A stretch of DNA of 64,000 nt, from positions 124,001-188,000 of the forward strand of contig NZ_KB891852.1 in the NCBI RefSeq assembly GCF_000373565.1. Direction: 5' to 3'. The position numbers were made by a program, and so were the translations under genes. Source of the stretch: Streptomyces sp. HmicA12. GTDB taxonomy: Bacteria > Actinomycetota > Actinomycetes > Streptomycetales > Streptomycetaceae. The notes below the pieces were generated by a model. That model saw nothing but the letters and a program-made list of their open reading frames with translations. It did not search any database and was not told where the DNA came from. Every line of letters starts with the position of its first letter. Within the stretch, counting starts at the first letter, position 1. Below are positions 1 through 64,000 of this stretch, in pieces.

Positions 1-257
1 GTGCCGCGCTGCTCACGGAGGCCGGGCGCACCGCGCTGTACGGCGCCGACGCCGACGGGCGCCTCCCGGCGGGCACCGCGTGGCCGACCGCGCGCACCCT
101 GCACCGTGACGGCCTGGTCGAGTACCGGGACGCCGACGGAACCGTGCAGACCGGCGACGGTGACGACGGCGTCCGCGGACCCCTGTACGCCCCGTACGTG
201 ACCGAGTTGGGCCGTCGCCTCACCTCCGGCTTCCCGCAGGCCCACAGAGCCGCCTGA
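1..257 (+). CDS. hypothetical protein, C-terminal part (5' end outside window)
   Basis: The reading frame starting at base 3 is open from the window edge to TGA at 255-257 and encodes the last 84 residues of a protein. It has high GC in third positions and ordinary composition, so it looks coding. I do not recognise a domain. It precedes two more small genes on the same strand with short gaps (83 and 93 bp), typical of the cargo operons of Streptomyces integrative elements. The function is unknown. Confidence 0.5.
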   Translation, partial: AALLTEAGRTALYGADADGRLPAGTAWPTARTLHRDGLVEYRDADGTVQTGDGDDGVRGPLYAPYVTELGRRLTSGFPQAHRAA

Positions 258-340
258 GCCCTTCCCCGGGGCCGCGCCGCCGCCCGCACGGCGCGGCCCC
301 CGTCCACCCCTGCACCACACCACACACCACGGAGCTACCC

Positions 341-631
341 ATGAAGATCATCCTGGTCATCGACGGCGCCGAGCTGCGCTTCGACCTGACCCCGCCGGAC
401 CTGCCGTTCGTCCCCGGCGCCACCGTCGAACTCCCCCTGGGCGACGGCGAGGAGCCCCTGACGGCCGAGGTCCGCAACATCGTGATCAGCTACCCCGCCT
501 CCCACATCGTTCTGGTCTCCACTCCGCGCCCCGGCACGCTGCTGAAGGACCTCCCGGCCCTCCTGGAGCGCAGCGAGTACATCAGCAACGTGACGCTGCG
601 CCTGCCGGGGTGGGACGAGGACGACCTGTAG
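341..631 (+). CDS. small hypothetical protein
   Basis: This 96-residue protein starts at ATG 341, preceded by GGAG at 331-334. It alternates hydrophobic and polar residues (MKIILVIDGAELRF at the start), suggesting a small all-beta or alpha/beta fold; there is no signal peptide or membrane segment. It ends with an acidic tail WDEDDL. It sits between two other small unknown genes in what appears to be an element operon. I do not recognise a family. Confidence 0.6.
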   Translation: MKIILVIDGAELRFDLTPPDLPFVPGATVELPLGDGEEPLTAEVRNIVISYPASHIVLVSTPRPGTLLKDLPALLERSEYISNVTLRLPGWDEDDL

Positions 632-724
632 CACCGCGCCGGGCGTCCAGCCCGCCCCGTTCCCCCGGGGTCGCACCGCCACCCGTGCGGCGCGCCCCTC
701 CACCATCCACCGACCGGAGACCCC

Positions 725-1303
725 GTGAAGAAGCCCCTGGACGTGAACGAAGCGCTCGCCCTCGTGCGCGAGCAAGTCGCCACCTGGACCGAGAGCATGG
801 ACGCCAGCATTGCGGGCCGTTACTCACAGACCCTGGGCTGGCAGATCGACCGCTCGGAGGAGCGCGAGAAGACGGCCGAGACGCTGGTGGCGGCCTGGAA
901 GGCCCTGGACGAGCACCTGACCCGCTCCCAGGGTCAGACCCGCCCCGAGGAATGGCGCGTCGCACCGCTCACCGACGAGCAGTACGCCAGCGCGTTCACC
1001 AAGTGGCCGGAGCTGAACCTGTTCGGCGAGCACTTCGTACGGCAGCTGACCCGCCACCACTCCATCCGGTACGTCCGTGACCTCGCACGCCGCGCGGAGA
1101 GCGGCACAACCACGCTGGCCGAGTTGGCGCACGCGGCGGTCGGCCCCGCGCTCCAGGCGGACGACGAGTGCACGTGCGTCATCAACTGCGCCGAGGACCC
1201 GCGGTCGGGGTGCAGCCTCTCCGGCCGTCGCCACGTCCACCCCCTGACCCAGGGCCAGTACGGGCCGTGCCCCGAGCACCCCGACGCCGAGGGCGACCTG
1301 TAG
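725..1303 (+). CDS. hypothetical protein with C-terminal Cys/His cluster
   Basis: The 192-residue product starts at GTG 725 with CGGAG a few bases upstream. Residues 1-140 are helical and charged. The C-terminal 50 residues hold four spaced cysteines (CTCVIN, CAED, GCSL) and later HVHP and CPEHP, so a small metal-binding site is possible. There are no membrane segments. It lies in the same operon-like run as its neighbours, 68 bp before the PAPS-reductase-like gene. The family is not recognised. Confidence 0.6.
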   Translation: MKKPLDVNEALALVREQVATWTESMDASIAGRYSQTLGWQIDRSEEREKTAETLVAAWKALDEHLTRSQGQTRPEEWRVAPLTDEQYASAFTKWPELNLFGEHFVRQLTRHHSIRYVRDLARRAESGTTTLAELAHAAVGPALQADDECTCVINCAEDPRSGCSLSGRRHVHPLTQGQYGPCPEHPDAEGDL

Positions 1304-1371
1304 CCCACATCCAGCCGGGGCGGCGGAGAGCGACCGCCGCCCCACCCGACCTGAACCGAAAGGCCCTGCAC

Positions 1372-2154
1372 GTGGTTGCCACGGCACAGACCCTCTTCGA
1401 GCTGCCCGCACCGGCCGATCCGGCGCCCGCCCCCGCCGAGCCTGCGGGGAAGCGGCCCACCGTCCTGTCGTACGGGCTGGGCGCGGACTCGACCGCGATC
1501 CTCCTCAAGTTCCTCGCCGACCCGGCCGCGTACGGTCTCGAGCCCGCCCTGTCGGACCTGATCGTCGTGCACTCGGTGACCGGCGACGAGTGGCCCGATT
1601 CCCTCTCGTACGTCGACCGCCTGGTGCTGCCGCTGCTCGCGGCCCGGAAGGTGCGCACGGTGCAGATCGCGCGCGGCGGCCGTCGGGACGCCGACGGGGT
1701 GGTGATCCTGGACGACTCCCGTACCCCGCACCGGATCTGGGCGTCGGGGCCGTGGCGGCTGTCAGTGGAGCTCCGCGCGGCCGGCACGGTGCTCCAGATG
1801 GCGAACGGGCGGCGCACGTGCTCAAGTCGGTTCAAGGGTTGGTGCCTTGACGCGTGGGCCGCGTACGAGTTCGGCACGGCCACGTTCCGGCGCGTGATCG
1901 GCTACCACGCGGGGGAGCGCCCCAGGGCGGCGAAGGACTCGGTGATCCAGGAGCGCATCAACCACGACGCCGGGCGCATCGTGTGCGAGCCGTACCACCC
2001 GCTGATCGACACCGACGGCATGGACCGGGCCGCGGTCGAGGCGTACGTCTTCGAGCAGCTCGGCGAGAAGATCCGCAAGAGCTACTGCGACGTCTTCTCT
2101 ATTGAATCTACGTGTTACACCTGTTTGTGTTGCGCATGGAAGGAAGCACGTTGA
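1372..2154 (+). pseudogene. PAPS-reductase/ATP-pyrophosphatase-like protein, C-terminally truncated
   Basis: GTG 1372 follows GAAAGG and opens a 260-residue frame. The N-terminus carries the PP-loop signature SYGLGADST of the phosphoadenosine-phosphosulfate reductase / N-type ATP-pyrophosphatase superfamily, followed by the usual alpha/beta segments and a central Cys (RRTCSSRFK). Members common in actinophages and integrative elements continue after KSYC into a Cys/Phe-rich region; here the frame changes character after about base 2095 and ends in an unrelated, lower-GC Cys-rich tail of about 18 residues. I read this as a rearrangement that replaced the true 3' end. The substrate is unknown. 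The stop overlaps the next start (TTGA at 2151-2154). Confidence 0.55.
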
Positions 2155-2945
2155 GCACGGAATGGCATGTGTGCTGGGTGACGAACGAGTCTCCGGTAAC
2201 AGTCAGTGACAGTCCGATCCTTCAGAGGTGGGCCGACCTCGTGGACCGTGAGGCCGCCTTGCGGATCGATCCGGGCGACTCGATCCTCGTTGACCCCAAC
2301 AGCCGGGTTGATCCACGGCTGACGCTGTACACGACGCGCTCGGCGTACGCGAGGCTCGCTGTCTCGACGCGGAAGAACTACGCCACCGACTTGTGCCTGT
2401 TCTTCAACTTCCTGTGGCAGCGGGGCAAGAACTGGGACGAGGTGACTGCCGAAGACCTGCTGGACTTCGAGGACTGGCGCCGGTGGTCGCCGCGGAATCC
2501 GCAGCGGATCGGTAGCTCGAAGTGGAACCGTGAGCTGGCGGCATTGCGGCGGCTGTACAAGTGGGCGGTGGGCAAGCGCTACATGGCCGTGAGCCCGGTG
2601 GTCGAGCGCGAGGTCATGGGCCGTCACGGGCAGATGATCAGTGTTCCCGCCGCTCGTGCGAAGGACGCCCGCGCCAGCAACGTGAAGTGGCTCACGCCGA
2701 GGGCGTATCGGATGTGGAGGGACGTCGGCCTGCGCGGCTACACGCCGGAAGGCCGCCGAGACCCGTCGTTCCGGGGCCGGAACGACGACCGCAACGCGGC
2801 CTACTCCGACGTGCTGTTCTCCTCCGGGATACGGCGCACGGAGGGCGGGTCGCTGCTGACCATTGAGGTGCCCGACCTGGCGGGCGTCCGATCAGCCCGG
2901 ACGATGAGCCTTGCTTCTCCAGGACGAGGATGGCTTTGGTGGTGA
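2151..2945 (+). pseudogene. tyrosine recombinase/integrase, 3'-truncated
   Basis: The start is likely TTG 2151 after GGAAGGA. The product has a SAM-like core-binding domain (residues about 55-150; TRKNYATDLCLFFNFL, NRELAALRRLYKWAV) and the beginning of a tyrosine recombinase catalytic domain, including the box I arginine in SSGIRRTEGGSLL. The frame then runs into the 3' end of a degenerate IS at about 2890 and stops at 2945, so the catalytic Lys/His-x-x-Arg/Tyr part is missing. It should be inactive. It probably once integrated the element of which the left part of this window is a relic. Confidence 0.7.
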
Positions 2946-3665
2946 CGCTTATCCGGTCGGGACTGATGCGGGACCTGCGGAAGATTTGCCAGGACTTCAG
3001 CCGGGACATGCCTAGTTCTACGGATGCACGGTCCAAGACAGGGCCCGGCTTTCGGTCCGTTCGGTGAGGGTGAGTTCACCACCTGGCGGGTGGCGCTTGG
3101 CGGTGGTGACCCGGTCGCCCGCGCTGATGAAGGCCATGTCGGCGAGGATCGGGACGCCCTGGCGTGTGCAGATATGAAGGATCTTGTGGATACGGGCGGC
3201 CGTCAGATCATGGGTCCGGCCCGGCAATGCCGAAGACGAGCGCGCCATCCAGGAGGATGAAGTCTGGGTCGTGCACGCGCAGCGAATTCAGCAGGCCCGG
3301 CGCCTGCTCGGCGCGTAGCCCGGTGACGTAGGTGTGGGCGGTGTCGACGGAAATCCCGAAGGCCGTAGCGGTCCGGGCGAGGTGGCGTGGCGGTGCAGAT
3401 GCACGAGTGCGGCCAGCGCACGTTGGTGCCGCGGTTGCACCGCCGGCCGCCTTCGCGGGGGACGATGAGCATGGTGACCCACTCGACCAAGGTGTGGGGT
3501 AGGTCAAGTGCGGCAGAATACAGAACCAACAGAGCTCCTGAGCTGCTAAGTCGAGACGTTCAACACCTCTCTCAACGGCACGGGAGCCCTGTCCGTTGGG
3601 TACCGCGGCCTCACACCGCCCCGTCACCCGCTCAGTGGCCACGCTGAAAAGGATCAACGACTCAC
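2905..3665 (-). mobile_element. degenerate IS5-family insertion sequence (transposase remnant)
   Basis: On the minus strand, pieces of a DDE_Tnp_4-type transposase are recognisable in several frames: [16 protein letters not shown] near 3470-3520, FGISVDTAHTYVTGL and DPDFILLDGA near 3240-3360, [10 protein letters not shown] near 3190-3220, and RLKSWQIFRRSRISP near 2950-3010. They line up in order with the intact transposase at 17,087-17,836. There are at least two frame breaks, and a deletion of about 40 codons between LLDGA and GRAHD removes part of the catalytic core. The copy is diverged, not recently duplicated, and cannot be functional. It interrupts the integrase gene. Confidence 0.75.
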
Positions 3666-4387
3666 TGGCGTGCTCTCGCCCTCCCCACCCCTTCGGTTGT
3701 GTCTGTTGCCCGAAGTCTGCCGCGCATCCGGACCAGCAGATGAATCATGAAATCCAAGGGGGTCGATACCGCGAGCTAGAAGCGCGACGCATTCAGGACA
3801 GCAAACGCTGGCACGAATCGACAGAATCAGTCCACGAACAACCCCTGCCAGAAAAATGGCTCGTGAAGTCGAGCGATTTCGCTTCAAGAGTGCCTTCGTC
3901 TCTGCGGCCTGCAGCTGAGTCTCTTTAAGTGCTGCAGCGCCTCTGGCCGTGAGTGCGATAAAAGAGACAGCAACGCGAGTGTCCAGGCTTGAGTGCGGCC
4001 GACCTCGCCACGGCGACTATCGCCGCATCCATGCTCCGAAGAAGCTCCTGACCTGGGGCGGGACGATGGACATCCCGCTAGAGATCTGTCAGCGCCTTCG
4101 GAGTTGGTCCCTCCGGGTGCTGCGCTCAGCAAGGGGAGGGACCAACTCCGAAGGCTGACCGCCCTGGTGCAGGGCTACGAGAAACACTCCGATGCGCCCC
4201 ATCACCAGCCGCTCAATCATCACCCTACGGGCACTCGGCGAGTCGACCTCGTCGAGTTGGAACCGCGGCCAGACCAGGGAAGACTCCCAGCCTCTGCTAT
4301 CCGTCATAGCGGACCGTCGGGAGCTGCGACGTTGGCGATGTAACCACGACCGCTCGAATCACCGGCACGTAGGTACTGGCATGCGCA
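3666..4387. other. non-coding stretch between IS remnant and amidinotransferase
   Basis: About 720 bases with no convincing gene on either strand; the open frames here have no ribosome-binding site and unnatural composition. The only clear structure is the long inverted repeat at 4094-4155, listed separately. The region probably consists of element debris. Confidence 0.5.
4094..4155. repeat. 21-bp perfect inverted repeat with nested inner stem
   Basis: Arm 4094-4114 begins GCCTTCGGAGTTGG and is the exact reverse complement of 4135-4155. The 20-base spacer itself contains a 5-bp stem (TGCTG 4118-4122 / CAGCA 4127-4131), so the RNA could fold as one long hairpin. There is no T-tract. It lies 230 bp beyond the stop codon of the amidinotransferase and could serve as a terminator, or be the relic of a small mobile element or a recombination site. 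Confidence 0.7.
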
Positions 4388-5533
4388 TCAGGCGGAGTAA
4401 TCCTCGAGCGTTCCTTCGCGGACCGTGTCAAGGGTGAAGCAGTGGAACCCACCGCCGAATAGGCGCCGATGCCGGTGCTGCACCGGGACGACCGTGAAGC
4501 CCTCATGCTCAAGTGTCTTGACGAGTTCCATGCAGTCTTGGTTGACCATTACGGTGTTCGGATCTACCGACAGGACATTGAGGTCGATGTACGGGCTGGT
4601 CAGCACAAGATCATCGCCGTCATACGTGGGGAAATGCCCGGTACCAGGCTCTGGCGGGACGATGAACTTCCACTTGTTGAAGGGTGCTGGCAGAAAGTCC
4701 CTGATTCCAGCGTGGCGCGCAAGGAAGGTGCCCGGCCTCAGCGCGAGCAGCATGCTGTCGATGTGGTTGTCGGCCATGCGACTCACGCGGTGTATGCGAT
4801 ACGAATCCCCAAGGTGCCGCTCGAGCCAGTCACATGCTGCAGCATGGTTGGCGTTCGCGATATTGATGATGAGATCTCGGCCGAGCCGCAGGCACTGGGC
4901 GCCATCCAACATCATTTCGTAACCGACGTCGTAGGGCGACGGGTGGGGGTCTTCGATCGGCTCGGTGGGACCACCCAATGTCGTTTCGGTATCGCGCGCA
5001 TACGAGAGATCGAACGAAGCATCCGTCAGCAGCGGACGGGGCATAGTGGTCCATTTGGCGCCGTGATCGTAGTAGTGCTGAAAAACCTGGGCCAGAAGCC
5101 GCGTCTCCAGGTACCTAGATCGAATCGCAGGCGGCGTCTCAATGATCTCATCACCCAGGACTAGCGTGTTATCCCGGATGTTCAGCGCAGGAACAGGGGC
5201 GGCACTCCAGCCGAAGCCGCTGATCGGCTCGGGGTTGGGCGCCAACGGCTTCGGACGGTGCACCGTGATGCCCAACTCTGAAAAGGTGCCAGCAAGAGCC
5301 TCAACGTCCTCGTGCAGCTCCTCGACGTATCGCTGCTTAATCTCCCAACTACGGCTCTTCACTGACGAGCCGCTTGCTTGCTGTAGGCGGGGATACGCCC
5401 AGTCGGACCGGAAAATGTTCTCGTGAAAAAAGAGATCAAACGAGAGCTCGCGGTCATGGGACGTGTAGTTCTCGGCGGACCCAACCACGATCTCTCGCAG
5501 CGGGGACCAGTCGTTATGGCTGTTGAGTTGCAT
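4388..5533 (-). CDS. amidinotransferase (glycine/inosamine-phosphate type)
   Basis: This 381-residue protein, close to the family's usual length, belongs to the arginine:glycine / scyllo-inosamine-phosphate amidinotransferase group, which moves the amidino group of arginine onto an amine to give a guanidino compound and ornithine. The catalytic triad is visible: Asp210 in MMLDGAQCLRLGRD, His257 in DNHIDSML, and nucleophile Cys365 in GGGFHCFTLD; the spacings match the family. ATG 5533 follows AGGAAAGG. It is transcribed away from the operon starting at 5961 and is part of the same low-GC island. In this context it probably makes a guanidino building block for the peptide pathway, as amidinotransferases do in guanidino-peptide antibiotics. 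The amine acceptor cannot be read from the sequence. Confidence 0.88.
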   Translation of the reverse strand: MQLNSHNDWSPLREIVVGSAENYTSHDRELSFDLFFHENIFRSDWAYPRLQQASGSSVKSRSWEIKQRYVEELHEDVEALAGTFSELGITVHRPKPLAPNPEPISGFGWSAAPVPALNIRDNTLVLGDEIIETPPAIRSRYLETRLLAQVFQHYYDHGAKWTTMPRPLLTDASFDLSYARDTETTLGGPTEPIEDPHPSPYDVGYEMMLDGAQCLRLGRDLIINIANANHAAACDWLERHLGDSYRIHRVSRMADNHIDSMLLALRPGTFLARHAGIRDFLPAPFNKWKFIVPPEPGTGHFPTYDGDDLVLTSPYIDLNVLSVDPNTVMVNQDCMELVKTLEHEGFTVVPVQHRHRRLFGGGFHCFTLDTVREGTLEDYSA

Positions 5534-5960
5534 GGAACATACCTTTCCTGCCCAAGGATCAGGAGCGCGGCATCACACGAAGCCAACCGCGGAACCGAGC
5601 CGGTGCGCCCGAAAAACGATGGACTCCACACACATTTAAGTATCCAGACGTTTCCGTCAACGCGAGCCGCGTTGGAACTGCGCAATACCCACCCATTGAA
5701 TCGGGGATGCGGGCGCACACTGCTCGAGCACGTAAGCATGAGAGCCGCAAGTCGCCCCGAGATCCGGAGTCTTGCTTGCCGATCATCACAGGTCAACCCC
5801 CCGGGCAGGGGCGCCATAACGCTTCTGTGACGACCTATAGCGCAAGCGAATACAAACTGCCGAAACCGGTCAAACATGTACGTATGATCCGAGTTCCCGG
5901 TCGATGCTTGACGCCTACAGCAAGCGCTATCTAGCTTTGTCGATCACTTGGGGGGAACGG
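5534..5960. other. divergent intergenic region of the biosynthetic island
   Basis: About 430 bases between the amidinotransferase and the forward operon. The forward promoter at 5908-5937 is clear. For the reverse gene only a weak TTGACC/TATTCG pair (5873-5847, 15-bp spacer) was found. No convincing ORF or operator repeat was seen in the remainder. Confidence 0.5.
5908..5937 (+). promoter_or_regulatory. predicted sigma-HrdB-type promoter of the peptide operon
   Basis: TTGACG at 5908-5913 and TAGCTT at 5932-5937 are separated by 18 bp, which matches the Streptomyces vegetative consensus (TTGAC, 18 bp, TAG/AnnT). Transcription would start near 5944, only about 17 bases before the GTG of the 30-codon ORF. 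Confidence 0.55.
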
Positions 5961-6053
5961 GTGGCTGTACACAGCAAGTACACCCAGCTGAAATTTACGA
6001 AGTCCTTGCAAGGCCCCCAGTTTCAGAATGGACTCGGTCGGGACGCACTGTGA
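5961..6053 (+). CDS. 30-residue ORF at the head of the operon
   Basis: GTG 5961 follows a GGGGGAA ribosome-binding site (5951-5957) and lies just downstream of the predicted promoter. It encodes 30 residues (MAVHSKYTQLKFTKSL... ending GLGRDAL) and stops at TGA 6051-6053. It is basic in the first half, with no signal or membrane segment. It could be a leader peptide controlling the operon, a second precursor peptide or a chance frame. The position and the Shine-Dalgarno sequence are the only support. Confidence 0.35.
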   Translation: MAVHSKYTQLKFTKSLQGPQFQNGLGRDAL

Positions 6054-6133
6054 GTGGGAGCGTCCTGGAGAGTTCCCAATCTCGCTATGCCTCAGTCGTC
6101 CTTTGGGTGGCTCAGGAAGTGGAGGGACGAGCG

Positions 6134-7084
6134 TTGGACCTGTATCCGAAGATCGAGCCCTATGCCGACGGAATGCTGGACGTCGGTGACGGACATGAGA
6201 TTTACTGGGAAACGAGCGGCAACCCAGAGGGATCGCCAGTTCTGACCCTGCATGGGGGACCCGGATCAGGCAGTGGCGCCGGCTTGCGAAGGATGTGGAA
6301 CCCGGAGCGGTACCGCATTATCCAGATGGATCAGCGAAACTGTGGACGAAGCACGCCGTCTGCGGCAGATCCAGCCGTCCGGATCACCCACAACACTACC
6401 CAGCATCTCGTTGCCGACATGGAACGGCTTCGCGAGCATCTCGGCGTAGAGCAGTGGGGATTGTGGGGTGGCTCGTGGGGAACAACGCTCGCGTTGATCT
6501 ATGCCCAAACACATCCTGAGCGTGTACGTTCTCTACTTCTCATGTACATGATGCTCGCGCGGAAGGGAGATTTGCGCTGGTTGTACCAGGAGATGGGGAG
6601 ATACTTCCCGGAAGAGTGGAACTCCTTCCGGGCGGGAGCTGGAAACGACACAAGCGGTGATCATAATCTCCTGACGGCCTATAACCGGCTCCTCAACGCT
6701 GAGCACAACGAGATCGTTCAGCGTGAAGCGGCCCGCAATTGGTGTGCCTGGGAAGACGTGATCTCAAGCCTGGACCCGGGTTGGAAGCCTTCGAAGCGAT
6801 ACACCGATCCAGATTTTGCCATGCAGTTCGCACGCATAGTTACACACTATTTCAGTAACGATGCATGGCTGGACGAGAATCAGATACTTCGAAATTCTGA
6901 TCGACTCAAAGGAATACCAGGGTTCATCTTGCACGGACGCGAGGATCGCGCTAATCCCTATGACATGGCCTGGTTGCTTGCAGAAGCATGGCCGGATGCT
7001 GAGCTGGTGACCATTTCTGGCGTTGGGCACAGTCACACGGACGACAGTACGGCCCTTATGTTCCGAGCGGCGAATCAGCTATGA
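6134..7084 (+). CDS. proline iminopeptidase-type alpha/beta hydrolase (peptidase S33)
   Basis: TTG 6134 is chosen because GGAGGG lies at 6121-6126 and the protein then begins MDLYPKIEPYADGMLDVGDG, the usual start of prolyl aminopeptidases, giving 316 residues, the family length. The oxyanion HGGPGSGSG motif and the nucleophile elbow GGSWGTTLAL are intact, as are the late Asp (HGREDRANPYD) and His (GVGHSHTD) of the Ser-Asp-His triad. The family removes N-terminal residues from short peptides. Inside a peptide-modification operon it may trim the Met-Thr end of the MTYDH product or release an acyl-peptide. The stop is 40 bases before the next start. Confidence 0.85.
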   Translation: MDLYPKIEPYADGMLDVGDGHEIYWETSGNPEGSPVLTLHGGPGSGSGAGLRRMWNPERYRIIQMDQRNCGRSTPSAADPAVRITHNTTQHLVADMERLREHLGVEQWGLWGGSWGTTLALIYAQTHPERVRSLLLMYMMLARKGDLRWLYQEMGRYFPEEWNSFRAGAGNDTSGDHNLLTAYNRLLNAEHNEIVQREAARNWCAWEDVISSLDPGWKPSKRYTDPDFAMQFARIVTHYFSNDAWLDENQILRNSDRLKGIPGFILHGREDRANPYDMAWLLAEAWPDAELVTISGVGHSHTDDSTALMFRAANQL

Positions 7085-7124
7085 CAAGACGCGGCAAGTA
7101 CGAGTCGCCCGGGAGGCAGGCGGC

Positions 7125-8435
7125 ATGAGGATCTTGATAGGAAACGACGCCGACCGCTCCATACGAGAACGCAAGGACACACGCAGCTCGGCACAGCGAA
7201 TCATCTGGTTCGCCGGTTCGCAGGACGTAGTGGTATTGCCTGCGCAGCCAGACCCAGACTACGTGCGTCACGTGACCGCTTTGACCGGAGCTGACGCCAA
7301 CACCATCCGGTTCTACGTACCACCTGGAGGTTCGCTCGACTCCAGCAGTCTTACTGACAAGAACTTTCTGCGTGACGTCAACGATGGCTTGGGTAACTGC
7401 ACGGAGGTGTTCGCCTTGTGGCCTTCACCGCATGTAGCTGCCTTTTCCAAAGCCTTGGGTCTCCGAGAAAATCTGGCAGGCGCGGCATTCATCGAGCAAG
7501 CTGGCGGCGCGCTAGCCAACTCGAAAGCCTACTTCCGAGCCTTTGCTGGAGGCGCTGGCGTTCCGATACCTGCAGGTACGGTCTGCCACTCCGTCTCTGA
7601 GGCACGCGAGGCCATGGTGAGTCTGTTGTCCAACTCAGACGCGGTGGTTGTCAAGCAGGCCCATAATGGTTCCGGCAACGGAAATCAACTCGTGCTGCGC
7701 AGCGAAGTGGAAGTCGGACAGGCGGGGGCGCGCCACCTCTACGCTCTGGACCATGGACCAGATGCGGTCGATAAGTACTGGGCTGAGCAGTGGAGTTGGG
7801 CATCAGTAAACGGACGCTTCCCAGTTGTGTTGGAGGAGTTCGTTCCTGAAGCAAAGTCCGTCTACTCGGAGTACCACGTCGACGATGGAGGCGTGACAGC
7901 AACAGGCAGCGGAATTCTCTCCTATGAGAATCGACAGCTTGCAGCACAGATTGTGCCGCTTCAGCCGGAGAATCTTGGCGCCAAATCGTTTCGAACGCTC
8001 ATCGATGAAGGTCGAAAACTTGCCGAGGTGTACCGGTCAATAGGTTACCGAGGATACCTTTCGGCCGACGCCTTGGTAGACCCCTCTGGGAAAGTGACAT
8101 TCACGGAAGCCAACTCACAAGTTTCCGGCTCACTGCATCTCTACTCGGTCATCGCTGACAAGATTATCCGCACCGTTGATAGCCCTCGGCGATACGTTGC
8201 GGAGTACGACATACCGGATTCATGGAACGTCGGCTGTGTGGACCAGTTCCTGAAGGCAATGGAAGAGTCCGGTGACCTCTACGACTCAGATTCCCGACTT
8301 GGTGTGATGCTGTCCGTTCCCTTCCTTCCTACCGGGCAGGGAAAAGGTGGGATGCTCTGCATCACCTACGACTCGGAACAGAACCGAGATGCGATGTACC
8401 ACCGCGTGCAGAGCCAGTTCAGTTCCGTTCAATAG
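7125..8435 (+). CDS. ATP-grasp peptide ligase, PGM1-like
   Basis: ATG 7125 follows GGGAGG and gives 436 residues. The layout matches the peptide ligase of pheganomycin biosynthesis (PGM1): a pre-ATP-grasp domain (about residues 22-130), an ATP-grasp core with ATP-binding Lys177 (AVVVKQ) and glycine loop NGSGNGNQ (181-188), adenine-contact VVLEEFV (234-240), metal ligands in FTEANSQVSG (326-335), and a C-terminal PGM1_C-like domain. PGM1 activates the carboxylate of a non-proteinogenic amino acid and couples it to the N-terminus of a ribosomal peptide. Sitting directly upstream of the MTYDH gene and opposite an amidinotransferase, this enzyme most likely acylates the peptide with a guanidino acid. 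The substrate is inferred only. Confidence 0.85.
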   Translation: MRILIGNDADRSIRERKDTRSSAQRIIWFAGSQDVVVLPAQPDPDYVRHVTALTGADANTIRFYVPPGGSLDSSSLTDKNFLRDVNDGLGNCTEVFALWPSPHVAAFSKALGLRENLAGAAFIEQAGGALANSKAYFRAFAGGAGVPIPAGTVCHSVSEAREAMVSLLSNSDAVVVKQAHNGSGNGNQLVLRSEVEVGQAGARHLYALDHGPDAVDKYWAEQWSWASVNGRFPVVLEEFVPEAKSVYSEYHVDDGGVTATGSGILSYENRQLAAQIVPLQPENLGAKSFRTLIDEGRKLAEVYRSIGYRGYLSADALVDPSGKVTFTEANSQVSGSLHLYSVIADKIIRTVDSPRRYVAEYDIPDSWNVGCVDQFLKAMEESGDLYDSDSRLGVMLSVPFLPTGQGKGGMLCITYDSEQNRDAMYHRVQSQFSSVQ

Positions 8436-8462
8436 ACCTACTTACACGAAAGGAGGGTAATC

Positions 8463-8480
8463 ATGACCTACGACCACTAA
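8463..8480 (+). CDS. five-residue precursor peptide MTYDH (biarylitide bytA-like)
   Basis: ATG-ACC-TAC-GAC-CAC-TAA at 8463-8480 encodes MTYDH. It has a near-perfect Shine-Dalgarno sequence, AAAGGAGGG at 8449-8457, with a 5-base spacer, stronger than that of any neighbour. It begins 27 bases after the ligase stop and is followed by a perfect hairpin. The peptide fits M-x-Y-x-H, the pattern of biarylitide precursors (for example MRYYH, MRYLH), whose Tyr and His are joined by a cytochrome P450; a P450 is encoded in the same operon at 10,185. Tyr-Asp-His would be the mature core, with Asp in the middle position where reported cores carry Tyr or an aliphatic residue. The alternative is a translated spacer or attenuation minigene. 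Confidence 0.72.
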   Translation: MTYDH

Positions 8481-8488
8481 ATATGTGC

Positions 8489-8516
8489 ATTGGGCTCGGC
8501 TTCGGCCGAGCCCAAT
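8489..8516 (+). terminator. perfect 12-bp hairpin with UUCG tetraloop after the pentapeptide gene
   Basis: Arms ATTGGGCTCGGC (8489-8500) and GCCGAGCCCAAT (8505-8516) pair completely around TTCG, closed by C-G, the exceptionally stable cUUCGg loop. It starts 8 bases after the stop codon of MTYDH. Only a weak T-rich run (CTTCTCTTG) follows, so it probably acts as a partial terminator or an RNA stabiliser that keeps the precursor transcript more abundant than the downstream genes. Confidence 0.75.
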
Positions 8517-8564
8517 GGCTTCTCTTGATGACCTTGTGAACATGTACATTTGGTGGGAGGCGTG

Positions 8565-10160
8565 ATGAGTGCCGTTCTCCGATTGGCCGGTGAGCTCACT
8601 GCAAGCATCATGGCCTACCGGTATCTGGTTTCCCCGTGTATCCGTTGGGCTGCAAGGAAATTGGGAGCGGGTGACTATCCGCAAAATTCGCTAAACGGGG
8701 CGTATCCAGAGGGCAGCGCAGCGCGCACCGAGACTATTCGAGTAGTCGCGATCGTGCTGCCGGCCACCTTGGTTCTCTGTGTCATTTTCAAATTCGATTG
8801 GGAGACCATCGCGCTTGTTCCAGGGGCCGCGCTAGGTCTGGTCCTCTGGAAATGCTTGACATCCGACTATGACGTTGCCAGGGACATTTCGTGGCAACGA
8901 ATCGATCGCATGGTAGCCCTGGCGCTAGGAGTCGCAGCCCCAATTTATCAACCCCTGCAGCTCGCTGCGATAATATTTCTGTGTGGGCGACTCGGAGCCT
9001 GGACACATCACTCCAAGGCATGTCTACGCATCGTTAAAATGTCCTGTGCTTGGATGCTCGTTGACGGGTTCGCAGTTATCGCATTCGGGTCTAGCCGCCC
9101 CATATCTACCACTGGCCAGTTGGTCCTTTTCGGCACAGTCTTTCTTTCTCATTACGTTGTGGCATTCAAGACGAAGACTGTTCTTGCCGGGAATCCTTGG
9201 AAATGGATCGCTAACAATCGTACAGATCTCCTAGTAGCGAACGCATACGCATGGGGGTGGGGACGCTTCCTACCTCAAGAGCGCGTGAGTTCTTTGATCC
9301 GACGCCTCTCCCCCTGGGTTGTCCCAATTAATACTGCGACGCTAGTAACTCAAGCTCTTGGGCTCGTGGCGTACACAACCCCATGGTGTCTGATTACAGC
9401 GCTAATGGGGGCAATCGTTTTCAACGTAATGGTAGCGCTACTTTCCGGCCTCTTCTTTTGGGAGAATATCGGGATAGCTTTGACCATCGGACTGACCGTC
9501 CTCTGCCATCCTCAGGACTTCTCAACTGCCTTTGGAATCGCTCCATGTGGACTAAGCATTGGAATTTTGCTTCTTGCAATTTCCAAATGGTCATGGAAGC
9601 CCACAGGCCTGGGATGGTGGGATACGCCCTACACCTCTCGTGTCTACTGGACGGCAGTCACGCGCAGTGGCCTAGTCGTCGGCCTGTACAACAATCACTT
9701 CAGCCCCCATGACCGGGAATATGGTCGGGATCTGGGTAATTATCTGACTACTGAACCTGTGGTGACCTTTTCCATGGGAGGCGTTGAAGATAGCTCGCTC
9801 AAGGACCTTCTCCTAGATATGCGCATCCATGGTCGAGATCTGCTGGACATCAAGGATGAATACGGGCAATCAAAGTGGAGAGCAGACTTCGTTCGCGGAC
9901 ATATTCAATACATGCGAAATTTGATCCGCGGCCTGAATTCAGGGACTCGCAAGAATCCACTACCTGAAGGTCTCCGGTGGCTTAGAGCTCCTGGTGGACA
10001 CCTTTATTACTGGGGTCCTCTGCCGCGCTACGAGCGGAAGAAGCACGGGGCCATTAACGCGGTACGAGTAAACCAACGAGAAATCTTCTTCGTGACTTCG
10101 GAGTGCTCATGGGTGGTCCTGCGGGACGAGCTTCTTTTTCAAATTGATACCAGTGAATAA
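8565..10160 (+). CDS. unrecognised polytopic membrane protein with soluble C-terminal domain
   Basis: ATG 8565 follows GGGAGG (8555-8560) and gives 531 residues. Roughly residues 50-345 contain about eight hydrophobic segments (for example IVLPATLVLCVIF, LVLFGTVFLSHYVVAF, LGLVAYTTPWCLITALMGAIV); residues about 360-531 are soluble, rich in Arg, Tyr and Trp, with YNNHFSPHDREYGRDLG and GGHLYYWGPLPRYERKKHG. The topology is loosely like HTTM / vitamin-K-carboxylase-type proteins, but I see no diagnostic residues and make no family claim. It lies between the pentapeptide gene and the P450 (24-bp gap), so it is probably a pathway component, perhaps a membrane-bound modification enzyme or transporter. 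Codon use is less GC-rich than the chromosome to the right. Confidence 0.75.
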   Translation: MSAVLRLAGELTASIMAYRYLVSPCIRWAARKLGAGDYPQNSLNGAYPEGSAARTETIRVVAIVLPATLVLCVIFKFDWETIALVPGAALGLVLWKCLTSDYDVARDISWQRIDRMVALALGVAAPIYQPLQLAAIIFLCGRLGAWTHHSKACLRIVKMSCAWMLVDGFAVIAFGSSRPISTTGQLVLFGTVFLSHYVVAFKTKTVLAGNPWKWIANNRTDLLVANAYAWGWGRFLPQERVSSLIRRLSPWVVPINTATLVTQALGLVAYTTPWCLITALMGAIVFNVMVALLSGLFFWENIGIALTIGLTVLCHPQDFSTAFGIAPCGLSIGILLLAISKWSWKPTGLGWWDTPYTSRVYWTAVTRSGLVVGLYNNHFSPHDREYGRDLGNYLTTEPVVTFSMGGVEDSSLKDLLLDMRIHGRDLLDIKDEYGQSKWRADFVRGHIQYMRNLIRGLNSGTRKNPLPEGLRWLRAPGGHLYYWGPLPRYERKKHGAINAVRVNQREIFFVTSECSWVVLRDELLFQIDTSE

Positions 10161-10184
10161 ATCCGTCCTAAAGGAATGGGTGTC

Positions 10185-11351
10185 ATGGTTTCCAAACCGA
10201 TCTACAACCCGCTCGACCCTACGGTGCTCGCTGACCCATATCCCGTATATCGGAAACTGCGAGAGGAATATCCGGTCTTCTGGCATGACCAGATGGAGTC
10301 GTGGGTAGTCACGCGCTATCGAGATTGCCAAGAGGTCCTCCGCAACCACGCGAGGTACGCGCGCGATCGGCGGCGTGTAGGCATAGACGTGCCGGAGTTC
10401 CGTCAAAACCTGCAATCACTCGACCCGCCGCAACTCGCTCCGTTGCGAAGTCTGCTGATGAATGCGTTTCACTCTCAGGACCTCGAAGAAGTCGGCTTCC
10501 GAACTCGGGCACGTGTCAGCGAGATCTTCACCCGTTTTCTCGATGAGCCCGAATTTGACTGGATCAGCCAGGTTGCTGCACCAGTGGCCTTGACACTTAC
10601 TTCGGAACTGTTCGGCATAGTCGAGCCTGACCTCGACAGGTATACGCAGATTGCCGATGCCATCACTAGGCGGATGGATGCAGGACTTGACCCGAGCGTC
10701 GTGCTTGCCGGCGATCAGGCGCGCAAGGAACTCAACTCTCTCGCAGATCAGTGGTTGGACAGCCATTACGCGAAGGCGGGTCTGCTCACGACCATCAAGG
10801 AAACGTTGGAAGGCAGTGGAGTCCCCGAGCACTACATTAGGAACACGACGGGCGTGATGTTCAACGCCAGCTACGGGACGGTGTTCGCTGCAGCTGGCAA
10901 CTTTGTGTACACCCTGCTCAACCATCCCGGCACACTCGAGCAGTTTCGTGATGACGAGATCATGGCACGTGGGGTGGAAGAGCTGATTCGCTTCGACGGT
11001 CCAGCTCAGGGCACCACCCGAATCGCCGTGAAGCGGAGCCAACTTGGCGGGCAAACCATCGAGGCGGGCCAACCGATTATCACGCTACTTGCGGCAGCTA
11101 ATCGCGACCCAGACGAGTTCCCCCGCCCAGAGGAGTTGGTTCTCAACCGCTCCCCGAACCGGCACCTGGGCTTTGGTTGGGGACCCCACGCTTGTCTCGG
11201 TGCCCGTTTCGGAAATGTGGCCATCCAGGAGATTATCCGGTGCCTTCTGGGTACGCCGGCCACGTTGGAAATGGTTGATCAGCCGGTGCGCCGGGCGACC
11301 GCAACAGTGCGCAGCATGGACTCCCTTCCTGTCCGCTTCACCCAACATTAG
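10185..11351 (+). CDS. cytochrome P450, candidate Tyr-His cross-linking enzyme (bytO-like)
   Basis: ATG 10185 is preferred over 10176 because the ribosome-binding site AAAGGA (10170-10175) would abut the latter. The 388-residue protein is of normal bacterial CYP length. The haem-binding loop FGWGPHACLG places the cysteine ligand at 337; the K-helix ExxR is E266-R269. In the I-helix the usual A-G-x-D/E-T reads ASYGT (228-232): the threonine is present but the acidic residue is glycine, as seen in some P450s that couple aromatic residues instead of hydroxylating. Given the MTYDH gene in the operon, the likely reaction is an oxidative biaryl bond between Tyr3 and His5. No ferredoxin or reductase gene is nearby, so general cellular partners must supply electrons. 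Confidence 0.88.
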   Translation: MVSKPIYNPLDPTVLADPYPVYRKLREEYPVFWHDQMESWVVTRYRDCQEVLRNHARYARDRRRVGIDVPEFRQNLQSLDPPQLAPLRSLLMNAFHSQDLEEVGFRTRARVSEIFTRFLDEPEFDWISQVAAPVALTLTSELFGIVEPDLDRYTQIADAITRRMDAGLDPSVVLAGDQARKELNSLADQWLDSHYAKAGLLTTIKETLEGSGVPEHYIRNTTGVMFNASYGTVFAAAGNFVYTLLNHPGTLEQFRDDEIMARGVEELIRFDGPAQGTTRIAVKRSQLGGQTIEAGQPIITLLAAANRDPDEFPRPEELVLNRSPNRHLGFGWGPHACLGARFGNVAIQEIIRCLLGTPATLEMVDQPVRRATATVRSMDSLPVRFTQH

Positions 11352-11379
11352 TGAAAGTTATAGGAGTGAGGACGGGAAC

Positions 11380-12609
11380 ATGCACTTCGTCCTGCTAGGC
11401 CCTGGTCCGGAGGCTGCGGCCGTTCATGCCCTTGCTGATCTTGGCCACGAAATCACTGTTCTGTACACCGAACGCAATCGTGATGCGGTACTCGGAGCGG
11501 CTGACCGAATCAAGAGAAGCGGCTTCGTGCCCTCGTATGACTGTCCGGAGCTTGCCTGGGCTTCTCTGATTCACCTCGGTGCAACGCATGACGTGCATAG
11601 TGTGATACCGGTACACGAGATGGCCGTCACCACCGCTGCCTTCCTCAATGATGCACTGCAGCTCCCTGCGGCTCATGGACCTGTAGCTGCTATGGCGGGC
11701 CGCGACAAGGCATTCCAGAAGTCCTTGTGGGAGCGTTGCGGCGTTCCGACATCCAGACATGTCGCGCTGACTAACACTCCGCAGAGCCTCGCAGATCTGG
11801 AGACACAACTTGGGGAGCTTCAAGGCCCCTTCATCGTCAAACCTCCAGCCATGGGTGGTAGTACGCTCGTCTCTGAGTGCTCAACCACGCATGAAGTGTA
11901 CGTGCTGCTGAGTAACAACCCTGCGTTGCGACACGCTGTTGTGGAGGAAAAGCAAAATGGCACCGAGTGGCATTTCGACGGCGTTCTGAAAGACGGTCGA
12001 GTCCAACATCTCATGGTGTCGCGATACTTGGCGCCGTTGCTTGAGACAAAAAGAGGCTTGACTAATCGCTCAGTGTCCTTTCCGCCGCATCAACATGTAA
12101 GTCTCTATGCGGATGCAGGCGATTTCGCACAAGCTGCCGTCAGCGCTCTGAACGGTATCAGTGGGGTGTTTCACCTCGAAGTCTTTGGGGAGCCGGGGCA
12201 ATTCGTCGCCGGTGAACTGGCCTGGCGACCGTCAGGAGCCCTGGCCAGCTTGGTAGCGGTTAATACCATCGGCCTGGATTTGTGGACCGCCCATGTTCGC
12301 TCGCTCGTTGGCTCCGATGTTGTGCTAGGCCACCCCAAGACCGATGCGGCCTTCGGGTTCGCCTGTCTGCCTGTCAGTCCCGGGAGACGCAACGGGGTTT
12401 CACACGCAGACATTGAAGCGTTGCCCGGTGTCCGTCACGTTCGAATGAGGGTTCCGCTCGGTGAGGTCATGACGGAAGCCACCACGAGCACAGTGTGCGT
12501 AGCCATGGTGCTAGTCGAGGGGTCTGACATTCAATCATGTGAACGCCTAATTGATGATGCTTGCCAGTCTACTTACGAACTTCACCAACGACTCAGTAAT
12601 TCCACATGA
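11380..12609 (+). CDS. second ATP-grasp carboxylate-amine ligase
   Basis: ATG 11380 follows AGGAGTGAGG and gives 409 residues. It has a Rossmann-like N-terminal domain (MHFVLLGPGPEAAAVHALADLG, a pre-ATP-grasp fold as in amino-acid ligases and biotin-carboxylase-like enzymes), ATP-binding Lys154 in FIVKPPAMGGST, the adenine/metal segment VVEEKQNGTEWHFDGV (187-202), and catalytic-site residues in FHLEVF and ELAWRPSGA. It resembles L-amino-acid ligases rather than the PGM1 group. It may join another amino acid to the peptide or build the acyl unit used by the first ligase. The gap to the P450 is 28 bp, so the two are probably co-transcribed. Confidence 0.85.
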   Translation: MHFVLLGPGPEAAAVHALADLGHEITVLYTERNRDAVLGAADRIKRSGFVPSYDCPELAWASLIHLGATHDVHSVIPVHEMAVTTAAFLNDALQLPAAHGPVAAMAGRDKAFQKSLWERCGVPTSRHVALTNTPQSLADLETQLGELQGPFIVKPPAMGGSTLVSECSTTHEVYVLLSNNPALRHAVVEEKQNGTEWHFDGVLKDGRVQHLMVSRYLAPLLETKRGLTNRSVSFPPHQHVSLYADAGDFAQAAVSALNGISGVFHLEVFGEPGQFVAGELAWRPSGALASLVAVNTIGLDLWTAHVRSLVGSDVVLGHPKTDAAFGFACLPVSPGRRNGVSHADIEALPGVRHVRMRVPLGEVMTEATTSTVCVAMVLVEGSDIQSCERLIDDACQSTYELHQRLSNST

Positions 12610-12810
12610 GCGGACTTTCCTGTTTGGCGGGGCAGCTCTGTAGTGGATCTCGTTGAGCATACCTAGGAAGTGAGCCATCCTGCGAGGAGTCGCTTCTGGT
12701 GCACACCAGTCCTCGCCGGCCCCCACGCCCTGCGCCCTACTGGCGGAGCCTGCCGGCCGCGGGGGAGAGATTGAGAAAGACGTCTTACGCACACGAGTAG
12801 GGGAGCAACT

Positions 12811-15800
12811 GTGAAAGAGACAAGGGGCGACAACTTGCATCCTGAGCTCGAGTGCTCGCTGGGGGACTGGGATGCTCGACTTCTGGGCAACCATCGAATC
12901 TTGGTTCTCGTCGACACCCCGGCCCAGGCGGTTCGCGTCATTTTGCCATGGCGACGTCAGGATGAACGGCCCGAGCGCGTCGATCTAATTGTCATAGCGC
13001 GCGCCACTGGCGAGCGTGTGAGAAATGTGGTTCGGCTGTGCGATGAGCAGTATTGCGGCGACATCATCTTCGAACCAACGGCTGGCGCCGGTGAGTACTA
13101 CTTCTACTATCTGCCCTACGCACTTATCGGTGGCCGCAACTACCCAGACGCTTTCTACCTTCCGTGGCGACCTCTAGAGAGCCCAGAGTGGCGATTCGCC
13201 AGCGGTGTGGATGACCCCGCGTCCTGGGACTCATTTCCCCGAGCGACTGCTACTACCTATCAGGCAATTTCAAAGCACGATACTTTCGCCCCGATGGGAT
13301 TCCCGGCTACCGATCGGGAATTGAAGGAACTTCATCTTAAGCATCAGGGTAAACGCTTTGTCCTTTTTCCGGAATCTCGCTTTCGCCCGATCGAGATGGT
13401 TAGACACATCCCTGCACTTTGGTTGAATCGCACACCTTCACGTCTGTCTGGGGTAATTCGGCGAGGCGAGTTTTTCTGTTTTCAAGTTGGCGTCCATGCT
13501 CTTACCGATGTCGCCGTCGAAGTTGACACTGCCGGCATGCCTTTTCCCACACGTTCATTGATGACAGAGGGTGTGCGCGCAGACGGCAGTTCATTCCAGG
13601 GAAAGACGATATTGGTGCGCGAGGGAGAGGTTGCCGCGCTATGGTTTGTCACCCCAATACCGTTGAACTGCAGTCTCGGCGTCCACGAGGGCTCTCTCCT
13701 TATCGGAGGAGAGACCGTACAAGTCACGCTCACATCAACCGAGAACGCTATCGTTGCTGACGGCGGCGTCCGGGAATTGGACTCGATGGCCCGCCTTGGT
13801 TGGCTAGACTCCTCTATCGCGCACGACTGCTCGCTCATAGCACCCTATGAGGCCGTACGGTTTGATTCAGATAAGCGCGCCATGTCCATTCTGGGAAGGC
13901 GAGTCGATATCGGAGATGACGGATTTCCTGCTCAAATCTCATCTCATTTCTCCAGTGATATCACAACCCTGACTGATCATCCAAAGAGCATTTTGAGCCG
14001 CCCGATTTCGTTTAATATCGGACGGGAAGTGGTGGCACACGGAGAGCCTCATGTTGAGGCGAAGGGGCCAGCCGAAGTTTTCTGGCGGCAAGAATTCTCG
14101 GCAGACGGCTGCATCCTTCAGGTAGAGGCTACCCTGGAGGCTGATGGGCATTTGGCATACAACTGCGAATTGAGTGCCATTCAATCTACTCTTTCGCTCC
14201 CGGATGTCCGCTTGACGATTCCGATCCATCCCGACGCCTCACGCTTTTTGATGGGGCTTGGAGTACAAGGGGGCACTTGCCCCGATACGCTTGATTGGTC
14301 GTGGGATGTTGCTAACAAAAACCAAGATTCTGTATGGATCGGCGATGTCAACGCAGGTCTTCAGATCTCTCTTCGAGATGAAGACTATCAGCGGCCTTTG
14401 AACAGCAACTGGTACCGTTCACAACCGCTGAGAGCGCCAAAGTCTTGGAGTAACGGCGGGCGCGGTGGTGTCCGAGTAGTTAAGGGCCGAACCGAGACAA
14501 CAGTTGAAGCATACTCGGGCCCAATCGAGCTGAGTGTCGATGGCCCTTTGCGTTTCGACTTCCGGCTTCTGATAACGCCGTTCAAGATGATCTCACCGCA
14601 ACGGCAAATTACAGAACGCTATTTTCACGCCCCGAACCGCGTCGAGGAGATCAGCGGTTACGGCACGCGTCCAGTTCCTATCAACCACCCCGGCTCCCCA
14701 GAATCGGTGCGTGAGTATGGCGCCACAGTCGTTAACGTTCACCATGCCACAGCCGTGATGCCGTACATAAACGATCCGATGCTGAGCGCAAAAGCACTTG
14801 CGGATTACGTTCGCAGCGCGCATGACGTCGGCTTGCGGGTGAAGATATACAACACGGTACGAGAACTGCCTTCAGAAAGTCCTGAAGTGCATGCGCTTAG
14901 AGCTCTCGACGGTGAGGTATACGCACGCGGCCCTGCAGTTGGGCCAAGAGGAATTAACGTGGGACATATCTGGCTGCAAGAGCACTTGCCGACTAGCGTC
15001 GTTCCAGGTTATGTGTCCTCGAATGTCGAAGATCGACCCATCGTTACGAGCGGTGCGTCACGCTGGCTTAATCTGTATGTCGAAATGATTGACTGGCTTG
15101 CTCGCGAATGCCAAATCGACGGAGTGTATCTCGATGAGGTCGGATTCGACAGAAATACGATGAAAAGAGTTCGTAAGGTGCTCTCTCGGCACCGGGAACA
15201 GCCGCTTATCGATCTGCACTCGGCGAGTCAATTTCATGAAGCAGATGGCTTCGCTTCCTCGGCTAATCTATATATGGAGCACCTCCCGTATGTCGACCGC
15301 CTTTGGTTCTCCGAGTATGTTGACTATGACGAGATCGGGCCCGTTCAGTGGCTAATAGAGCTGTCTGGTGTCCCGTTCGGAGTTCTTGGCGAGATGCTTG
15401 AGGGCGGCGGTAATCCCTGGAAAGGGCTTGTGTTCGGAGCCACTGCACGAGCACCCAGAGTTGACCCGCGACCTATGTGGCGTTTCTGGGACGAAATTGG
15501 TCTATCCGAGGCGGAGATGATCGGGTGGTGGTCAGCAACCCCTCCCGTGACCACTGGCCGCAGTGACGTGCTTGCGACATCGTGGGTCGGCGATGGGTAC
15601 ACGGTTGTCGCCTTGGCCAGTTGGGCGCCCACAGATGTGGAGGTGAAGCTGGACATCGACTATAGCGCTCTCGGCCTTGAGAATCCTCATCTTGAGCGTC
15701 CTGAGATTGAAGGATTCCAGAACTTCGCTGAAATGTGCGCTAACGAAAAGATCAACGTTCCGTACAATCGCGGCCGAGTCGTGGTGATTCGAGAGAAGCA

Positions 15801-15816
15801 AGAGGGTGCGATATGA
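12811..15816 (+). CDS. 1001-residue glycoside-hydrolase-like protein (GH123/DUF6067-like)
   Basis: GTG 12811 has GGGGAG at 12800-12805. No signal peptide is visible, so it is probably cytoplasmic. Residues about 230-570 look like beta-sandwich domains (GLGVQGG, VWIGDVNAGLQISLRDEDY, PLNSNWYRSQPL, SWSNGGRGGVRV), features I associate with the DUF6067/GH123-like family; residues about 620-930 look like a TIM barrel with IDGVYLDEVGFDR, where D775/E776 sit where a glycosidase acid would be. A C-terminal beta domain follows. Such enzymes cleave or transfer sugars and are mostly known from polysaccharide users, so its place in a small peptide operon is odd; it may remove a protecting sugar or act on a glycosylated intermediate. 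Family assignment is moderate, function open. Confidence 0.7.
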   Translation: MKETRGDNLHPELECSLGDWDARLLGNHRILVLVDTPAQAVRVILPWRRQDERPERVDLIVIARATGERVRNVVRLCDEQYCGDIIFEPTAGAGEYYFYYLPYALIGGRNYPDAFYLPWRPLESPEWRFASGVDDPASWDSFPRATATTYQAISKHDTFAPMGFPATDRELKELHLKHQGKRFVLFPESRFRPIEMVRHIPALWLNRTPSRLSGVIRRGEFFCFQVGVHALTDVAVEVDTAGMPFPTRSLMTEGVRADGSSFQGKTILVREGEVAALWFVTPIPLNCSLGVHEGSLLIGGETVQVTLTSTENAIVADGGVRELDSMARLGWLDSSIAHDCSLIAPYEAVRFDSDKRAMSILGRRVDIGDDGFPAQISSHFSSDITTLTDHPKSILSRPISFNIGREVVAHGEPHVEAKGPAEVFWRQEFSADGCILQVEATLEADGHLAYNCELSAIQSTLSLPDVRLTIPIHPDASRFLMGLGVQGGTCPDTLDWSWDVANKNQDSVWIGDVNAGLQISLRDEDYQRPLNSNWYRSQPLRAPKSWSNGGRGGVRVVKGRTETTVEAYSGPIELSVDGPLRFDFRLLITPFKMISPQRQITERYFHAPNRVEEISGYGTRPVPINHPGSPESVREYGATVVNVHHATAVMPYINDPMLSAKALADYVRSAHDVGLRVKIYNTVRELPSESPEVHALRALDGEVYARGPAVGPRGINVGHIWLQEHLPTSVVPGYVSSNVEDRPIVTSGASRWLNLYVEMIDWLARECQIDGVYLDEVGFDRNTMKRVRKVLSRHREQPLIDLHSASQFHEADGFASSANLYMEHLPYVDRLWFSEYVDYDEIGPVQWLIELSGVPFGVLGEMLEGGGNPWKGLVFGATARAPRVDPRPMWRFWDEIGLSEAEMIGWWSATPPVTTGRSDVLATSWVGDGYTVVALASWAPTDVEVKLDIDYSALGLENPHLERPEIEGFQNFAEMCANEKINVPYNRGRVVVIREKQEGAI

Positions 15817-17072
15817 GCCGATTCGGCGATGTGCGCGCTCTGCTCGGTCGCTCGTCAGATTTTCGCTGGTTCTTCTGCGGGCGCCTAATATCGCTTATCG
15901 GAAGCTCAATGGCTCCTGTAGCCCTGGCCTTCGCGGTCCTGGATGCATCAGACAGTGCCAGTGCCTTGGGCGTAGTACTTGCGGCCCACATGATTCCTTT
16001 CCTCGGGTTCCTCTTGGTGGGTGGCGCCACAGCCGACAGGTTTTCACGTCGTGCAGTGCTCGTATGCTCCAATGCAGGGGCGGCAGTGACGCAAGGTTGT
16101 GTAGCGGCAATCTTTCTTACGGGGCACTTCTCGATTTCGCTAGTGGCTACTCTTGAGTGTCTTAATGGTGTACTCACTGCTTTCACCAATCCGGCGTTGC
16201 GTGGTCTTGTTCCAGAACTTGTGAGTAAGGGGCACCTGCAGCAGGCTAATGCGCTTTTGGGGTGGACGCGCAGCGCCACGAAGATTCTCGGACCCAGTAT
16301 TTCTGGAATCTGCGTCGTTGCTATCGGCAGTGGCCCGGCAATTGCAGTTGACGCTCTTACGTACTTGCTCGCAGCCGGGTGTCTCCTTCGGCTGAACTCT
16401 GCGACCAGTGCGCCGGTAAGACGATCGGCTGGCCTTCTTAAAGACATTCGAGACGGATGGAGCCAGTACCGAGGCATTTCCTGGGTCTGGCGCGTTTCGC
16501 TCGCGTTCTGTGTGATCAATTTGGTGCAAACCGGGACGTGGCAGATCCTTGGCCCGAGCCTGACGGAGGAGTTGAGCAGTAAAGCCACGTGGGGTTTCGT
16601 GCTCAGTGCGCAAGGTGTTGGCCTCTTGGTGATGAACACGCTGATGTTCCGATTCACCTCGAGATATTTGCTACGGGCGGGTCAACTTTTCAGCGCGCTA
16701 GGTGCGGTTCCTCTTCTTCTTCTCGGGGCGCATGCGGGGCCCGCGTGGCTCATAGTCGGCGGATTTATTGCAGGCGCGGGAGGCTGTGTCGGAGCGATCG
16801 CCTGGGATACATCTTTGCAGGACCACGTACCCTCACGCGTTCTATCCCGGGTGACCTCGTATGACGACCTGCTCTCGTTCGGGGCCATCCCTATTGGGCA
16901 GCTCTGTGTGGGCCCTCTGGCCTCGCAATTTGGAGAATATGTAGTCGTTACTTTGGCTGGCACGATCTTCGCTCTCGCCGCCATTGCTCCATTGGCGTCA
17001 GCAACGGTGCGTTGCCTTCCCAATACAAGCGCAGCCGGTGCGGCGGATGTCATGCCTGCTAAGAACAGCTAA
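15813..17072 (+). CDS. MFS efflux transporter
   Basis: ATG 15813 overlaps the preceding stop by 4 bases (ATGA), indicating coupled translation. The 419-residue protein has about 12 hydrophobic segments and the MFS loop 2-3 motif in modified form (GGATADRFSRRAVLV), typical of the enterobactin-exporter/macrolide-efflux branch (MFS_3). In this position it most likely exports the mature peptide product and may give self-resistance. An IS begins 6 bp after its stop, so any further cluster genes may have been displaced. Confidence 0.85.
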   Translation: MSRFGDVRALLGRSSDFRWFFCGRLISLIGSSMAPVALAFAVLDASDSASALGVVLAAHMIPFLGFLLVGGATADRFSRRAVLVCSNAGAAVTQGCVAAIFLTGHFSISLVATLECLNGVLTAFTNPALRGLVPELVSKGHLQQANALLGWTRSATKILGPSISGICVVAIGSGPAIAVDALTYLLAAGCLLRLNSATSAPVRRSAGLLKDIRDGWSQYRGISWVWRVSLAFCVINLVQTGTWQILGPSLTEELSSKATWGFVLSAQGVGLLVMNTLMFRFTSRYLLRAGQLFSALGAVPLLLLGAHAGPAWLIVGGFIAGAGGCVGAIAWDTSLQDHVPSRVLSRVTSYDDLLSFGAIPIGQLCVGPLASQFGEYVVVTLAGTIFALAAIAPLASATVRCLPNTSAAGAADVMPAKNS

Positions 17073-17076
17073 GACA

Positions 17077-17953
17077 ATGAGCTTCTTCAGCGGCGACGCT
17101 CCAGGGTGAGGATGGCTTTGGCGATTGACGTCATGCGGTTGGGGCTGCATCGGGACCTGCGGAAGATCCGCCAGGACTTCAGCCGAGCGACGCCGCGTTC
17201 GACAGGTGCTCGCGCTGCGGCCAGTGCTTGATTGAGGGTCTTTTCGGTGGGGGTGAGTTCCTGCAGGGGCCTGCGTTTGATGCCGGTGGTCAGCCACGGG
17301 CCGGCGCCCTGGTAGGCGAGATCGGCCAGGATGGGGACGCCCTGGTGCTCGCAGATCCGGATGATCCGGTGGGTGCGGGCCGCGGTCAGGTCATGGGCGC
17401 GGCCCGGCAGGGCGGGCGAGAGCCACAGCAGCCGACCGCCGGGGTCGGTGACGACCTGCACGTTCACACCATGGCGCCGGTGTTTGTGGGAGTAGTCGGC
17501 CCGGCCGTCGCCGACCCTGTCGCACTCGGCGAGGGTGCCGTCGAGCAGGACGAAGTCGGGTTCGTGCTCGCGCAGCGTCTTCAGCAGGCCCGGTGCACGT
17601 TCGGCGAGCAGGTCGACGACCGCGCTGGTGTAGGCGTGGGCGGTGGACTCGCTGATCCCGAACCCGGCGGCGATCTTCGCGAGAGTGGTGTGTTCGCGCA
17701 GGTACACCAGTGCCACCATCGCGCGCTGAGACGGACGGAGCTTGCAGCGCCGGTCGCCCTCACGGGTGACGATCAGCATCGTGACCCACTCCACGAGTGC
17801 ATGCGGCAGGTCGAGTGCGGCAGGATGGACGACCAACGAGGCCCCCGAGCAACGTGATTGAGACGTCAGACATCTCGACCAACAGCCCGGGAGCCTCGCT
17901 CGTTGCGCTCCACGGCCCATCACCCGATCGGTGGCCAACTCGAAGAAGCTCAA
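17077..17953 (-). mobile_element. IS5-family insertion sequence, apparently intact
   Basis: The ends carry an 11-bp perfect inverted repeat, TGAGCTTCTTC at 17078-17088 and its complement at 17942-17952, flanking a single transposase gene. The total length of about 0.88 kb fits small IS5-group elements (IS1031/IS427-like). I could not identify a target-site duplication with certainty. It is inserted directly after the MFS gene and separates it from a gene fragment at 17,957-18,060. Confidence 0.8.
17087..17836 (-). CDS. IS5-family transposase (DDE_Tnp_4)
   Basis: TTG 17836, preceded by GGGGG, gives 249 residues beginning [18 protein letters not shown]; an upstream start would add residues inside the IS end with no homologous look. 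The N-terminal helix-turn-helix ([30 protein letters not shown]) is followed by the RNase-H-like core: first Asp in DFVLLDGTL, second near [10 protein letters not shown], and the Glu region in the C-terminal [10 protein letters not shown] helix. It is uninterrupted and likely active. The decayed relative at 2.9-3.7 kb has the same orientation. Confidence 0.88.
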
Positions 17954-17956
17954 TCA

Positions 17957-18060
17957 GCGCGGCCCTCGTGGGCCTGCTGACAATCGCTATGGGTCACCCT
18001 GACCCCGAAGTGCGGGAACGCGCCGAGCGTCTACTCCGCCTCGTCTTCCGTGTCGAGTGA
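17957..18060 (+). pseudogene. 3' fragment of an unknown gene cut by the IS
   Basis: Immediately beyond the IS end an open frame encodes about 33 residues (ALVGLLTIAMGHPDPEVRERAERLL...) ending at TGA 18058-18060. It is amphipathic and coding-like but has no start of its own, so it looks like the C-terminus of a gene separated from its 5' part by the IS insertion or by an earlier rearrangement. Family not recognised. Confidence 0.35.
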
Positions 18061-18472
18061 CCTCTCAAATGGGAAACGCCCCAACAGGAGCGGGCGCGGC
18101 GGCGCCGGTCTGGGTGAGGATCGCGGCGACCTCGGTTACGTTCGATCGTCGAGGCGTCCGCGTTCCGCAACAACCTGTGGGAGGGATCCGTTCGGAGCCG
18201 TACGCCCGAACGTATTGAGGACCCTGCGCAAGCTGCGCGGACACCTGGAGCATCCGTACGGCAAGCGCACGGTGGACGCCGAAGCGCCCGACACCGGCGA
18301 CCACGAGGTGATGGTGTGGTGGGCGACGTCTGCGGAGCTGCAGGCTGCCAAGCTGGCACACGCGAAACGACAGGCGCCGGTCGTCGTGCTCCTGCGACAG
18401 CAGGAGGCGCAGGAGAAGGCGGCCGCGGCGCGGCAGGCCCTCGAGGACGCGGGCCAATCCGGACTGTTCTGA
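18050..18472 (+). CDS. hypothetical protein, possibly truncated
   Basis: The frame opens at GTG 18050 and encodes up to 140 residues. The first ~50 residues are Arg/Gly/Ser-rich and have no convincing ribosome-binding site; the last ~85 (from LRTLRKLRGHLEHPYGK) look like a genuine protein with a long charged helix near the end (QQEAQEKAAAARQALEDAG). I suspect a 5'-truncated gene of the integrated element. It converges on the amidase, with a hairpin between them. Confidence 0.4.
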   Translation: MSSDLSNGKRPNRSGRGGAGLGEDRGDLGYVRSSRRPRSATTCGRDPFGAVRPNVLRTLRKLRGHLEHPYGKRTVDAEAPDTGDHEVMVWWATSAELQAAKLAHAKRQAPVVVLLRQQEAQEKAAAARQALEDAGQSGLF

Positions 18473-18491
18473 CCACCCAATGCATGCGTGA

Positions 18492-18520
18492 GGGCCCGGC
18501 CGTTGTAGACGGCCGGGCCC
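18492..18520. terminator. bidirectional terminator hairpin
   Basis: GGGCCCGGCCGT (18492-18503) and ACGGCCGGGCCC (18509-18520) form a perfect 12-bp stem with a 5-base loop, placed between the ends of a forward and a reverse gene. Confidence 0.75.
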
Positions 18521-18531
18521 CCACATGTTGC

Positions 18532-20103
18532 TCAGGCGTTGAAGGCGGGCGGCGCAACGTGCGCGGGCAGGACATTCGCGAGGGCCTTCGCCGCGGCAAC
18601 GACGGTCCGGTCGGACAGGTACGGGCCGATGATCTGGATGGCGAGCGGCAGACCCTCCTTGGTGCGCCCGGCGGGCATCACGATCGCGGGCAGGCCCACG
18701 GGGGACGCCAGGTTGACCCAGCTCGTCTGGTCGTAGAAGTCGCGCTTGGCGCCGTCGACCGTGATGTACCGGTCGGTGGTGTCCGTCTGGTCGTCGATGG
18801 CGGCGGTCGGCGTCGCCGGGGCGATCAGTAGGTCGTGGTCGGTGAAGTAGGCGGCCCACTTCGCGCGCAGCTTCTGCCGGTCCTCGTCGGCGCGCGCCCA
18901 GTCGCGGTGCCGCATGGTGCGCGACTTCAGGTACAGGGCAGACGGCGAGTCGTCGGCGACCTTGTCGGCGGCCGCGACTTCCCCGGCGAACGCCTCGTCG
19001 GTGGCCGTGGCGGCGCTCGTGGCGTACATGAGGCGCTCGAACAGGACGTTGGAGTCCTTGAAGTCGACGGGCCGGGTGGTCTCGTCGAGGGGGGCTCCGG
19101 CCTGCCGCAGCGCGGTGACGACCTGGGCCAGGACGTTCGCGGTCGCGGTGTCGACGCGGCAGTAGTCATCATCGGCCCACACGCCGACCCGGAACTGGTC
19201 CAGTCGGGTCTTTGCCGGGGCCGGGAGGCGGACCGACCATGCGGTGTCGTCGGCGGGGGACGGGGCGGCCATCACGTTGAGGAGCAGCGCCAGGTCGTCG
19301 GCGGTGCGGGCGATCGGGCCGAGGGTGAGCATGTCGGAGCTGGTGAGCCAGCCCGGCGGGCGCGGGATGTGGCCGTGGGTGGGCACGATCGGGCCCGCGG
19401 TGCCGCGGGAGGTGCGCAGCGCGTACACGCCGCAGTAGGCGGCCGGGAGGCGCAGCGATCCGGCGAGGTCGGAGCCGACCTCCAGGGCGGACAGGCCGGT
19501 GGCGACGGCGACGGCCGGGCCGCCGGAGGAGCCGCCCGCGGTCTTCGTCTCGTCGTACGGGTTGTTCGTCTTCCCGAAGATGGGGTTCGACGTCTGCAGG
19601 TCCTGGCACATCGTCGGTACGTTCGTCTTGCCGACGATGACGGCGCCGGCGCCGCGCAGTAGGGCGACGACGTCGGCGTCCTGGTCGGGGACGTGGTCGG
19701 CGAGGGTGGTGGAGCCGCACGTGGTGAGCAGGCCCTTGGTCTCCAGGGCGTCCTTGACCGTGATGGGCAGGCCGTGGAGCGGGCCGAGGGTCTCGCCGGT
19801 GGAAGCGAGGTGGGCGTCGGCCTTGTCGGCGGCTGCGCGGGCCGCGTCGGCGTCGAGGGTGACCACGGCATTCAGGTCCTTGTTGACCTTGGCGTGGTGG
19901 TCGAGGACCTGCTCCAGGAGGTCGCGCGCCGTTATGGCGCCCGTGCGCAGGGCGGCGAGCTGGGCGCGCGCGGTGGAGCGGTACAGGGCGGTGCTGGTCA
20001 TCGTTTCCTTGGTGGTGGTGGCGTCGGCGGCGAAGGCTGTGCGCGGCAGGGTGACGGTGGCCGCGGCGGTCGCGGTGGCGGCGAGGAGGGTTCTGCGGTT
20101 CAC
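18532..20103 (-). CDS. amidase signature enzyme with Tat-like signal peptide
   Basis: The 523-residue product starts at ATG 20103, which overlaps the stop of the upstream membrane-protein gene (ATGA). The N-terminus NRRTLLAATATAAATVTL...AFA resembles a twin-arginine signal with an Ala-x-Ala cleavage site near residue 25, so export is likely. The amidase signature follows: catalytic Lys in ITVKDALE, and the Ser pair in the Gly/Ser loop AGGSSGGPA. These enzymes hydrolyse amides, including peptide C-terminal amides and amino-acid amides. It is the last gene of an operon with an XRE regulator, an HExxH protein and a MAB_1171c-type membrane protein. The substrate is unknown. Confidence 0.85.
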   Translation of the reverse strand: MNRRTLLAATATAAATVTLPRTAFAADATTTKETMTSTALYRSTARAQLAALRTGAITARDLLEQVLDHHAKVNKDLNAVVTLDADAARAAADKADAHLASTGETLGPLHGLPITVKDALETKGLLTTCGSTTLADHVPDQDADVVALLRGAGAVIVGKTNVPTMCQDLQTSNPIFGKTNNPYDETKTAGGSSGGPAVAVATGLSALEVGSDLAGSLRLPAAYCGVYALRTSRGTAGPIVPTHGHIPRPPGWLTSSDMLTLGPIARTADDLALLLNVMAAPSPADDTAWSVRLPAPAKTRLDQFRVGVWADDDYCRVDTATANVLAQVVTALRQAGAPLDETTRPVDFKDSNVLFERLMYATSAATATDEAFAGEVAAADKVADDSPSALYLKSRTMRHRDWARADEDRQKLRAKWAAYFTDHDLLIAPATPTAAIDDQTDTTDRYITVDGAKRDFYDQTSWVNLASPVGLPAIVMPAGRTKEGLPLAIQIIGPYLSDRTVVAAAKALANVLPAHVAPPAFNA

Positions 20104-21302
20104 GTGCGTGCTCCAGAAGCGGGGGCGGCCTGCGCGGTCGGCGTCGGCGCTGTGAAGTAGCGGGCGACGCGGACCATGTGGCGCAGGTCCTTGTGCGGGG
20201 TCGAGGTGTCCAGGGCGGCGTCACCATAGGTGGCCGCTTCGGCTACTGGCCCGTGCTCGCGCTGGTCCAGGGCGGCGCGGATCTGGGCGGCGGTGACGGC
20301 GGCTACGCGGTGCTGGCGGGACATCCACCAGGCGGCGTGCTCGGCCTCCGCGCGGTCGCGGACCTGGGGGGCGAGGTAGGGCCGCAGTCCGATCTGCGCG
20401 TCACGGATCTCGATGACTCGGCGGTACAGATTGAACGTCAGGTCACGGGAGTTGGCCGTCGGGTTGACGAACACGATGCCGGGCTCGGCGGCGGACACGG
20501 CCTGCCACAGCTTCTCCAGCTGCTGGTACTGGCGGGCTTCGGTGCGCTCGCGGCGGGCGCCGACGATGCGGCTGGCGACGATCGGCATGAAGTAGCCGAT
20601 CTGCGTGAGGGTGGCGCCGACGTCGCCGCAGACCCAGGCGTACGGCTCGGCGGGCTTCACGCTGAACCCGTACTCGGCGCCGAGGATGGCGCACAGACGG
20701 ATGCCGCTGTAGCCGAGGGTGATGACGGCGCCGACGGCGATCAGGCGCAGGCCGCGGCTGATCCACGGGTCCTTGATCTCTCCGGCGTACTTCCAGCACA
20801 CCCGGGCCAGGTAGATTTCCGCTACCGAGTAGGCGCCCATGTAGAGCAGCAAGTACGCCTGAAACGCGGGGTCGTGGGCGTAGTACAGGGTGAAGTCGGT
20901 GGGCCGCTGTGAGACCGGGGTCAGCATCACGAACAGCACGCCCATGATGGCGATGACCGTGAGGGCGCCGGCCATCATCCAGCGGGCCCGGCGGTGGGCC
21001 GCGGCGGGTTCCTTCGTCCAGTACGCGAGGACGGACGCCTGCAGGCCGAAGACGAGCATGACGCAGCCCTGGGCGAGCGGGACGGCGATGTTCGTGACGC
21101 CGAAGACGCCGTCGATGCGGACCCAGACCCACGTCAGGGATATCGCGTAGCTCAGGGCCGAGAAGAGGTACGTGAAGGCGAGCGCGACCAGTGCCGGGTC
21201 ACGCTGCTCGGGCTTGCGCCATGCCGTGCGCAGATCGCGCATGAGCAGGAGGAAGCCAGCGCCCGCGATGAACAAGCACAGCGGGTGAAGGATGTCTTTC
21301 AA
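20100..21302 (-). CDS. MAB_1171c-type membrane protein (DUF6545-like)
   Basis: This 400-residue protein has about seven hydrophobic helices in residues 1-245 (LCLFIAGAGFLLLM, ALAFTYLFSALSYAI, MMAGALTVIAIMGVLFVML and others) and a cytoplasmic C-terminal domain of about 150 residues (LEKLWQAV..., NLYRRVIEIRDAQIGLRPYL). This is the layout of the MAB_1171c family 'putative transporters', found across actinomycetes beside XRE regulators and ImmA/IrrE-like genes; the biological role is not established. It overlaps the amidase start by 4 bases and follows the metallopeptidase-like gene by 12 bp. Confidence 0.75.
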   Translation of the reverse strand: MKDILHPLCLFIAGAGFLLLMRDLRTAWRKPEQRDPALVALAFTYLFSALSYAISLTWVWVRIDGVFGVTNIAVPLAQGCVMLVFGLQASVLAYWTKEPAAAHRRARWMMAGALTVIAIMGVLFVMLTPVSQRPTDFTLYYAHDPAFQAYLLLYMGAYSVAEIYLARVCWKYAGEIKDPWISRGLRLIAVGAVITLGYSGIRLCAILGAEYGFSVKPAEPYAWVCGDVGATLTQIGYFMPIVASRIVGARRERTEARQYQQLEKLWQAVSAAEPGIVFVNPTANSRDLTFNLYRRVIEIRDAQIGLRPYLAPQVRDRAEAEHAAWWMSRQHRVAAVTAAQIRAALDQREHGPVAEAATYGDAALDTSTPHKDLRHMVRVARYFTAPTPTAQAAPASGART

Positions 21303-21314
21303 CTTGGTCCGTTG

Positions 21315-21887
21315 TCAGTCCCCGCGCCGCATGAGCGTGCGCGTGATGCGATCCGCCGACTCACTCTGGGGAGCCGGACGGCTGGAGATGACGTACGCCT
21401 GCAGGAAGGATCCGATGCCTTCCGCTTCCCGCTCGATGTCGTCGTTGTAGTCGCTGCGGCCGAGGATGATCGACATGAGTTCGTCGTCGACGTCGCCGAG
21501 GATGACTGCGTCCTCGTCGTCGGTGTCGCCGTCCGGCTTCTGCGCGGCCATGGTGATGCGGTGGCCCTTGAGCAGGTGCGCGTACTCGTGGGCGATGATG
21601 TGATCTTGGTGGGCTTCGCTGGTGTCGGGGTCGTAGAAGATGTAGTTGACCCCGCCCCTGCGGATGACCATCCCGCAGGGCGTGTCCTTGCTGGTGGGCT
21701 GCCCGGGCCCGATGATGATCGGCTCACCGATGAGTTCCTCGATGTATCCACGCAGCTCACGCACGCTGCCGACGCGAGGTAGACCTAGGGACTCAACGAA
21801 GACTCTGCATTCGTTGAGGACCGGGTCCGCCGACAGGGGGGTCGGCTCCTGAAATCCTCGGGCGGTGCGGCGTGAGCGGCGCCTCAT
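21315..21887 (-). CDS. ImmA/IrrE-like HExxH protein
   Basis: The 190-residue product contains a zinc-protease motif HEYAH with a downstream acidic candidate third ligand (DDIEREAEGIG) and the surrounding fold of ImmA/IrrE-type peptidases (GMVIRRGGVNYIFYDP before the motif). ImmA/IrrE proteins cleave XRE-type repressors to induce mobile elements or stress genes. The gene lies 20 bp after an XRE-type gene on the same strand, the usual pairing, so the neighbour is the obvious substrate. The N-terminus is Arg-rich (MRRRSRRTARG) and the exact start is uncertain. Confidence 0.78.
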   Translation of the reverse strand: MRRRSRRTARGFQEPTPLSADPVLNECRVFVESLGLPRVGSVRELRGYIEELIGEPIIIGPGQPTSKDTPCGMVIRRGGVNYIFYDPDTSEAHQDHIIAHEYAHLLKGHRITMAAQKPDGDTDDEDAVILGDVDDELMSIILGRSDYNDDIEREAEGIGSFLQAYVISSRPAPQSESADRITRTLMRRGD

Positions 21888-21907
21888 CTAAGCTCCTTGC
21901 GCTGGTC

Positions 21908-22537
21908 TTAAGGTGTCCCGGGCCCGACAGTGGGGGGTTCCGTCTCCGCGGGTAGACCTTCGAGTCGGCGAACCTGCTCGATCATGGCTGCTGCGGCATT
22001 GAGGCCCTCGTCGGAGAGGGCGGCGGCACGCATCGCGATGCTGGCAACTCGCGCGTCCTGTAGGCGTTTTACGGTATCGGCCGTCACTCCGCTCTTGTTC
22101 ATCCGGGCCAGTTCTTCGAGCTGGGCCATCAGCGCTTCTGGGGCTGCGCCCTCGCTCACCCGCTTCGTGAAACGGACGAGCTGCCGATGAAGCTGCTCGG
22201 GGGCGGCCCCGTTCTCCTTGAACCCGTTGAGGCGTTCGATGATCCCGTTGAAGACCTCGGCGGTGGCCCGGTTCGCCCAGTAGTCCTCCGGCACCCCGAA
22301 GAAGGCGGCAAGCCCGTCCATGTGCTTCTTGGTCGGGTTGTCGGCCCGGCCGGTGCGCAGTTGCCACATGTACGTGGTGGAGAACGTGGGGAGGCCCTGC
22401 TCCTCAAGCAGCCGGACCACAGTCGGGTTGGTGAACGGCCCGCGGGGGTCGTTCCGACACAGGAAGTCCAGCCGCTCAGCGAAGCTCTCCCCGTCAGGAG
22501 CCCCCGCCGAGCCTGACGCCCCATGAGAGTCAGTCAC
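21908..22537 (-). CDS. XRE-family transcriptional regulator
   Basis: GTG 22537 is preferred to GTG 22549 because GAGAGGTGAGG then lies at proper spacing; the product has 209 residues. The helix-turn-helix lies near residues 45-85 (FSTTYMWQLRTGRADNPTKKHMDGLAAFFGVP), of the long-loop type seen in Streptomyces regulators linked to MAB_1171c-type genes. The C-terminal half is helical and may be the dimerisation and protease-sensitive region. It probably represses its own operon through the TCAAC repeats at 22,563-22,624 and is probably relieved by the adjacent HExxH protein. Confidence 0.78.
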   Translation of the reverse strand: MTDSHGASGSAGAPDGESFAERLDFLCRNDPRGPFTNPTVVRLLEEQGLPTFSTTYMWQLRTGRADNPTKKHMDGLAAFFGVPEDYWANRATAEVFNGIIERLNGFKENGAAPEQLHRQLVRFTKRVSEGAAPEALMAQLEELARMNKSGVTADTVKRLQDARVASIAMRAAALSDEGLNAAAAMIEQVRRLEGLPAETEPPTVGPGTP

Positions 22538-22562
22538 AGCGGACCTCACCTCTCTCGTACAT

Positions 22563-22624
22563 CTGAGTTGACCTCGATTTTCGCTCTGGTGTGCAGTGAG
22601 GCTTACGATATCAACTCAGGTTGA
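22563..22624. promoter_or_regulatory. repeated TCAACTCAG sites, likely operator of the XRE operon
   Basis: CTGAGTTGA at 22563-22571 is repeated in inverted form as TCAACTCAG at 22611-22619, and the second copy is also half of a palindrome TCAAC-TCAG-GTTGA (22611-22624). They lie in the 26-87 bp immediately upstream of the XRE start, where an autoregulator would bind. Confidence 0.5.
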
Positions 22625-22660
22625 TCGCACTGGCCACGCTTTCCTCTCGCGGCAAGCGTG

Positions 22661-22706
22661 TTGGGCGCCGTATGGTGATCGCAGCATAGTTCGAACGAAC
22701 ATTCGA
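22661..22706 (+). promoter_or_regulatory. promoter with LexA (SOS) box
   Basis: TCGAACGAACATTCGA at 22691-22706 differs from the actinobacterial LexA consensus TCGAAC-N4-GTTCGA at one base and carries the same GAAC-N4-ATTC core as the box in the recA promoter of this window (43281-43292). A promoter-like TTGGGC (22661-22666) and CATAGT (22685-22690), 18 bp apart, abut it, so LexA would block transcription of the gene at 22740. Confidence 0.6.
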
Positions 22707-22739
22707 CAACGGGTGCTCTAGCGACGGGATGGATCCACG

Positions 22740-23186
22740 ATGCTTTCGCGCACAGGCCGAGACCGTCAGGCGTCGACAACGTCCTGGCCGGATCTGGCGA
22801 TGGACCGCACGATCACCTTCTGTGTGGGCCCCGCCGTCAAGCCCGTCGACGCGATGGCCCGATCCGTCGCACTCGTGCGCCGCACGCTGCCGATGCTCCT
22901 CGGGGACACCGCGCACTCCACGGCGACCCTCACCGAAGGGGCGCTTGCCGTCATCAACGAACTCGTCGACATCACCGCCAGGCACCGCATCCCCGGCACC
23001 GACCTGACCGGCCACCTCGCCTGGGACGGCACACACGCGCTCATCACCATCGGAGACATGGACATCGCTCTCCCGCCGGCTGAAGAGGAGCCGGGGATGT
23101 TCACCGTGCGGAACTGGGCCGAATCCATCGGGCAGCACCGCGGCGACCGCGGCGGCTGGTCAACCTGGGCGGCCGTCCGCGCGTAA
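22740..23186 (+). CDS. hypothetical protein, predicted SOS-regulated
   Basis: The 148-residue frame starts at ATG 22740 with GGGATGGA upstream; MDRTITF at 22800 is an alternative. The central stretch (TEGALAVINELVDITARH) faintly resembles the N-box helix of GHKL-type ATPases such as anti-sigma kinases, but the nucleotide-binding glycine motifs are not visible, so this is not a claim. It has no signal or membrane segment. The LexA box 34 bp upstream of the start suggests induction by DNA damage, as expected for a gene carried by an integrative element. Confidence 0.6.
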   Translation: MLSRTGRDRQASTTSWPDLAMDRTITFCVGPAVKPVDAMARSVALVRRTLPMLLGDTAHSTATLTEGALAVINELVDITARHRIPGTDLTGHLAWDGTHALITIGDMDIALPPAEEEPGMFTVRNWAESIGQHRGDRGGWSTWAAVRA

Positions 23187-23330
23187 CGGCCGAGCGAGCG
23201 CGCAACGTCGCCGTTCGAACCGAGCCCCGACCGCCGGTCGGCCGATCAAAGCTCGTGCGGGGTCCCGACCGAACCAAAGGGGGGACGGCCGGGGCCCCGC
23301 ACGTATATATGGACGACGCTCCAGGCGCCG

Positions 23331-23840
23331 ATGGTGCCGCACGTCGCACTCACCGGCCCACTGTCAGACCCCGCCCGTACGGTCATGCCGGTGAACGAGC
23401 ATCCAGACCCCACGCTGTGCCACCTCAACGAGACCGTCCTCGAAGCCAACGGGTGGCCTCCGTTCAGCGGCACGTTCGACCTGCTCAGTGACGGGCGCTT
23501 CGACCTCCCGACGCAGCAAGGGGTCTACGTGTTCTTGGCGGGCGGAAAGAAGATCGCCTACCCGCGCGGGGAGTCCTCGATCGTGTACCTCGGCAAGGGG
23601 GAGGGCGGGCGGCGCGGAGTGCGCGGTCGAGTCGGCCGGCACCGTGGGTACATCAAGCAAGGCCCTCATGAGAGGTACGTAATGCATCCAGCCCATGAAT
23701 GGATCATGGCGAGGGGTGGCTCCGTCCTGTACTCCCTTGCCCCCGACGGCTCCGGCTCTGCGGGCATGGAGCGAAAGCTGCGCGAGGCGTTCAAGTTGCT
23801 GCACCGCACACGCCCTGTCGGTAACGGAATCGACGCATGA
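23331..23840 (+). CDS. GIY-YIG nuclease-like protein
   Basis: Up to 169 residues; the start is uncertain (ATG 23331 or ATG 23385, neither with a clear Shine-Dalgarno sequence). The core QQGVYVFLAGG...SSIVYLGKG matches the GIY...YIG pair of the family as GVY/VYLG; an arginine-rich helix follows (RRGVRGRVGRHRG) and a conserved-type Glu in GMERKLREAF. GIY-YIG domains cut DNA in repair, restriction and homing systems. Being 145 bp downstream of an SOS-controlled gene, it may belong to the element's DNA processing or defence functions. Confidence 0.6.
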   Translation: MVPHVALTGPLSDPARTVMPVNEHPDPTLCHLNETVLEANGWPPFSGTFDLLSDGRFDLPTQQGVYVFLAGGKKIAYPRGESSIVYLGKGEGGRRGVRGRVGRHRGYIKQGPHERYVMHPAHEWIMARGGSVLYSLAPDGSGSAGMERKLREAFKLLHRTRPVGNGIDA

Positions 23841-24418
23841 CGCAGTGGTGATTCTTCTGCGCGGGCCGCGAATGCCGGCGCCCCGGCGCCCGCCTCCTTG
23901 AACGTCGCTCGAGCCCGCCCGGAGAAGTTGGAATGAAGCGGATGTGTCGACCCGTTAACGGGTAAAAGGAGCGCCATGAAGCATGGGCGAGAATCGAGGT
24001 GTAACCCTCAGCGTGGGGAACGAGAATTTCACGCGTCGAGTAGCCAGGGGATGTGGGGGCTGGTGGGCATTCGAAGGTGGCGAGTGACGCAGCTCACGCC
24101 GCGCGTCCACATGTTGGACTCTTCTGCCTGGCGGCAGCGGCCCCTCGCTCGACGCTCTGATGCCTCCCCTGCGGCCCGTCCGTGCAGGTACCGCAGTGAA
24201 GCCCGGGACGGAGTGAAAGACGTAAGTAGCCCCCAAAGTAGCCTTAGGGACGGTTATTCTGGCTTCTTCGCAGGTGACAGCGCTGTAGCGACTCTCCGGG
24301 GGGTTTTGATGTTTGCAGCCCTGAGTGAACACGACATCGCTCCCCGCACGGCCGCGGCACGAGGCGGTACGGTGGGGCGTGAAGGATGCGGTTACGCGGT
24401 CCGAGGAGGGAGCCACCG
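23841..24418. other. long non-coding stretch at the island/chromosome junction
   Basis: About 580 bases without a convincing gene. It contains a perfect 14-bp palindrome ACCCGTTAACGGGT at 23950-23963 followed by a strong AAAAGGAG and ATG at 23976, but the resulting frame is unnatural in composition. In related chromosomes clgR normally follows cinA/pgsA; here those genes are absent, so the right end of the inserted element probably lies in this stretch. No att repeat could be assigned. Confidence 0.45.
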
Positions 24419-24799
24419 ATGATTCTGCTCCGTCGCCTGCTGGGTGACGTGCTGCGTCGGCAGCGCCAGCGCCAGGGCCGTACTCTGCGCGAAGTCTCCT
24501 CGTCCGCCCGAGTCTCGCTCGGCTATCTTTCCGAGGTGGAGCGGGGGCAGAAGGAGGCTTCCTCCGAGCTGCTCTCCGCGATCTGCGACGCGCTTGACGT
24601 ACGGATGTCCGAGCTGATGCGCGAGGTGAGCGACGAGCTCAGCCTCGCCGAGCTGGCCCAGTCGGCAGCAGCCGTTCCGTCGGAGCCGGTGCCAGCGCCG
24701 GTTCGTCCGATGCTCGGTTCCGTCTCCGTGACCGGTGTCCCGCCGGAACGGGTGACGATCAAGGCGCCTGCGGAGGCTGTGGACGTCGTAGCGGCGTAG
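24419..24799 (+). CDS. clgR: ClgR, Clp protease gene regulator
   Basis: ATG 24419 follows GAGGAGGG and gives 126 residues. An XRE-type helix-turn-helix spans about residues 15-65 ([40 protein letters not shown]), characteristic of ClgR, the activator of clp protease and lon genes in actinomycetes. The C-terminus ends VDVVAA; terminal Ala-Ala is the signal by which ClgR is itself degraded by ClpP, giving feedback control. Placement near dps and recA matches the genus. Confidence 0.85.
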
Positions 24800-24824
24800 C
24801 AGTTGCGCTCAGCGTGCATGTGGA

Positions 24825-24860
24825 AAGGCCCCGGCCGGGGAATCCGGCCGGGGCCTTCTG
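24825..24860 (+). terminator. terminator of clgR
   Basis: AAGGCCCCGGCCGG (24825-24838) and its complement (24844-24857) form a perfect 14-bp stem with a 5-base loop, followed by TCTG, 26 bases after the clgR stop codon. Confidence 0.8.
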
Positions 24861-24959
24861 CTGTGCGTAGGGAGGTCGGCGGTCATGCCTTTTTACCGAT
24901 GTGTCCGTAGTGGTTCGTATGTGCCATTGTTGAAGGTGGTTTCGATACGGAGGTAACGG

Positions 24960-25433
24960 ATGTACGTCGTGAAGAGCCCGCTGTCCGATGCTGACCTGAA
25001 GACGGTGTCCGAGGCACTGCAGGGCGCCTTGGTCGATCTCGTGGACCTCTCGCTGGTGGCGAAGCAGGTCCACTGGAACGTGGTCGGCCCCCGCTTCCGG
25101 TCGGTGCATCTGCAGCTCGACGAGGTCGTGGACACCGCGCGGCTGCACTCCGACACGGTGGCCGAACGGGCCTCCACGCTCGGAGTCTCGCCCGACGGCC
25201 GGGCCCAGACCGTGGCGTCGACCAGCGGGATCGGCGCGATCGCCGACGGCTGGGTCAAGGACGTGGATGCGGTGGGGACGCTCGTGGACGCCCTCGGTGC
25301 CGTGATCACTCGCATGCGCGAGCGGATCGAGGCGACCGGCGAGGCGGACCCGGTGAGTCAGGACATCTTCATCGGCATCACGGCGGATCTGGAGAAGCAT
25401 CACTGGATGTTCCAGGCCGAGAACGGCGGCTGA
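24960..25433 (+). CDS. dpsB: Dps-family ferritin-like DNA-binding protein
   Basis: ATG 24960 follows GGAGGTAA. The 157-residue four-helix protein has the Dps ferroxidase signature: KQVHWNVVGPRFRSVHLQLDE, where the His/Trp and Asp/Glu residues form the inter-subunit iron site. Dps proteins form dodecamers that bind DNA, oxidise Fe(II) with peroxide and protect the nucleoid during stress. There is no long Lys-rich N- or C-tail. The position next to clgR matches the dpsB gene of Streptomyces; the symbol rests on that order. Confidence 0.82.
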   Translation: MYVVKSPLSDADLKTVSEALQGALVDLVDLSLVAKQVHWNVVGPRFRSVHLQLDEVVDTARLHSDTVAERASTLGVSPDGRAQTVASTSGIGAIADGWVKDVDAVGTLVDALGAVITRMRERIEATGEADPVSQDIFIGITADLEKHHWMFQAENGG

Positions 25434-25435
25434 GA

Positions 25436-25530
25436 CGGCCCGGCTGGGGCGGTCCGGCTGGGGCGGTCCGGTTGAGACGGCCTGGCTGGCTGGGTCGGCT
25501 GGGTCGGCTGAGCAGGCTGGGTTGGGTGGA
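25436..25530. repeat. short imperfect tandem repeats (GGCTGGGGCGGTCC / GGCTGGGTC)
   Basis: After dps the sequence repeats GGCTGGGGCGGTCC about twice and then GGCTGGGTC-like units several times. It is low-complexity and not coding; no function is apparent. Confidence 0.7.
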
Positions 25531-25726
25531 TCTTTACCGAGTGGCTCCGGCCGAGCGGGGGGGCACGCGGATACCGGGGGCGCGTCACCTTCTCGGTGGC
25601 GTGCTCCCGGTGCGCCCTGTCCGTGGGGTTCGAGCGTCGTTAGCGTCTTCAGCGCCCATGTGCGGCGTGTGTGGCTGGGTGCGGTGGGTGTGCTTCGAGT
25701 GCGCGACGGGTGGAGGTGAGCGGTCG

Positions 25727-26062
25727 GTGGCGGTGGCTGGGAGGCGGTTGCTGTACTGGATACCGGCCGTGGCGTTCGGGGTGCTGTGGTGGTGGGGTGT
25801 GCTGCGGCTGGCCTTCGCGTCGGATGCCGGGGCGTTCGAGGGGGCGGTCGCGGCGGGGGGCTGGGGGTTGAGTCTGTTGCCGGTGCACGCGTTGCCCAAG
25901 TCGAGGGCCGCGGGGGTCGCGGGAGCGCCGGGTCACCACGGTGCGCGGCGGGTGCGGGCCAGGGCGCTGCGGGCGGGGCGGGAGGTCGCGGGCGGGCTTC
26001 AGGGGCGGGTCACCAGGGCATGGCGACGCCGCCGTTCGGGCGGAGGATCTGGCCCGTCGTGA
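25727..26062 (+). CDS. small membrane protein, unknown
   Basis: GTG 25727 follows GGAGGTGA and gives 111 residues. The N-terminal half has two hydrophobic segments (LLYWIPAVAFGVLWWWGVL, AVAAGGWGLSLLPVHAL); the C-terminal half is Arg/Gly-rich and probably cytoplasmic. The 3' end overlaps the end of the convergent SDR gene by 53 bases, so the true stop region is shared. No family is recognised. Confidence 0.5.
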   Translation: MAVAGRRLLYWIPAVAFGVLWWWGVLRLAFASDAGAFEGAVAAGGWGLSLLPVHALPKSRAAGVAGAPGHHGARRVRARALRAGREVAGGLQGRVTRAWRRRRSGGGSGPS

Positions 26063-26789
26063 AGGCCGCCGCGTCCGAGGCGAGGTGCAGCACCGCGTGT
26101 GCGATGTCCTCGGGTTCACCCACTCGGCCGAGCGGGGACATGCGCACCATCAAGGACTCGGTGTGGGCCTGGGCGCGGTCGTCGTGCCGGGTCGTCATCG
26201 GGGTGCGGATCCAGCCGGGCGCGACCGCGTTGACGCGGATGCCGTGCGGACCCACCTCCGTGGCGAGCGTCTTGGTGAGCTGGACGACGGCCGCCTTGGT
26301 GACTCCGTAGCAGAGCAGGCCGGGGCCGCCGGTGTCGATGGCGCCCGAGGCCATCGTGACGATGCTGCCGCGGGTGCCGGACGCGATCATGGTGCGGGCG
26401 GCCTCCTGGCAGGCGTACAGGACTCCCTTGAAGTTGATGGCGAGGACCCGGTCGAGGTCCTCGTCGCGGGTCTCCAGGACGGGGCTGCTGTGCATGATCC
26501 CGGCGATCGCGGCCATGATGTCGAGGCTGCCGCCGGAGGTCCGGGCCGCGGTGGCGATCGCCTCGGTGATCTGGGTGCGGTCGCTGACGTCGAGGGGGTG
26601 TGGGTGCGCGGTGCCGCCGGCCTGCTTGATCAGATCCGTCGTCTCGTGCAGGCCCTGTTCGTCGCGGTCCGCACAGTGCACGGTGGCTCCCGCCTGAGCG
26701 AGCAGCGCGGCCGACGCGCGGCCGATGCCGCTCGCCGCGCCGGTGACGAATGCGGTGCGTCCGGTGAGGTCGTACGCCGTGACAGGCAT
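26010..26789 (-). CDS. short-chain dehydrogenase/reductase
   Basis: The start MPVTAYDLTGRTAFVTG at 26789 gives 259 residues, a classical SDR length. The cofactor motif TGAASGIG lies near residue 14, the structural NAG-type segment is AAIAGIM, and the active site has Ser in TMASGA and YGVTK (Tyr-x-x-x-Lys). The acidic residue after beta-2 (CADRDE) suggests NAD(H) preference. The substrate is unknown. It is followed closely by nei on the same strand. Confidence 0.85.
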   Translation of the reverse strand: MPVTAYDLTGRTAFVTGAASGIGRASAALLAQAGATVHCADRDEQGLHETTDLIKQAGGTAHPHPLDVSDRTQITEAIATAARTSGGSLDIMAAIAGIMHSSPVLETRDEDLDRVLAINFKGVLYACQEAARTMIASGTRGSIVTMASGAIDTGGPGLLCYGVTKAAVVQLTKTLATEVGPHGIRVNAVAPGWIRTPMTTRHDDRAQAHTESLMVRMSPLGRVGEPEDIAHAVLHLASDAAAFTTGQILRPNGGVAMPW

Positions 26790-26879
26790 GAGGGGACCGT
26801 ACGAGCATTTCTGACGGGTCGTCAATTGTCTTGCGCGGGTTGAAGTGTGGGTGTGTCTCCGGTGTGGGTGGCCGGCTGG

Positions 26880-27680
26880 TCACGGAGTGGGGCCCTGTTG
26901 GCAGGTGGGGCACCAGTAGGTGGGGCGTTCGCGTGACCCGTCACCCTGGTTCGCCTCGCGGATCGGGGTGCGGCAGCGCAGGCAGGGGCGTGCGGCGCGG
27001 CCGTAGACGTAGAGGCGCTCGTCGGGGCGGGGGCGGCCCGTGGTGACGCGGGACGGGCGGTCGCGGTTGGCTTCGAGGAGCTTCTTGGCGAGGAGGGGCA
27101 GGCGGGTGGCGGTGTCGGCCGGCAGCTCGCCGATGGGCAGCCAGGGTGTGGCCCGGAGGAGGAAGCAGACCTCGGACTTGTAGATGTTGCCGATGCCGGC
27201 GAGATTGCGCTGGTCGAGGAGCGCCTCGCCGAGAGGGCGTGCCGGGTCCGCGAGCAGGTTGCGCAGTGCCAGATCGGGGTCCCAGTCCGGGCCGAGCAGG
27301 TCGGGGCCGAGATGGCCGACCGCCTTGAACTCCTCTGCCGTACGCAGGAGTTCGAGTACGGGGAGGCGGTAGCCGACGGCTGTGCGGGTGTCGTTGGCGA
27401 GGATCGCGCGGATCTGGTGGGCGGGGCCGCCGCGCCAGCGCTCACCCGGAGCGAAGATCTTCCAGGCGCCGTCCATCCGCAGGTGCGAGTGGAGCGTGAG
27501 GCCGCCCTCGATGCGGGTCAGCAGGTGTTTGCCGCGCGGGGTGACGTCCAGGACTTCGCGGCCGGTGAGGTCGGCCGTGGCGAACCGGGGCACGCGCAGG
27601 TCGGAGCGGGTGAGCACCTGGCCCGCCAGGGCGCTGTGCAGCCGCTTCGCGACGTGGAGGACGGAGTCTCCTTCGGGCAT
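26880..27680 (-). CDS. nei: endonuclease VIII-like DNA glycosylase (Fpg/Nei family)
   Basis: The 266-residue protein begins MPEGDSVLH; after Met removal Pro1 is the Schiff-base nucleophile and Glu2 the general acid, and PEGD is typical of Nei-type rather than Fpg enzymes. The H2TH region holds LDQRNLAGIGNIYKSE, and the C-terminal zinc finger is C-x2-C (CLRCRTPI) with a second pair CPTC. It excises oxidised pyrimidines in base-excision repair. It lies between an SDR gene and the lhr helicase gene on the same strand. Confidence 0.88.
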   Translation of the reverse strand: MPEGDSVLHVAKRLHSALAGQVLTRSDLRVPRFATADLTGREVLDVTPRGKHLLTRIEGGLTLHSHLRMDGAWKIFAPGERWRGGPAHQIRAILANDTRTAVGYRLPVLELLRTAEEFKAVGHLGPDLLGPDWDPDLALRNLLADPARPLGEALLDQRNLAGIGNIYKSEVCFLLRATPWLPIGELPADTATRLPLLAKKLLEANRDRPSRVTTGRPRPDERLYVYGRAARPCLRCRTPIREANQGDGSRERPTYWCPTCQQGPTP

Positions 27681-27844
27681 GGGTTCAGGGTAGGCGTGTG
27701 CGTGGTGGCGGGAGCGGTGGCGCGTGTGGTGGCGGGAGGGGTGCCGGGGCTGATGCTGCGGGTGGCGGCGGGCGTGGTGGTGATGTGGTTGGAGCTTGGG
27801 TGGGCTCGCGCGGGCTCGAGTGGGCTTGGGTGGGGCGTGTTGCG

Positions 27845-27920
27845 CTGGCTGTGGCTGTGGCTGTGGCTGTGGCTGTGGCTGTGGCTGTGTGGCTGTGTGG
27901 CTGTGGGGTGCGGGTGCGGG
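27845..27920. repeat. GGCTGT hexanucleotide tandem repeat
   Basis: About seven tandem GGCTGT units followed by variant GTGTGGCTGT units lie in the 258-bp gap between nei and lhr. Such tracts can change length by slippage; no coding frame is supported here. Confidence 0.85.
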
Positions 27921-27938
27921 TGCGGTGTGCGTGCGCCT

Positions 27939-30900
27939 TCATGCGCGTAGGCGGAGGCCCCGGGGTGTCGCGTGGAAGCCGGCTCCTTCCAGGAGGGGGG
28001 CGTACGGGGAGGTGAGCGCCGCCGTGCCGTTGATCCGCTCGACCGTGATCGTGCCGAGGGCTCCGGAGCGGGCCGCCTCGGCGAGGGACTGCGCGGCGGC
28101 GGGCAGGCGCGGGTCGTCGGCGAGCTGGGCCGGGGTGGGGTCCGACGCGTCCGCTGCGGCTGTGGCCTCGGTGGCGGGCCAGGCGAGCAGCGTCTTGCCG
28201 CCACGCTCCATGTAGAGCGCCAGCTCGCCGTCCACCAGAGCCACGAGGGAGCCTGCCTTGCGGCCCGGCTTGTGGCCCGCGCCGGTGGGCGGCTCGGGCC
28301 AGGGGAGCGCCGCCCCGTAGGCGTTCGCCGGATCGGCCGCGGCCAGGACGAGGGCGCGGGACGCGGCGGACTTCCGGGCCGGGGCGTCGACCGGGGCGTA
28401 GGGGTCGGGCGGGGGTGCACCGCGCTCCCGTGCGTTCGCCGCCGCGCGCAGGCGGTCCACCGCGCCGTCCATGGCGAACTGTGCCGCGCCGAGTCCTTCC
28501 ACGACATAGCCGCGCCGGGCCTGCCCGCTCTCCTCGAAGGCGGACAGGATCCGGTACGTCGCCGAGAAGCCGCCCTCGACGCCTTCGGCCGCCACCGCGC
28601 CGCGGGTCACCACGCCGTGCCGGTCCAGAAGGGTGCGGGCCAGGGCGTGGGCGCGCAGGGTCGGGTCGGGCTCCTGGGCGGGCAGCAAAGACCAGCGGCC
28701 GGCGACCGTGGGCGGGCCGGTGCGCGAGGTGGGCCGGGCCGCCGCGGTGAGGCTTCCGTAGCGGCCGCGCGGGACGGCTCGGCGAGCCCGGTGGGCGGTG
28801 GAACCCGCGGTGCGGCCGGAGCCGAGGAGGGCGCGCATCGGGGCCAGCGTGTCGTTCGTGAGCCGGCCCGACCAGGCCAGCTCCCACAGCGCGTCGGCGA
28901 GTTGGGGATCGGTGGCTTCGGGATGGGTGGTGGCGCGGACCTGGTCGGCGATCTGGCGGAAGAACAGGCCGTAGCCGCCGGAGAGGGTGTCGAGGACCGA
29001 CTGGTGGAGTGCCGTCGGCTCCAGGGGGTGCGCGGGTGGCACCAGGAGTGGGGCGGAGTCGGCGAGATACAGACTGACCCAACCGTCCTTGCCGGGCAGC
29101 GATCCGGCCCCGGCCCACAACACCTCGCCGGACGCGGTGAGTTCGTCCAGCATCGCCGGTGCGTAGCCGGAGACGCGGGACGGGAGGACGAGCTTCTCCA
29201 GGGCGGAGGCAGGGACCGAGGCGCCTTGGAGCTGCTCGACGGCGCGGATCAGACCGTCGATGCCGCGCAGGCCGTGACCGCCCAAGTGCTGCCATTGGGG
29301 CAGGAACTGAGCGAGGGCCGCCGGCGGTACCGGTTCGAGTTCGTGGCGAAGTGCCGCCAAGGAGCGGCGGCGCAGGCGGCGCAGGACGGTGGCGTCGCAC
29401 CACTCCTGGCCGATGCCGGCCGGGTGGAACTCGCCCTGTACGACCCGGCCGTTGGCCGCCAGGCGTTGCAGGGCGCCCTCGGTGACCGCCGTGCCGAGGC
29501 CGAAGCGGGTCGCGGCCCCTGTCGACGTGAACGGGCCGTGGGTGCGGGCGTAGCGGGCCAGCAGGTCGCCCAGGGGGTCCTTGACCGGCTCCGTGAAGGC
29601 CTCGGGGACGCCGACCGGGAGGGCCGTGCCGAGGGCGTCGCGCAGGCGGCCCGCGTCCTCGATCGCCGCCCAGTGGTCGGTTCCGGCGATCCGGACGCGG
29701 ATGGCCCGGCGGGCGGCGGCGAGGTCCTCGGCCCAGCCGGGCTCCGCTCCGCGCTCGGTCAACTCGGCGTCCGTGAGCGGCCCCAGGAGGCGCAGCAGGT
29801 CCGCGACACCTTCGGTGTCCTTGACGCGACGGTCCTCGGTACGCCACTGCAGCTCCTGCTCCAGCTCGGCCAGGACGTCCGCGTCGAGCAGCTCGCGCAG
29901 CTCGGCCTGACCGAGGAGCTCCGCCAGGAGGCGTGCGTCCAGAGACAGCGCGGCCGCGCGGCGCTCGGCGAGCGGAGAATCGCCCTCGTAGAGGAACTGC
30001 GCCACGTAGCCGAACAGGAGCGAGCGGGCGAAGGGGGAGGCCTCTGGGGTGGTGACCTCCACGAGGCGGACCTTGCGGGACTCGATGTCGCCCATCAGCT
30101 CGGCGAGGCCGGGAACGTCGAAGACGTCCTGGAGGCATTCGCGCACCGCCTCCAGGACGATCGGGAACGATCCGAACTCGCTCGCCACCTGGAGGAGTTG
30201 AGAGGCGCGCTGCCGCTGCTGCCACAGCGGAGTGCGCTTGCCCGGGTTGCGCTTGGGGAGCAGCAGCGCGCGGGCCGCGCACTCGCGGAAGCGGGAGGCG
30301 AACAGGGCCGATCCGCCCACCTGGTCGGTGACGATCTGATCCACGTCCCCCTTGTCGAAGGCGACGTCCGCCGCTCCGATGGGGGCCTGCTCGGTGTCGT
30401 ACTCCATGCCCTGCTTGGCGGGCTCCTGGTCGAGGAGGTCCAGACCCATCAGGTCGGCGTCGGGCAGGCGCAGCACGATGCCGTCGTCGGCGTGCATGAC
30501 CTGGGCGTCCATGCCGTACTTCTCGCTGAGGCGGGCGCCCAGCGCGAGGGCCCACGGGGCGTGCACCTGGGCGCCGAAGGGGGAGTGGACGACGACGCGC
30601 CAGTCACCCAGCTCGTCGCGGAACCGCTCGACCACGATGGTGCGGTCGTCCGGGATGTGACCGCAGGCCTCGCGCTGCTCGGACAGGTACGACAGGACAT
30701 TGTCCGCGGCCCAGGTGTCGAGGCCCGCCGAGGCGAGCCGCACGCGCGCGTCGTCGGGCTTCAGGGAGCCGACCTCGCGGAGGAACGCGCCCACCGCACG
30801 GCCCAGTTCGAGCGGGCGGCCCAGCTGGTCGCCCTTCCAGAACGGCAGCCGGCCGGGGACGCCGGGGGCGGGCGAGACCAGGACGCGGTCGCGCGTGATG

Positions 30901-32696
30901 TCCTCGATGCGCCAGGAACTGGTGCCCAGGGTGAAGACGTCGCCGACGCGGGACTCGTAGACCATCTCCTCGTCGAGCTCACCGACGCGGCCGCCGCCCT
31001 TCTTGGGGTCGGCTCCCGCGAGGAAGACGCCGAAGAGGCCGCGGTCGGGGATCGTGCCTCCCGAGGTGACGGCGAGGCGCTGCGCGCCGGGGCGGCCCGT
31101 GACCGTGCCGGCGACGCGGTCCCAGACGACGCGAGGGCGCAGCTCGGCGAAGGCGTCCGACGGGTAGCGGCCCGCCAGCATGTCGAGGACACCGGTGAAC
31201 GCCGACTCGGGGAGCGAGGCGAACGGGGCAGCCCTGCGGACCAGGGCGATCAGGTCGTCGACCTGCCAGGTGTCCAGGGCGGTGATCGCGACCAACTGCT
31301 GAGCGAGCACGTCAAGAGGGTTGGCCGGGACGCGGAGCGACTCGATGGAGCCCGACCGCATGCGCTCGGTCACGACCGCCGACTGGACCAGGTCGCCGCG
31401 GTACTTCGGGAACACGACTCCCGTGGAAACCGCGCCCACCTGGTGACCCGCCCGGCCCACGCGCTGCAGTCCGGAGGCGACCGAGGGCGGCGACTCCACC
31501 TGGACGACCAGATCCACGGCGCCCATGTCGATGCCCAGCTCCAGGCTGGAGGTGGCCACGACGGCGGGCAGCCGACCCGCCTTCAGGTCTTCCTCGACCA
31601 GCGCGCGCTGCTCCTTGGAGACCGAACCGTGGTGGGCGCGCGCGATGACCGGGGGAGCTCCCTTGGCGGCACCCGACTCGGCCATCAGCTCGGCCGGGGA
31701 GTGGTCCTCGGGGAGCGCCTCGCCGGTGGCACGCTCGTACGCGATCTCGTTCAGCCTGTTGCACAACCGCTCCGCGAGACGGCGGGAGTTGGCGAAGACG
31801 ATGGTGGAGCGGTGGGCCTCGATGAGGTCCGTGATGCGCTCCTCGACGTGCGGCCAGATGGAGGGGCGCTCGGCCTTCTGGTCGGAGTCGGCGACCGGGG
31901 AGCCTCCCAGCTCTCCGAGGTCCTCGACAGGGACGACCACCGACAGGTCGAACTCCTTGCCGGAGGGCGGCTGGACGATCTCCACCTTGCGCTGCGGGGA
32001 GAGATAGCGCGCCACCTCGTCGACCGGACGGACCGTCGCGGAGAGGCCGATGCGGCGGGCCGGGCGGGGCAGCAGCTCGTCGAGGCGCTCCAGGGAGAGT
32101 GCCAGGTGGGCCCCGCGCTTGGTGCCCGCCACCGCGTGCACCTCGTCCAGGATCACCGTCTCGATGCCGGTCAGCGCGTCACGCGTGGCCGACGTCAGCA
32201 TCAGGAACAGGGACTCGGGGGTCGTGATCAGGATGTCCGGCGGGCGGGTGGCGAGGGCGCGCCGCTCGGCGGGCGGGGTGTCGCCGGAGCGGATGCCGAC
32301 CTTCACCTCGGGCTCGGGCAGGCCGAGGCGCACGGCCTCCTGGCGGATCCCGGTGAGCGGGCTGCGCAGATTGCGCTCCACGTCGACCGCCAGGGCCTTC
32401 AGCGGCGACACGTACAGCACCCGGCAGCGCTTCTTGGGGTCGGCGGGCGGTGGCGACGACGCCAGCTGGTCGAGGGCCGCCAGGAACGCGGCCAGCGTCT
32501 TGCCCGAGCCGGTCGGCGCGACCACCAGCACGTCCGAGCCCTCGCCGATCGCCCGCCACGCTCCGGCCTGCGCGGACGTGGGCGCGGAGAAGGCCCCCGT
32601 GAACCAGCCGCGGGTCGCGGGGGAGAACCCGTCAAGCGCACCGAGGGCGCCACGGGGGTCGTGGGCGCTGTGGGCCCCCTGCCTGGAGCTGACCAT
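27939..32696 (-). CDS. lhr: Lhr-type DEAD/DEAH-box ATP-dependent helicase
   Basis: The start MVSSRQGAH at 32696 has GGATGGAGG upstream, giving 1585 residues, the size of long actinobacterial Lhr proteins. Motif I APTGSGKT, motif II DEVH, motif III SAT and motif VI QRVGRAGHQVG are present in the first ~450 residues, followed by the winged-helix and Lhr-core domains and the long C-terminal Lhr-CTD with HTH-42-like repeats. Lhr is a 3'-5' single-stranded-DNA translocase and RNA:DNA-unwinding helicase linked to DNA repair. Its position near nei and recA is conserved. Confidence 0.9.
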   Translation of the reverse strand: MVSSRQGAHSAHDPRGALGALDGFSPATRGWFTGAFSAPTSAQAGAWRAIGEGSDVLVVAPTGSGKTLAAFLAALDQLASSPPPADPKKRCRVLYVSPLKALAVDVERNLRSPLTGIRQEAVRLGLPEPEVKVGIRSGDTPPAERRALATRPPDILITTPESLFLMLTSATRDALTGIETVILDEVHAVAGTKRGAHLALSLERLDELLPRPARRIGLSATVRPVDEVARYLSPQRKVEIVQPPSGKEFDLSVVVPVEDLGELGGSPVADSDQKAERPSIWPHVEERITDLIEAHRSTIVFANSRRLAERLCNRLNEIAYERATGEALPEDHSPAELMAESGAAKGAPPVIARAHHGSVSKEQRALVEEDLKAGRLPAVVATSSLELGIDMGAVDLVVQVESPPSVASGLQRVGRAGHQVGAVSTGVVFPKYRGDLVQSAVVTERMRSGSIESLRVPANPLDVLAQQLVAITALDTWQVDDLIALVRRAAPFASLPESAFTGVLDMLAGRYPSDAFAELRPRVVWDRVAGTVTGRPGAQRLAVTSGGTIPDRGLFGVFLAGADPKKGGGRVGELDEEMVYESRVGDVFTLGTSSWRIEDITRDRVLVSPAPGVPGRLPFWKGDQLGRPLELGRAVGAFLREVGSLKPDDARVRLASAGLDTWAADNVLSYLSEQREACGHIPDDRTIVVERFRDELGDWRVVVHSPFGAQVHAPWALALGARLSEKYGMDAQVMHADDGIVLRLPDADLMGLDLLDQEPAKQGMEYDTEQAPIGAADVAFDKGDVDQIVTDQVGGSALFASRFRECAARALLLPKRNPGKRTPLWQQRQRASQLLQVASEFGSFPIVLEAVRECLQDVFDVPGLAELMGDIESRKVRLVEVTTPEASPFARSLLFGYVAQFLYEGDSPLAERRAAALSLDARLLAELLGQAELRELLDADVLAELEQELQWRTEDRRVKDTEGVADLLRLLGPLTDAELTERGAEPGWAEDLAAARRAIRVRIAGTDHWAAIEDAGRLRDALGTALPVGVPEAFTEPVKDPLGDLLARYARTHGPFTSTGAATRFGLGTAVTEGALQRLAANGRVVQGEFHPAGIGQEWCDATVLRRLRRRSLAALRHELEPVPPAALAQFLPQWQHLGGHGLRGIDGLIRAVEQLQGASVPASALEKLVLPSRVSGYAPAMLDELTASGEVLWAGAGSLPGKDGWVSLYLADSAPLLVPPAHPLEPTALHQSVLDTLSGGYGLFFRQIADQVRATTHPEATDPQLADALWELAWSGRLTNDTLAPMRALLGSGRTAGSTAHRARRAVPRGRYGSLTAAARPTSRTGPPTVAGRWSLLPAQEPDPTLRAHALARTLLDRHGVVTRGAVAAEGVEGGFSATYRILSAFEESGQARRGYVVEGLGAAQFAMDGAVDRLRAAANARERGAPPPDPYAPVDAPARKSAASRALVLAAADPANAYGAALPWPEPPTGAGHKPGRKAGSLVALVDGELALYMERGGKTLLAWPATEATAAADASDPTPAQLADDPRLPAAAQSLAEAARSGALGTITVERINGTAALTSPYAPLLEGAGFHATPRGLRLRA

Positions 32697-32784
32697 GCCT
32701 CCATCCTGCACCCCACCACTGACAACGGCTGTGACCAGCGCAAACGGGTGGTTCGGCGCGCCGGGAATGACGCAGAATGGGGCT

Positions 32785-33819
32785 ATGGCGGGCAAGGGCG
32801 AATGGGCACGGCACTGGCGGTACGAGCAGCTGCCCGGCCTCGACCTGCTGCGTGCCCGCTACCTCCGCCACACCTTTCCGCGCCACAGCCACGACGGATA
32901 TGTGTTCGGCGCGGTCACCGGCGGTGTCGAGGCGGTCGGCATGCCCGACGGCACCCTGCTCGCGGGGCCCGGCAGCGTCGTCATGATCAACCCGGAAGTG
33001 GCCCACACCGCGCAGGCGGGCGCCCCCGAGGGGTGGTCGTACTCCACGCTCTACCCGTCGGCACAGGTCGTCGCCGAGATCGCCGCGGAGACCACCACGG
33101 TCCGTGGCACCGCGGGTTTCGGGGAGCAGATCGTCACCGACCCGCAGGCCGCCCGGATGATCAGCGAGGTGCACCGCGCGGCCGAGCAGGGCAACGCGCT
33201 GGCCGCCGACAGCCTCCTGAGGATCGTGGTCGCCCGGCTGCTGCGCGACCACGGCACGGCGCTCGAACAACGTCCCCGCAGGACCGCGGGCGCCAAGGCC
33301 GCGGCACGCGCGCGTGAGCTCCTCGAAGGGCGCATGGCCGATCCTCCGGCCCTGGAGACCCTCGCCGGCGAACTCGGGACCAGCCCGTTCGCCCTCCTAC
33401 GGGCCTTCCGCGACGCCTACGGAATGCCGCCGCACACCTGGCTCACCAACGTCCGGGTGCGCGCCGCACGACGTCTCCTGGAAGGGGGCACCGCGCCCGC
33501 CGAGGCCGCCGTCTCCGTCGGTTTCACCGACCAGCCGCACCTGAACCGGCACTTCACCCGGATCGTCGGCGTGCCCCCGGGGGCGTACCAGCGGGAGCGC
33601 AAGAACGTACAAGACCCGGACGCCGGCCTGCTCGTACCGTCGGGGACGTGGCAGAACAGACAACACCCGCAGACATACGAGACGAACGCACCGCGGACCG
33701 TGCCCCCGAAGCCGTCGGCGGGCGCGCCGGAGGAACCGGCACGTCCGACGCCGTCGTCGTCCGCGACGCCCTCGGGGTCGGCATCGCCGTCGGACTCTCC
33801 GGATTCGCCTTCGGAGTGA
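32785..33819 (+). CDS. AraC-family transcriptional regulator
   Basis: ATG 32785 opens a 344-residue frame, divergent from lhr. An N-terminal cupin (HTFPRHSHDGYVFGAVTGGVEAV) for ligand sensing is followed by two AraC helix-turn-helices (ETLAGELGTSPFALLRAFRDAYGM; AAVSVGFTDQPHLNRHFTRIVG). The DNA-binding domain ends near residue 272; the remaining ~70 residues are Pro/Ser/Thr-rich and are encoded by bases that overlap the azlC gene by 172 bp. It probably controls the downstream azlCD amino-acid exporter. Confidence 0.82.
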   Translation: MAGKGEWARHWRYEQLPGLDLLRARYLRHTFPRHSHDGYVFGAVTGGVEAVGMPDGTLLAGPGSVVMINPEVAHTAQAGAPEGWSYSTLYPSAQVVAEIAAETTTVRGTAGFGEQIVTDPQAARMISEVHRAAEQGNALAADSLLRIVVARLLRDHGTALEQRPRRTAGAKAAARARELLEGRMADPPALETLAGELGTSPFALLRAFRDAYGMPPHTWLTNVRVRAARRLLEGGTAPAEAAVSVGFTDQPHLNRHFTRIVGVPPGAYQRERKNVQDPDAGLLVPSGTWQNRQHPQTYETNAPRTVPPKPSAGAPEEPARPTPSSSATPSGSASPSDSPDSPSE

Positions 33820-34439
33820 CCTCGGCGGGCAGCGGCCTCAGCGTGCTGCAGACCTGCACGCTCAGCCTTCTCGTCTTCACCGGGGCATCCCAGTTCGCGC
33901 TCGTCGGGGCGCTCGCGGCCGGCGGCAACCCGCTCACGGCCGCCGCGGGGGCGTTCTTCCTCGGCGTGCGCAACGCCTTCTACGGGCTGCGTCTCTCGCA
34001 ACTGCTCGCGCTCCCACGCGCGGTGCGGCCGTTCGCCGCGCACTGGGTCATCGACGAGACGTCGGCCGTCTCGCTCGCCCAGCCCGACCGGCGTGGTGCG
34101 CGCATCGGGTTCACCGTCACCGGGCTGACCCTGTACGTGCTGTGGAACGCGACCACGCTGCTCGGCGCCCTCGGGGCCGAAGCCATCGGCGACACCGACG
34201 CCTGGGGGATCGACGCGGCCGGGCCCGCGGTGTTCCTGGCCCTGCTGGCACCCATGCTGAAGACCACCACGGAGCGGGCCGTCGCGGGTCTCGCCGTGCT
34301 CCTGATGCTCGGACTGCTGCCCGTGCTGCCCGGCGGAGTGCCCGTCCTGGTGGCCGCGCTCGCCGCGCCGATCGTGCTCTACCTGGAGGGACGTCGCCGC
34401 GCCGAGACCTCCAACGCGCCGCAAGGAGAAGACCGTTGA
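33648..34439 (+). CDS. azlC: AzlC-type branched-chain amino acid exporter, large subunit
   Basis: GTG 33648 follows CGGGGAC. The 263-residue protein has a ~40-residue hydrophilic leader and then about six to seven membrane helices; GFAFGVTSAGSGLSVLQTCTLSLLVFTGASQF and FFLGVRNAFYGL are the AzlC family hallmarks. With AzlD it exports branched-chain amino acids or analogues. The leader lies in the overlap with the AraC gene, so a later start is possible. Confidence 0.82.
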   Translation: MAEQTTPADIRDERTADRAPEAVGGRAGGTGTSDAVVVRDALGVGIAVGLSGFAFGVTSAGSGLSVLQTCTLSLLVFTGASQFALVGALAAGGNPLTAAAGAFFLGVRNAFYGLRLSQLLALPRAVRPFAAHWVIDETSAVSLAQPDRRGARIGFTVTGLTLYVLWNATTLLGALGAEAIGDTDAWGIDAAGPAVFLALLAPMLKTTTERAVAGLAVLLMLGLLPVLPGGVPVLVAALAAPIVLYLEGRRRAETSNAPQGEDR

Positions 34440-34744
34440 ACATCTGGATCGCCATCGGCGTCACCGCAGTGGGCTGCTACGCAGCCAAGCTCATCGGTCT
34501 GCTCGTGCCCGCGGGGGCTTTGGAGCGGCCCTTGGTGAAGCGGCTCTCCGCCTTGTTGCCCGTCGCGCTGCTCGCCGCTCTCACCGCGCAGCAGACCTTC
34601 GCGGACGGCCGCACGCTGGTCCTCGACGCCAAGGCCGCCGGCCTCGCCGCGGCCGCCGTCGCACTGATGCTGCGGGCGCCCTTCCTGGTGATCGTCGCGG
34701 CCGCCGTGGTGGTGACGGCGGGAGTGCGCGCGCTCACCGGGTGA
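34436..34744 (+). CDS. azlD: AzlD-type amino acid exporter, small subunit
   Basis: TTG 34436 overlaps the azlC stop (TTGA) and has AAGGAGAAG upstream, giving 102 residues with three to four hydrophobic helices (IWIAIGVTAVGCYAAKLIGLLV, LLPVALLAALTAQQTF, PFLVIVAAAVVVTAGV). It is the usual AzlD partner, small and coupled to AzlC. Confidence 0.82.
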   Translation: MNIWIAIGVTAVGCYAAKLIGLLVPAGALERPLVKRLSALLPVALLAALTAQQTFADGRTLVLDAKAAGLAAAAVALMLRAPFLVIVAAAVVVTAGVRALTG

Positions 34745-34760
34745 GGCGCCCGTGAGGCGC

Positions 34761-34794
34761 AGGGGGTGGGCTCACGTCGTGGGACCCACCCCCT
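34761..34794. terminator. bidirectional terminator between azlD and MFS gene
   Basis: AGGGGGTGGG (34761-34770) and CCCACCCCCT (34785-34794) form a perfect 10-bp stem between two convergent genes. Confidence 0.7.
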
Positions 34795-34809
34795 CCGTGT
34801 CAGCGGTGG

Positions 34810-36099
34810 TCAGTGGGCCACGGGGACGGCCGCAGTGCTGCCCTGGGTCTCCGGGACACCGAGCTCGAGGGCTGTACGTTCGGGGCGGCAGAAGAGGGCC
34901 GCCAGGACTCCGCCCGCCACCAGGAGGCCCGAGGTCAGCAGCCAGCCGTGCTCGTACCCCGCGGACACGGTCGCGGCGCCGTCCACCATGCTGCCCAGGA
35001 CGAGCGGCGAGAGGATGCCGCCGAGGGCGTACACGAAGGTCAGCACGCCCAGGACGAGGCCCCGTCGGGACGGCGGAGTGATGCGGGCGCACGCCGTGGA
35101 CGCGACCGTGAGCATCACCATGGCGAGCGCCATCGGGCCCATCATCATGGGCATCTTCACGGCCAGGGAGCCGGTCGTCCCGTAGACGGCGGTGGCGCAG
35201 CCCGCGAGCGCGACAAGGATGCCCGCACCCGCGCCCACAGGGATGCGCGGAGGCGTGTCGCGCAGTGCCGCGCGACGCGACAGCAGACCGTGCACCAGAA
35301 GGACGGCGCCATTGGCGAGCGCGCCCAAGCCGACCATGGTGCTCGCCTGGTGCAGGTCCCAGCCGACGACGCTCTCCAAGTAGTCGGGCGCCCACGTGAG
35401 CAGCGTGCTCATCGACCAGTAGGCGGCGAACGAACCGAAGGCCGCGGTCAGGAAGGTGGGCGAGAGCAGGATCGCCCGCAGCGGCACCGTGAGCGCGGCC
35501 TCGGGTGCCCTGGCCGCCTCCTTGCCGACCGAAGGGGCCATCGGGCCTTCGGAGCCCCATATGCGCCACGCCACCGCCCAGACGATCCCCACGAGACCCA
35601 CCGCGCCGAACGACGAGCGCCAGCCCCAGTGCGAGATCACCCAGCTCAGCACCGGCGAGGCCACCGCGACGCCGACCGCCGCTCCGACGAGCAGGATCGC
35701 GGTGGGCAGCGTCCGTTCGCGCTGCGGGAACCAGCCGTGCACGTGATGCATCGCGACCGGCGACGCGGGCCCCTCGGCGGCGCCCAGGAGGACGCGCGTG
35801 GCCACGAGCATGCCGAACCCGGCCGCGCCCCACAGCATCGGCAGCTGCGCCGCGGACCACATCAGGGCGAGCACCAGGAGCAGCGTCGTCGTACGGACCC
35901 GCTTCGTGAGGGCGGAGACGCCCAGAGCCGCGACCGAGAACAGCGCGAAGAACGCCGACTGCGCGGTGCCGAACTCCGCGCGGCTGATGCCGAAGTCCGC
36001 TCGGATCTCCGGGCCCGCGAGCCCGAGGACCGCCTTGTCGGCGAAGTTCACGACCATGAAGGCGAGCAGGAGCCAGGTCGTGCGCCAGGCCCCGCGCAT
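34810..36099 (-). CDS. MFS transporter (organic anion/hexuronate-like)
   Basis: ATG 36099 shares one base with the stop of the upstream metallo-hydrolase gene, so the two are translationally coupled. The 429-residue protein has 12 predicted helices; the start WLLLAFMVVNFADKAVLGLAGP and the loop LTKRVRTTTL fit the anion:cation symporter branch of MFS. Together with the hydrolase it suggests uptake and breakdown of one compound, possibly a sulfate or lactone ester. Confidence 0.82.
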   Translation of the reverse strand: MRGAWRTTWLLLAFMVVNFADKAVLGLAGPEIRADFGISRAEFGTAQSAFFALFSVAALGVSALTKRVRTTTLLLVLALMWSAAQLPMLWGAAGFGMLVATRVLLGAAEGPASPVAMHHVHGWFPQRERTLPTAILLVGAAVGVAVASPVLSWVISHWGWRSSFGAVGLVGIVWAVAWRIWGSEGPMAPSVGKEAARAPEAALTVPLRAILLSPTFLTAAFGSFAAYWSMSTLLTWAPDYLESVVGWDLHQASTMVGLGALANGAVLLVHGLLSRRAALRDTPPRIPVGAGAGILVALAGCATAVYGTTGSLAVKMPMMMGPMALAMVMLTVASTACARITPPSRRGLVLGVLTFVYALGGILSPLVLGSMVDGAATVSAGYEHGWLLTSGLLVAGGVLAALFCRPERTALELGVPETQGSTAAVPVAH

Positions 36100-37496
36100 C
36101 AGCAGCACCCGTCGTCTTCGTCTTCGTCGACGATACCGACGCTGATCATGCCCTCGGCGGCCTTGCGGCCTTCCGGGGAGCGCGTCAACTCCGTCGTCAC
36201 GTCGGTCCCTTCGGCCACCGCGGCGGACTCGGCGGCCGCCCAGGTGAAGACGCCGCGAGCCATGGTGGAGGTCTCCTTCTTGGCACGCTGTGCGTACACC
36301 TCGGCACGCACGCGTGCCACCTCGATGTCGGTGGGCGCGGCGAGGGCGGCGGTCTCGGCCAGGTGCGCCGCGAGCCGCGACTCGCCCTCGGCGAGCAGCT
36401 GCTGGGCCCGCTCGGCGAGCTTGTGGGCGCCGCCCGATGCTCGCGCGAACTCGGCCGCGAGAGCCGCCTCCGGAGCCGGCTTGAGGTGGGCCGGGTTCTG
36501 GTCGTACCAGCCGCCCCACAGCCGCCACAGATTGCGCACGACGAACTCCGGCTCGTCGTAGGCCGGGTGGAGGTAGGGGCGCGACAGGAGCTCCTCGGGC
36601 ACCTTGACGCCGTGGATGACCGCGTCGAGCCGGTGGCCCGCGTTCATCAGGGCCCGCGTCTGTTCGCACAGCGACTCCAGGAAGCGCGCGGTGTCGTCCA
36701 GGGCCCGGTTCACGCGCTCCGCGCCCACGATGGGCACGCCGTGGCCGGGCAGCAGCAGTTCGGCGCCCAGCTCCTGCATGGCGCGCAGCGCGCGGGCCCA
36801 GTCCTCCGGGTAGCGCTGCACCTTCTGGGGGTTGCCCGCGTTCGGCGTGTTCCAGATGAACAGGTCGCCCGTGCACAGGGTCTTCAGCTCCGGGATCCAC
36901 ACATAGGTGTGGTCGTCGGTCTCCCCGCGCGCGTGGACGAGCTCGAACGTCAGCGCGCCGCGGCGGACGGTCAGCCGGTCCCGGTAGACGGTGTCCGGGT
37001 AGCGGTACGTGCTGGGCCACTCCAGGGACGGCACGCCGAACTGCTTGCGGTTGATCCAGGAGTTGTAACCGGCCGTCCGGATGTAGCGGTCGAAGCGTGC
37101 CGGAACGGCTTCGTGCGCGATGACCTCAGGGAGGTCGGTGCCGGTTTCCCGCGCTTCCTTGTCGAAGGGAAACACTCCGAACACGTGGTCCACGTGGCCG
37201 TGCGTGTAGATCACGGACCGCACCGGACCCGCCCCGAACTCCTTGACCGCCGCGTGCAGTCGGGCCGCCGTGCGGAAGTCGCCCGAGTCGACGAGGACCA
37301 CGCCGTCACCGGTGTCGAAGGCGGTCACGTTGGCGAACGCGGGGAAGAACCCGACTCGTTCACGCAGCCGCACCAGCTCGTCCCCCGAGAACGCGCCCGA
37401 CAGATGCGGGAGCAGCGTCTCGGTGCCCTGCCAGACCCGGTCGGTGTAGGCGGTGTAATCCGCCGCCTTCTTCTCCGCTTCGTTGTGCTCTGTCAT
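36099..37496 (-). CDS. metallo-beta-lactamase-fold alkyl-sulfatase-like hydrolase
   Basis: The start MTEHNEAEKK at 37496 has GGAG upstream and gives 465 residues. The metal motif THGHVDH is intact, with further His/Asp ligands in VHARGETDDHT, CTGDLFIW and LLPGHG. The C-terminal region (PAYDEPEFVVRNLWRLWGGWYDQNP...) matches the dimerisation domain of alkyl sulfatases. The protein ends DEDEDDGCC, an unusual acidic tail with two terminal cysteines. It is divergent from the PucR-type regulator, which probably controls it. Confidence 0.85.
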   Translation of the reverse strand: MTEHNEAEKKAADYTAYTDRVWQGTETLLPHLSGAFSGDELVRLRERVGFFPAFANVTAFDTGDGVVLVDSGDFRTAARLHAAVKEFGAGPVRSVIYTHGHVDHVFGVFPFDKEARETGTDLPEVIAHEAVPARFDRYIRTAGYNSWINRKQFGVPSLEWPSTYRYPDTVYRDRLTVRRGALTFELVHARGETDDHTYVWIPELKTLCTGDLFIWNTPNAGNPQKVQRYPEDWARALRAMQELGAELLLPGHGVPIVGAERVNRALDDTARFLESLCEQTRALMNAGHRLDAVIHGVKVPEELLSRPYLHPAYDEPEFVVRNLWRLWGGWYDQNPAHLKPAPEAALAAEFARASGGAHKLAERAQQLLAEGESRLAAHLAETAALAAPTDIEVARVRAEVYAQRAKKETSTMARGVFTWAAAESAAVAEGTDVTTELTRSPEGRKAAEGMISVGIVDEDEDDGCC

Positions 37497-37578
37497 GTGT
37501 GCGGCTCCTCGTGTACGGGCGGTCCGTCGCCGTGCGGGGGCTGTCGTGCACCGGCTGCACACGAGTTAAGGGGCCGTC

Positions 37579-37639
37579 TGTGATGTCGAACACCGCCCGA
37601 CGTCACACAAGGGCGGGCTGGGTAATGTGACGCGTCACA
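37579..37639. promoter_or_regulatory. TGTGACG repeats, likely operator in the divergent promoter
   Basis: TGTGACGCGTCACA at 37626-37639 is a perfect 14-bp palindrome. Upstream, TGTGATGTCG (37579-37588) and CGACGTCACA (37598-37607) form a second inverted pair. All four half-sites share TGTGA(C/T)G. They lie between the hydrolase and the PucR-type gene. Confidence 0.6.
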
Positions 37640-37673
37640 ACGATGTGCCCCGCAACGGCCCGAGGGAGGATCC

Positions 37674-38852
37674 GTGCCGCTGTCGCCCGAGGCGCGCTCC
37701 CTCGCCGCGCGCTGCGAACCGCGCGTCAACGAACTGGCCCGCCGCATGGCCCGGGAGTCCTTCGAGGAGCTGCCCGGCTACGCGGAGCTGCCCGACGACG
37801 TGAAGGACCTGGAGATCGCCGCGACCGCCCGACACGGCGTACGGCTGTTCCTGCGGCGCGTGAACGACCCGGACCTGGACCACCCCGGCAGCCACCGGCT
37901 GTTCCGCGAGAGGGCCGCTCAGCGTGCCGAGGAGGGCATGGCGCTGCACCTCCTGCTGCGCACCCACGCCCTCGGCGTCTACGTCCTGTGGCAGGCACTG
38001 CGCGACGTGGCGCACCCCGGCGAGGAGGCGGCCCTCGTCGAACTGGTCGACATCCTGCTGCAGACCCACCCCGGCGTCGTCGGCGCGGTCGCCGAGACCT
38101 ATCTGGACGAGCGGTCCGCGCTGGAGGCCGAACAGCGCGCCCAGCAGCGGTCGTTGGTCCGCGGACTGCTCGACGGGATGGTGCCGCCCGGGCACGTGCT
38201 CCTAGACCAGCTCCGGCTCGAAGGCCCGTCGCTCGTGCTGGCGCTCGGTCTGGACTCGCCGCCCCCGGAGGACCCCGTGGCCGTGCGGCGCCGGCTGCGG
38301 CGGGTGCAGACCGTCCTGGACCACGCCTTCGGCCTGGACGTACTGGCGCTGCTCGACGGCGACGGGGGCCGCGTCATCGTCCCCAAGGACTGCGCTCCGC
38401 CCGCCGACCTGCCCCGGCGCCTCGGCAAGGCCAGCGGCCTGCAGGTACGGGTGGCCGCGGTGCGGGCCGACGGTCCCGAGCACATCACCGACGCGGGCCG
38501 CACCGCGACCGAGATCCTGCGCATCACGCGCGTGTGCGGGCTGGCGCCCGCACTGCACCGCCTCGACGACGTCCTGCTCGAGTACCACCTGTCGCGGCGC
38601 AACGAGAGCAGCCATCGCATCGCCGCCCTCCTGGACCCGGTGGCCGAGCGTCCCGAGCTCCTGGAGACGCTGCGCACGCACCTGTCCCACCAGCAGGACC
38701 GGAGGGCCACCGCCGCCGCGCTCGCGCTGCACCCGAACACGGTCGACAACCGGCTCGCGAAGATCGCCGAGCAGACCGGCATCGACCTGTCGTCGCCGCG
38801 CGGCACGGCCCTCGCGATCGCCGCCCTGCTGCTGCGCGACTCCGAAGGCTGA
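37674..38852 (+). CDS. PucR-family (CdaR-like) transcriptional regulator
   Basis: GTG 37674 follows GAGGGAGGA. The 392-residue protein has a helical sensor half (RsbRD-like, residues 1-160), a central GGDEF-like regulatory domain and a C-terminal PucR helix-turn-helix (RATAAALALHPNTVDNRLAKIAEQTGID). This family activates or represses catabolic genes next to it. The divergent operon of metallo-hydrolase plus MFS transporter and the shared TGTGACG sites make that the likely target. Confidence 0.85.
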   Translation: MPLSPEARSLAARCEPRVNELARRMARESFEELPGYAELPDDVKDLEIAATARHGVRLFLRRVNDPDLDHPGSHRLFRERAAQRAEEGMALHLLLRTHALGVYVLWQALRDVAHPGEEAALVELVDILLQTHPGVVGAVAETYLDERSALEAEQRAQQRSLVRGLLDGMVPPGHVLLDQLRLEGPSLVLALGLDSPPPEDPVAVRRRLRRVQTVLDHAFGLDVLALLDGDGGRVIVPKDCAPPADLPRRLGKASGLQVRVAAVRADGPEHITDAGRTATEILRITRVCGLAPALHRLDDVLLEYHLSRRNESSHRIAALLDPVAERPELLETLRTHLSHQQDRRATAAALALHPNTVDNRLAKIAEQTGIDLSSPRGTALAIAALLLRDSEG

Positions 38853-38882
38853 CCGCACGACGACGAGTACCGCGACGGGCCG

Positions 38883-39833
38883 CTACAAAGGGCGCCCGTA
38901 TGCGCGCAGAGTGCGCAGCGCCTCGATCGTCACCATGGGGCGCGCCTCCAATGCGGTTCCCGGTGCCCACTGTCGCCAGTTGACCGGCCAGCCGCCGTCC
39001 TCCTGCTGCTCGTGCGCCAAGTGATCGAGGGAACGAGTCATCTCCTCCTCGGTGAACCAGGAGCGCGCCAGTGACTCGGGGACCTTCGCGTAGTCGTACG
39101 GGAAGTGGTGTTCGCCCGGTGCGTAGCCGGGCGCCACCGGCCAGTCGTCCCTGCGGTCCGGATCGAGCACCGCGAGACGCTGCTCACGCACGAGACGGCC
39201 GAGCCGGTCCGCGGCCGCCCGCGCGCGTGGGCGGTCCGGAACGCCGTCCAGGAAGGCGATCGCCGCCTGGATCTCGTACGGATGCGACGCCTTAAGGGAC
39301 TCGACGGCGGTCCAGCAGAAGTCGGTGGCGCGGAACAGCCAGGCGTGCCACACCTCGTTGCGGTGCAGCAGGCCGACGACGGGGCCGGTGGCGAGCAGCT
39401 CGCTCGGCGGGTCGTCCACGATGGGGACGAAGGGAGCGCAGGGATAGCCGCGTTGGCTGGGATGCACTGCCGGAAGGGCGCCTTCGGGAGTGGAGACGGC
39501 GGTGAGATAGCGGCACACGCGTTCCACGCGCTGCCCGGAGCAGCGCCCGATGGAGTCCAGGACACGCAGCGCGTGACCGGTGTGCAGGGGCTGGCTGACG
39601 GGCCCGCGCAGATCCGGTTCGAGGGCGTGCCCGTATCCGTCGTCCTCGTTGCGGTACGCGGCCAGGGCGGCCTCCACGGCGTCGGCGGCGACTGCCCGGT
39701 CCTCCAGGAAGTGATAGGCGAAGCGGCGCTGTTCCAGGACGCGCGCGGTCAGCCAGATGAAGTGTTCGGCACGGGAGAGCGGGGAGCGTGCCGACGGCGA
39801 TGAGGGGAGTGGGGATGCTCCGGATTCGGCCAT
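38883..39833 (-). CDS. hypothetical protein with alpha/alpha-toroid (prenyltransferase-like) repeats
   Basis: The 316-residue protein contains repeats of the squalene-cyclase/prenyltransferase toroid type, for example NEDDGYGHALEPDL, and DGGWPVNWRQWAPG near the C-terminus. The catalytic DxDD motif of cyclases is not seen, so it is probably a non-enzymatic or distinct member. No signal peptide. Homologues are common in Streptomyces as unknown proteins. It converges on the PucR-type gene with only 30 bp between. Confidence 0.75.
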   Translation of the reverse strand: MAESGASPLPSSPSARSPLSRAEHFIWLTARVLEQRRFAYHFLEDRAVAADAVEAALAAYRNEDDGYGHALEPDLRGPVSQPLHTGHALRVLDSIGRCSGQRVERVCRYLTAVSTPEGALPAVHPSQRGYPCAPFVPIVDDPPSELLATGPVVGLLHRNEVWHAWLFRATDFCWTAVESLKASHPYEIQAAIAFLDGVPDRPRARAAADRLGRLVREQRLAVLDPDRRDDWPVAPGYAPGEHHFPYDYAKVPESLARSWFTEEEMTRSLDHLAHEQQEDGGWPVNWRQWAPGTALEARPMVTIEALRTLRAYGRPL

Positions 39834-39912
39834 GCACCGACCGTAGGACGGAAAGCGTTCTCGGCAAGCCTCCCCGACACGGCTGCACTCTCAGGGGCGG
39901 GATACTGGAGTC

Positions 39913-40107
39913 ATGCGGTTGACGGTCTTCTGGCAGCAGATGGCGGATCACTTCGGGTCCGGGTACGCAGACACCTTCGCGCGCGACCACGTGATGGCGG
40001 GGCTCGGCGGGCGCACGGTCCACGAGGCGCTCGACGCCGGCTGGGAGGCGAAGGAGGTCTGGCGTGTGGTGTGCAGCACGATGGACGTGCCTCAGGAAAA
40101 CCGCTGA
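39913..40107 (+). CDS. DUF3046 protein
   Basis: This 64-residue protein (MRLTVFWQQMADHFGSGYADTF...) matches DUF3046, a small helical family conserved upstream of recA in actinobacteria. The Asp/His-rich motif FARDHVMAGLGGRTVHEALDAG is intact. Function is unknown; conserved linkage suggests a role tied to DNA metabolism. Confidence 0.85.
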   Translation: MRLTVFWQQMADHFGSGYADTFARDHVMAGLGGRTVHEALDAGWEAKEVWRVVCSTMDVPQENR

Positions 40108-40176
40108 GAGCCGCTGAGAACCCCGAGGCCCGCCGAGCGGCGTGATGCGTGGGGCCTGGCGTCGATTGTCGGTGAC

Positions 40177-41466
40177 GTGGGCGAGACTGGCACCGTGGCA
40201 GCGACAGACGAGAACCTCCAGGTGGCGACCGACGCCGCTCCGCCCGGCACGACACCGCCCGAGCGGCCGCCGGGCCCGGCGGTGACTCCGCGCGCGGGCA
40301 TGCCGCGCTGGTTGCCGCGCGCCATGGTGCTCGCTCTGGCCCTCATCGCCTGCTTCCAGCTGGGCAGTTGGGCCTTTCACCAGGTCACAGGGCTGCTGAT
40401 CAACGTATTGATCGCGTTCTTCCTGGCACTCGCCGTGGAGCCCGCGGTGAGCTGGATGTCGGCGCGTGGACTCCGTCGCGGCCTGGCCACGTTCCTGGTT
40501 TTCCTCGCGGTGCTGGTCGCGGGCGCGGGCTTCGTCGTGCTGATGGGATCGATGCTCGCCGGCCAGATCGTCGACATGGTCGAGGACTTCCCGCAGTACC
40601 TCGACCAGGTCATCAACTGGGTCAACCAGACGTTCCACACGGACCTGAGCCGAGTCGAGGTCCAGGACAGCCTGCTGCACTCGGACTGGCTGCAGAAGTA
40701 CGTGCAGAACAGCGCGACCGGCGTCCTGGACGTCTCCGCGCAGGTGCTCGGCGGACTCTTCCAGTTGCTGACGATCGGGCTGTTCTCGTTCTACTTCGCC
40801 GCCGACGGCCCGCGCCTGCGGCGTGCGCTCTGCTCGGTGCTGCCGCCCGCCAAGCAGGCCGAGGTGCTGCGCGCCTGGGAGATCGCCGTCGACAAGACCG
40901 GTGGGTATCTCTACTCGCGCGGCCTGATGGCGCTCATCTCCGGGATCGCGCACTACATCCTGCTGCAGGCGCTCGGGGTGCCCTACGCGCCCGTGCTCGC
41001 CGTGTGGGTGGGCCTCGTCTCGCAGTTCATCCCGACCATCGGCACCTACCTGGCGGGCGCGCTGCCGATGCTGATCGCCTTCACGGTGGATCCCTGGTAC
41101 GCGCTGTGGGTGCTCATCTTCGTGGTGATCTACCAGCAGTTCGAGAACTACATGCTGCAGCCGAAGCTGACCTCGAAGACGGTGGACATCCACCCGGCGG
41201 TCGCCTTCGGGTCGGTCATCGCGGGTACCGCGCTGCTCGGTGCTGTCGGGGCGCTCATCGCGATCCCCGCCGTCGCCACGCTGCAGGCGTTCCTGGGGGC
41301 GTACGTGAAGCGGTACGACGTGACGGACGACCCGCGGGTGCACGGGCACCGCCGACGTGGCGGGGCGCCGCTGCTCGCGCGCATGCGGCGTGCCCTGAGG
41401 GGGCCGAACGAGCCGGGCGCGGCGTCCCAGAGCGATTCCGAAGCCGGTGGGCGGACCGGTCAGTAG
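40177..41466 (+). CDS. AI-2E family transporter
   Basis: The 429-residue product (start GTG 40177; GTG 40195 is possible) has a Pro-rich N-terminal ~45 residues and about eight membrane helices with the re-entrant region typical of the AI-2E/PerM family (VGLVSQFIPTIGTYLAGALP, IYQQFENYMLQPKLTSKTV, PAVAFGSVIAGTALLGAVGALIAIP). Members export small molecules or act as Na+/H+ antiporters; the substrate is not predictable. The C-terminal ~50 residues are charged and cytoplasmic. Confidence 0.85.
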   Translation: MGETGTVAATDENLQVATDAAPPGTTPPERPPGPAVTPRAGMPRWLPRAMVLALALIACFQLGSWAFHQVTGLLINVLIAFFLALAVEPAVSWMSARGLRRGLATFLVFLAVLVAGAGFVVLMGSMLAGQIVDMVEDFPQYLDQVINWVNQTFHTDLSRVEVQDSLLHSDWLQKYVQNSATGVLDVSAQVLGGLFQLLTIGLFSFYFAADGPRLRRALCSVLPPAKQAEVLRAWEIAVDKTGGYLYSRGLMALISGIAHYILLQALGVPYAPVLAVWVGLVSQFIPTIGTYLAGALPMLIAFTVDPWYALWVLIFVVIYQQFENYMLQPKLTSKTVDIHPAVAFGSVIAGTALLGAVGALIAIPAVATLQAFLGAYVKRYDVTDDPRVHGHRRRGGAPLLARMRRALRGPNEPGAASQSDSEAGGRTGQ

Positions 41467-42260
41467 GTGACCGCCGCCCAGGCGCCTGCGGCGAGTACCG
41501 CCACGCCGTAGGCGGCCACCGCGATCCACATGGCGCTCTCCTTGGCACGATCCGTCCATGTCGTACGGGACATCAGCCAGGCCAGGGCCGGCAGGACGAG
41601 CACGGCATGCAGGCTGACCCCGTGCAGCGGCTTGAGGGCGGCTGTCGAGTGATAGGCCGCCTCCTGGTGCCCGGTCCTGGTCAGCGTCACCCCGCGCGCG
41701 ATCATGGCCGCGCCGGACGCCAGAGCCACCAGGAGGACGGCGAAACCGGAGCGCACGGCGAGCGGCATTCCCGTAGGGCCGCTCGGCCGCTTACGGAAGG
41801 CGGCGACGGCGAAGAGCGTCAGGAGCACCACCAGAATGCCGCCGCCCACGGCGAGAGACAGGGAGACGGCGGTGTCGAAGGCGCTCTCCATGTTGAGGTG
41901 CGAGGGGACCTTGCGCCATGCCTGAAGGGTGATGCCCCCGACCTCGAGGACACAGTCCGCGGCGAACACCACGAGCAGAGCGTTCCTTCGCCGGGCGCCG
42001 ATCTGCAGGTACGACGTCACCCAGGTGAGAGCGATCAGGGTCAGGCCGAAGGAGAGCCCGAAGGTGATCGGCTTGCGCCAGGAGACCGGGCCGTTCCACG
42101 GACCGCCGTCGACCCCGAACACGGCGAGGTGGACGAGGCCCGACGCCATCAGGGCGGCACCGGTCGCGTAACAGAGACGCTCGGCGGGGCGGGCCGTCCG
42201 CCACAGGGCGTCTGTGCGGCGGGGCGCGAGGGCGGGGTCCATGGCGCGGGCGGTCTCCAT
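41460..42260 (-). CDS. polytopic membrane protein, unknown
   Basis: METARAMDPAL at 42260 is taken as the start (MDPALAP, 18 bases later, is an alternative), giving 266 residues with about seven hydrophobic segments (TYLQIGARRRNALLVVFAADCV, GGGILVVLLTLFAVAAF, GVSLHAVLVLPALAWLM). No family recognised. The 3' end overlaps the convergent AI-2E transporter gene by 7 bases. Confidence 0.7.
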   Translation of the reverse strand: METARAMDPALAPRRTDALWRTARPAERLCYATGAALMASGLVHLAVFGVDGGPWNGPVSWRKPITFGLSFGLTLIALTWVTSYLQIGARRRNALLVVFAADCVLEVGGITLQAWRKVPSHLNMESAFDTAVSLSLAVGGGILVVLLTLFAVAAFRKRPSGPTGMPLAVRSGFAVLLVALASGAAMIARGVTLTRTGHQEAAYHSTAALKPLHGVSLHAVLVLPALAWLMSRTTWTDRAKESAMWIAVAAYGVAVLAAGAWAAVTY

Positions 42261-42388
42261 GGGCACAAGGGTCCTCGCGCGGACCCGCCCGGACGTCGTC
42301 CGGCCGAAGACACTCGCGGTACGCCACGGGGAGTAGGGATCACGCCCGGCCGTGCCGTCGGCCGCGTCGGACGGCGGGCCACTGAAGA

Positions 42389-43114
42389 TCACGGACGTCG
42401 CGCGAGGAAGACGAACTCTCTTCCCGGGCGGTCGGGAGCGTCGCGTACGTCCCGCACCACATAGCCGTGCGCCTTCAGGTCCTGCTCGATCTCCTCCCGC
42501 TCCCGGAAGCGCAGGGTCGAGTCCGACGTGAGCACCTGGCCGTCCGCGGCGAAGGCGTAGGTCCAGCGGAACGTCACCAGGGGCGGGCTCACATCGATCA
42601 GCTCGACCCAGCTCCTGACGGAGCCCACGCCAGGGATCTCCGTCTCCTGGTCGGAGGACGCGCGGGTCCACTCCTCCCAGGCCCGCCGAGCCGGGACACG
42701 GGTCTCGAAGACCAGGTGTCCGCCGGGCCGCAGCGCGTCACGGGCCCCCTGGAGCGTCTTCCGCCACGACTGCGGGTCGGCGATGGCCTGGGCCACGTTC
42801 GCCGTCATCGTCGCGAGGTCGACCCGCAGCGGTGGGAGGTCCGTCGCGTCGCCGTGGATCCAGCGCACGCGCCCACTGCCCGGCTTGGCCCGCGCGACGT
42901 CCAGCGAGGCCAGGGCGGGATCCACACCGACCACCTCGACCCCGCGCTCGGCCAGGAGGAGCGCGAACACCCCTGTGCCGCAGCCGATGTCCAGGACACG
43001 GCGCGCCGAGAGCTCGTCCGTCAGCCGGAGATAGGCGTCCAGGTCGCCGCGGTCGGGATCGAGCGGGTCATAGATCGCCGCGAGCCGTGGATGGGCGAAG
43101 CAGTCGTCAGCCAT
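42389..43114 (-). CDS. class I SAM-dependent methyltransferase
   Basis: The 241-residue protein carries SAM motif [20 protein letters not shown], acidic motif II GVDPA, and the post-I DATDLPP segment. The C-terminal beta-rich part ([22 protein letters not shown]) fits methyltransferase domain 25-type enzymes. The substrate is unknown. It is divergent from recA. Confidence 0.85.
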
Positions 43115-43266
43115 GCGGCTGAACGTAGGCCGCGGCCCGGGCGAAGAGTCAACGGTTTCGGGGAGGTCTCAAGCCTTGGATCTCACGGCCGCGGGCCTGC
43201 CCGATCCAAGCCCGCCGGCACGGGGCGGGGTGCCGGAACGTCTTCCTCCCGTGCCGCGTGGTGCGC

Positions 43267-43296
43267 TTGACACCGAAATCGAACATCCATTCTTAT
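43267..43296 (+). promoter_or_regulatory. recA promoter with LexA box
   Basis: TTGACA (43267-43272) and TCTTAT (43291-43296), 18 bp apart, form a near-consensus promoter. The LexA core GAACATCCATTC (43281-43292) lies between them, in the arrangement expected for SOS control of recA in Streptomyces. About 170 bases of leader follow before the ATG. Confidence 0.82.
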
Positions 43297-43466
43297 GGAG
43301 TGTCCAGGGGCTCTCACCCCAGCATTCCCAAGGGATTCGAAGAGAGTGCCCGGGCGAGGAGCCTCGAGTTATCCACAGGCCGGACGGGCGTCGAGGCCGA
43401 TTGTCAGTGGCAGGCGTTAGCGTCTTTGACGTGAAGCGATCGACTCAAGCAAATCGGGTGGAACCC

Positions 43467-44597
43467 ATGGCAGGAACCGACCGCGAGAAGGCGCTCGACG
43501 CCGCGCTCGCACAGATTGAACGGCAATTCGGCAAGGGCGCGGTCATGCGCATGGGCGAGCGGCCGAACGAGCCCATCGAGGTGATCTCCACCGGCTCGAC
43601 CGCGCTCGACGTCGCGCTCGGCGTCGGCGGCATCCCGCGCGGCCGTGTGGTGGAGGTCTACGGCCCGGAGTCCTCCGGCAAGACGACCCTGACCCTGCAC
43701 GCCGTGGCCAACGCCCAGCGCGCGGGCGGCGCGGTGGCCTTCGTGGACGCCGAGCACGCCCTCGACCCCGAGTACGCCAAGAAGCTCGGCGTCGACATCG
43801 ACAACCTGATCCTGTCGCAGCCGGACAACGGCGAGCAGGCGCTCGAGATCGTCGACATGCTGGTCCGCTCCGGCGCCCTCGACCTCATCGTCATCGACTC
43901 CGTCGCGGCCCTCGTGCCGCGCGCGGAGATCGAGGGCGAGATGGGTGACTCGCACGTGGGTCTGCAGGCCCGCCTGATGAGCCAGGCCCTCCGGAAGATC
44001 ACCAGCGCGCTCAACCAGTCCAAGACCACCGCGATCTTCATCAACCAGCTCCGCGAGAAGATCGGCGTGATGTTCGGCTCGCCGGAGACCACGACCGGTG
44101 GCCGCGCGCTGAAGTTCTACGCCTCCGTGCGCATGGACATCCGCCGCATCGAGACCCTGAAGGACGGCACCGACGCGGTGGGCAACCGCACCCGCGTCAA
44201 GGTCGTCAAGAACAAGGTCGCGCCGCCCTTCAAGCAGGCCGAGTTCGACATCCTCTACGGCCAGGGCATCTCCCGCGAGGGCGGCCTGATCGACATGGGC
44301 GTGGAGCACGGTTTCGTCCGCAAGGCCGGCGCCTGGTACACGTACGAGGGCGACCAGCTCGGCCAGGGCAAGGAGAACGCGCGCAACTTCCTGAAGGACA
44401 ACCCCGACCTGGCCAACGAGATCGAGAAGAAGATCAAGGAGAAGCTCGGCGTCGGCGTGAAGAAGACGGAGGAGCCGGTCGGCGAGCCGGTTGCGGACGC
44501 GGCTGCCGCTGTCCCCGCCGAGGACGCGGTGAACGCGGCGAAGGCGGTGCCCGCACCCAAGGCCGCGAAGTCCAAGGCCACGGCGGCCAAGAGCTAA
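43467..44597 (+). CDS. recA: RecA recombinase
   Basis: ATG 43467 follows GGGTGGA and gives 376 residues, normal for Streptomyces. Walker [10 protein letters not shown], Walker [11 protein letters not shown], the L1/L2 loops ([40 protein letters not shown]) and the C-terminal domain are intact; the last ~50 residues are Ala/Lys-rich as in the genus. It forms filaments on ssDNA, drives strand exchange and promotes LexA self-cleavage. recX follows after 6 bp. Confidence 0.98.
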
Positions 44598-44603
44598 TCC
44601 GCC

Positions 44604-45380
44604 GTGACACGACGAACCGACTGGGCCGAGTACGACGCCCGCCCCGCCTCCCTCCGGGGCAGCGAGGGCGCCGGGGTGTACGACGATGCCGCGCACGGGG
44701 CGGCCGGTGACGACGGGGAATCGGGGGACGGCGCGGCGGGTGGACCGCGCCGTGGTGGACGTTCGCGTGGCGGAGCCGGGCCGCGCGGGCGTCGGCGCAA
44801 GGGCGGGTTCGGGGATCCGTCCGGCGCCGCACAGGACGACGGCCCTCCTGACTCGTCGAGGGCCGAGCGGGGGGAACCGTCAGGGGACCCGGCGGAGCGG
44901 GCGCGGAACATCTGTCTGCGCCTGCTCACCGGGACCCCGCGCACGCGCAAGCAGCTCGCCGACGCGCTGCGCAAGCGGGAGATCCCGGACGAGATCGCGG
45001 AAGAGGTGCTGTCCCGGTTCGAGGAGGTCGGGCTGATCAACGACAGTGCCTTCGCCGATGCGTGGGTGGAGTCCCGGCACCACGGGAGAGGCCTTGCCCG
45101 CCGGGCGCTCGCACGTGAGCTGCGCACCAAGGGCGTGGACTCCACCGTGATCGACGATGCGGTGGGGCAGCTCGACTCCGATCAGGAGGAGGAGACCGCG
45201 CGCGAACTCGTCGCGCGCAAGCTCCGCTCCACGCGCGGGCTCGACCGGGACAAGCGGCTGCGACGGCTCGCGGGGATGCTGGCGCGCAAGGGGTATCCCG
45301 AGGGGATGGCGCTCAGGGTGGTCCGGCAGGCGCTGGAGGAAGAGGGGGAGGAGACCGAGGACCTGGGGTTCGCGGAGTAG
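44604..45380 (+). CDS. recX: RecX, regulator of RecA
   Basis: GTG 44604 lies 6 bp after the recA stop; the pair is co-transcribed as in other streptomycetes. The 258-residue protein has a long, low-complexity N-terminal extension (residues 1-95, Gly/Arg/Asp-rich) followed by three RecX helical repeats (LTGTPRTRKQLADALRKR; GLARRALARELRTKGV; RLRRLAGMLARKGYPEGMALRVV). RecX binds RecA filaments and limits their activity. Confidence 0.95.
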   Translation: MTRRTDWAEYDARPASLRGSEGAGVYDDAAHGAAGDDGESGDGAAGGPRRGGRSRGGAGPRGRRRKGGFGDPSGAAQDDGPPDSSRAERGEPSGDPAERARNICLRLLTGTPRTRKQLADALRKREIPDEIAEEVLSRFEEVGLINDSAFADAWVESRHHGRGLARRALARELRTKGVDSTVIDDAVGQLDSDQEEETARELVARKLRSTRGLDRDKRLRRLAGMLARKGYPEGMALRVVRQALEEEGEETEDLGFAE

Positions 45381-45688
45381 CGGTGGTCCGGGGCGGTTGG
45401 CCAGTGGCCGGGTGCTCGGGCGTCGTGGCTGGGGTTCCTGGGGGCGCCCCCTCCTCCCCTTCTCGTCCCGTTCCTGGGGGCTGTGACCCCAGACCCCCTG
45501 CACGCTTGCCTGCCGTCTGAACGCGCGCCTTGTGCGTGGTCGCTCGCACAGTTCCTCGCGCCCCTGAGGGGAGCTGGTGGGGTTTACCCCACCTCGAGAC
45601 GCCTGGTCGCCGCAGTGTGTCGGACCCTGTGCGCGGGCCATCGTTGACGCATGACCTTGAAGATGCGCACGGTTCGCCGGGGGACGTC
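45381..45688. other. intergenic stretch, no gene seen
   Basis: About 300 bases after recX with G- and C-rich runs and repeated CCTGGGGG-like words. A TTGACG at 45643-45648 could belong to the permease promoter, but no matching -10 was convincing. No ATP-binding-cassette gene precedes the permease. Confidence 0.4.
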
Positions 45689-48229
45689 ATGATGCTGGGC
45701 TACGCACTGCAGACCGTCCGGGACCGTAAGGGCGGGTTCCTGGGGGCCTTTCTCGCGCTGATGTGCGCGGCCGCCCTCGTCACCGCCTGCGGCACCCTGC
45801 TGGAGACAGGGCTGCGCGGCTCGGTGCGCACCGAGCGCTACGCGGCCGCGCCGGTCCTCGTCTCCGCGGACCAGAACGTGCACCAGACCATCGTCAAGCA
45901 CAAGAAGGGCAAGACGAAGGTCAAGCACAAGGCCAAGCCGATCGCCGAGCGGGCCTGGCTGTCGCAGGACCTCGTACGGAAGGTGCGGGCGGTGCCCGGC
46001 GTGCGGCAGGCCGTCCCCGAACTCACCTTCCTCGCCGAGCCTTCGGCATCGGGAGCGGTCGATCCCGACCGGCCCGCCTTCGGGCACGCCTGGGACTCCG
46101 CGGCCCTCACGCCGTACAAGCTGGCCGAGGGAAGCGCGCCCCGGTCCGGCGGCGACATCGTGGTGGACAAGGACCTCGCGGCCCGCGCCCACCTCGCCGT
46201 CGGCGACCGACTCGCCGTGCAGTCCACCCAGGACCCGCGGACGTACCGCGTGACCGGTATCGCGGCACCCGGCGCGGGCGCCACCGTCACCCGGCAGACG
46301 TCGCTGTTCTTCTCCACCGCCGAGGCCGAGCGGCTCGCCGCGCACCCCGGCCGGGTCACGGCGATCGGCGTCGTGCCCGAACCGGGCCGGAACGTGGCCG
46401 AGTTGAAGCAGGACGTCGCGCACGCGCTCAAGGGGACGACGGCACGCGTCACCTCCGGGGACGAGCGCGGCCCCGTCGAGTTCCTGGACGGGGCCGCCGC
46501 GCGGGTGAAGCTCGTCAGCATGGGCGGGGCCATGGGCGGCACGTCCCTGCTCGTCGCCGTCCTCGTGGTCGTCGGCACCTTCGCCCTGTCCGTGCAGCAG
46601 CGCCACCGCGAACTCGCCCTGCTGCGCGCCATCGCCGCCACGCCCCGGCAGATCCGCAAGCTGCTCGGGTGCGAGGCGCTGATCGTCGGCGCGGCCGCCG
46701 GCGTCGTCGGCTCCCTCGCGGGCCTGCCGCTCGGCGGCTGGCTCTACGGGCGGTTCGTCGAACTCGGCGCCGTACCCGCCACGTTGGAACGCACTGTGAG
46801 CTTCTTCCCGGTCGTCGCGGGACTCGCCGCCACGCTCTTCGGCGCCTGGGCCGCCACCCGTGTCGCCGCCCGACGCATCGCCAGGATCCGCCCTGCCGCC
46901 GCGCTCGCCGAAGCGAGCGTCGAACCGACACGCCCCGCCGTGCTCCGGACCGTCGCCGGGCTCGTCGCCCTCGCGGGCGGCACCGTGCTCGTCGTCGTCC
47001 TCGGCGGGCTGCGCACCGAGGCGGCCTCGACTCCCGTCACCTTCCTGTCCGTTGTCGTCCTCGCCGTCGCCGTCTCCCTTCTGGGGCCGCTCCTGGTCCG
47101 GGCGACCATGGCCGTCCTGGGTCTTCCGCTGCGCGCGGTCGGCCCCGGTGCCCGGCTCGCCACCGCCAACCTGCGCGGCCACGCCGCCCGCATGGCCGCC
47201 GTGGTCACCCCGCTCACCCTCCTCGTCGGAATGACCTGCACCGTGCTGTTCGTCCAGCCCACGCTCGGCGACGCCGCGCGGGCCCAGGCCCGCGAGGGCG
47301 TGCGCGCCGACTGGGTGCTCGCCGCTCAGGGGCCCGGCATCCCGGACGCGGCCGTACGTGATCTGCGTACGGACAAGGGGACCACCGTCACCGAGGTCGT
47401 CCGCTCCACGGTCCGCGTCGGCCTCGACAAGTACCCGGTGCAAGGCGTCACGCCGACCGGGCTCACCCGCACCTGGGACCCGGACGTCACCGCGGGCTCG
47501 CTCTCGCGCTTCGGGGAGCGCTCGGTCGCCGTAAGTGAACTGGCCGCCGATCAGCAGCACCTGAAGCCCGGCAGCAAGCTGAAGCTGACGCTCGGCGACG
47601 GCACACCCGCCACGCTCACCGTCGCCGCCGTCTACGCCCGCGGTCTGGGCTTCGGCGATCTGACCGTCTCCCACGATCTGCTCTCGCGCCACATCGACAA
47701 TCCGCTCGCCTCCTCCGTGCTCGTCTCCACCAGCCGCACACAGGAACAACTCGCGGACACGCTCCGTGAGTTCCCGGCCGTGCGAGTTCTCTCGCCGGAC
47801 GCCGCCGACGGGCTCCAGGAGGCGCGGCAGCAGGCCAACGCCGAGGTCAACCTCATCGCCATGGCCCTCGTTCTCGCCTTCACCGCCATCGCCGTCGTCA
47901 ACACCCTCGCGATGTCGGTGTCCGAGCGGATCCGGGAGTTCGCCCTGCTCCGCCTCGCCGGCGCGACGCGGCGCCAGGTCCTGCGGATGCTCCGCATCGA
48001 GGCGCTGACCGTCGTCCTCATGGGCGTGGCGCTCGGCAGCGGCATCGCGGCCGCCGTGCTCAGCGCCTTCAGCCTCGGCATGACGGGTACGGCAGCCCCG
48101 GCCGTACTGCCCCTGACCTACGTCACCGTGGTCGCGGGCGCCGGACTGCTCGCGCTCACTGCGACGGCGCTGCCCGGCCGCGTGGCGCTGCGGGTCCGCC
48201 CCGTCACCGTCGCAACGGCCAAGGAGTAA
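45689..48229 (+). CDS. FtsX-type ABC transporter permease (MacB-like), no adjacent ATPase
   Basis: ATG 45689 has GGGGGA upstream, giving 846 residues. Two FtsX/MacB permease modules are visible: a first helix near residue 20, an extracellular MacB-periplasmic-like region, helices around residues 280-380 with LALLRAIAATPRQIRKLLGCEALIVG, then a second module with REFALLRLAGATRRQVLRMLRIEAL near residue 755. The tandem design is the actinobacterial long form used for export of peptides, lipoproteins or antibiotics. The ATPase is normally encoded next to it, but neither neighbour here is one. Confidence 0.88.
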   Translation: MMLGYALQTVRDRKGGFLGAFLALMCAAALVTACGTLLETGLRGSVRTERYAAAPVLVSADQNVHQTIVKHKKGKTKVKHKAKPIAERAWLSQDLVRKVRAVPGVRQAVPELTFLAEPSASGAVDPDRPAFGHAWDSAALTPYKLAEGSAPRSGGDIVVDKDLAARAHLAVGDRLAVQSTQDPRTYRVTGIAAPGAGATVTRQTSLFFSTAEAERLAAHPGRVTAIGVVPEPGRNVAELKQDVAHALKGTTARVTSGDERGPVEFLDGAAARVKLVSMGGAMGGTSLLVAVLVVVGTFALSVQQRHRELALLRAIAATPRQIRKLLGCEALIVGAAAGVVGSLAGLPLGGWLYGRFVELGAVPATLERTVSFFPVVAGLAATLFGAWAATRVAARRIARIRPAAALAEASVEPTRPAVLRTVAGLVALAGGTVLVVVLGGLRTEAASTPVTFLSVVVLAVAVSLLGPLLVRATMAVLGLPLRAVGPGARLATANLRGHAARMAAVVTPLTLLVGMTCTVLFVQPTLGDAARAQAREGVRADWVLAAQGPGIPDAAVRDLRTDKGTTVTEVVRSTVRVGLDKYPVQGVTPTGLTRTWDPDVTAGSLSRFGERSVAVSELAADQQHLKPGSKLKLTLGDGTPATLTVAAVYARGLGFGDLTVSHDLLSRHIDNPLASSVLVSTSRTQEQLADTLREFPAVRVLSPDAADGLQEARQQANAEVNLIAMALVLAFTAIAVVNTLAMSVSERIREFALLRLAGATRRQVLRMLRIEALTVVLMGVALGSGIAAAVLSAFSLGMTGTAAPAVLPLTYVTVVAGAGLLALTATALPGRVALRVRPVTVATAKE

Positions 48230-48245
48230 GGAGCGCTTCGCCATT

Positions 48246-48288
48246 GAGGGTGCCCCTTACGGAAGCCATGTCCGTAAGGGGCACCCTC
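48246..48288. terminator. perfect 18-bp bidirectional terminator
   Basis: GAGGGTGCCCCTTACGGA (48246-48263) and its exact complement (48271-48288) enclose a 7-base loop between the convergent permease and rhodanese genes. Confidence 0.85.
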
Positions 48289-48305
48289 GCGTCATGCGAG
48301 CAGAG

Positions 48306-48728
48306 TCAGCCGGCGGTCACCGGAAGTCCCGCAGCGCGCCACGCCTGGAACCCGCCCACCAGGTCCGTCGCCCGGCGCAGCCCCAACTGTCGCAGGGAGG
48401 CGGCCGCGAGACTCGACGCGTAGCCCTCGTTGCAGACGACCACCACATGGAGGTCGTGTCCGGTCGCCTCCGCAGCGCGGTGGCTGCCCTGCGGGTCGAG
48501 GCGCCACTCCAGTTCGTTGCGCTCGACCACGAGGGCGCCGGGGATCAGGCCGTCGCGCTCGCGCAGCGCCGCGTACCGGATGTCGACGAGCAGCGCCTCG
48601 CCGGCCGCTGCGGCCGCGAACGCCTCCGGCGCCTCGATCCGGTCGAGCCCGGACCGTACCCGCTCCAGCAGTTCGTCGATGCCCACGGGGTCCACGTGCG
48701 GCGCGGCATCGTTCGGGAAGTCGCTCAC
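48306..48728 (-). CDS. rhodanese-like domain protein
   Basis: GTG 48728 overlaps the stop of the cysteine dioxygenase gene (GTGA), so the two are coupled. The 140-residue protein is a single rhodanese domain: LLVDIRYAALRERDGLIPGALVVERNELEW, then the active-site loop VVVCNEGYASSLAA with the persulfide-forming Cys, and VGGFQAWRAAGLP. Operon with a cysteine dioxygenase points to handling of sulfur released during cysteine breakdown. Confidence 0.88.
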   Translation of the reverse strand: MSDFPNDAAPHVDPVGIDELLERVRSGLDRIEAPEAFAAAAAGEALLVDIRYAALRERDGLIPGALVVERNELEWRLDPQGSHRAAEATGHDLHVVVVCNEGYASSLAAASLRQLGLRRATDLVGGFQAWRAAGLPVTAG

Positions 48729-49261
48729 TGCCAGTCCTCCGGGCGTTCCACCGACTCCAGGCGCAGGGTCTGGCCGGTGCGGCTGTAGCGCCGGATCTGC
48801 GGGAGCGGCGGGTAGTAGGCGTGCACCGAGACGGCGTGCTCGGTGGTGGACTCGTTCAGGACCTCGTGGACGTGGTGGCGGCCGAAGGCGCGGCCCTGAC
48901 CCGCCGTCAACCGCCGCTCCCTGTCGACCCCTTCGGAGAGTTCCAGGGTCTTCCAGCCGTCGGTGGGCAGCCGGGCGGCGAGCGAGTTCTCCTTCAGTTC
49001 GCCGGACGCGGCGAGGAAGGCGCCGACCGAGTCGGCGTGGTCGTGCCAGCCGGTGCCGGTGCCCGGCGGCCAGCCGATCAGCCAGGCCTCGCTGCCGCCG
49101 GGGCCTTCGAGCCGTACCCACGTACGGCCTTCGGGATCGAGCGGCAGGGAGGCGATGAGGTCGCGGTCCGCGGCGGTGCGGCGGACGAAGTCGAGGAGGT
49201 CGGCCTGGGTGGGCGCCGCGGTGGTGGGCGCCGAGGGAGCCGGGGTGGCGGGAAGGGACAC
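48725..49261 (-). CDS. cysteine dioxygenase
   Basis: The 178-residue cupin starts at GTG 49261. The iron site GWHDHADSVGAFLAASGELKEN supplies two His, and RHHVHEVLN the third His; the Arg preceding (TWVRLE) and the Tyr (HAYYPPL) match bacterial type I cysteine dioxygenases. It oxidises cysteine to cysteine sulfinate. About 145 bp upstream of the start lies the end of a Cys-containing leader peptide. Confidence 0.88.
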   Translation of the reverse strand: MSLPATPAPSAPTTAAPTQADLLDFVRRTAADRDLIASLPLDPEGRTWVRLEGPGGSEAWLIGWPPGTGTGWHDHADSVGAFLAASGELKENSLAARLPTDGWKTLELSEGVDRERRLTAGQGRAFGRHHVHEVLNESTTEHAVSVHAYYPPLPQIRRYSRTGQTLRLESVERPEDWQ

Positions 49262-49405
49262 GGGTACCGTCCTGAAGGTTCGCGAAGGACGCGCGCCACC
49301 GGCCGAAGAGGCATCGAAAGTCTTCGAAAGGCATCGAAGGCCATTGAAGAGTTCGATGAGGCCGGAGAGACGGCCGGGCGCGCGGGGAGGGTGAAGCAGG
49401 CGAAT

Positions 49406-49498
49406 TCAGCAGGACGGGCGACACACGCAGCCCGCGTAACGGACAAGGTCCATATGGACCCTCCGCCACAGGCGCACATCGGTGTCGATCGTCGTCAC
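49406..49498 (-). CDS. putative cysteine-responsive leader peptide
   Basis: GTG 49498 opens a 30-residue frame ending RYAGCVCRPSC before TGA at 49408-49406. It contains the RLWRRVHMDLVR block followed by a C-x-C and a terminal Cys, the pattern of small 'putative leader peptides' that precede sulfur-metabolism genes in Streptomyces. Stalling on Cys codons could control the dioxygenase/rhodanese operon. Between it and the operon are repeats of GGCATCGAA (on the + strand near 49310-49345) that may form alternative hairpins. Confidence 0.65.
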   Translation of the reverse strand: MTTIDTDVRLWRRVHMDLVRYAGCVCRPSC

Positions 49499-49577
49499 GT
49501 TCCGGAGTACACCATGGCGGTAGGGACCGGTCAACTCGCGCGCGGGAGGCGCGCGGAGCACGGGAAGCCCGGGAGGC

Positions 49578-51206
49578 TCAGGAGGCGCCACCCACCTCCG
49601 AAGAGGCCGCCGCCGGTTCCTCGGCGGCCGCGGCCGGCCCGCCGAGCGCCGTCTGCGCCGCTTCGTAGAGCTCCGCAGGGCGTACACCGCTGAGCGCCGT
49701 GACCAGGTGCCCGTCGGAGCGGATCAGCAGCACCGAGTGGGCCGGAGCGCCCGGATAACTCTCCGCTACGAGCAGCTCCGCCTCGTGCGGCAGTGCGCTG
49801 ACGGCCGCCGCGAGCCGGGGCATGAGGCCCGCCGACATCCAGTGCTTGCGGTCCCACACACCCGTGCCGGGCGCCACCAGGACCACGAGCAGAGGCCCGA
49901 GGCCGAGACGGTCGCGCAGCCGGACGAACGAGCCGTCGGGCGCCGTGACCCGCACATCGGCGGCCGGGGCCCCGGCCGCCGTGCCGACATCCACCTGGGA
50001 CTCGGTGCGCGGAGGGGAGAGCGGGGAATCGGCGTACGCCCCCGGCGCGCCCAGCGGGCCGTGCCCCAAGTGGCCGTCCATGAGCAGCGCGTCATGACCG
50101 CGGGCGGCCCCGGGCACGTACGAGCGCAGGCCGCCGCTGCCCCGCAGTATCGGCAGCGCCTGGTCCGCGGCGCGCAGTCGGGCGGCGACGGCGGCCCGGC
50201 GCTCCGTCTGGTAGCTGTCCAGGAGGGCGTCGGGGGCGGGGCGCCGCCCGTCGTGCCAGGCCAGGGCCAGCTTCCAGGCGAGGTTGTCGGCGTCGCGCAG
50301 GCCCTCGTCCAGGCCCTGCGTACCGAGCGCGCCGAGCAGGTGCGCGGCGTCCCCTGCGAGGAAGACGCGGCCCACGCGCCAGCGCCGGGCGAGGCGGTGG
50401 TGCACGGTGTGCACGCCCGTGTCGAGCAGCTCGTACGGCGGGGTGGAGCCGCCGCACCAGCCCGCGAGGGTCTCTCGGATGCGTGTCACCAGCACGTCCG
50501 GGGTGACCAGGTCGCTGCGCGGCGGCAGCAGCCAGTCGAGGCGCCAGACGCCGTCGGCCAGCGGGCGGCCGACGACCTCCGCGCCGGACGACCCCGACGT
50601 CCGCCACGGAGGGTTGCGATGGAGCAACGCCTCACCCGGCCAGGGAAGTTCCGTGCGCAGCGCGGCGACGGCGTGTCGCTCGACGGCGGTGCGGCCGGGG
50701 AAGCGGATGTCGAGGAGCTTGCGCACGGTGGAGCGGGGGCCGTCGCAGCCGACCAGGTAACTGCCGCGCCACCAGGTGCCCTTGGGGCCGCGCGTGTGCG
50801 CCGTCAGCCCGTTCTTCTCCTCCTCGACCGAGTCCAGGCGGCTGTCGACGGCGACCTTGATCAGCCGTTCGTCCGCGACGGCCGAGCGCAGGGCGCCGGT
50901 CAGTGCGTGCTGGGCGAGGTGCAGGGGAGCGGGGATCTGCTCACCGAAGGTGAGCGCACGCATCTCTTGTTTGCGGCGCAGGGAGCGCCAGCCGGTCCAC
51001 CGGGATCCGATCGCGTCGAGGGACGTGCCGGTCAGGCGCTCGGCGAGGGCGGCGGTGTCCTCGCGCAACACCACCGTGCGGGCCGGGCGCGGCTCGTCCT
51101 TGCCGGGGCCCTCGTCGAGGACCACGGAGGGTACGCCGTGGCGGGCGAGGGCGAGGGACAGCGTGAGCCCGACGGGGCCCGCGCCGACGACGATCACCGG
51201 ATCCAC
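49578..51206 (-). CDS. FAD-dependent aromatic monooxygenase (PheA/TfdB-like)
   Basis: GTG 51206 has GAGGGG upstream; the protein then begins MDPVIVVGAGPVGLTLSLAL, with the FAD-binding GxGxxG directly at the N-terminus, giving 542 residues. The second FAD motif RVFLAGDAAHLLGALGTQGLDEGLRDADNLAWKLAL and the DG motif YLVGCDGPRSTVRK are intact, placing it in the class A flavoprotein hydroxylases. A thioredoxin-like C-terminal domain (residues about 400-530) is typical. Typical substrates are phenols or polyketide aromatics; none is evident from context. Confidence 0.85.
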   Translation of the reverse strand: MDPVIVVGAGPVGLTLSLALARHGVPSVVLDEGPGKDEPRPARTVVLREDTAALAERLTGTSLDAIGSRWTGWRSLRRKQEMRALTFGEQIPAPLHLAQHALTGALRSAVADERLIKVAVDSRLDSVEEEKNGLTAHTRGPKGTWWRGSYLVGCDGPRSTVRKLLDIRFPGRTAVERHAVAALRTELPWPGEALLHRNPPWRTSGSSGAEVVGRPLADGVWRLDWLLPPRSDLVTPDVLVTRIRETLAGWCGGSTPPYELLDTGVHTVHHRLARRWRVGRVFLAGDAAHLLGALGTQGLDEGLRDADNLAWKLALAWHDGRRPAPDALLDSYQTERRAAVAARLRAADQALPILRGSGGLRSYVPGAARGHDALLMDGHLGHGPLGAPGAYADSPLSPPRTESQVDVGTAAGAPAADVRVTAPDGSFVRLRDRLGLGPLLVVLVAPGTGVWDRKHWMSAGLMPRLAAAVSALPHEAELLVAESYPGAPAHSVLLIRSDGHLVTALSGVRPAELYEAAQTALGGPAAAAEEPAAASSEVGGAS

Positions 51207-51341
51207 GGCGCGGCCCCTCCTGCCCCATGAGGCGCCGCGCAACGGGGCACGGGTGGCGTACTGGACGTACGGGAAGGGGCAGTTGGAGCGGGGTGCACGT
51301 TCACAGAGCGTATGCAACCCATTGCCGGTGCTTGCGTCAAG

Positions 51342-51379
51342 TGACGGAGGCAGTGGCGGGGACGCCACTGCCTCCGTCA
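51342..51379. terminator. terminator of the glu operon
   Basis: TGACGGAGGCAGTGGCG (51342-51358) and its exact complement (51363-51379) make a 17-bp stem with a 4-base GGGA loop, 26 bases beyond the gluD stop codon. Confidence 0.85.
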
Positions 51380-51404
51380 TACCTCAACGGTCGATGACGT
51401 GTCG

Positions 51405-52340
51405 TCAGACGCCGTTGTCGGTGCCGCTGCCTGTGGTCTTGCCCAGCTGCTGCTGGATTTCCGACATCTCCACGATGGGCTCGGCGGCCGGGGCCACCGT
51501 GATGCCCCTCTTGGTGTGCCGACCGCGCCGCTCGATCCAGTTGGCGAGCCCCGACAGGGCCAGACACATGGTGATGTAGATCGCGCCGACGACGATGACC
51601 ACGGCGGTGATCGGGTTCTCGCCGTTGACGATGATGTTGTTCGCCATCGTGCGGGCCGCGAACAGCAGCTCACCGTAGGTGATGATGTAGCCGAGCGAGG
51701 TGTCCTTCAGCGTCACCACGAGCTGGCTGATCATCGTCGGGAGCATCGAGCGGACGGCCTGCGGCAGCAGCAGCATCGTCATCACCTGGGTCTTGCGCAG
51801 ACCCAGCGCGTACGCGGCTTCCACCTGGCCGCGCGGTACGGCGTTGATGCCCGCGCGGAGCACCTCCGCCTGGACGCAGCCGTTGTAGACGGTCAGGCCG
51901 ATGACGAGCGCCCAGAAGGCGGCGTTCTCACCGACGACCCCGAGGTTCTCCTTATAGGTGAGGAAAAGCACCCACAAGGCGTAGATCGTGATCAGCAGAG
52001 GGATGGCGCGGAACAGCTCGATGAAGCCCGTGGCGACCACGCTGACCGGCTTGTGGTCCGAGAGCCGGGCGACCGCGAGGAGCAGGCCGAGCAGCAGGGA
52101 GAGCACACCGGCGGCGGCGAACACCTTGAGGGTGGTCAGCACGCCGTCGCGGATGTTCGCCCGGACGCCCGCGTTGTTGAAGATGTTCCAGACCTCGGGC
52201 TCCAGCTGGCCCGTCACGTTCATCCGGTAGAGCGTGAACGCGATCAGGCCGAGCACCGCGAGGGAGCCGACGACCGTGTAGATCAGGTTGCGCACCCGGG
52301 CCTTGGGACCGGGCGCGTCGTACAGGACGCTCGAACTCAT
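51405..52340 (-). CDS. gluD: glutamate ABC transporter permease GluD
   Basis: ATG 52340 overlaps the gluC stop by 4 bases. The 311-residue protein has five to six membrane helices and the HAAT permease EAA loop VEAAYALGLRKTQVMTMLLLPQAVRSMLPTM. Together with GluC it forms the membrane channel of the glutamate uptake system. The last ~35 residues are hydrophilic and cytoplasmic. Confidence 0.9.
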   Translation of the reverse strand: MSSSVLYDAPGPKARVRNLIYTVVGSLAVLGLIAFTLYRMNVTGQLEPEVWNIFNNAGVRANIRDGVLTTLKVFAAAGVLSLLLGLLLAVARLSDHKPVSVVATGFIELFRAIPLLITIYALWVLFLTYKENLGVVGENAAFWALVIGLTVYNGCVQAEVLRAGINAVPRGQVEAAYALGLRKTQVMTMLLLPQAVRSMLPTMISQLVVTLKDTSLGYIITYGELLFAARTMANNIIVNGENPITAVVIVVGAIYITMCLALSGLANWIERRGRHTKRGITVAPAAEPIVEMSEIQQQLGKTTGSGTDNGV

Positions 52341-52984
52341 CGTGCGACCCCCATGCGGCGCTCGAGCAGCCGGAACAGACCGCTGATGGCGAAGGTGATG
52401 ATCAGGTAGCCGAGGGCCACCCACAGGAAGATCCAGCCGATCGCGAAGCCCTTGTCGCTCAGCAGCTTCTGCACGCCGAAGAGTTCGGCGACGCTGAACG
52501 CGCCCGCGATGGCGGAGTTCTTGGTCAGCGCGATGAAGATCGAGCTGAGCGGCGGCAGCACGGTCCGGGTGGCCTGCGGCAGGATGATCATGCGCAGGGT
52601 CTGCGAGAACGTCATGCCGATCGACCGGGCGGCCTCGGCCTGGCCCAGCGGCACCGTGTTGATGCCGGAGCGCACGGCCTCACAGACGAACGCCGAGGTG
52701 TAGCAGCCGAGCGCGAGCAGCGCCTTGGCCCACGGGCTCATGCTCACCCCGAAGAGGGGCGGGATGACGAACCACACGATCATGAAGAGCAGCGTCAGCG
52801 GAGTGTTGCGGAAGAGCGTGACCCACGCGGTGCCGAAGATGCGCAGCGGGGGGACGGGGGAGACGCGGAACCCGGCGATGAGAACGCCGAGAACCATCGC
52901 CAGGAGCCCGCTGGAGAGGGTCAGCAGGACGGTGCCTATGAACCCCTCGCGGAACTCCGGGAGATAGTCGAGCAATACGTTCAC
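52337..52984 (-). CDS. gluC: glutamate ABC transporter permease GluC
   Basis: GTG 52984 with GAGGA upstream gives 215 residues and five membrane helices. The EAA motif reads AEAARSIGMTFSQTLRMIILPQATR. It pairs with GluD; the overlap with the gluD start indicates coupling. Confidence 0.9.
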   Translation of the reverse strand: MNVLLDYLPEFREGFIGTVLLTLSSGLLAMVLGVLIAGFRVSPVPPLRIFGTAWVTLFRNTPLTLLFMIVWFVIPPLFGVSMSPWAKALLALGCYTSAFVCEAVRSGINTVPLGQAEAARSIGMTFSQTLRMIILPQATRTVLPPLSSIFIALTKNSAIAGAFSVAELFGVQKLLSDKGFAIGWIFLWVALGYLIITFAISGLFRLLERRMGVAR

Positions 52985-53094
52985 GGGGATGTCCTCGTGG
53001 GCGACGGCGGACGGGCGACGGGGACCGTGCCGCGGGCGCACCACCAGGGTGCGCCCGCCGCAGGGACCCGCTCCTCAGGGACTGAGGAGGCTGA

Positions 53095-54015
53095 TCAGTA
53101 GCGCTCGAGGGCCGGCGGCTCGGTGTACTGGGAGCCGGACAGGCCGAGCGTCGCGTCGTACGCCTTCTTGTAGTCGCCGTTCTTCTGGTGCGCCTCGATG
53201 GCGTTGCTCACCGCGTCGCGCAGCGCCTTGTCGTCCTTGTTCATGCCGACGCCGTACGGCTCCTTGGTGAAGGGCTTGCCGACGACCTTCAGCTTGGTCG
53301 GACGCTGGGCCGCGTAGCCCTTGAGGATCGCGTCGTCGGTGGTGACGGCGTCGACCTCGCTGTTGAGGAGCTGCTGCACGCACTCGGAGTACTTGGACAG
53401 CTCGACGGTCTTCGCGCCGTACTTGGGCTTCTTGATCTCCTGCAGCGGGGTCGAGCCCTTGATGGAGCAGACCGTCTTGCCCTTGAGCGAGTCCGGGCCG
53501 GTGATGGCCGTGTCGTCCTTGCGCACCAGGAGGTCGGCGCCCGCCATGAAGTACGGACCGGCGAAGCCGACCTGCTTCTTGCGCTCGTCGTTGATCGTGT
53601 AGGTGCCTACGTAGAGGTCGACCTCGCCCTTGGAGATGGTGGTCTCACGGACGTTCGAGTCGACCGTCTTGAACTCGATCTGCGACGGCTTGAAACCGAG
53701 GTCGGCGGCGACCATCTTGGCGATCTCGATGTCGAAGCCGGAGCGCGTGCCGTCGGTGTCCTCGAAGCCGAGGTACGGCTGGTCGTTCTTGGCACCGAAG
53801 ACGATCTTGCCGGCCTTCTGGGCCTTCGTCAGGGTCGCCGAGTCGACCTTGACGTTCGTGGCGACCTTGTAGGTGGGCAGCTTCGGCTGGTTCTTGCCAC
53901 CGGTGGTGCCGGCCGGCTTGTCACCGGCGTTGCCGGAGTCGCCGCCGCAGGCGGTGGCGGTCAGCGCGAGGGCGGCGACGGTGGCCGCGATCGCGGCGGA
54001 CTTGCGGAGCTTCAT
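53095..54015 (-). CDS. gluB: glutamate-binding lipoprotein GluB
   Basis: ATG 54015 opens a 306-residue protein with a lipoprotein signal: MKLRKSAAIAATVAALAL then the lipobox LTATAC, so Cys near residue 23 is lipidated and the protein is anchored outside. The SBP_bac_3 fold follows (FGAKNDQPYLGFEDTDGTRSGFDIEIAKMVAADLG; ...VDLYVGTYTINDERKKQVGFAGPYF), which binds polar amino acids. The gap to gluC is 110 bp. Confidence 0.92.
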   Translation of the reverse strand: MKLRKSAAIAATVAALALTATACGGDSGNAGDKPAGTTGGKNQPKLPTYKVATNVKVDSATLTKAQKAGKIVFGAKNDQPYLGFEDTDGTRSGFDIEIAKMVAADLGFKPSQIEFKTVDSNVRETTISKGEVDLYVGTYTINDERKKQVGFAGPYFMAGADLLVRKDDTAITGPDSLKGKTVCSIKGSTPLQEIKKPKYGAKTVELSKYSECVQQLLNSEVDAVTTDDAILKGYAAQRPTKLKVVGKPFTKEPYGVGMNKDDKALRDAVSNAIEAHQKNGDYKKAYDATLGLSGSQYTEPPALERY

Positions 54016-54106
54016 GGTGAACATCCTTCGTGTCGGCAGATTCGCAGTCGGAAAACTCAACACGCGCGCGCGGAGCCTCTGTCGAGAGGGCGCGTGCGGC
54101 GCGTGT

Positions 54107-54886
54107 CTAGTGGTGCAGGATCTTCGACAGGAAGTCCTTGGCCCGATCACTGCGCGGGTTGCTGAAGAACTGGTCGGGGACGGCCTCTTCGACGATGCGG
54201 CCGTCCGCCATGAAGACGACGCGGTTGGCCGCCGAGCGGGCGAAGCCCATCTCGTGCGTGACCACGACCATCGTCATGCCGTCCCGGGCGAGCTGCTGCA
54301 TCACCTCGAGGACCTCGTTGATCATCTCCGGGTCGAGCGCGGAGGTGGGCTCGTCGAAGAGCATCACCTTCGGGTCCATCGCCAACGCCCGTGCGATGGC
54401 CACGCGTTGCTGCTGACCTCCGGAGAGCTGTGCGGGGTACTTGTCCGCCTGCGCGCCGACGCCCACCCGGTCGAGGAGGGCGCGAGCCTTCTCCTCGGCC
54501 TGGGCCTTGGCCACCTTGCGGACCTTGATCTGACCCAGCGTCACGTTCTCGAGCACCGTCTTGTGCGCGAAGAGGTTGAAGGACTGGAAGACCATGCCCA
54601 CGTCCGCGCGCAGCTTGGCCAGCTCCTTGCCCTCCTGGGGCAGCGGCTTGCCGTCGATCGAGATGGCACCGGAGTCGACGGTCTCCAGGCGATTGATCGT
54701 GCGGCACAACGTGGACTTACCCGAACCCGACGGGCCGATCACGACCACGACCTCGCCTCGCGCGATGGTCAGGTCGATGTCCTGGAGCACATGCAGCGAG
54801 CCGAAGTGCTTGTTCACTTGACTCAGCGCGACCAGCGCGTCGCCCGCAGGGGGAGTGGCGTCCTTGGTCACCGAAACTTCGGTCAT
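54107..54886 (-). CDS. gluA: glutamate ABC transporter ATPase GluA
   Basis: ATG 54886 follows GGAGGATGGAGC, giving 259 residues. Walker [10 protein letters not shown], signature [15 protein letters not shown], Walker [15 protein letters not shown] and the switch His in [10 protein letters not shown] are intact. It powers the GluBCD complex. It is the first gene of the operon, divergent from gluR. Confidence 0.93.
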
Positions 54887-55191
54887 CGGGGTCTTGCTCC
54901 ATCCTCCTCGGTTGGGAGGACAGTAGTAACGCCGTACGACCAGCGTCATTACATCTGAGGGGAAATTGAGCATAACGATCCGGCCGCAACCGGACACTAT
55001 GCGTGAACAGGGCGTGGGGTCCGCGTACCGGCTGCATAACGGAACACGGACGTAACCGGAAGCCTCTTGACGACGTCCTTATGTATCAGCGTGGATGCCT
55101 TGTGCGCTCTACGCACCTATGCGCGCGCGTGCCCGTGTAGACGGCCCGGACCACTCGGAGCCGTACGGACGACGAACCTAAGGGGGCCGGA
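54887..55191. other. divergent gluA-gluR intergenic region
   Basis: About 300 bases between gluA and the response-regulator gene; it must hold the promoters of both and probably GluR sites. I could not single out a direct repeat with confidence. No ORF of note. Confidence 0.5.
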
Positions 55192-55878
55192 ATGAGACTG
55201 CTGCTCGTCGAGGACGACGATCACGTGGCCGCGGCCCTGTCGGCGGTCCTCGCCCGGCACGGCTTCGACGTGCGCCACGCGCGCAACGGCGAGGAGGCGC
55301 TGCAGGCACTCGTTCCCGAGGCCGACGCCTTCGGGGTCGTCCTGCTCGACCTCGGGCTGCCCGACCAGGACGGGTACGAGGTGTGCGGCAAGATCCGCAA
55401 GCGGACCTCGACCCCCGTGATCATGGTGACCGCACGCGCGGACGTACGGTCCCGCATCCATGGGCTCAATCTCGGTGCGGACGACTACGTCGTGAAGCCT
55501 TACGACACAGGCGAGTTGCTCGCCCGCATCCATGCCGTCAGCCGGCGCAGCGCGCAGGAGGAGACGGCTCAGACCGTCGGCCACGAGGTGCGGTTCGGGG
55601 CCGTGGCCATCGACCTGCCCACGCGGCAGGTGACGGTGGACGGGGCCGCCGTCCAGCTCACCCGCAAGGAGTTCGACCTGCTGGCGCTGCTCGCGCAGCG
55701 GCCGGGTGTCGTTTTCCGCAGGGAGCAGATCATCTCCGAGGTGTGGCGCACCAGTTGGGAGGGGACGGGACGCACCCTGGAAGTGCATGTCGCGTCCCTG
55801 CGGTCCAAGCTGCGCATGCCGGCCCTCATCGAGACCGTGCGCGGCGTCGGGTACCGGCTCGTCGCCCCGGCCGCGTAG
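55192..55878 (+). CDS. gluR: response regulator GluR (OmpR/PhoB type)
   Basis: The 228-residue protein starts at ATG 55192. The receiver domain has the acidic pair EDDDH, phospho-acceptor Asp in VVLLDLGLP (about residue 51), the Thr/Lys switch residues in VTARAD and YVVKPYD, and the C-terminal winged helix ends VRGVGYRL. In Streptomyces the GluR-GluK system next to gluABCD senses glutamate and controls the transporter; gene order here matches. Confidence 0.88.
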   Translation: MRLLLVEDDDHVAAALSAVLARHGFDVRHARNGEEALQALVPEADAFGVVLLDLGLPDQDGYEVCGKIRKRTSTPVIMVTARADVRSRIHGLNLGADDYVVKPYDTGELLARIHAVSRRSAQEETAQTVGHEVRFGAVAIDLPTRQVTVDGAAVQLTRKEFDLLALLAQRPGVVFRREQIISEVWRTSWEGTGRTLEVHVASLRSKLRMPALIETVRGVGYRLVAPAA

Positions 55879-55893
55879 AGGCCAGGGCCCCGG

Positions 55894-57327
55894 GTGCGCG
55901 CACGCCTGCTTCCGCTGCTCATCGTCCTCATGGCGGGCGTGCTGCTCGCGCTCGGTTTCCCGCTCGCGGTGAGCGTGGCCTCCGCGCAGCAGCAGAAGGT
56001 CGTCGTGGACCGGATCGACGACACCGCCCGGTTCGCCTCGCTCGCGCAGTTCGTCACCACGCGCTCCGCCGGGGAGACGAGCACGGAGAGCGGCGAGGCC
56101 GTGACGGACGAGCGCCGACAGACCCTGCAGAAGGAGCTGGCCCGCTACCACGACGTGTACGGCATACGGGCCGGGGTCTTCTACCGCGATCTCGGTCTGC
56201 GGCCCATGGGCCGGGCGCCCGCCGCCTTCCAGGTGCCGGCCAGCGGCCAGATGCGCGCCGCGTTCGACGAGGCGCTGTTCTCGCGCGGCAGTCATGATCC
56301 GCCGCAGGTGTGGCCGTGGCAGGCCAAGGGGCGGATCGTGGTCGCCTCGCCCGTCATCCGGGACGGCGACGTCGTCGCCGTCGTCGTCACCGATTCGCCG
56401 ACGGGCGCGATGCGCGCGAAGACGTTGCGCGGCTGGCTGATCATCGTGGTGGGCGAGGTGGCCGCGATGCTGCTCGCCGTGTCGGCGGCGCTGCGCCTGA
56501 CCGGGTGGGTCCTGCGACCCGTACGCGTCCTCGACGCCACCACGCACGACATCGCGACGGGCCGGCTGAAGTCGCGGGTCGCGGCCGCCGGTGGTCCGCC
56601 GGAACTCCGGCGCCTGGCCCGGTCGTTCAACGAGATGGCGGACAACGTCGAGGACGTGCTCGAGCAGCAGCGCGCCTTCGTCGCCGACGCCTCGCACCAG
56701 CTGCGCAATCCGCTCGCCGCCCTGATGCTGCGCATCGAAGTGCTGTCCTACGAACTACCGGAGGGGAACGAGGAGATCGCGTCCGTTCAGGCCGAGGGCA
56801 AGCGCCTGGCCCGGGTCCTCGACGACCTGCTCGACCTCGCCCTGGCCGAACACGCGGCCGCCGACCTGCAGTTGACCGACATCGGAGAGCTGGCCGCGGA
56901 GCGCGTCGAGGCCTGGCGGCTGCTCGCGCAGGACAAGGGGGTACGCCTGGTGGCGGACTGCCCGGCCGCCACCGGGTGGGCCGACCCGGTCGCGCTGTCC
57001 AGCGCCCTGGACGCCGTGGTCGACAACGCGCTGAAGTTCACGCCGCAGGGCCAGGAGGTCCGCGTCACCGTCACGGCGAACGGCCAGAGCACGGCCGTCG
57101 AGGTCGCCGACCGCGGTCCCGGCCTGCGCGAGGAGGAACTCGCCCGGATCGGCGACCGGTTCTGGCGCAGCGGACAGCACCAGAACATCAAGGGCTCGGG
57201 CCTCGGCCTGTCCATCTCGCGGGCCCTGCTCACCGCGGGCGGCGGCTCCATCGCGTACGCCCATCACGAGCCGCACGGCCTGAAGGTGACGCTGCGCGTG
57301 CCGAGAAGTCGGCCTGCCCGGGGTTGA
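55894..57327 (+). CDS. gluK: sensor histidine kinase GluK
   Basis: GTG 55894, 15 bp after gluR, gives 477 residues. One helix at about residues 5-25 and another at 175-200 enclose an extracellular sensor domain; a HAMP region (LRPVRVLDATTHDIATGRL), the H-box DASHQLRNPLAALMLRIEVL, N-box DNALKFTPQG, and G-boxes DRGPGLREEE and GSGLGLSISRAL follow. It phosphorylates GluR. Confidence 0.88.
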   Translation: MRARLLPLLIVLMAGVLLALGFPLAVSVASAQQQKVVVDRIDDTARFASLAQFVTTRSAGETSTESGEAVTDERRQTLQKELARYHDVYGIRAGVFYRDLGLRPMGRAPAAFQVPASGQMRAAFDEALFSRGSHDPPQVWPWQAKGRIVVASPVIRDGDVVAVVVTDSPTGAMRAKTLRGWLIIVVGEVAAMLLAVSAALRLTGWVLRPVRVLDATTHDIATGRLKSRVAAAGGPPELRRLARSFNEMADNVEDVLEQQRAFVADASHQLRNPLAALMLRIEVLSYELPEGNEEIASVQAEGKRLARVLDDLLDLALAEHAAADLQLTDIGELAAERVEAWRLLAQDKGVRLVADCPAATGWADPVALSSALDAVVDNALKFTPQGQEVRVTVTANGQSTAVEVADRGPGLREEELARIGDRFWRSGQHQNIKGSGLGLSISRALLTAGGGSIAYAHHEPHGLKVTLRVPRSRPARG

Positions 57328-57384
57328 CCGACACCTCGGATCGGTCGGTCAAGCCCTGACCGACCCGATCCGAGGTGTCGGTCA
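57325..57384. terminator. long near-perfect hairpin shared by gluK and the TAXI-type gene
   Basis: TGACCGACACCTCGGATCGG (from 57325) pairs with the complementary run ending at 57384, giving about 27 bp with one bulge. It includes both stop codons of the convergent genes and should terminate both. Confidence 0.75.
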
Positions 57385-58389
57385 GGGCTTGACCGACCGG
57401 TAGTAGCGGCGCGCGCCCTCGTGCAGCGCCAGCGGGTCCGTGTACACGGCGGTGCGCAGGTCGACGAGTTGCGCCGCGTGCACCTGGTTGCCGATGCCGT
57501 CGCGGCTGTCTATCACGGTCCGCGTCACCGCCTCGGTCAGCTCCGGGCTCGTACGGTCGGTGGTGACCAGGAGGTTCGCCACCGCCAGCGTGTTCACGGT
57601 CTTTCCCTGCTGGGCGCGCGGATAGGCGTCGGCCGGCATCACGGCGGCGCGGTAGTAGCGCGCGGAGGGGTCGCTCTGTTCGCGGAGCCGGTCGAGCAGG
57701 GAGCCCATCTCGACCAGACGGATCGGGAACTTCTTGGACAGCTCCTTCACATTGGTGGTGGGCAGGCCGCCCGACCAGAAGAACGCGTCGATCTTCCCGG
57801 ACGTGAGGGCGTCGGCCATGTCGCTGATGCCGAGTTCGACCGGCTGGATGTCCTTGTGCATGTCCAGGTCCGCCGCGGCGAGCACCTTCTCGGCGATGAG
57901 CTGCACCCCGGAGCGCGCCCCGCCCACGGCGACCTTCTTGCCGCGCAGGTCGGCGACCTTCCGCACGGGGGAGTCGCGGGGCACGACGAGCTGCATGTAG
58001 TCGTCGTAGAGGCGGACGCAGCCGCGCAGCCGCTCCGCGCCCGGTCGGCCCTCGTCCTGGTACTTGGCGACGGCGTCCGCCGCGGCGATCGTGAAGTCCG
58101 CCTTGCCGGTGGCGACCCGCGTCACGTTGTCCCACGAGCCCTGGCTCTCGTCGAGTGTGACGTCGAGGCGGGGCAGATCGTGGGCCAGGGCCTCCTTGAG
58201 GAGGTTGCCGTAGCGCACGTACACACCGTTGCGCGTGCCCGTGCTGAACGTGGCCGTGCCGCCCGGCGTCTCCTCGCCCAGCGGCAGGAGCCACCACAGC
58301 AGCAGCCCGAAGACCACGAGTCCGGCCGCGGAGCCGGTGAGGGCGCGGCGGCGGGTCATGCGGAACGTCCGGAAGGGGGCCTGCGGCAT
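57382..58389 (-). CDS. TAXI-family solute-binding protein
   Basis: The 335-residue protein has an N-terminal hydrophobic segment (GSAAGLVVFGLLLWWLLPLG, residues 18-38) that looks like an uncleaved anchor or signal. The body matches TRAP-transporter-associated TAXI binding proteins (STGTRNGVYVRYGNLL, LRGKKVAVGGARSGVQLIAEKVL, DAFFWSGGLPTTNVKEL), which bind small organic acids such as glutamate. No TRAP permease genes are nearby. Placed against gluK, it could be a sensory partner of the glutamate system; this is inference. Confidence 0.8.
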   Translation of the reverse strand: MPQAPFRTFRMTRRRALTGSAAGLVVFGLLLWWLLPLGEETPGGTATFSTGTRNGVYVRYGNLLKEALAHDLPRLDVTLDESQGSWDNVTRVATGKADFTIAAADAVAKYQDEGRPGAERLRGCVRLYDDYMQLVVPRDSPVRKVADLRGKKVAVGGARSGVQLIAEKVLAAADLDMHKDIQPVELGISDMADALTSGKIDAFFWSGGLPTTNVKELSKKFPIRLVEMGSLLDRLREQSDPSARYYRAAVMPADAYPRAQQGKTVNTLAVANLLVTTDRTSPELTEAVTRTVIDSRDGIGNQVHAAQLVDLRTAVYTDPLALHEGARRYYRSVKP

Positions 58390-58514
58390 GGGCGCGATCC
58401 TGCCAGGTGGGGGCGGGAGCTGACCAGGGCTGAAGCCGTTCGCGGGCGGTCACGCGCCGTGAGGTGCCCGTTCGACGGCGGGCATTCCGGTCCGGCGCAG
58501 CCACGGACGGGCCG

Positions 58515-59462
58515 TCACCGGACCCGGCGCCGCCGCGCCAGATCCCCCGCCGCCGACTCCCACCGCTCGTGCGTGAACGAGAACCCGGCGTCGAGGAGCC
58601 TGCCCGGCACCACGCGGCGGCTCTTGAGGAGGAGCTCCGTGTCCGAGCGCAGGGCGAAGGCGCCCAGTTCGGCCATCCAGCGGGTCGCCGGCAGGCCGAC
58701 CGGGACGCGGTGCGCGCGGCGCAGGACGCGCATGAACGCGCGCTGCGGGAGCGGCTCGGGCGCGGCCAGGTTCACCGGTCCCGTCAGGTCGTCGCGGGCG
58801 ATCAGGAACTCCACGGCGCGCACGAAGTCCTGATCGTGGATCCACGACACGTACTGACGGCCGCCCGCCACCGGGCCGCCGAGTCCGAGCCGGGCGAGCC
58901 ACGACAGGACGTCGAAGACGCCGCCGCGGTCCGGGCTCATCACCATGGCCGCGCGCAGGGCGACCTTCCGGGTGTCCGGGGTGTCGGCGTCCCGCTGCGC
59001 GCGCTCCCAGGCCCTGGCGATGTCCACGCTGTACGACCAGTAGCGCGGCACGCCGGGTTCGGTGCCGCCGAGCACGCCGGACGCCTCGTCGTTCGGGGCG
59101 TCGCAGGGGCGGGCGTGGGCGTAGACGGTGGCGGTGCTCATCTGGAGCCACAGCGCCGGCGGGCGGCCCGCGCCCGCGACGGCCTCGCCGACGACGCGGG
59201 CCGAGTCGACCCGTGAGTCCATCATGGCCCGGAGGTTGTCGGGCGTGTAGCGGCAACTGACGCTGCGACCGGCCAGGTTGACGACCACGTCGCTGCCGTC
59301 GATCTCCTTGACCCAGGGGCCGAGGGTGCGGGCGTCCCATTCCACTTCGCCCGCGCGCGTGGGGCGCCTGCTCAGTACGACGACCTCGTGCCCGGCCGCC
59401 GTCAGAGCGCGCCGCAGCACACCGCCGACCTGACCCGTGCCACCTGCAAGTACGACCTTCAT
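58515..59462 (-). CDS. TIGR01777-family NAD-dependent epimerase-like protein
   Basis: The 315-residue extended-SDR protein begins MKVVLAGGTGQVGGVLRRAL (NADP-binding GxxGxxG). The family feature SWIHDQDFVRAVEFLI and the C-terminal DUF1731 (AFALRSDTELLLKSRRVVPGRLLDAGFSF) are clear. The active-site Tyr is in YWSYSVDIARAWE. The substrate is unknown; homologues are widespread. Confidence 0.85.
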   Translation of the reverse strand: MKVVLAGGTGQVGGVLRRALTAAGHEVVVLSRRPTRAGEVEWDARTLGPWVKEIDGSDVVVNLAGRSVSCRYTPDNLRAMMDSRVDSARVVGEAVAGAGRPPALWLQMSTATVYAHARPCDAPNDEASGVLGGTEPGVPRYWSYSVDIARAWERAQRDADTPDTRKVALRAAMVMSPDRGGVFDVLSWLARLGLGGPVAGGRQYVSWIHDQDFVRAVEFLIARDDLTGPVNLAAPEPLPQRAFMRVLRRAHRVPVGLPATRWMAELGAFALRSDTELLLKSRRVVPGRLLDAGFSFTHERWESAAGDLARRRRVR

Positions 59463-59561
59463 GGCGCCCCTTAAGTGACCTGCGGTTAATTGAACGTGTT
59501 CAAAATACCGCGCGAGGCATGAAGGAAGCGAGCGGGGGTCGGTCCTCGGGGAGCGAGCGGG

Positions 59562-59820
59562 TCAGTCCTGGCCCATCTGGTCCTCGGCCGACAGGTGCTC
59601 CACCGTCTTCCCGGTCTCCGTGAACGTACGGGTGACATGGCCGGAGCTGTACACCCACAGGATGCGCAGAGGGGTGTCACCGACGTTGCGGAAGAGGTGG
59701 GGGACGGGAGAAGGGACGTACGTCGTGTCGTAGCGCTCCAGCTTCGTCACCTCGCAGCCGACCACGACCTCGGCCTCGCCGTCGAGGATCGTGACGTGCT
59801 CGTCGCAGTGGCCGTCGCGG
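59562..59820 (-). pseudogene. cupin protein lacking its N-terminus
   Basis: On the minus strand a frame reads [16 protein letters not shown], then [22 protein letters not shown]...HVTRTF and ends MGQD at 59562. This is the metal-binding second half of a small single-domain cupin. Upstream of about 59820 the sequence no longer resembles a cupin, and no start with a ribosome-binding site is present; only an internal GTG at 59765. The break coincides with a forward-strand tail, so a rearrangement seems to have removed the 5' part. Confidence 0.5.
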
Positions 59821-59888
59821 CCGGCACCACGGCCGTCGTCGACGTCCTCGTCCCCCGCTGACCCCTCGGACCTGTAAGGACCGCCACC

Positions 59889-60938
59889 ATGCCCGAAAAG
59901 ACCCTGGTCGCCGCGGCCGACCTACGGACCTTCGCCGCCGCTCTGCTCGAAACGGGCGGCCTGAGCGCCGAGCACGCCGCCACCACCGCCGACGTGTTCG
60001 TCTGGGCCGCCCAACGCGGCGTCGAATCCCACGGCATCGCGCGCGTGCCCGGGTACCTCGATCTGCTCGCCAAGAAGGTGGCCAACCCTGATCCCCGCAT
60101 GAAGGTCGAGTCGTCCACCCCGGCGGCCGCCGTACTGGACGCGGACCGCGCGCCGGGCCCGGTGGCGCTGACCGCCGCCGCCGAGGAGGCGGTCACCCGA
60201 GCCCGCCGCTGCGGCATCGCGTCCGTCGGCGTACGGCAGACCGTGCACACCGGCGCCATCGGCCGCTACGTGTCGAAGATCGCCGAGGCGGGGCTCGTCG
60301 GCATCGGCTTCGTCGCCGGAATGCCCAACATGGGCTACACCGGCGTCAAGGGGCCGGCCGTCGCCACCAGCCCGCTCGCCATCGCCGTCCCGACGCCCGC
60401 CGCGTCGGACCGCGCACCGCTGCTCCTCGACATGGCCACCGCCACCATCGCGCTCGGCAAGATCCGGCAGGCCAAGGCGAGCGGCACACCCTTGCCCGAG
60501 GGCGCCGCGGCCACCGCCGACGGGACTCCGACCACCGACCCAGAGCGGGCCGTGATGCCGTTGCCGCTGGGCGGCGCCAAGGGCTCGGGCATGTCCCTCT
60601 CCTTCGAACTCCTCACCAGCGTTTTGGTCGGCGCCCCGATCTTCGCGGCCTTCCACTCGGACGACCCCGCGGGCCGCAAGCACCGGCAGAACGCCCTGCT
60701 CATCGCCGTGGACCCGGCGGCCTTCGGCAGCGCGGACACGTTCCTCGCCGATGTCGACACGACGCTGGGCACGCTCAAGGGCCTGCCCGGTGACGAGGGC
60801 GTGTACTACCCGGGCGAGCGCAGCGCTGCCACGGCGGACGCGCGGGGTGCCCACGGCATCCCGGTGGCGCCCAAGGTGTGGAAGCAACTGACGGAGGTGG
60901 CGGCCGAGCGAGGGGTGCCGCTCCCCGCACACCTTTAA
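59889..60938 (+). CDS. malate/L-lactate dehydrogenase-type oxidoreductase (Ldh_2)
   Basis: The 349-residue protein begins [20 protein letters not shown] with AAGGA upstream. Family features: [37 protein letters not shown] and [19 protein letters not shown], the NAD-binding and catalytic blocks of the ureidoglycolate/sulfolactate/malate dehydrogenase family (not the Rossmann-type malate dehydrogenase). It oxidises a 2-hydroxy acid; which one is not evident. Confidence 0.85.
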
Positions 60939-61020
60939 GTGGCCTTTCGGCTTGTTTTTCCAAGATGTCCTGGTTGGGTCCTCGTCCGGCCCTCTTCCTG
61001 ACCGACCCGGAGGACATCCC

Positions 61021-61617
61021 ATGCAGCGCAAGCTCGCCGTCGCCGGCGCCTCGGCGGCCGCCGTCGCCCTGATCGCCGGTGCCACCGGCTACTACGCCGT
61101 GGCCGAAGGCAAGGAGGACCGGGCCGCGCCTTCCTCGGCCTCCTCGGCCTCATCGGTGTCCTTGACGGGTGGCTCGGCCGTGACGGTCGCCGAGAGTGGG
61201 ATCAGCGCCGCGGACGCCATCGACGCGGCCCTCGCCCACACCTCCGGCTCGGCGACGGCCGCCGACCTGGAGAGCGAGGGCGGCCGTGTGTACTGGCAGG
61301 TCGACATCGTGCCCGACGGCACCGGCGCCACCCTGTGGACCGTGCACGTCGACCCCGCCGACGGCGATGTCCTGGCCGCCTACACCGAGAAGGACGCCGA
61401 GGACGCGGCGCAGGCCCGCACCGCCCTGAGCGGCGCCTCGACGACCGCCCGGGAGGCCGCCGACGCCGCCGCGGCCAAGGGCCGGGTCACCTCGGTCGAC
61501 CTGGCGGCCGACGGCACCCCGTCGTGGAGCGTGGAGACGGCCTCCGGCGCCGGGCAGCGGGACTGGCGCGTGGACCTGACGACCGGAACGGTCGCCGCCG
61601 AGCCCGCGGACGACTGA
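61021..61617 (+). CDS. secreted/anchored protein with two PepSY domains
   Basis: ATG 61021 follows GGAGGACA. The 198-residue protein has an N-terminal hydrophobic helix (LAVAGASAAAVALIAGATGYYAV) and two PepSY-type modules (about residues 60-125: AIDAALAHTSGSATAADLES...YWQVDIV...; and 140-195: ...GRVTSVDLAADG...WSVETAS). PepSY proteins inhibit or chaperone secreted peptidases. No peptidase gene is adjacent. Confidence 0.82.
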   Translation: MQRKLAVAGASAAAVALIAGATGYYAVAEGKEDRAAPSSASSASSVSLTGGSAVTVAESGISAADAIDAALAHTSGSATAADLESEGGRVYWQVDIVPDGTGATLWTVHVDPADGDVLAAYTEKDAEDAAQARTALSGASTTAREAADAAAAKGRVTSVDLAADGTPSWSVETASGAGQRDWRVDLTTGTVAAEPADD

Positions 61618-61719
61618 GCCGCCCGGGACGCGCCGGGAAGACCGGGGAGCCCGAGGAGACCGATGAGGGCGGACAGGGGCGGCGCGGGCCACTCCGCGCA
61701 CCCCATACCCTTGTTGGTT

Positions 61720-63255
61720 ATGAGCAGCAGCGACCCGCGTCCGTCCGCCGTGGACGAGCGTTCTCCCGAGCCCGCCAAGACTTACGAAGTGCGCACCTAC
61801 GGGTGTCAGATGAACGTCCACGACTCGGAGCGCCTCTCCGGCCTCCTCGAAGGCGCGGGATACGTCCGTGCCCCCGAGGGCTCCGACGGCGACGCCGACG
61901 TGGTCGTCTTCAACACGTGCGCGGTGCGCGAGAACGCGGACAACAAGCTCTACGGCAATCTGGGCCGCCTCGCTCCCCGCAAGGTCTCGCGCCCCGGCAT
62001 GCAGATCGCCGTCGGCGGCTGCCTCGCCCAGAAGGACCGCGACACCATCGTGAAGAAGGCGCCCTGGGTGGACGTCGTCTTCGGTACGCACAACATCGGC
62101 AAGCTGCCCGTCCTCCTGGAGCGCGCCCGCGTCCAGGAGGAGGCGCAGGTCGAGATCGCGGAGTCGCTCGAGGCATTCCCCTCCACGCTGCCGACCCGCC
62201 GCGAGAGCGCGTACGCGGCCTGGGTCTCCATCTCGGTGGGCTGCAACAACACCTGCACCTTCTGCATCGTCCCGGCGCTGCGCGGCAAGGAGAAGGACCG
62301 CAGGACCGGCGACATCCTCGCCGAGATCGAGGCGCTCGTCGGCGAGGGCGTCTCCGAGATCACGCTGCTCGGTCAGAACGTCAACGCCTACGGGAGCGAC
62401 ATCGGCGACCGCGAGGCCTTCAGCAAGCTGCTGCGCGCCTGCGGGCAGATCGAGGGCCTGGAGCGCGTGCGCTTCACGTCCCCGCACCCGCGCGACTTCA
62501 CCGACGACGTGATCGCCGCCATGGCCGAGACGCCGAACGTGATGCCGCAGCTGCACATGCCGCTCCAGTCCGGCTCGGACACCGTCCTCAAGGCGATGCG
62601 CCGCTCGTACCGCCAGGACCGCTTCCTCGGGATCATCGAGAAGGTCCGCGCCGCCATGCCGTACGCGGCGATCTCCACCGACATCATCGTGGGCTTCCCG
62701 GGCGAGACCGAGGAGGACTTCGAGCAGACCATGCACGTGGTGCGCGAGGCCCGCTTCACCAACGCCTTCACCTTCCAGTACTCCAAGCGCCCCGGAACCC
62801 CGGCCGCGACCATGGAGAACCAGGTCCCCAAGGAGGTCGTGCAGGCGCGCTACGAGCGCCTCGTCGCCCTCCAGGAGGAGATCTCCTGGGAGGAGAACAA
62901 GAAGCAGGTCGGCCGCACCCTGGAGCTCATGGTCGCCGAGGGCGAGGGCCGCAAGGACGGCACCACCCACCGCCTGTCCGGTCGCGCCCCCGACAACCGC
63001 CTGGTCCACTTCACCAAGCCGGACCAGGAGGTCCGCCCCGGCGACGTGGTCACGGTCGAGATCACCTACGCCGCCCCGCACCACCTGCTGGCCGAGGGCG
63101 AGGTCCTGAACGTGCGCCCCACGCGCGCGGGCGACGCCTGGGAGAAGCGCAACAAGGAGACCCAGGACAAGCAGCAGGGCGTCATGCTGGGCCTGCCCCA
63201 GGTGGGCGTCCCCGAGCCGCTGCCCGTGGTCACCGGGGGCTGCGCGGTCGACTGA
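61720..63255 (+). CDS. miaB: tRNA-2-methylthio-N6-dimethylallyladenosine synthase MiaB
   Basis: [17 protein letters not shown] at 61720 is the likely start, giving 511 residues. The N-terminal UPF0004 domain ([16 protein letters not shown]) carries three cysteines of the auxiliary cluster, the radical-SAM motif is CNNTCTFC, and a C-terminal TRAM domain precedes a ~50-residue tail. It methylthiolates A37 of tRNAs already carrying a prenyl group. Position upstream of the next gene matches Streptomyces. Confidence 0.95.
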
Positions 63256-63293
63256 CCGACGCGGCGCGGGGCGCGCGCAGTAGGCTGACGATC

Positions 63294-63998
63294 ATGCTTG
63301 TCGCCGCCGCCGTCTGCCCCTGCCCGCCGCTGCTCGTGCCCGAGGTCGCCGCCGGCGCGGCCCCGGAGCTGGACGCCGCCCGCACGGCCTGTGACGCGGC
63401 ACTCGGCGCGGTGCTCGCGGCCGACCCCGAGCTGCTCGTGGTGGTCGGCGAGGGCCCGCGCACGGCGTTCCACGAGCAGGGGGCCCGCGGCACCTTCCGC
63501 GCGTTCGGCGTCGACGTCGACGTGGTGCTCGGCGCACCCTCCGACATCCCGGCGGAGCCGCTGCCGCTCTCCCTGAGCGTCGGCGCGTGGCTGCTCGCGC
63601 GCGCGGGCTGGGACGGGCCGGTACGCGGTTACGAGGTCCCGGGGGACAGCTCCTGGCCGGCCAATGGCGAGGACGGCGTGCACATCGCCGCCCTGGCGGA
63701 CCGCGTGGGCCTGCTCGTGATGGGCGACGGCACCGCCTGCCGCACCCTCAAGGCCCCCGGCTACCTGGACGAGCGCGCCGAGGGCGTGGACGCGGGGATC
63801 GCCGCCGCACTGCGCGACCTCGACGCCGACGGCACCCTCGCACGGCTCGACGCGGACCTGTCCCGCGAACTGAAGATCTCCGGCCGCGCGCCCTGGCAGA
63901 TCCTCAGCGCGGCCTGGGACAAGGACAACGGCACGGGCGACCTCCTCTACGAAGACGCTCCCTACGGAGTCGGCTACTTCGTCGCGTCCTGGACGTAG
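63294..63998 (+). CDS. class III extradiol dioxygenase-like protein (LigB superfamily)
   Basis: The 234-residue protein (MLVAAAVCPCPPLLVPEVAAG) is complete, ending at TAG 63996-63998. The fold resembles the LigB/MEMO superfamily, but the metal-binding His pattern of active dioxygenases is only partly evident (VHIAALADRVGLLVMGDGTACRT), so activity is uncertain. It follows miaB by 38 bp and is probably co-transcribed, as in other actinomycetes. Confidence 0.8.
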   Translation: MLVAAAVCPCPPLLVPEVAAGAAPELDAARTACDAALGAVLAADPELLVVVGEGPRTAFHEQGARGTFRAFGVDVDVVLGAPSDIPAEPLPLSLSVGAWLLARAGWDGPVRGYEVPGDSSWPANGEDGVHIAALADRVGLLVMGDGTACRTLKAPGYLDERAEGVDAGIAAALRDLDADGTLARLDADLSRELKISGRAPWQILSAAWDKDNGTGDLLYEDAPYGVGYFVASWT

Positions 63999-64000
63999 TA

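Follow-up and report, generated by a model that had tools for sequence, protein, structure and literature searches.

Our analyses covered a 64,000-nucleotide stretch of the Streptomyces sp. HmicA12 genome (9.16 Mb in 55 contigs), hereafter the window, which contains an A+T-richer island at positions 4388 to 17072 with a G+C content of 56.6%, compared to 70.9% for positions 1 to 4387 plus 17954 to 64000. L and G numbers below denote comparison loci and genomes. The island and its right edge hold the following features:

4388 to 5533, minus strand: amidinotransferase (no Pfam match; PDB 1bwd, inosamine-phosphate amidinotransferase, E 5e-46; C-terminal GGGFHC stretch kept)
6125 to 7084, plus strand: prolyl aminopeptidase-family hydrolase, candidate leader peptidase, start codon uncertain (TIGR01249, 310.8 bits against a cut-off of 259.75)
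7125 to 8435, plus strand: PGM1-type ATP-grasp peptide ligase (PreAtp-grasp above its cut-off, PGM1_C just below; PDB 3wvq, PGM1, E 2.7e-76, a full-length match over residues 1 to 430)
8449 to 8457, plus strand: Shine-Dalgarno element AAAGGAGGG, read from the sequence
8463 to 8480, plus strand: putative precursor gene of five codons, Met-Thr-Tyr-Asp-His-stop (bytA type), read from the sequence, with counterparts in 20 other clade loci
8489 to 8516, plus strand: terminator- or attenuator-like hairpin predicted by folding, with a perfect 12-bp stem, a TTCG loop and no T-run; strong hairpin in all 21 clade loci
8565 to 10160, plus strand: membrane protein without a Pfam family, whose N-terminal membrane domain has a predicted fold resembling vitamin K-dependent gamma-carboxylase (models, VIA-align)
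10185 to 11351, plus strand: cytochrome P450 (bytO type), predicted Tyr3–His5 cross-linking enzyme (PF00067; PDB matches to the RufO and P450Blt groups; clade placement)
11380 to 12609, plus strand: second ATP-grasp ligase, L-amino acid ligase (LAL_C2) type (PF18603, 30.5 bits against a cut-off of 29.4)
12811 to 15816, plus strand: GH123_N family protein of 1001 residues (PF19543, 1024 bits; also in the nearest relative, L069, 63%)
15813 to 17072, plus strand: predicted MFS exporter (PF07690/PF05977; same gene family in six other loci, including the apparent relic L003)
17087 to 17953, minus strand: IS5-type transposase at the right edge of the island (PF13359; NF033581 below its cut-off)

The Shine-Dalgarno element is followed by the 5-base spacer TAATC (8458 to 8462) and then, on the plus strand, by ATG ACC TAC GAC CAC TAA (8463 to 8480), exactly as the first-pass annotation had given it for 8449 to 8480. 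The resulting MTYDH open reading frame (ORF) is flanked by the PGM1-like ligase gene, which ends at 8435, and by the next gene, which begins at 8565. It has the form of a biarylitide precursor (bytA), a five-residue M-x-Y-x-H ORF behind a ribosome-binding site, and a bytO-type P450 gene is found 1.7 kb away with one gene between, a distance that exceeds the conventional 500-bp range but falls within the 3 kb covered by the published CoreFinder. The pattern ATGNNNTAYNNNCAYTRR has a single match in the 64-kb window, at the sole M-x-Y-x-H-plus-stop ORF there, compared to a mean of 0.02 in 100 dinucleotide-preserving shuffles, two of which had any match. The stricter pattern of GGAGG plus MxYDH matched twice in 293 same-order whole genomes (its own genome and one other); the backwards control pattern did not occur among the matches listed for these 293 genomes. 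A search of a plasmid collection returned no similar DNA.

We compared the P450 with solved structures, of which 335 sequences matched at E ≤ 1e-10, and ranked it from the best 60 of these 335. The top eight matches (E 5e-81 to 9e-76) carry the labels RufO and P450Blt, together with the unlabelled 22yx; the next two have E values of 1e-57 to 5e-57, and other P450s follow from 4e-39 onward. RufO corresponds to 9DUJ, which the PDB search grouped with 8SPP, and P450Blt to 8U2M (PMC12186263). Thus, on sequence, the window P450 is far closer to the peptide-modifying RufO and P450Blt groups than to other solved P450s, and these, its best labelled solved relatives, both have pentapeptide substrates.

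Relatives of the P450 were collected by a contig scan, which gave 11 loci (ten close, at 45 to 58%, and one at 23%), and by searching 392 same-genus genomes, which gave 47 places in 43 genomes at E ≤ 1e-50; regions were taken from 40 of the 42 other P450-bearing genomes, G852 and G884 being left out. Removal of duplicates (L068, L070 and L071, which equal L027, L031 and L032, and L016, which equals L036) left 48 P450 loci, the window included; also outside the counts are L037, with the 23% P450 and no cluster, and L003, with no bytO-type P450. An M-x-Y-[D/N]-H ORF behind a ribosome-binding site is present in 21 of the 48 loci, as MTYDH (window), MSYDH (13 loci), MFYDH, MGYDH, MMYNH, MIYNH and MRYDHCL (three near-copies). 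The other 27 carry MRYAY with tandem P450s (4), MKYWH (12, near-copies), MRYVH, MRYLH in two copies, MRYIH, MRYIY, MRHVH (2) or MRHAH (3, one with two copies), while L086 has MRYLH ∼1.3 kb upstream and the sole candidate of L085 is an MRYLH 3.8 kb off on the other strand. In a maximum-likelihood tree of 52 P450 sequences, all 21 Asp/Asn-4 loci fall on one side of one branch (100/98), with L069 as the neighbor of the window. Since the 21 loci form one P450 clade, every locus seen that retains this P450 type also retains the five codons, with codon 2 and the flanks changing. Specifically, precursor and P450 occur together in all 20 other clade loci, 17 with the five codons intact and three near-copies with the five codons plus Cys-Leu; a locus retaining the P450 after loss of the five codons, which the first-pass annotation had named as the finding that would count against a precursor, was looked for and did not appear. 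The counts overstate independence because they include near-copies (L031 to L033, L029/L030 and the twelve MKYWH loci).

Several precursors depart from the usual arrangement. In L031–L033:9892, MRYDHCL has two extra residues, with a Cys directly past the core, at the usual position before the P450 gene. The Asn-4 precursors of L029 (L029:18720, MMYNH) and L030 (L030:20131, MIYNH) lie 7.6 and 9.0 kb from the P450 gene, farther than the 3 kb that the published tool searches (PMC13417212), and adjoin a gene for a haem-oxygenase-like iron enzyme (PF14518 for L029). The loci L077, L081, L083 and L084 each have an MRYAY precursor and then two tandem bytO-type P450 genes; with midpoint rooting of the tree, the first of these P450s group as sister to the Asp/Asn-4 clade. 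L003 (L003:9506, genome G083) has an MSYDH gene with a ribosome-binding site, a hairpin and an MFS gene, with a short repeated stretch on both sides of the locus; its genome contains no bytO-type P450 (best match E 3e-42, elsewhere) and no PGM1, and the locus looks like a relic of an L028-type cluster.

The enzyme and its predicted substrate co-vary between this clade and the other loci, as judged from our own alignment of the P450s to RufO. Arg-2 of the RufO peptide is held by Phe69 together with the B/C loop of the enzyme (PMC12186263). The counterpart of Phe69 is residue 62 of the window P450, an Arg; position 62 is Trp or Phe in 26 of the 27 loci outside the clade versus none of the 21 inside, all of which have Arg, Gly, Leu or Pro. 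Precursor residue 2 is correspondingly non-basic (Ser, Thr, Phe, Gly, Met or Ile) in 18 of the 21 clade loci, the counter-case being the three MRYDHCL loci, which keep Arg-2 despite a Leu at position 62. Two further P450 positions separate the groups completely, Arg-60 and a Lys or Arg at position 205, each found in 21/21 clade loci and 0/27 others. Arg-60 is a candidate partner of the Asp-4 side chain, although it is also present in the Asn-4 loci. In the window P450, Gly, Asn and Gly stand in place of RufO Arg231 and the I-helix residues His235 and Glu239, and therefore substrate binding and the exact cross-link may differ from those of RufO. Arg231 is one of the residues to which binding of the peptide amides and C-terminal carboxylate is attributed (PMC12186263); its counterpart is lost in all nine loci of the window's sub-branch, which includes the C-terminally extended MRYDHCL, and is kept in the other 12 clade loci and in 27/27 outside.

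The hairpin, which the first-pass annotation had not recorded, starts eight bases past the MTYDH stop. Across the 21 clade loci, the 70 bases 3′ of the stop fold at −29 to −57 kcal/mol, and the z score against dinucleotide shuffles is below −2 in 18 of them, the exceptions being L072 (−0.64), L075 (−1.50) and L076 (−1.94); for the window hairpin, 27% of random stretches drawn from the whole, more G+C-rich, window are equally stable. Strong hairpins also occur outside the clade, in all four MRYAY loci and several others, and hence are no clade-specific feature; none was seen after the precursors of L103, L106 and L107. L100 (MRYLH) and L104 (MRHAH) have two precursor copies in a row, with a strong hairpin 3′ of the second only. 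The hairpin fits a terminator or attenuator that would set the precursor-to-enzyme ratio; the main text of PMC13417212 mentions neither a hairpin nor a terminator.

Attenuators, too, are built from a very short ORF with a stable hairpin behind it, and because such a hairpin follows the ORF in 21/21 clade loci, MTYDH could be imagined as a regulatory leader whose translation controls read-through to the next gene, the peptide itself being no substrate. The gene 3′ of the hairpin, however, varies among the loci, being the P450 gene (L034-type), the MFS gene (L027, L028), the aminopeptidase gene (L069), the iron-enzyme gene (L029) or the membrane protein gene (window). Moreover, conservation is limited to Tyr, Asp/Asn and His, codon 2 being variable, and changes in the peptide go along with changes in P450 residues. 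On the variable downstream gene and this co-variation, we reject attenuation alone as the main explanation and regard it as very improbable; the ORF may have a regulatory role alongside its precursor role. Short ORFs are cheap, as the two matching shuffles illustrate, but a chance match would have to recur with a ribosome-binding site and a hairpin in 20 further loci of a single P450 clade, and that recurrence makes chance so remote that we reject it.

A different question is what the P450 does to the peptide. RufO, which nitrates, and P450Blt, which cross-links, are nearly tied as best PDB matches, and reaction-tuning I-helix positions carry other residues in the window, so an oxidation other than cross-linking, for example nitration as by RufO or a hydroxylation, has to be considered. 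Against this, no nitric oxide synthase, as expected for RufO-type nitration, is annotated among the nine ORFs of 4388 to 17953, and His-5 is invariant in all 21 loci. We consider another oxidation unlikely. The best explanation of the five codons is that they encode the precursor of a biarylitide-type peptide belonging to the family's Asp/Asn-4 branch; from comparative sequence evidence, we assign this reading a probability of about 0.8. The biarylitide-type assignment made in the first-pass annotation is thus supported by the clade-wide recurrence and by the P450 match to the RufO and P450Blt groups.

That annotation made no use of the genes likely to decide the product, namely those for the Pgm1-like ligase, amidinotransferase, LAL-type ligase, aminopeptidase and membrane protein. 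Ligase, hydroxylase and kinase genes were counted over the 48 loci by tblastn, in preference to an HMM table that included shadow-frame hits; Fisher values, which take no account of relatedness, were set aside. A PGM1-type ligase together with an amidinotransferase is present in 18 of 21 Asp/Asn-4 loci versus 0 of 27 others, the amidinotransferase-like protein of L031 to L033 having only 26 to 27% identity. The remaining loci L027, L028 and L069 have Asp-4 with no Pgm1 in the stretch examined; genome-wide, there is no PGM1 in G920 (L069) and a weak partial match (E 7e-5) in G796 (L027), and an amidinotransferase is encoded elsewhere in G796 and not in G920. Because of these three loci, Pgm1 is not needed for membership in the Asp-4 group, and the published Asp-4/Pgm1 association is strong, though with exceptions. 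The partner that never varies in the loci seen is the LAL-type ligase, found in 21/21 clade loci (the 21st on the continuation of L030) versus 0/27 others. ATP-grasp genes near some two-gene loci had been noted by Zdouc and co-workers (PMC9113118). An APH-type kinase gene accompanies 14 of the 21 clade loci. An Asp/Asn hydroxylase gene (PF05118 for L072) is found in 12 of the 21 and in 2 of the 27 others. Hydroxylase genes also occur in the Asp-less loci L077 (MRYAY) and L100 (MRYLH) and, as reported, in the published MRYVH cluster (PMC13417212), which makes action of this enzyme on Asp-4 less likely. Prolyl aminopeptidase genes occur in the window, L029, L030 and L069, and pyroglutamyl peptidase genes in L027 and L028; both enzymes are candidates for the leader-removal step. 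In the myxarylin work, cross-linking comes first and leader removal next, and characterized clusters are described as having no protease of their own, while several uncharacterized ones adjoin a prolyl oligopeptidase gene (PMC12951456).

To gain insight into the membrane protein encoded at 8565 to 10160, for which Pfam and profile searches gave nothing usable, we turned to structure prediction. AlphaFold2 gave a model with a pLDDT of 62 from five sequences and, for the membrane domain from seven sequences, a model with a pLDDT of 78.9 and a pTM of 0.84. In VIA-align, whose Z can reach 13 for unrelated helical models, all 13 top rows for the first model were vitamin K-dependent gamma-carboxylase (Z 8.3 to 10.3; next 7.0), as were all 12 for the membrane-domain model (Z 8.2 to 10.1, 211 to 246 aligned residues, rmsd 4.4 to 6.3; next 6.9). 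Foldseek, in contrast, gave no match below 1e-3 with either model (best E for the membrane domain, 0.16), and the Pfam HTTM family (PF05090) had no match at E up to 10 in seven homologs, a search in which HMMER filters drop most weak matches. Profile–profile comparison with HTTM proteins scored 20.5 over 23 columns when untrimmed and 22.3 over 143 columns with nine trimmed proteins; the controls scored 22.1 (best of 20 column shuffles), 12.2 (reversed), 14.3 and 10.1 (two MFS families) and 16.2 (a Na/H exchanger family). As 22.3 is barely above the shuffle score, we count the profile likeness as weak at best. W146, H148, H149 and K204 are invariant in 7/7 homologs, and K204 falls on the HTTM Lys in that weak alignment, whose score barely exceeds those of the shuffles. 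In the vitamin K carboxylase, Lys218 is the base, and Asn159 and His160 help hold the substrate Glu (PMC12589487).

The membrane protein is encoded in six of the 21 clade loci (window, L027, L028, L029, L030 and L069) and has no match at E ≤ 1e-3 in the nine other clade genomes searched, those of L031, L033, L034, L035 and L036 together with G927, G706, G285 and G926. It never occurs together with the hydroxylase: 12 of the 21 loci have the hydroxylase, six the membrane protein and three neither. Both are features of two sub-branches of the tree, and so descent alone could give this exclusion. A 33% homolog is encoded in L116 (genome G039) in a setting of glycosyltransferase and sugar-nucleotide genes, with no relative of the window P450 and no pentapeptide candidate in 19.5 kb; the family is therefore not confined to pentapeptide clusters.

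These genes suggest the following route. MTYDH would be translated from its strong ribosome-binding site, and the hairpin 3′ of it would probably end or damp transcription. By analogy with its family, the P450 would join the Tyr-3 and His-5 side chains, after which the Met-Thr leader would be trimmed, perhaps by the cluster-encoded aminopeptidase. As in pheganomycin, the PGM1-type ligase may couple an amidino-amino acid, supplied via the amidinotransferase, to the freed Tyr amino group, and the LAL-type ligase may add a further amide bond. The membrane protein would modify or handle the acidic peptide, and the MFS protein would presumably export the product. A bacterial carboxylase precedent is MloH of malonomycin, which reportedly acts on an Asp unit. 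A more specific version, modeled on the predicted fold, would have Asp-4 kept as a second modification site, served by a hydroxylase-type enzyme in half of the clade and, in the other half, which includes the window, by a menaquinone-dependent, vitamin K carboxylase-like membrane protein that would use CO2 to form beta-carboxyaspartate before PGM1 adds the N-terminal amidino-amino acid cap; we offer it tentatively and think it rather doubtful.

The acidic middle residue, which the first-pass annotation took to be new, is indeed present but had already been reported: PMC13417212 (July 2026) describes 277 clusters, 47 of which have a Pgm1 homolog and Asp at position 4, and calls the latter hybrids of biarylitide and pheganomycin machinery. 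The Asp-4/Pgm1 group is therefore already known, and the window combines its two marks, MTYDH and the ligase of 7125 to 8435, in one cluster with a bytO-type P450. The window differs from the group, as far as the main text describes it, in the 1.7-kb distance between precursor and P450 genes, the LAL-type ligase, the aminopeptidase gene, the membrane protein with its carboxylase-like predicted fold and the lack of an Asp/Asn hydroxylase gene. In the account given there, separation of precursor and P450 by a gene is described only in one clade of six clusters, and the words membrane, carboxylase and peptidase do not occur in the main text. Likewise going beyond that text are the Pgm1-less Asp-4 loci, the distribution of the LAL-type ligase and the loss of the Arg-2-binding aromatic from the P450. 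A whole-word literature search, with figures and Table S1 of PMC13417212 outside its range, did not return the string MTYDH. Biarylitides YYH and YFH (Planomonospora), myxarylin and biarylitide YVH share a pentapeptide precursor and a cross-linking P450 with the window but have a non-acidic middle residue. With the pheganomycin pathway, the window shares the PGM1-type ligase and the amidinotransferase; it differs in its five-residue precursor and in that the nine ORFs of 4388 to 17953 include no type III polyketide synthase. No activity was found for biarylitide YVH, nor, in various assays of earlier studies, for biarylitides (PMC13417212).

Thus, as judged from sequence, MTYDH is very probably a real five-codon precursor gene that belongs to a known group and has a variant gene set, an 18-base gene that can be read from raw sequence. 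For the family, the comparison means that the published link between Asp-4 and Pgm1 is not strict and that the LAL-type ligase accompanies every clade locus seen, while two of the clade's precursors lie beyond the range of the published finder. In this P450 clade, the enzyme and its substrate appear to have changed together, which points to recognition residues that can be tested. Should the membrane protein prove to be a carboxylase, it would represent a new kind of peptide tailoring, one acting on a five-residue ribosomal peptide.
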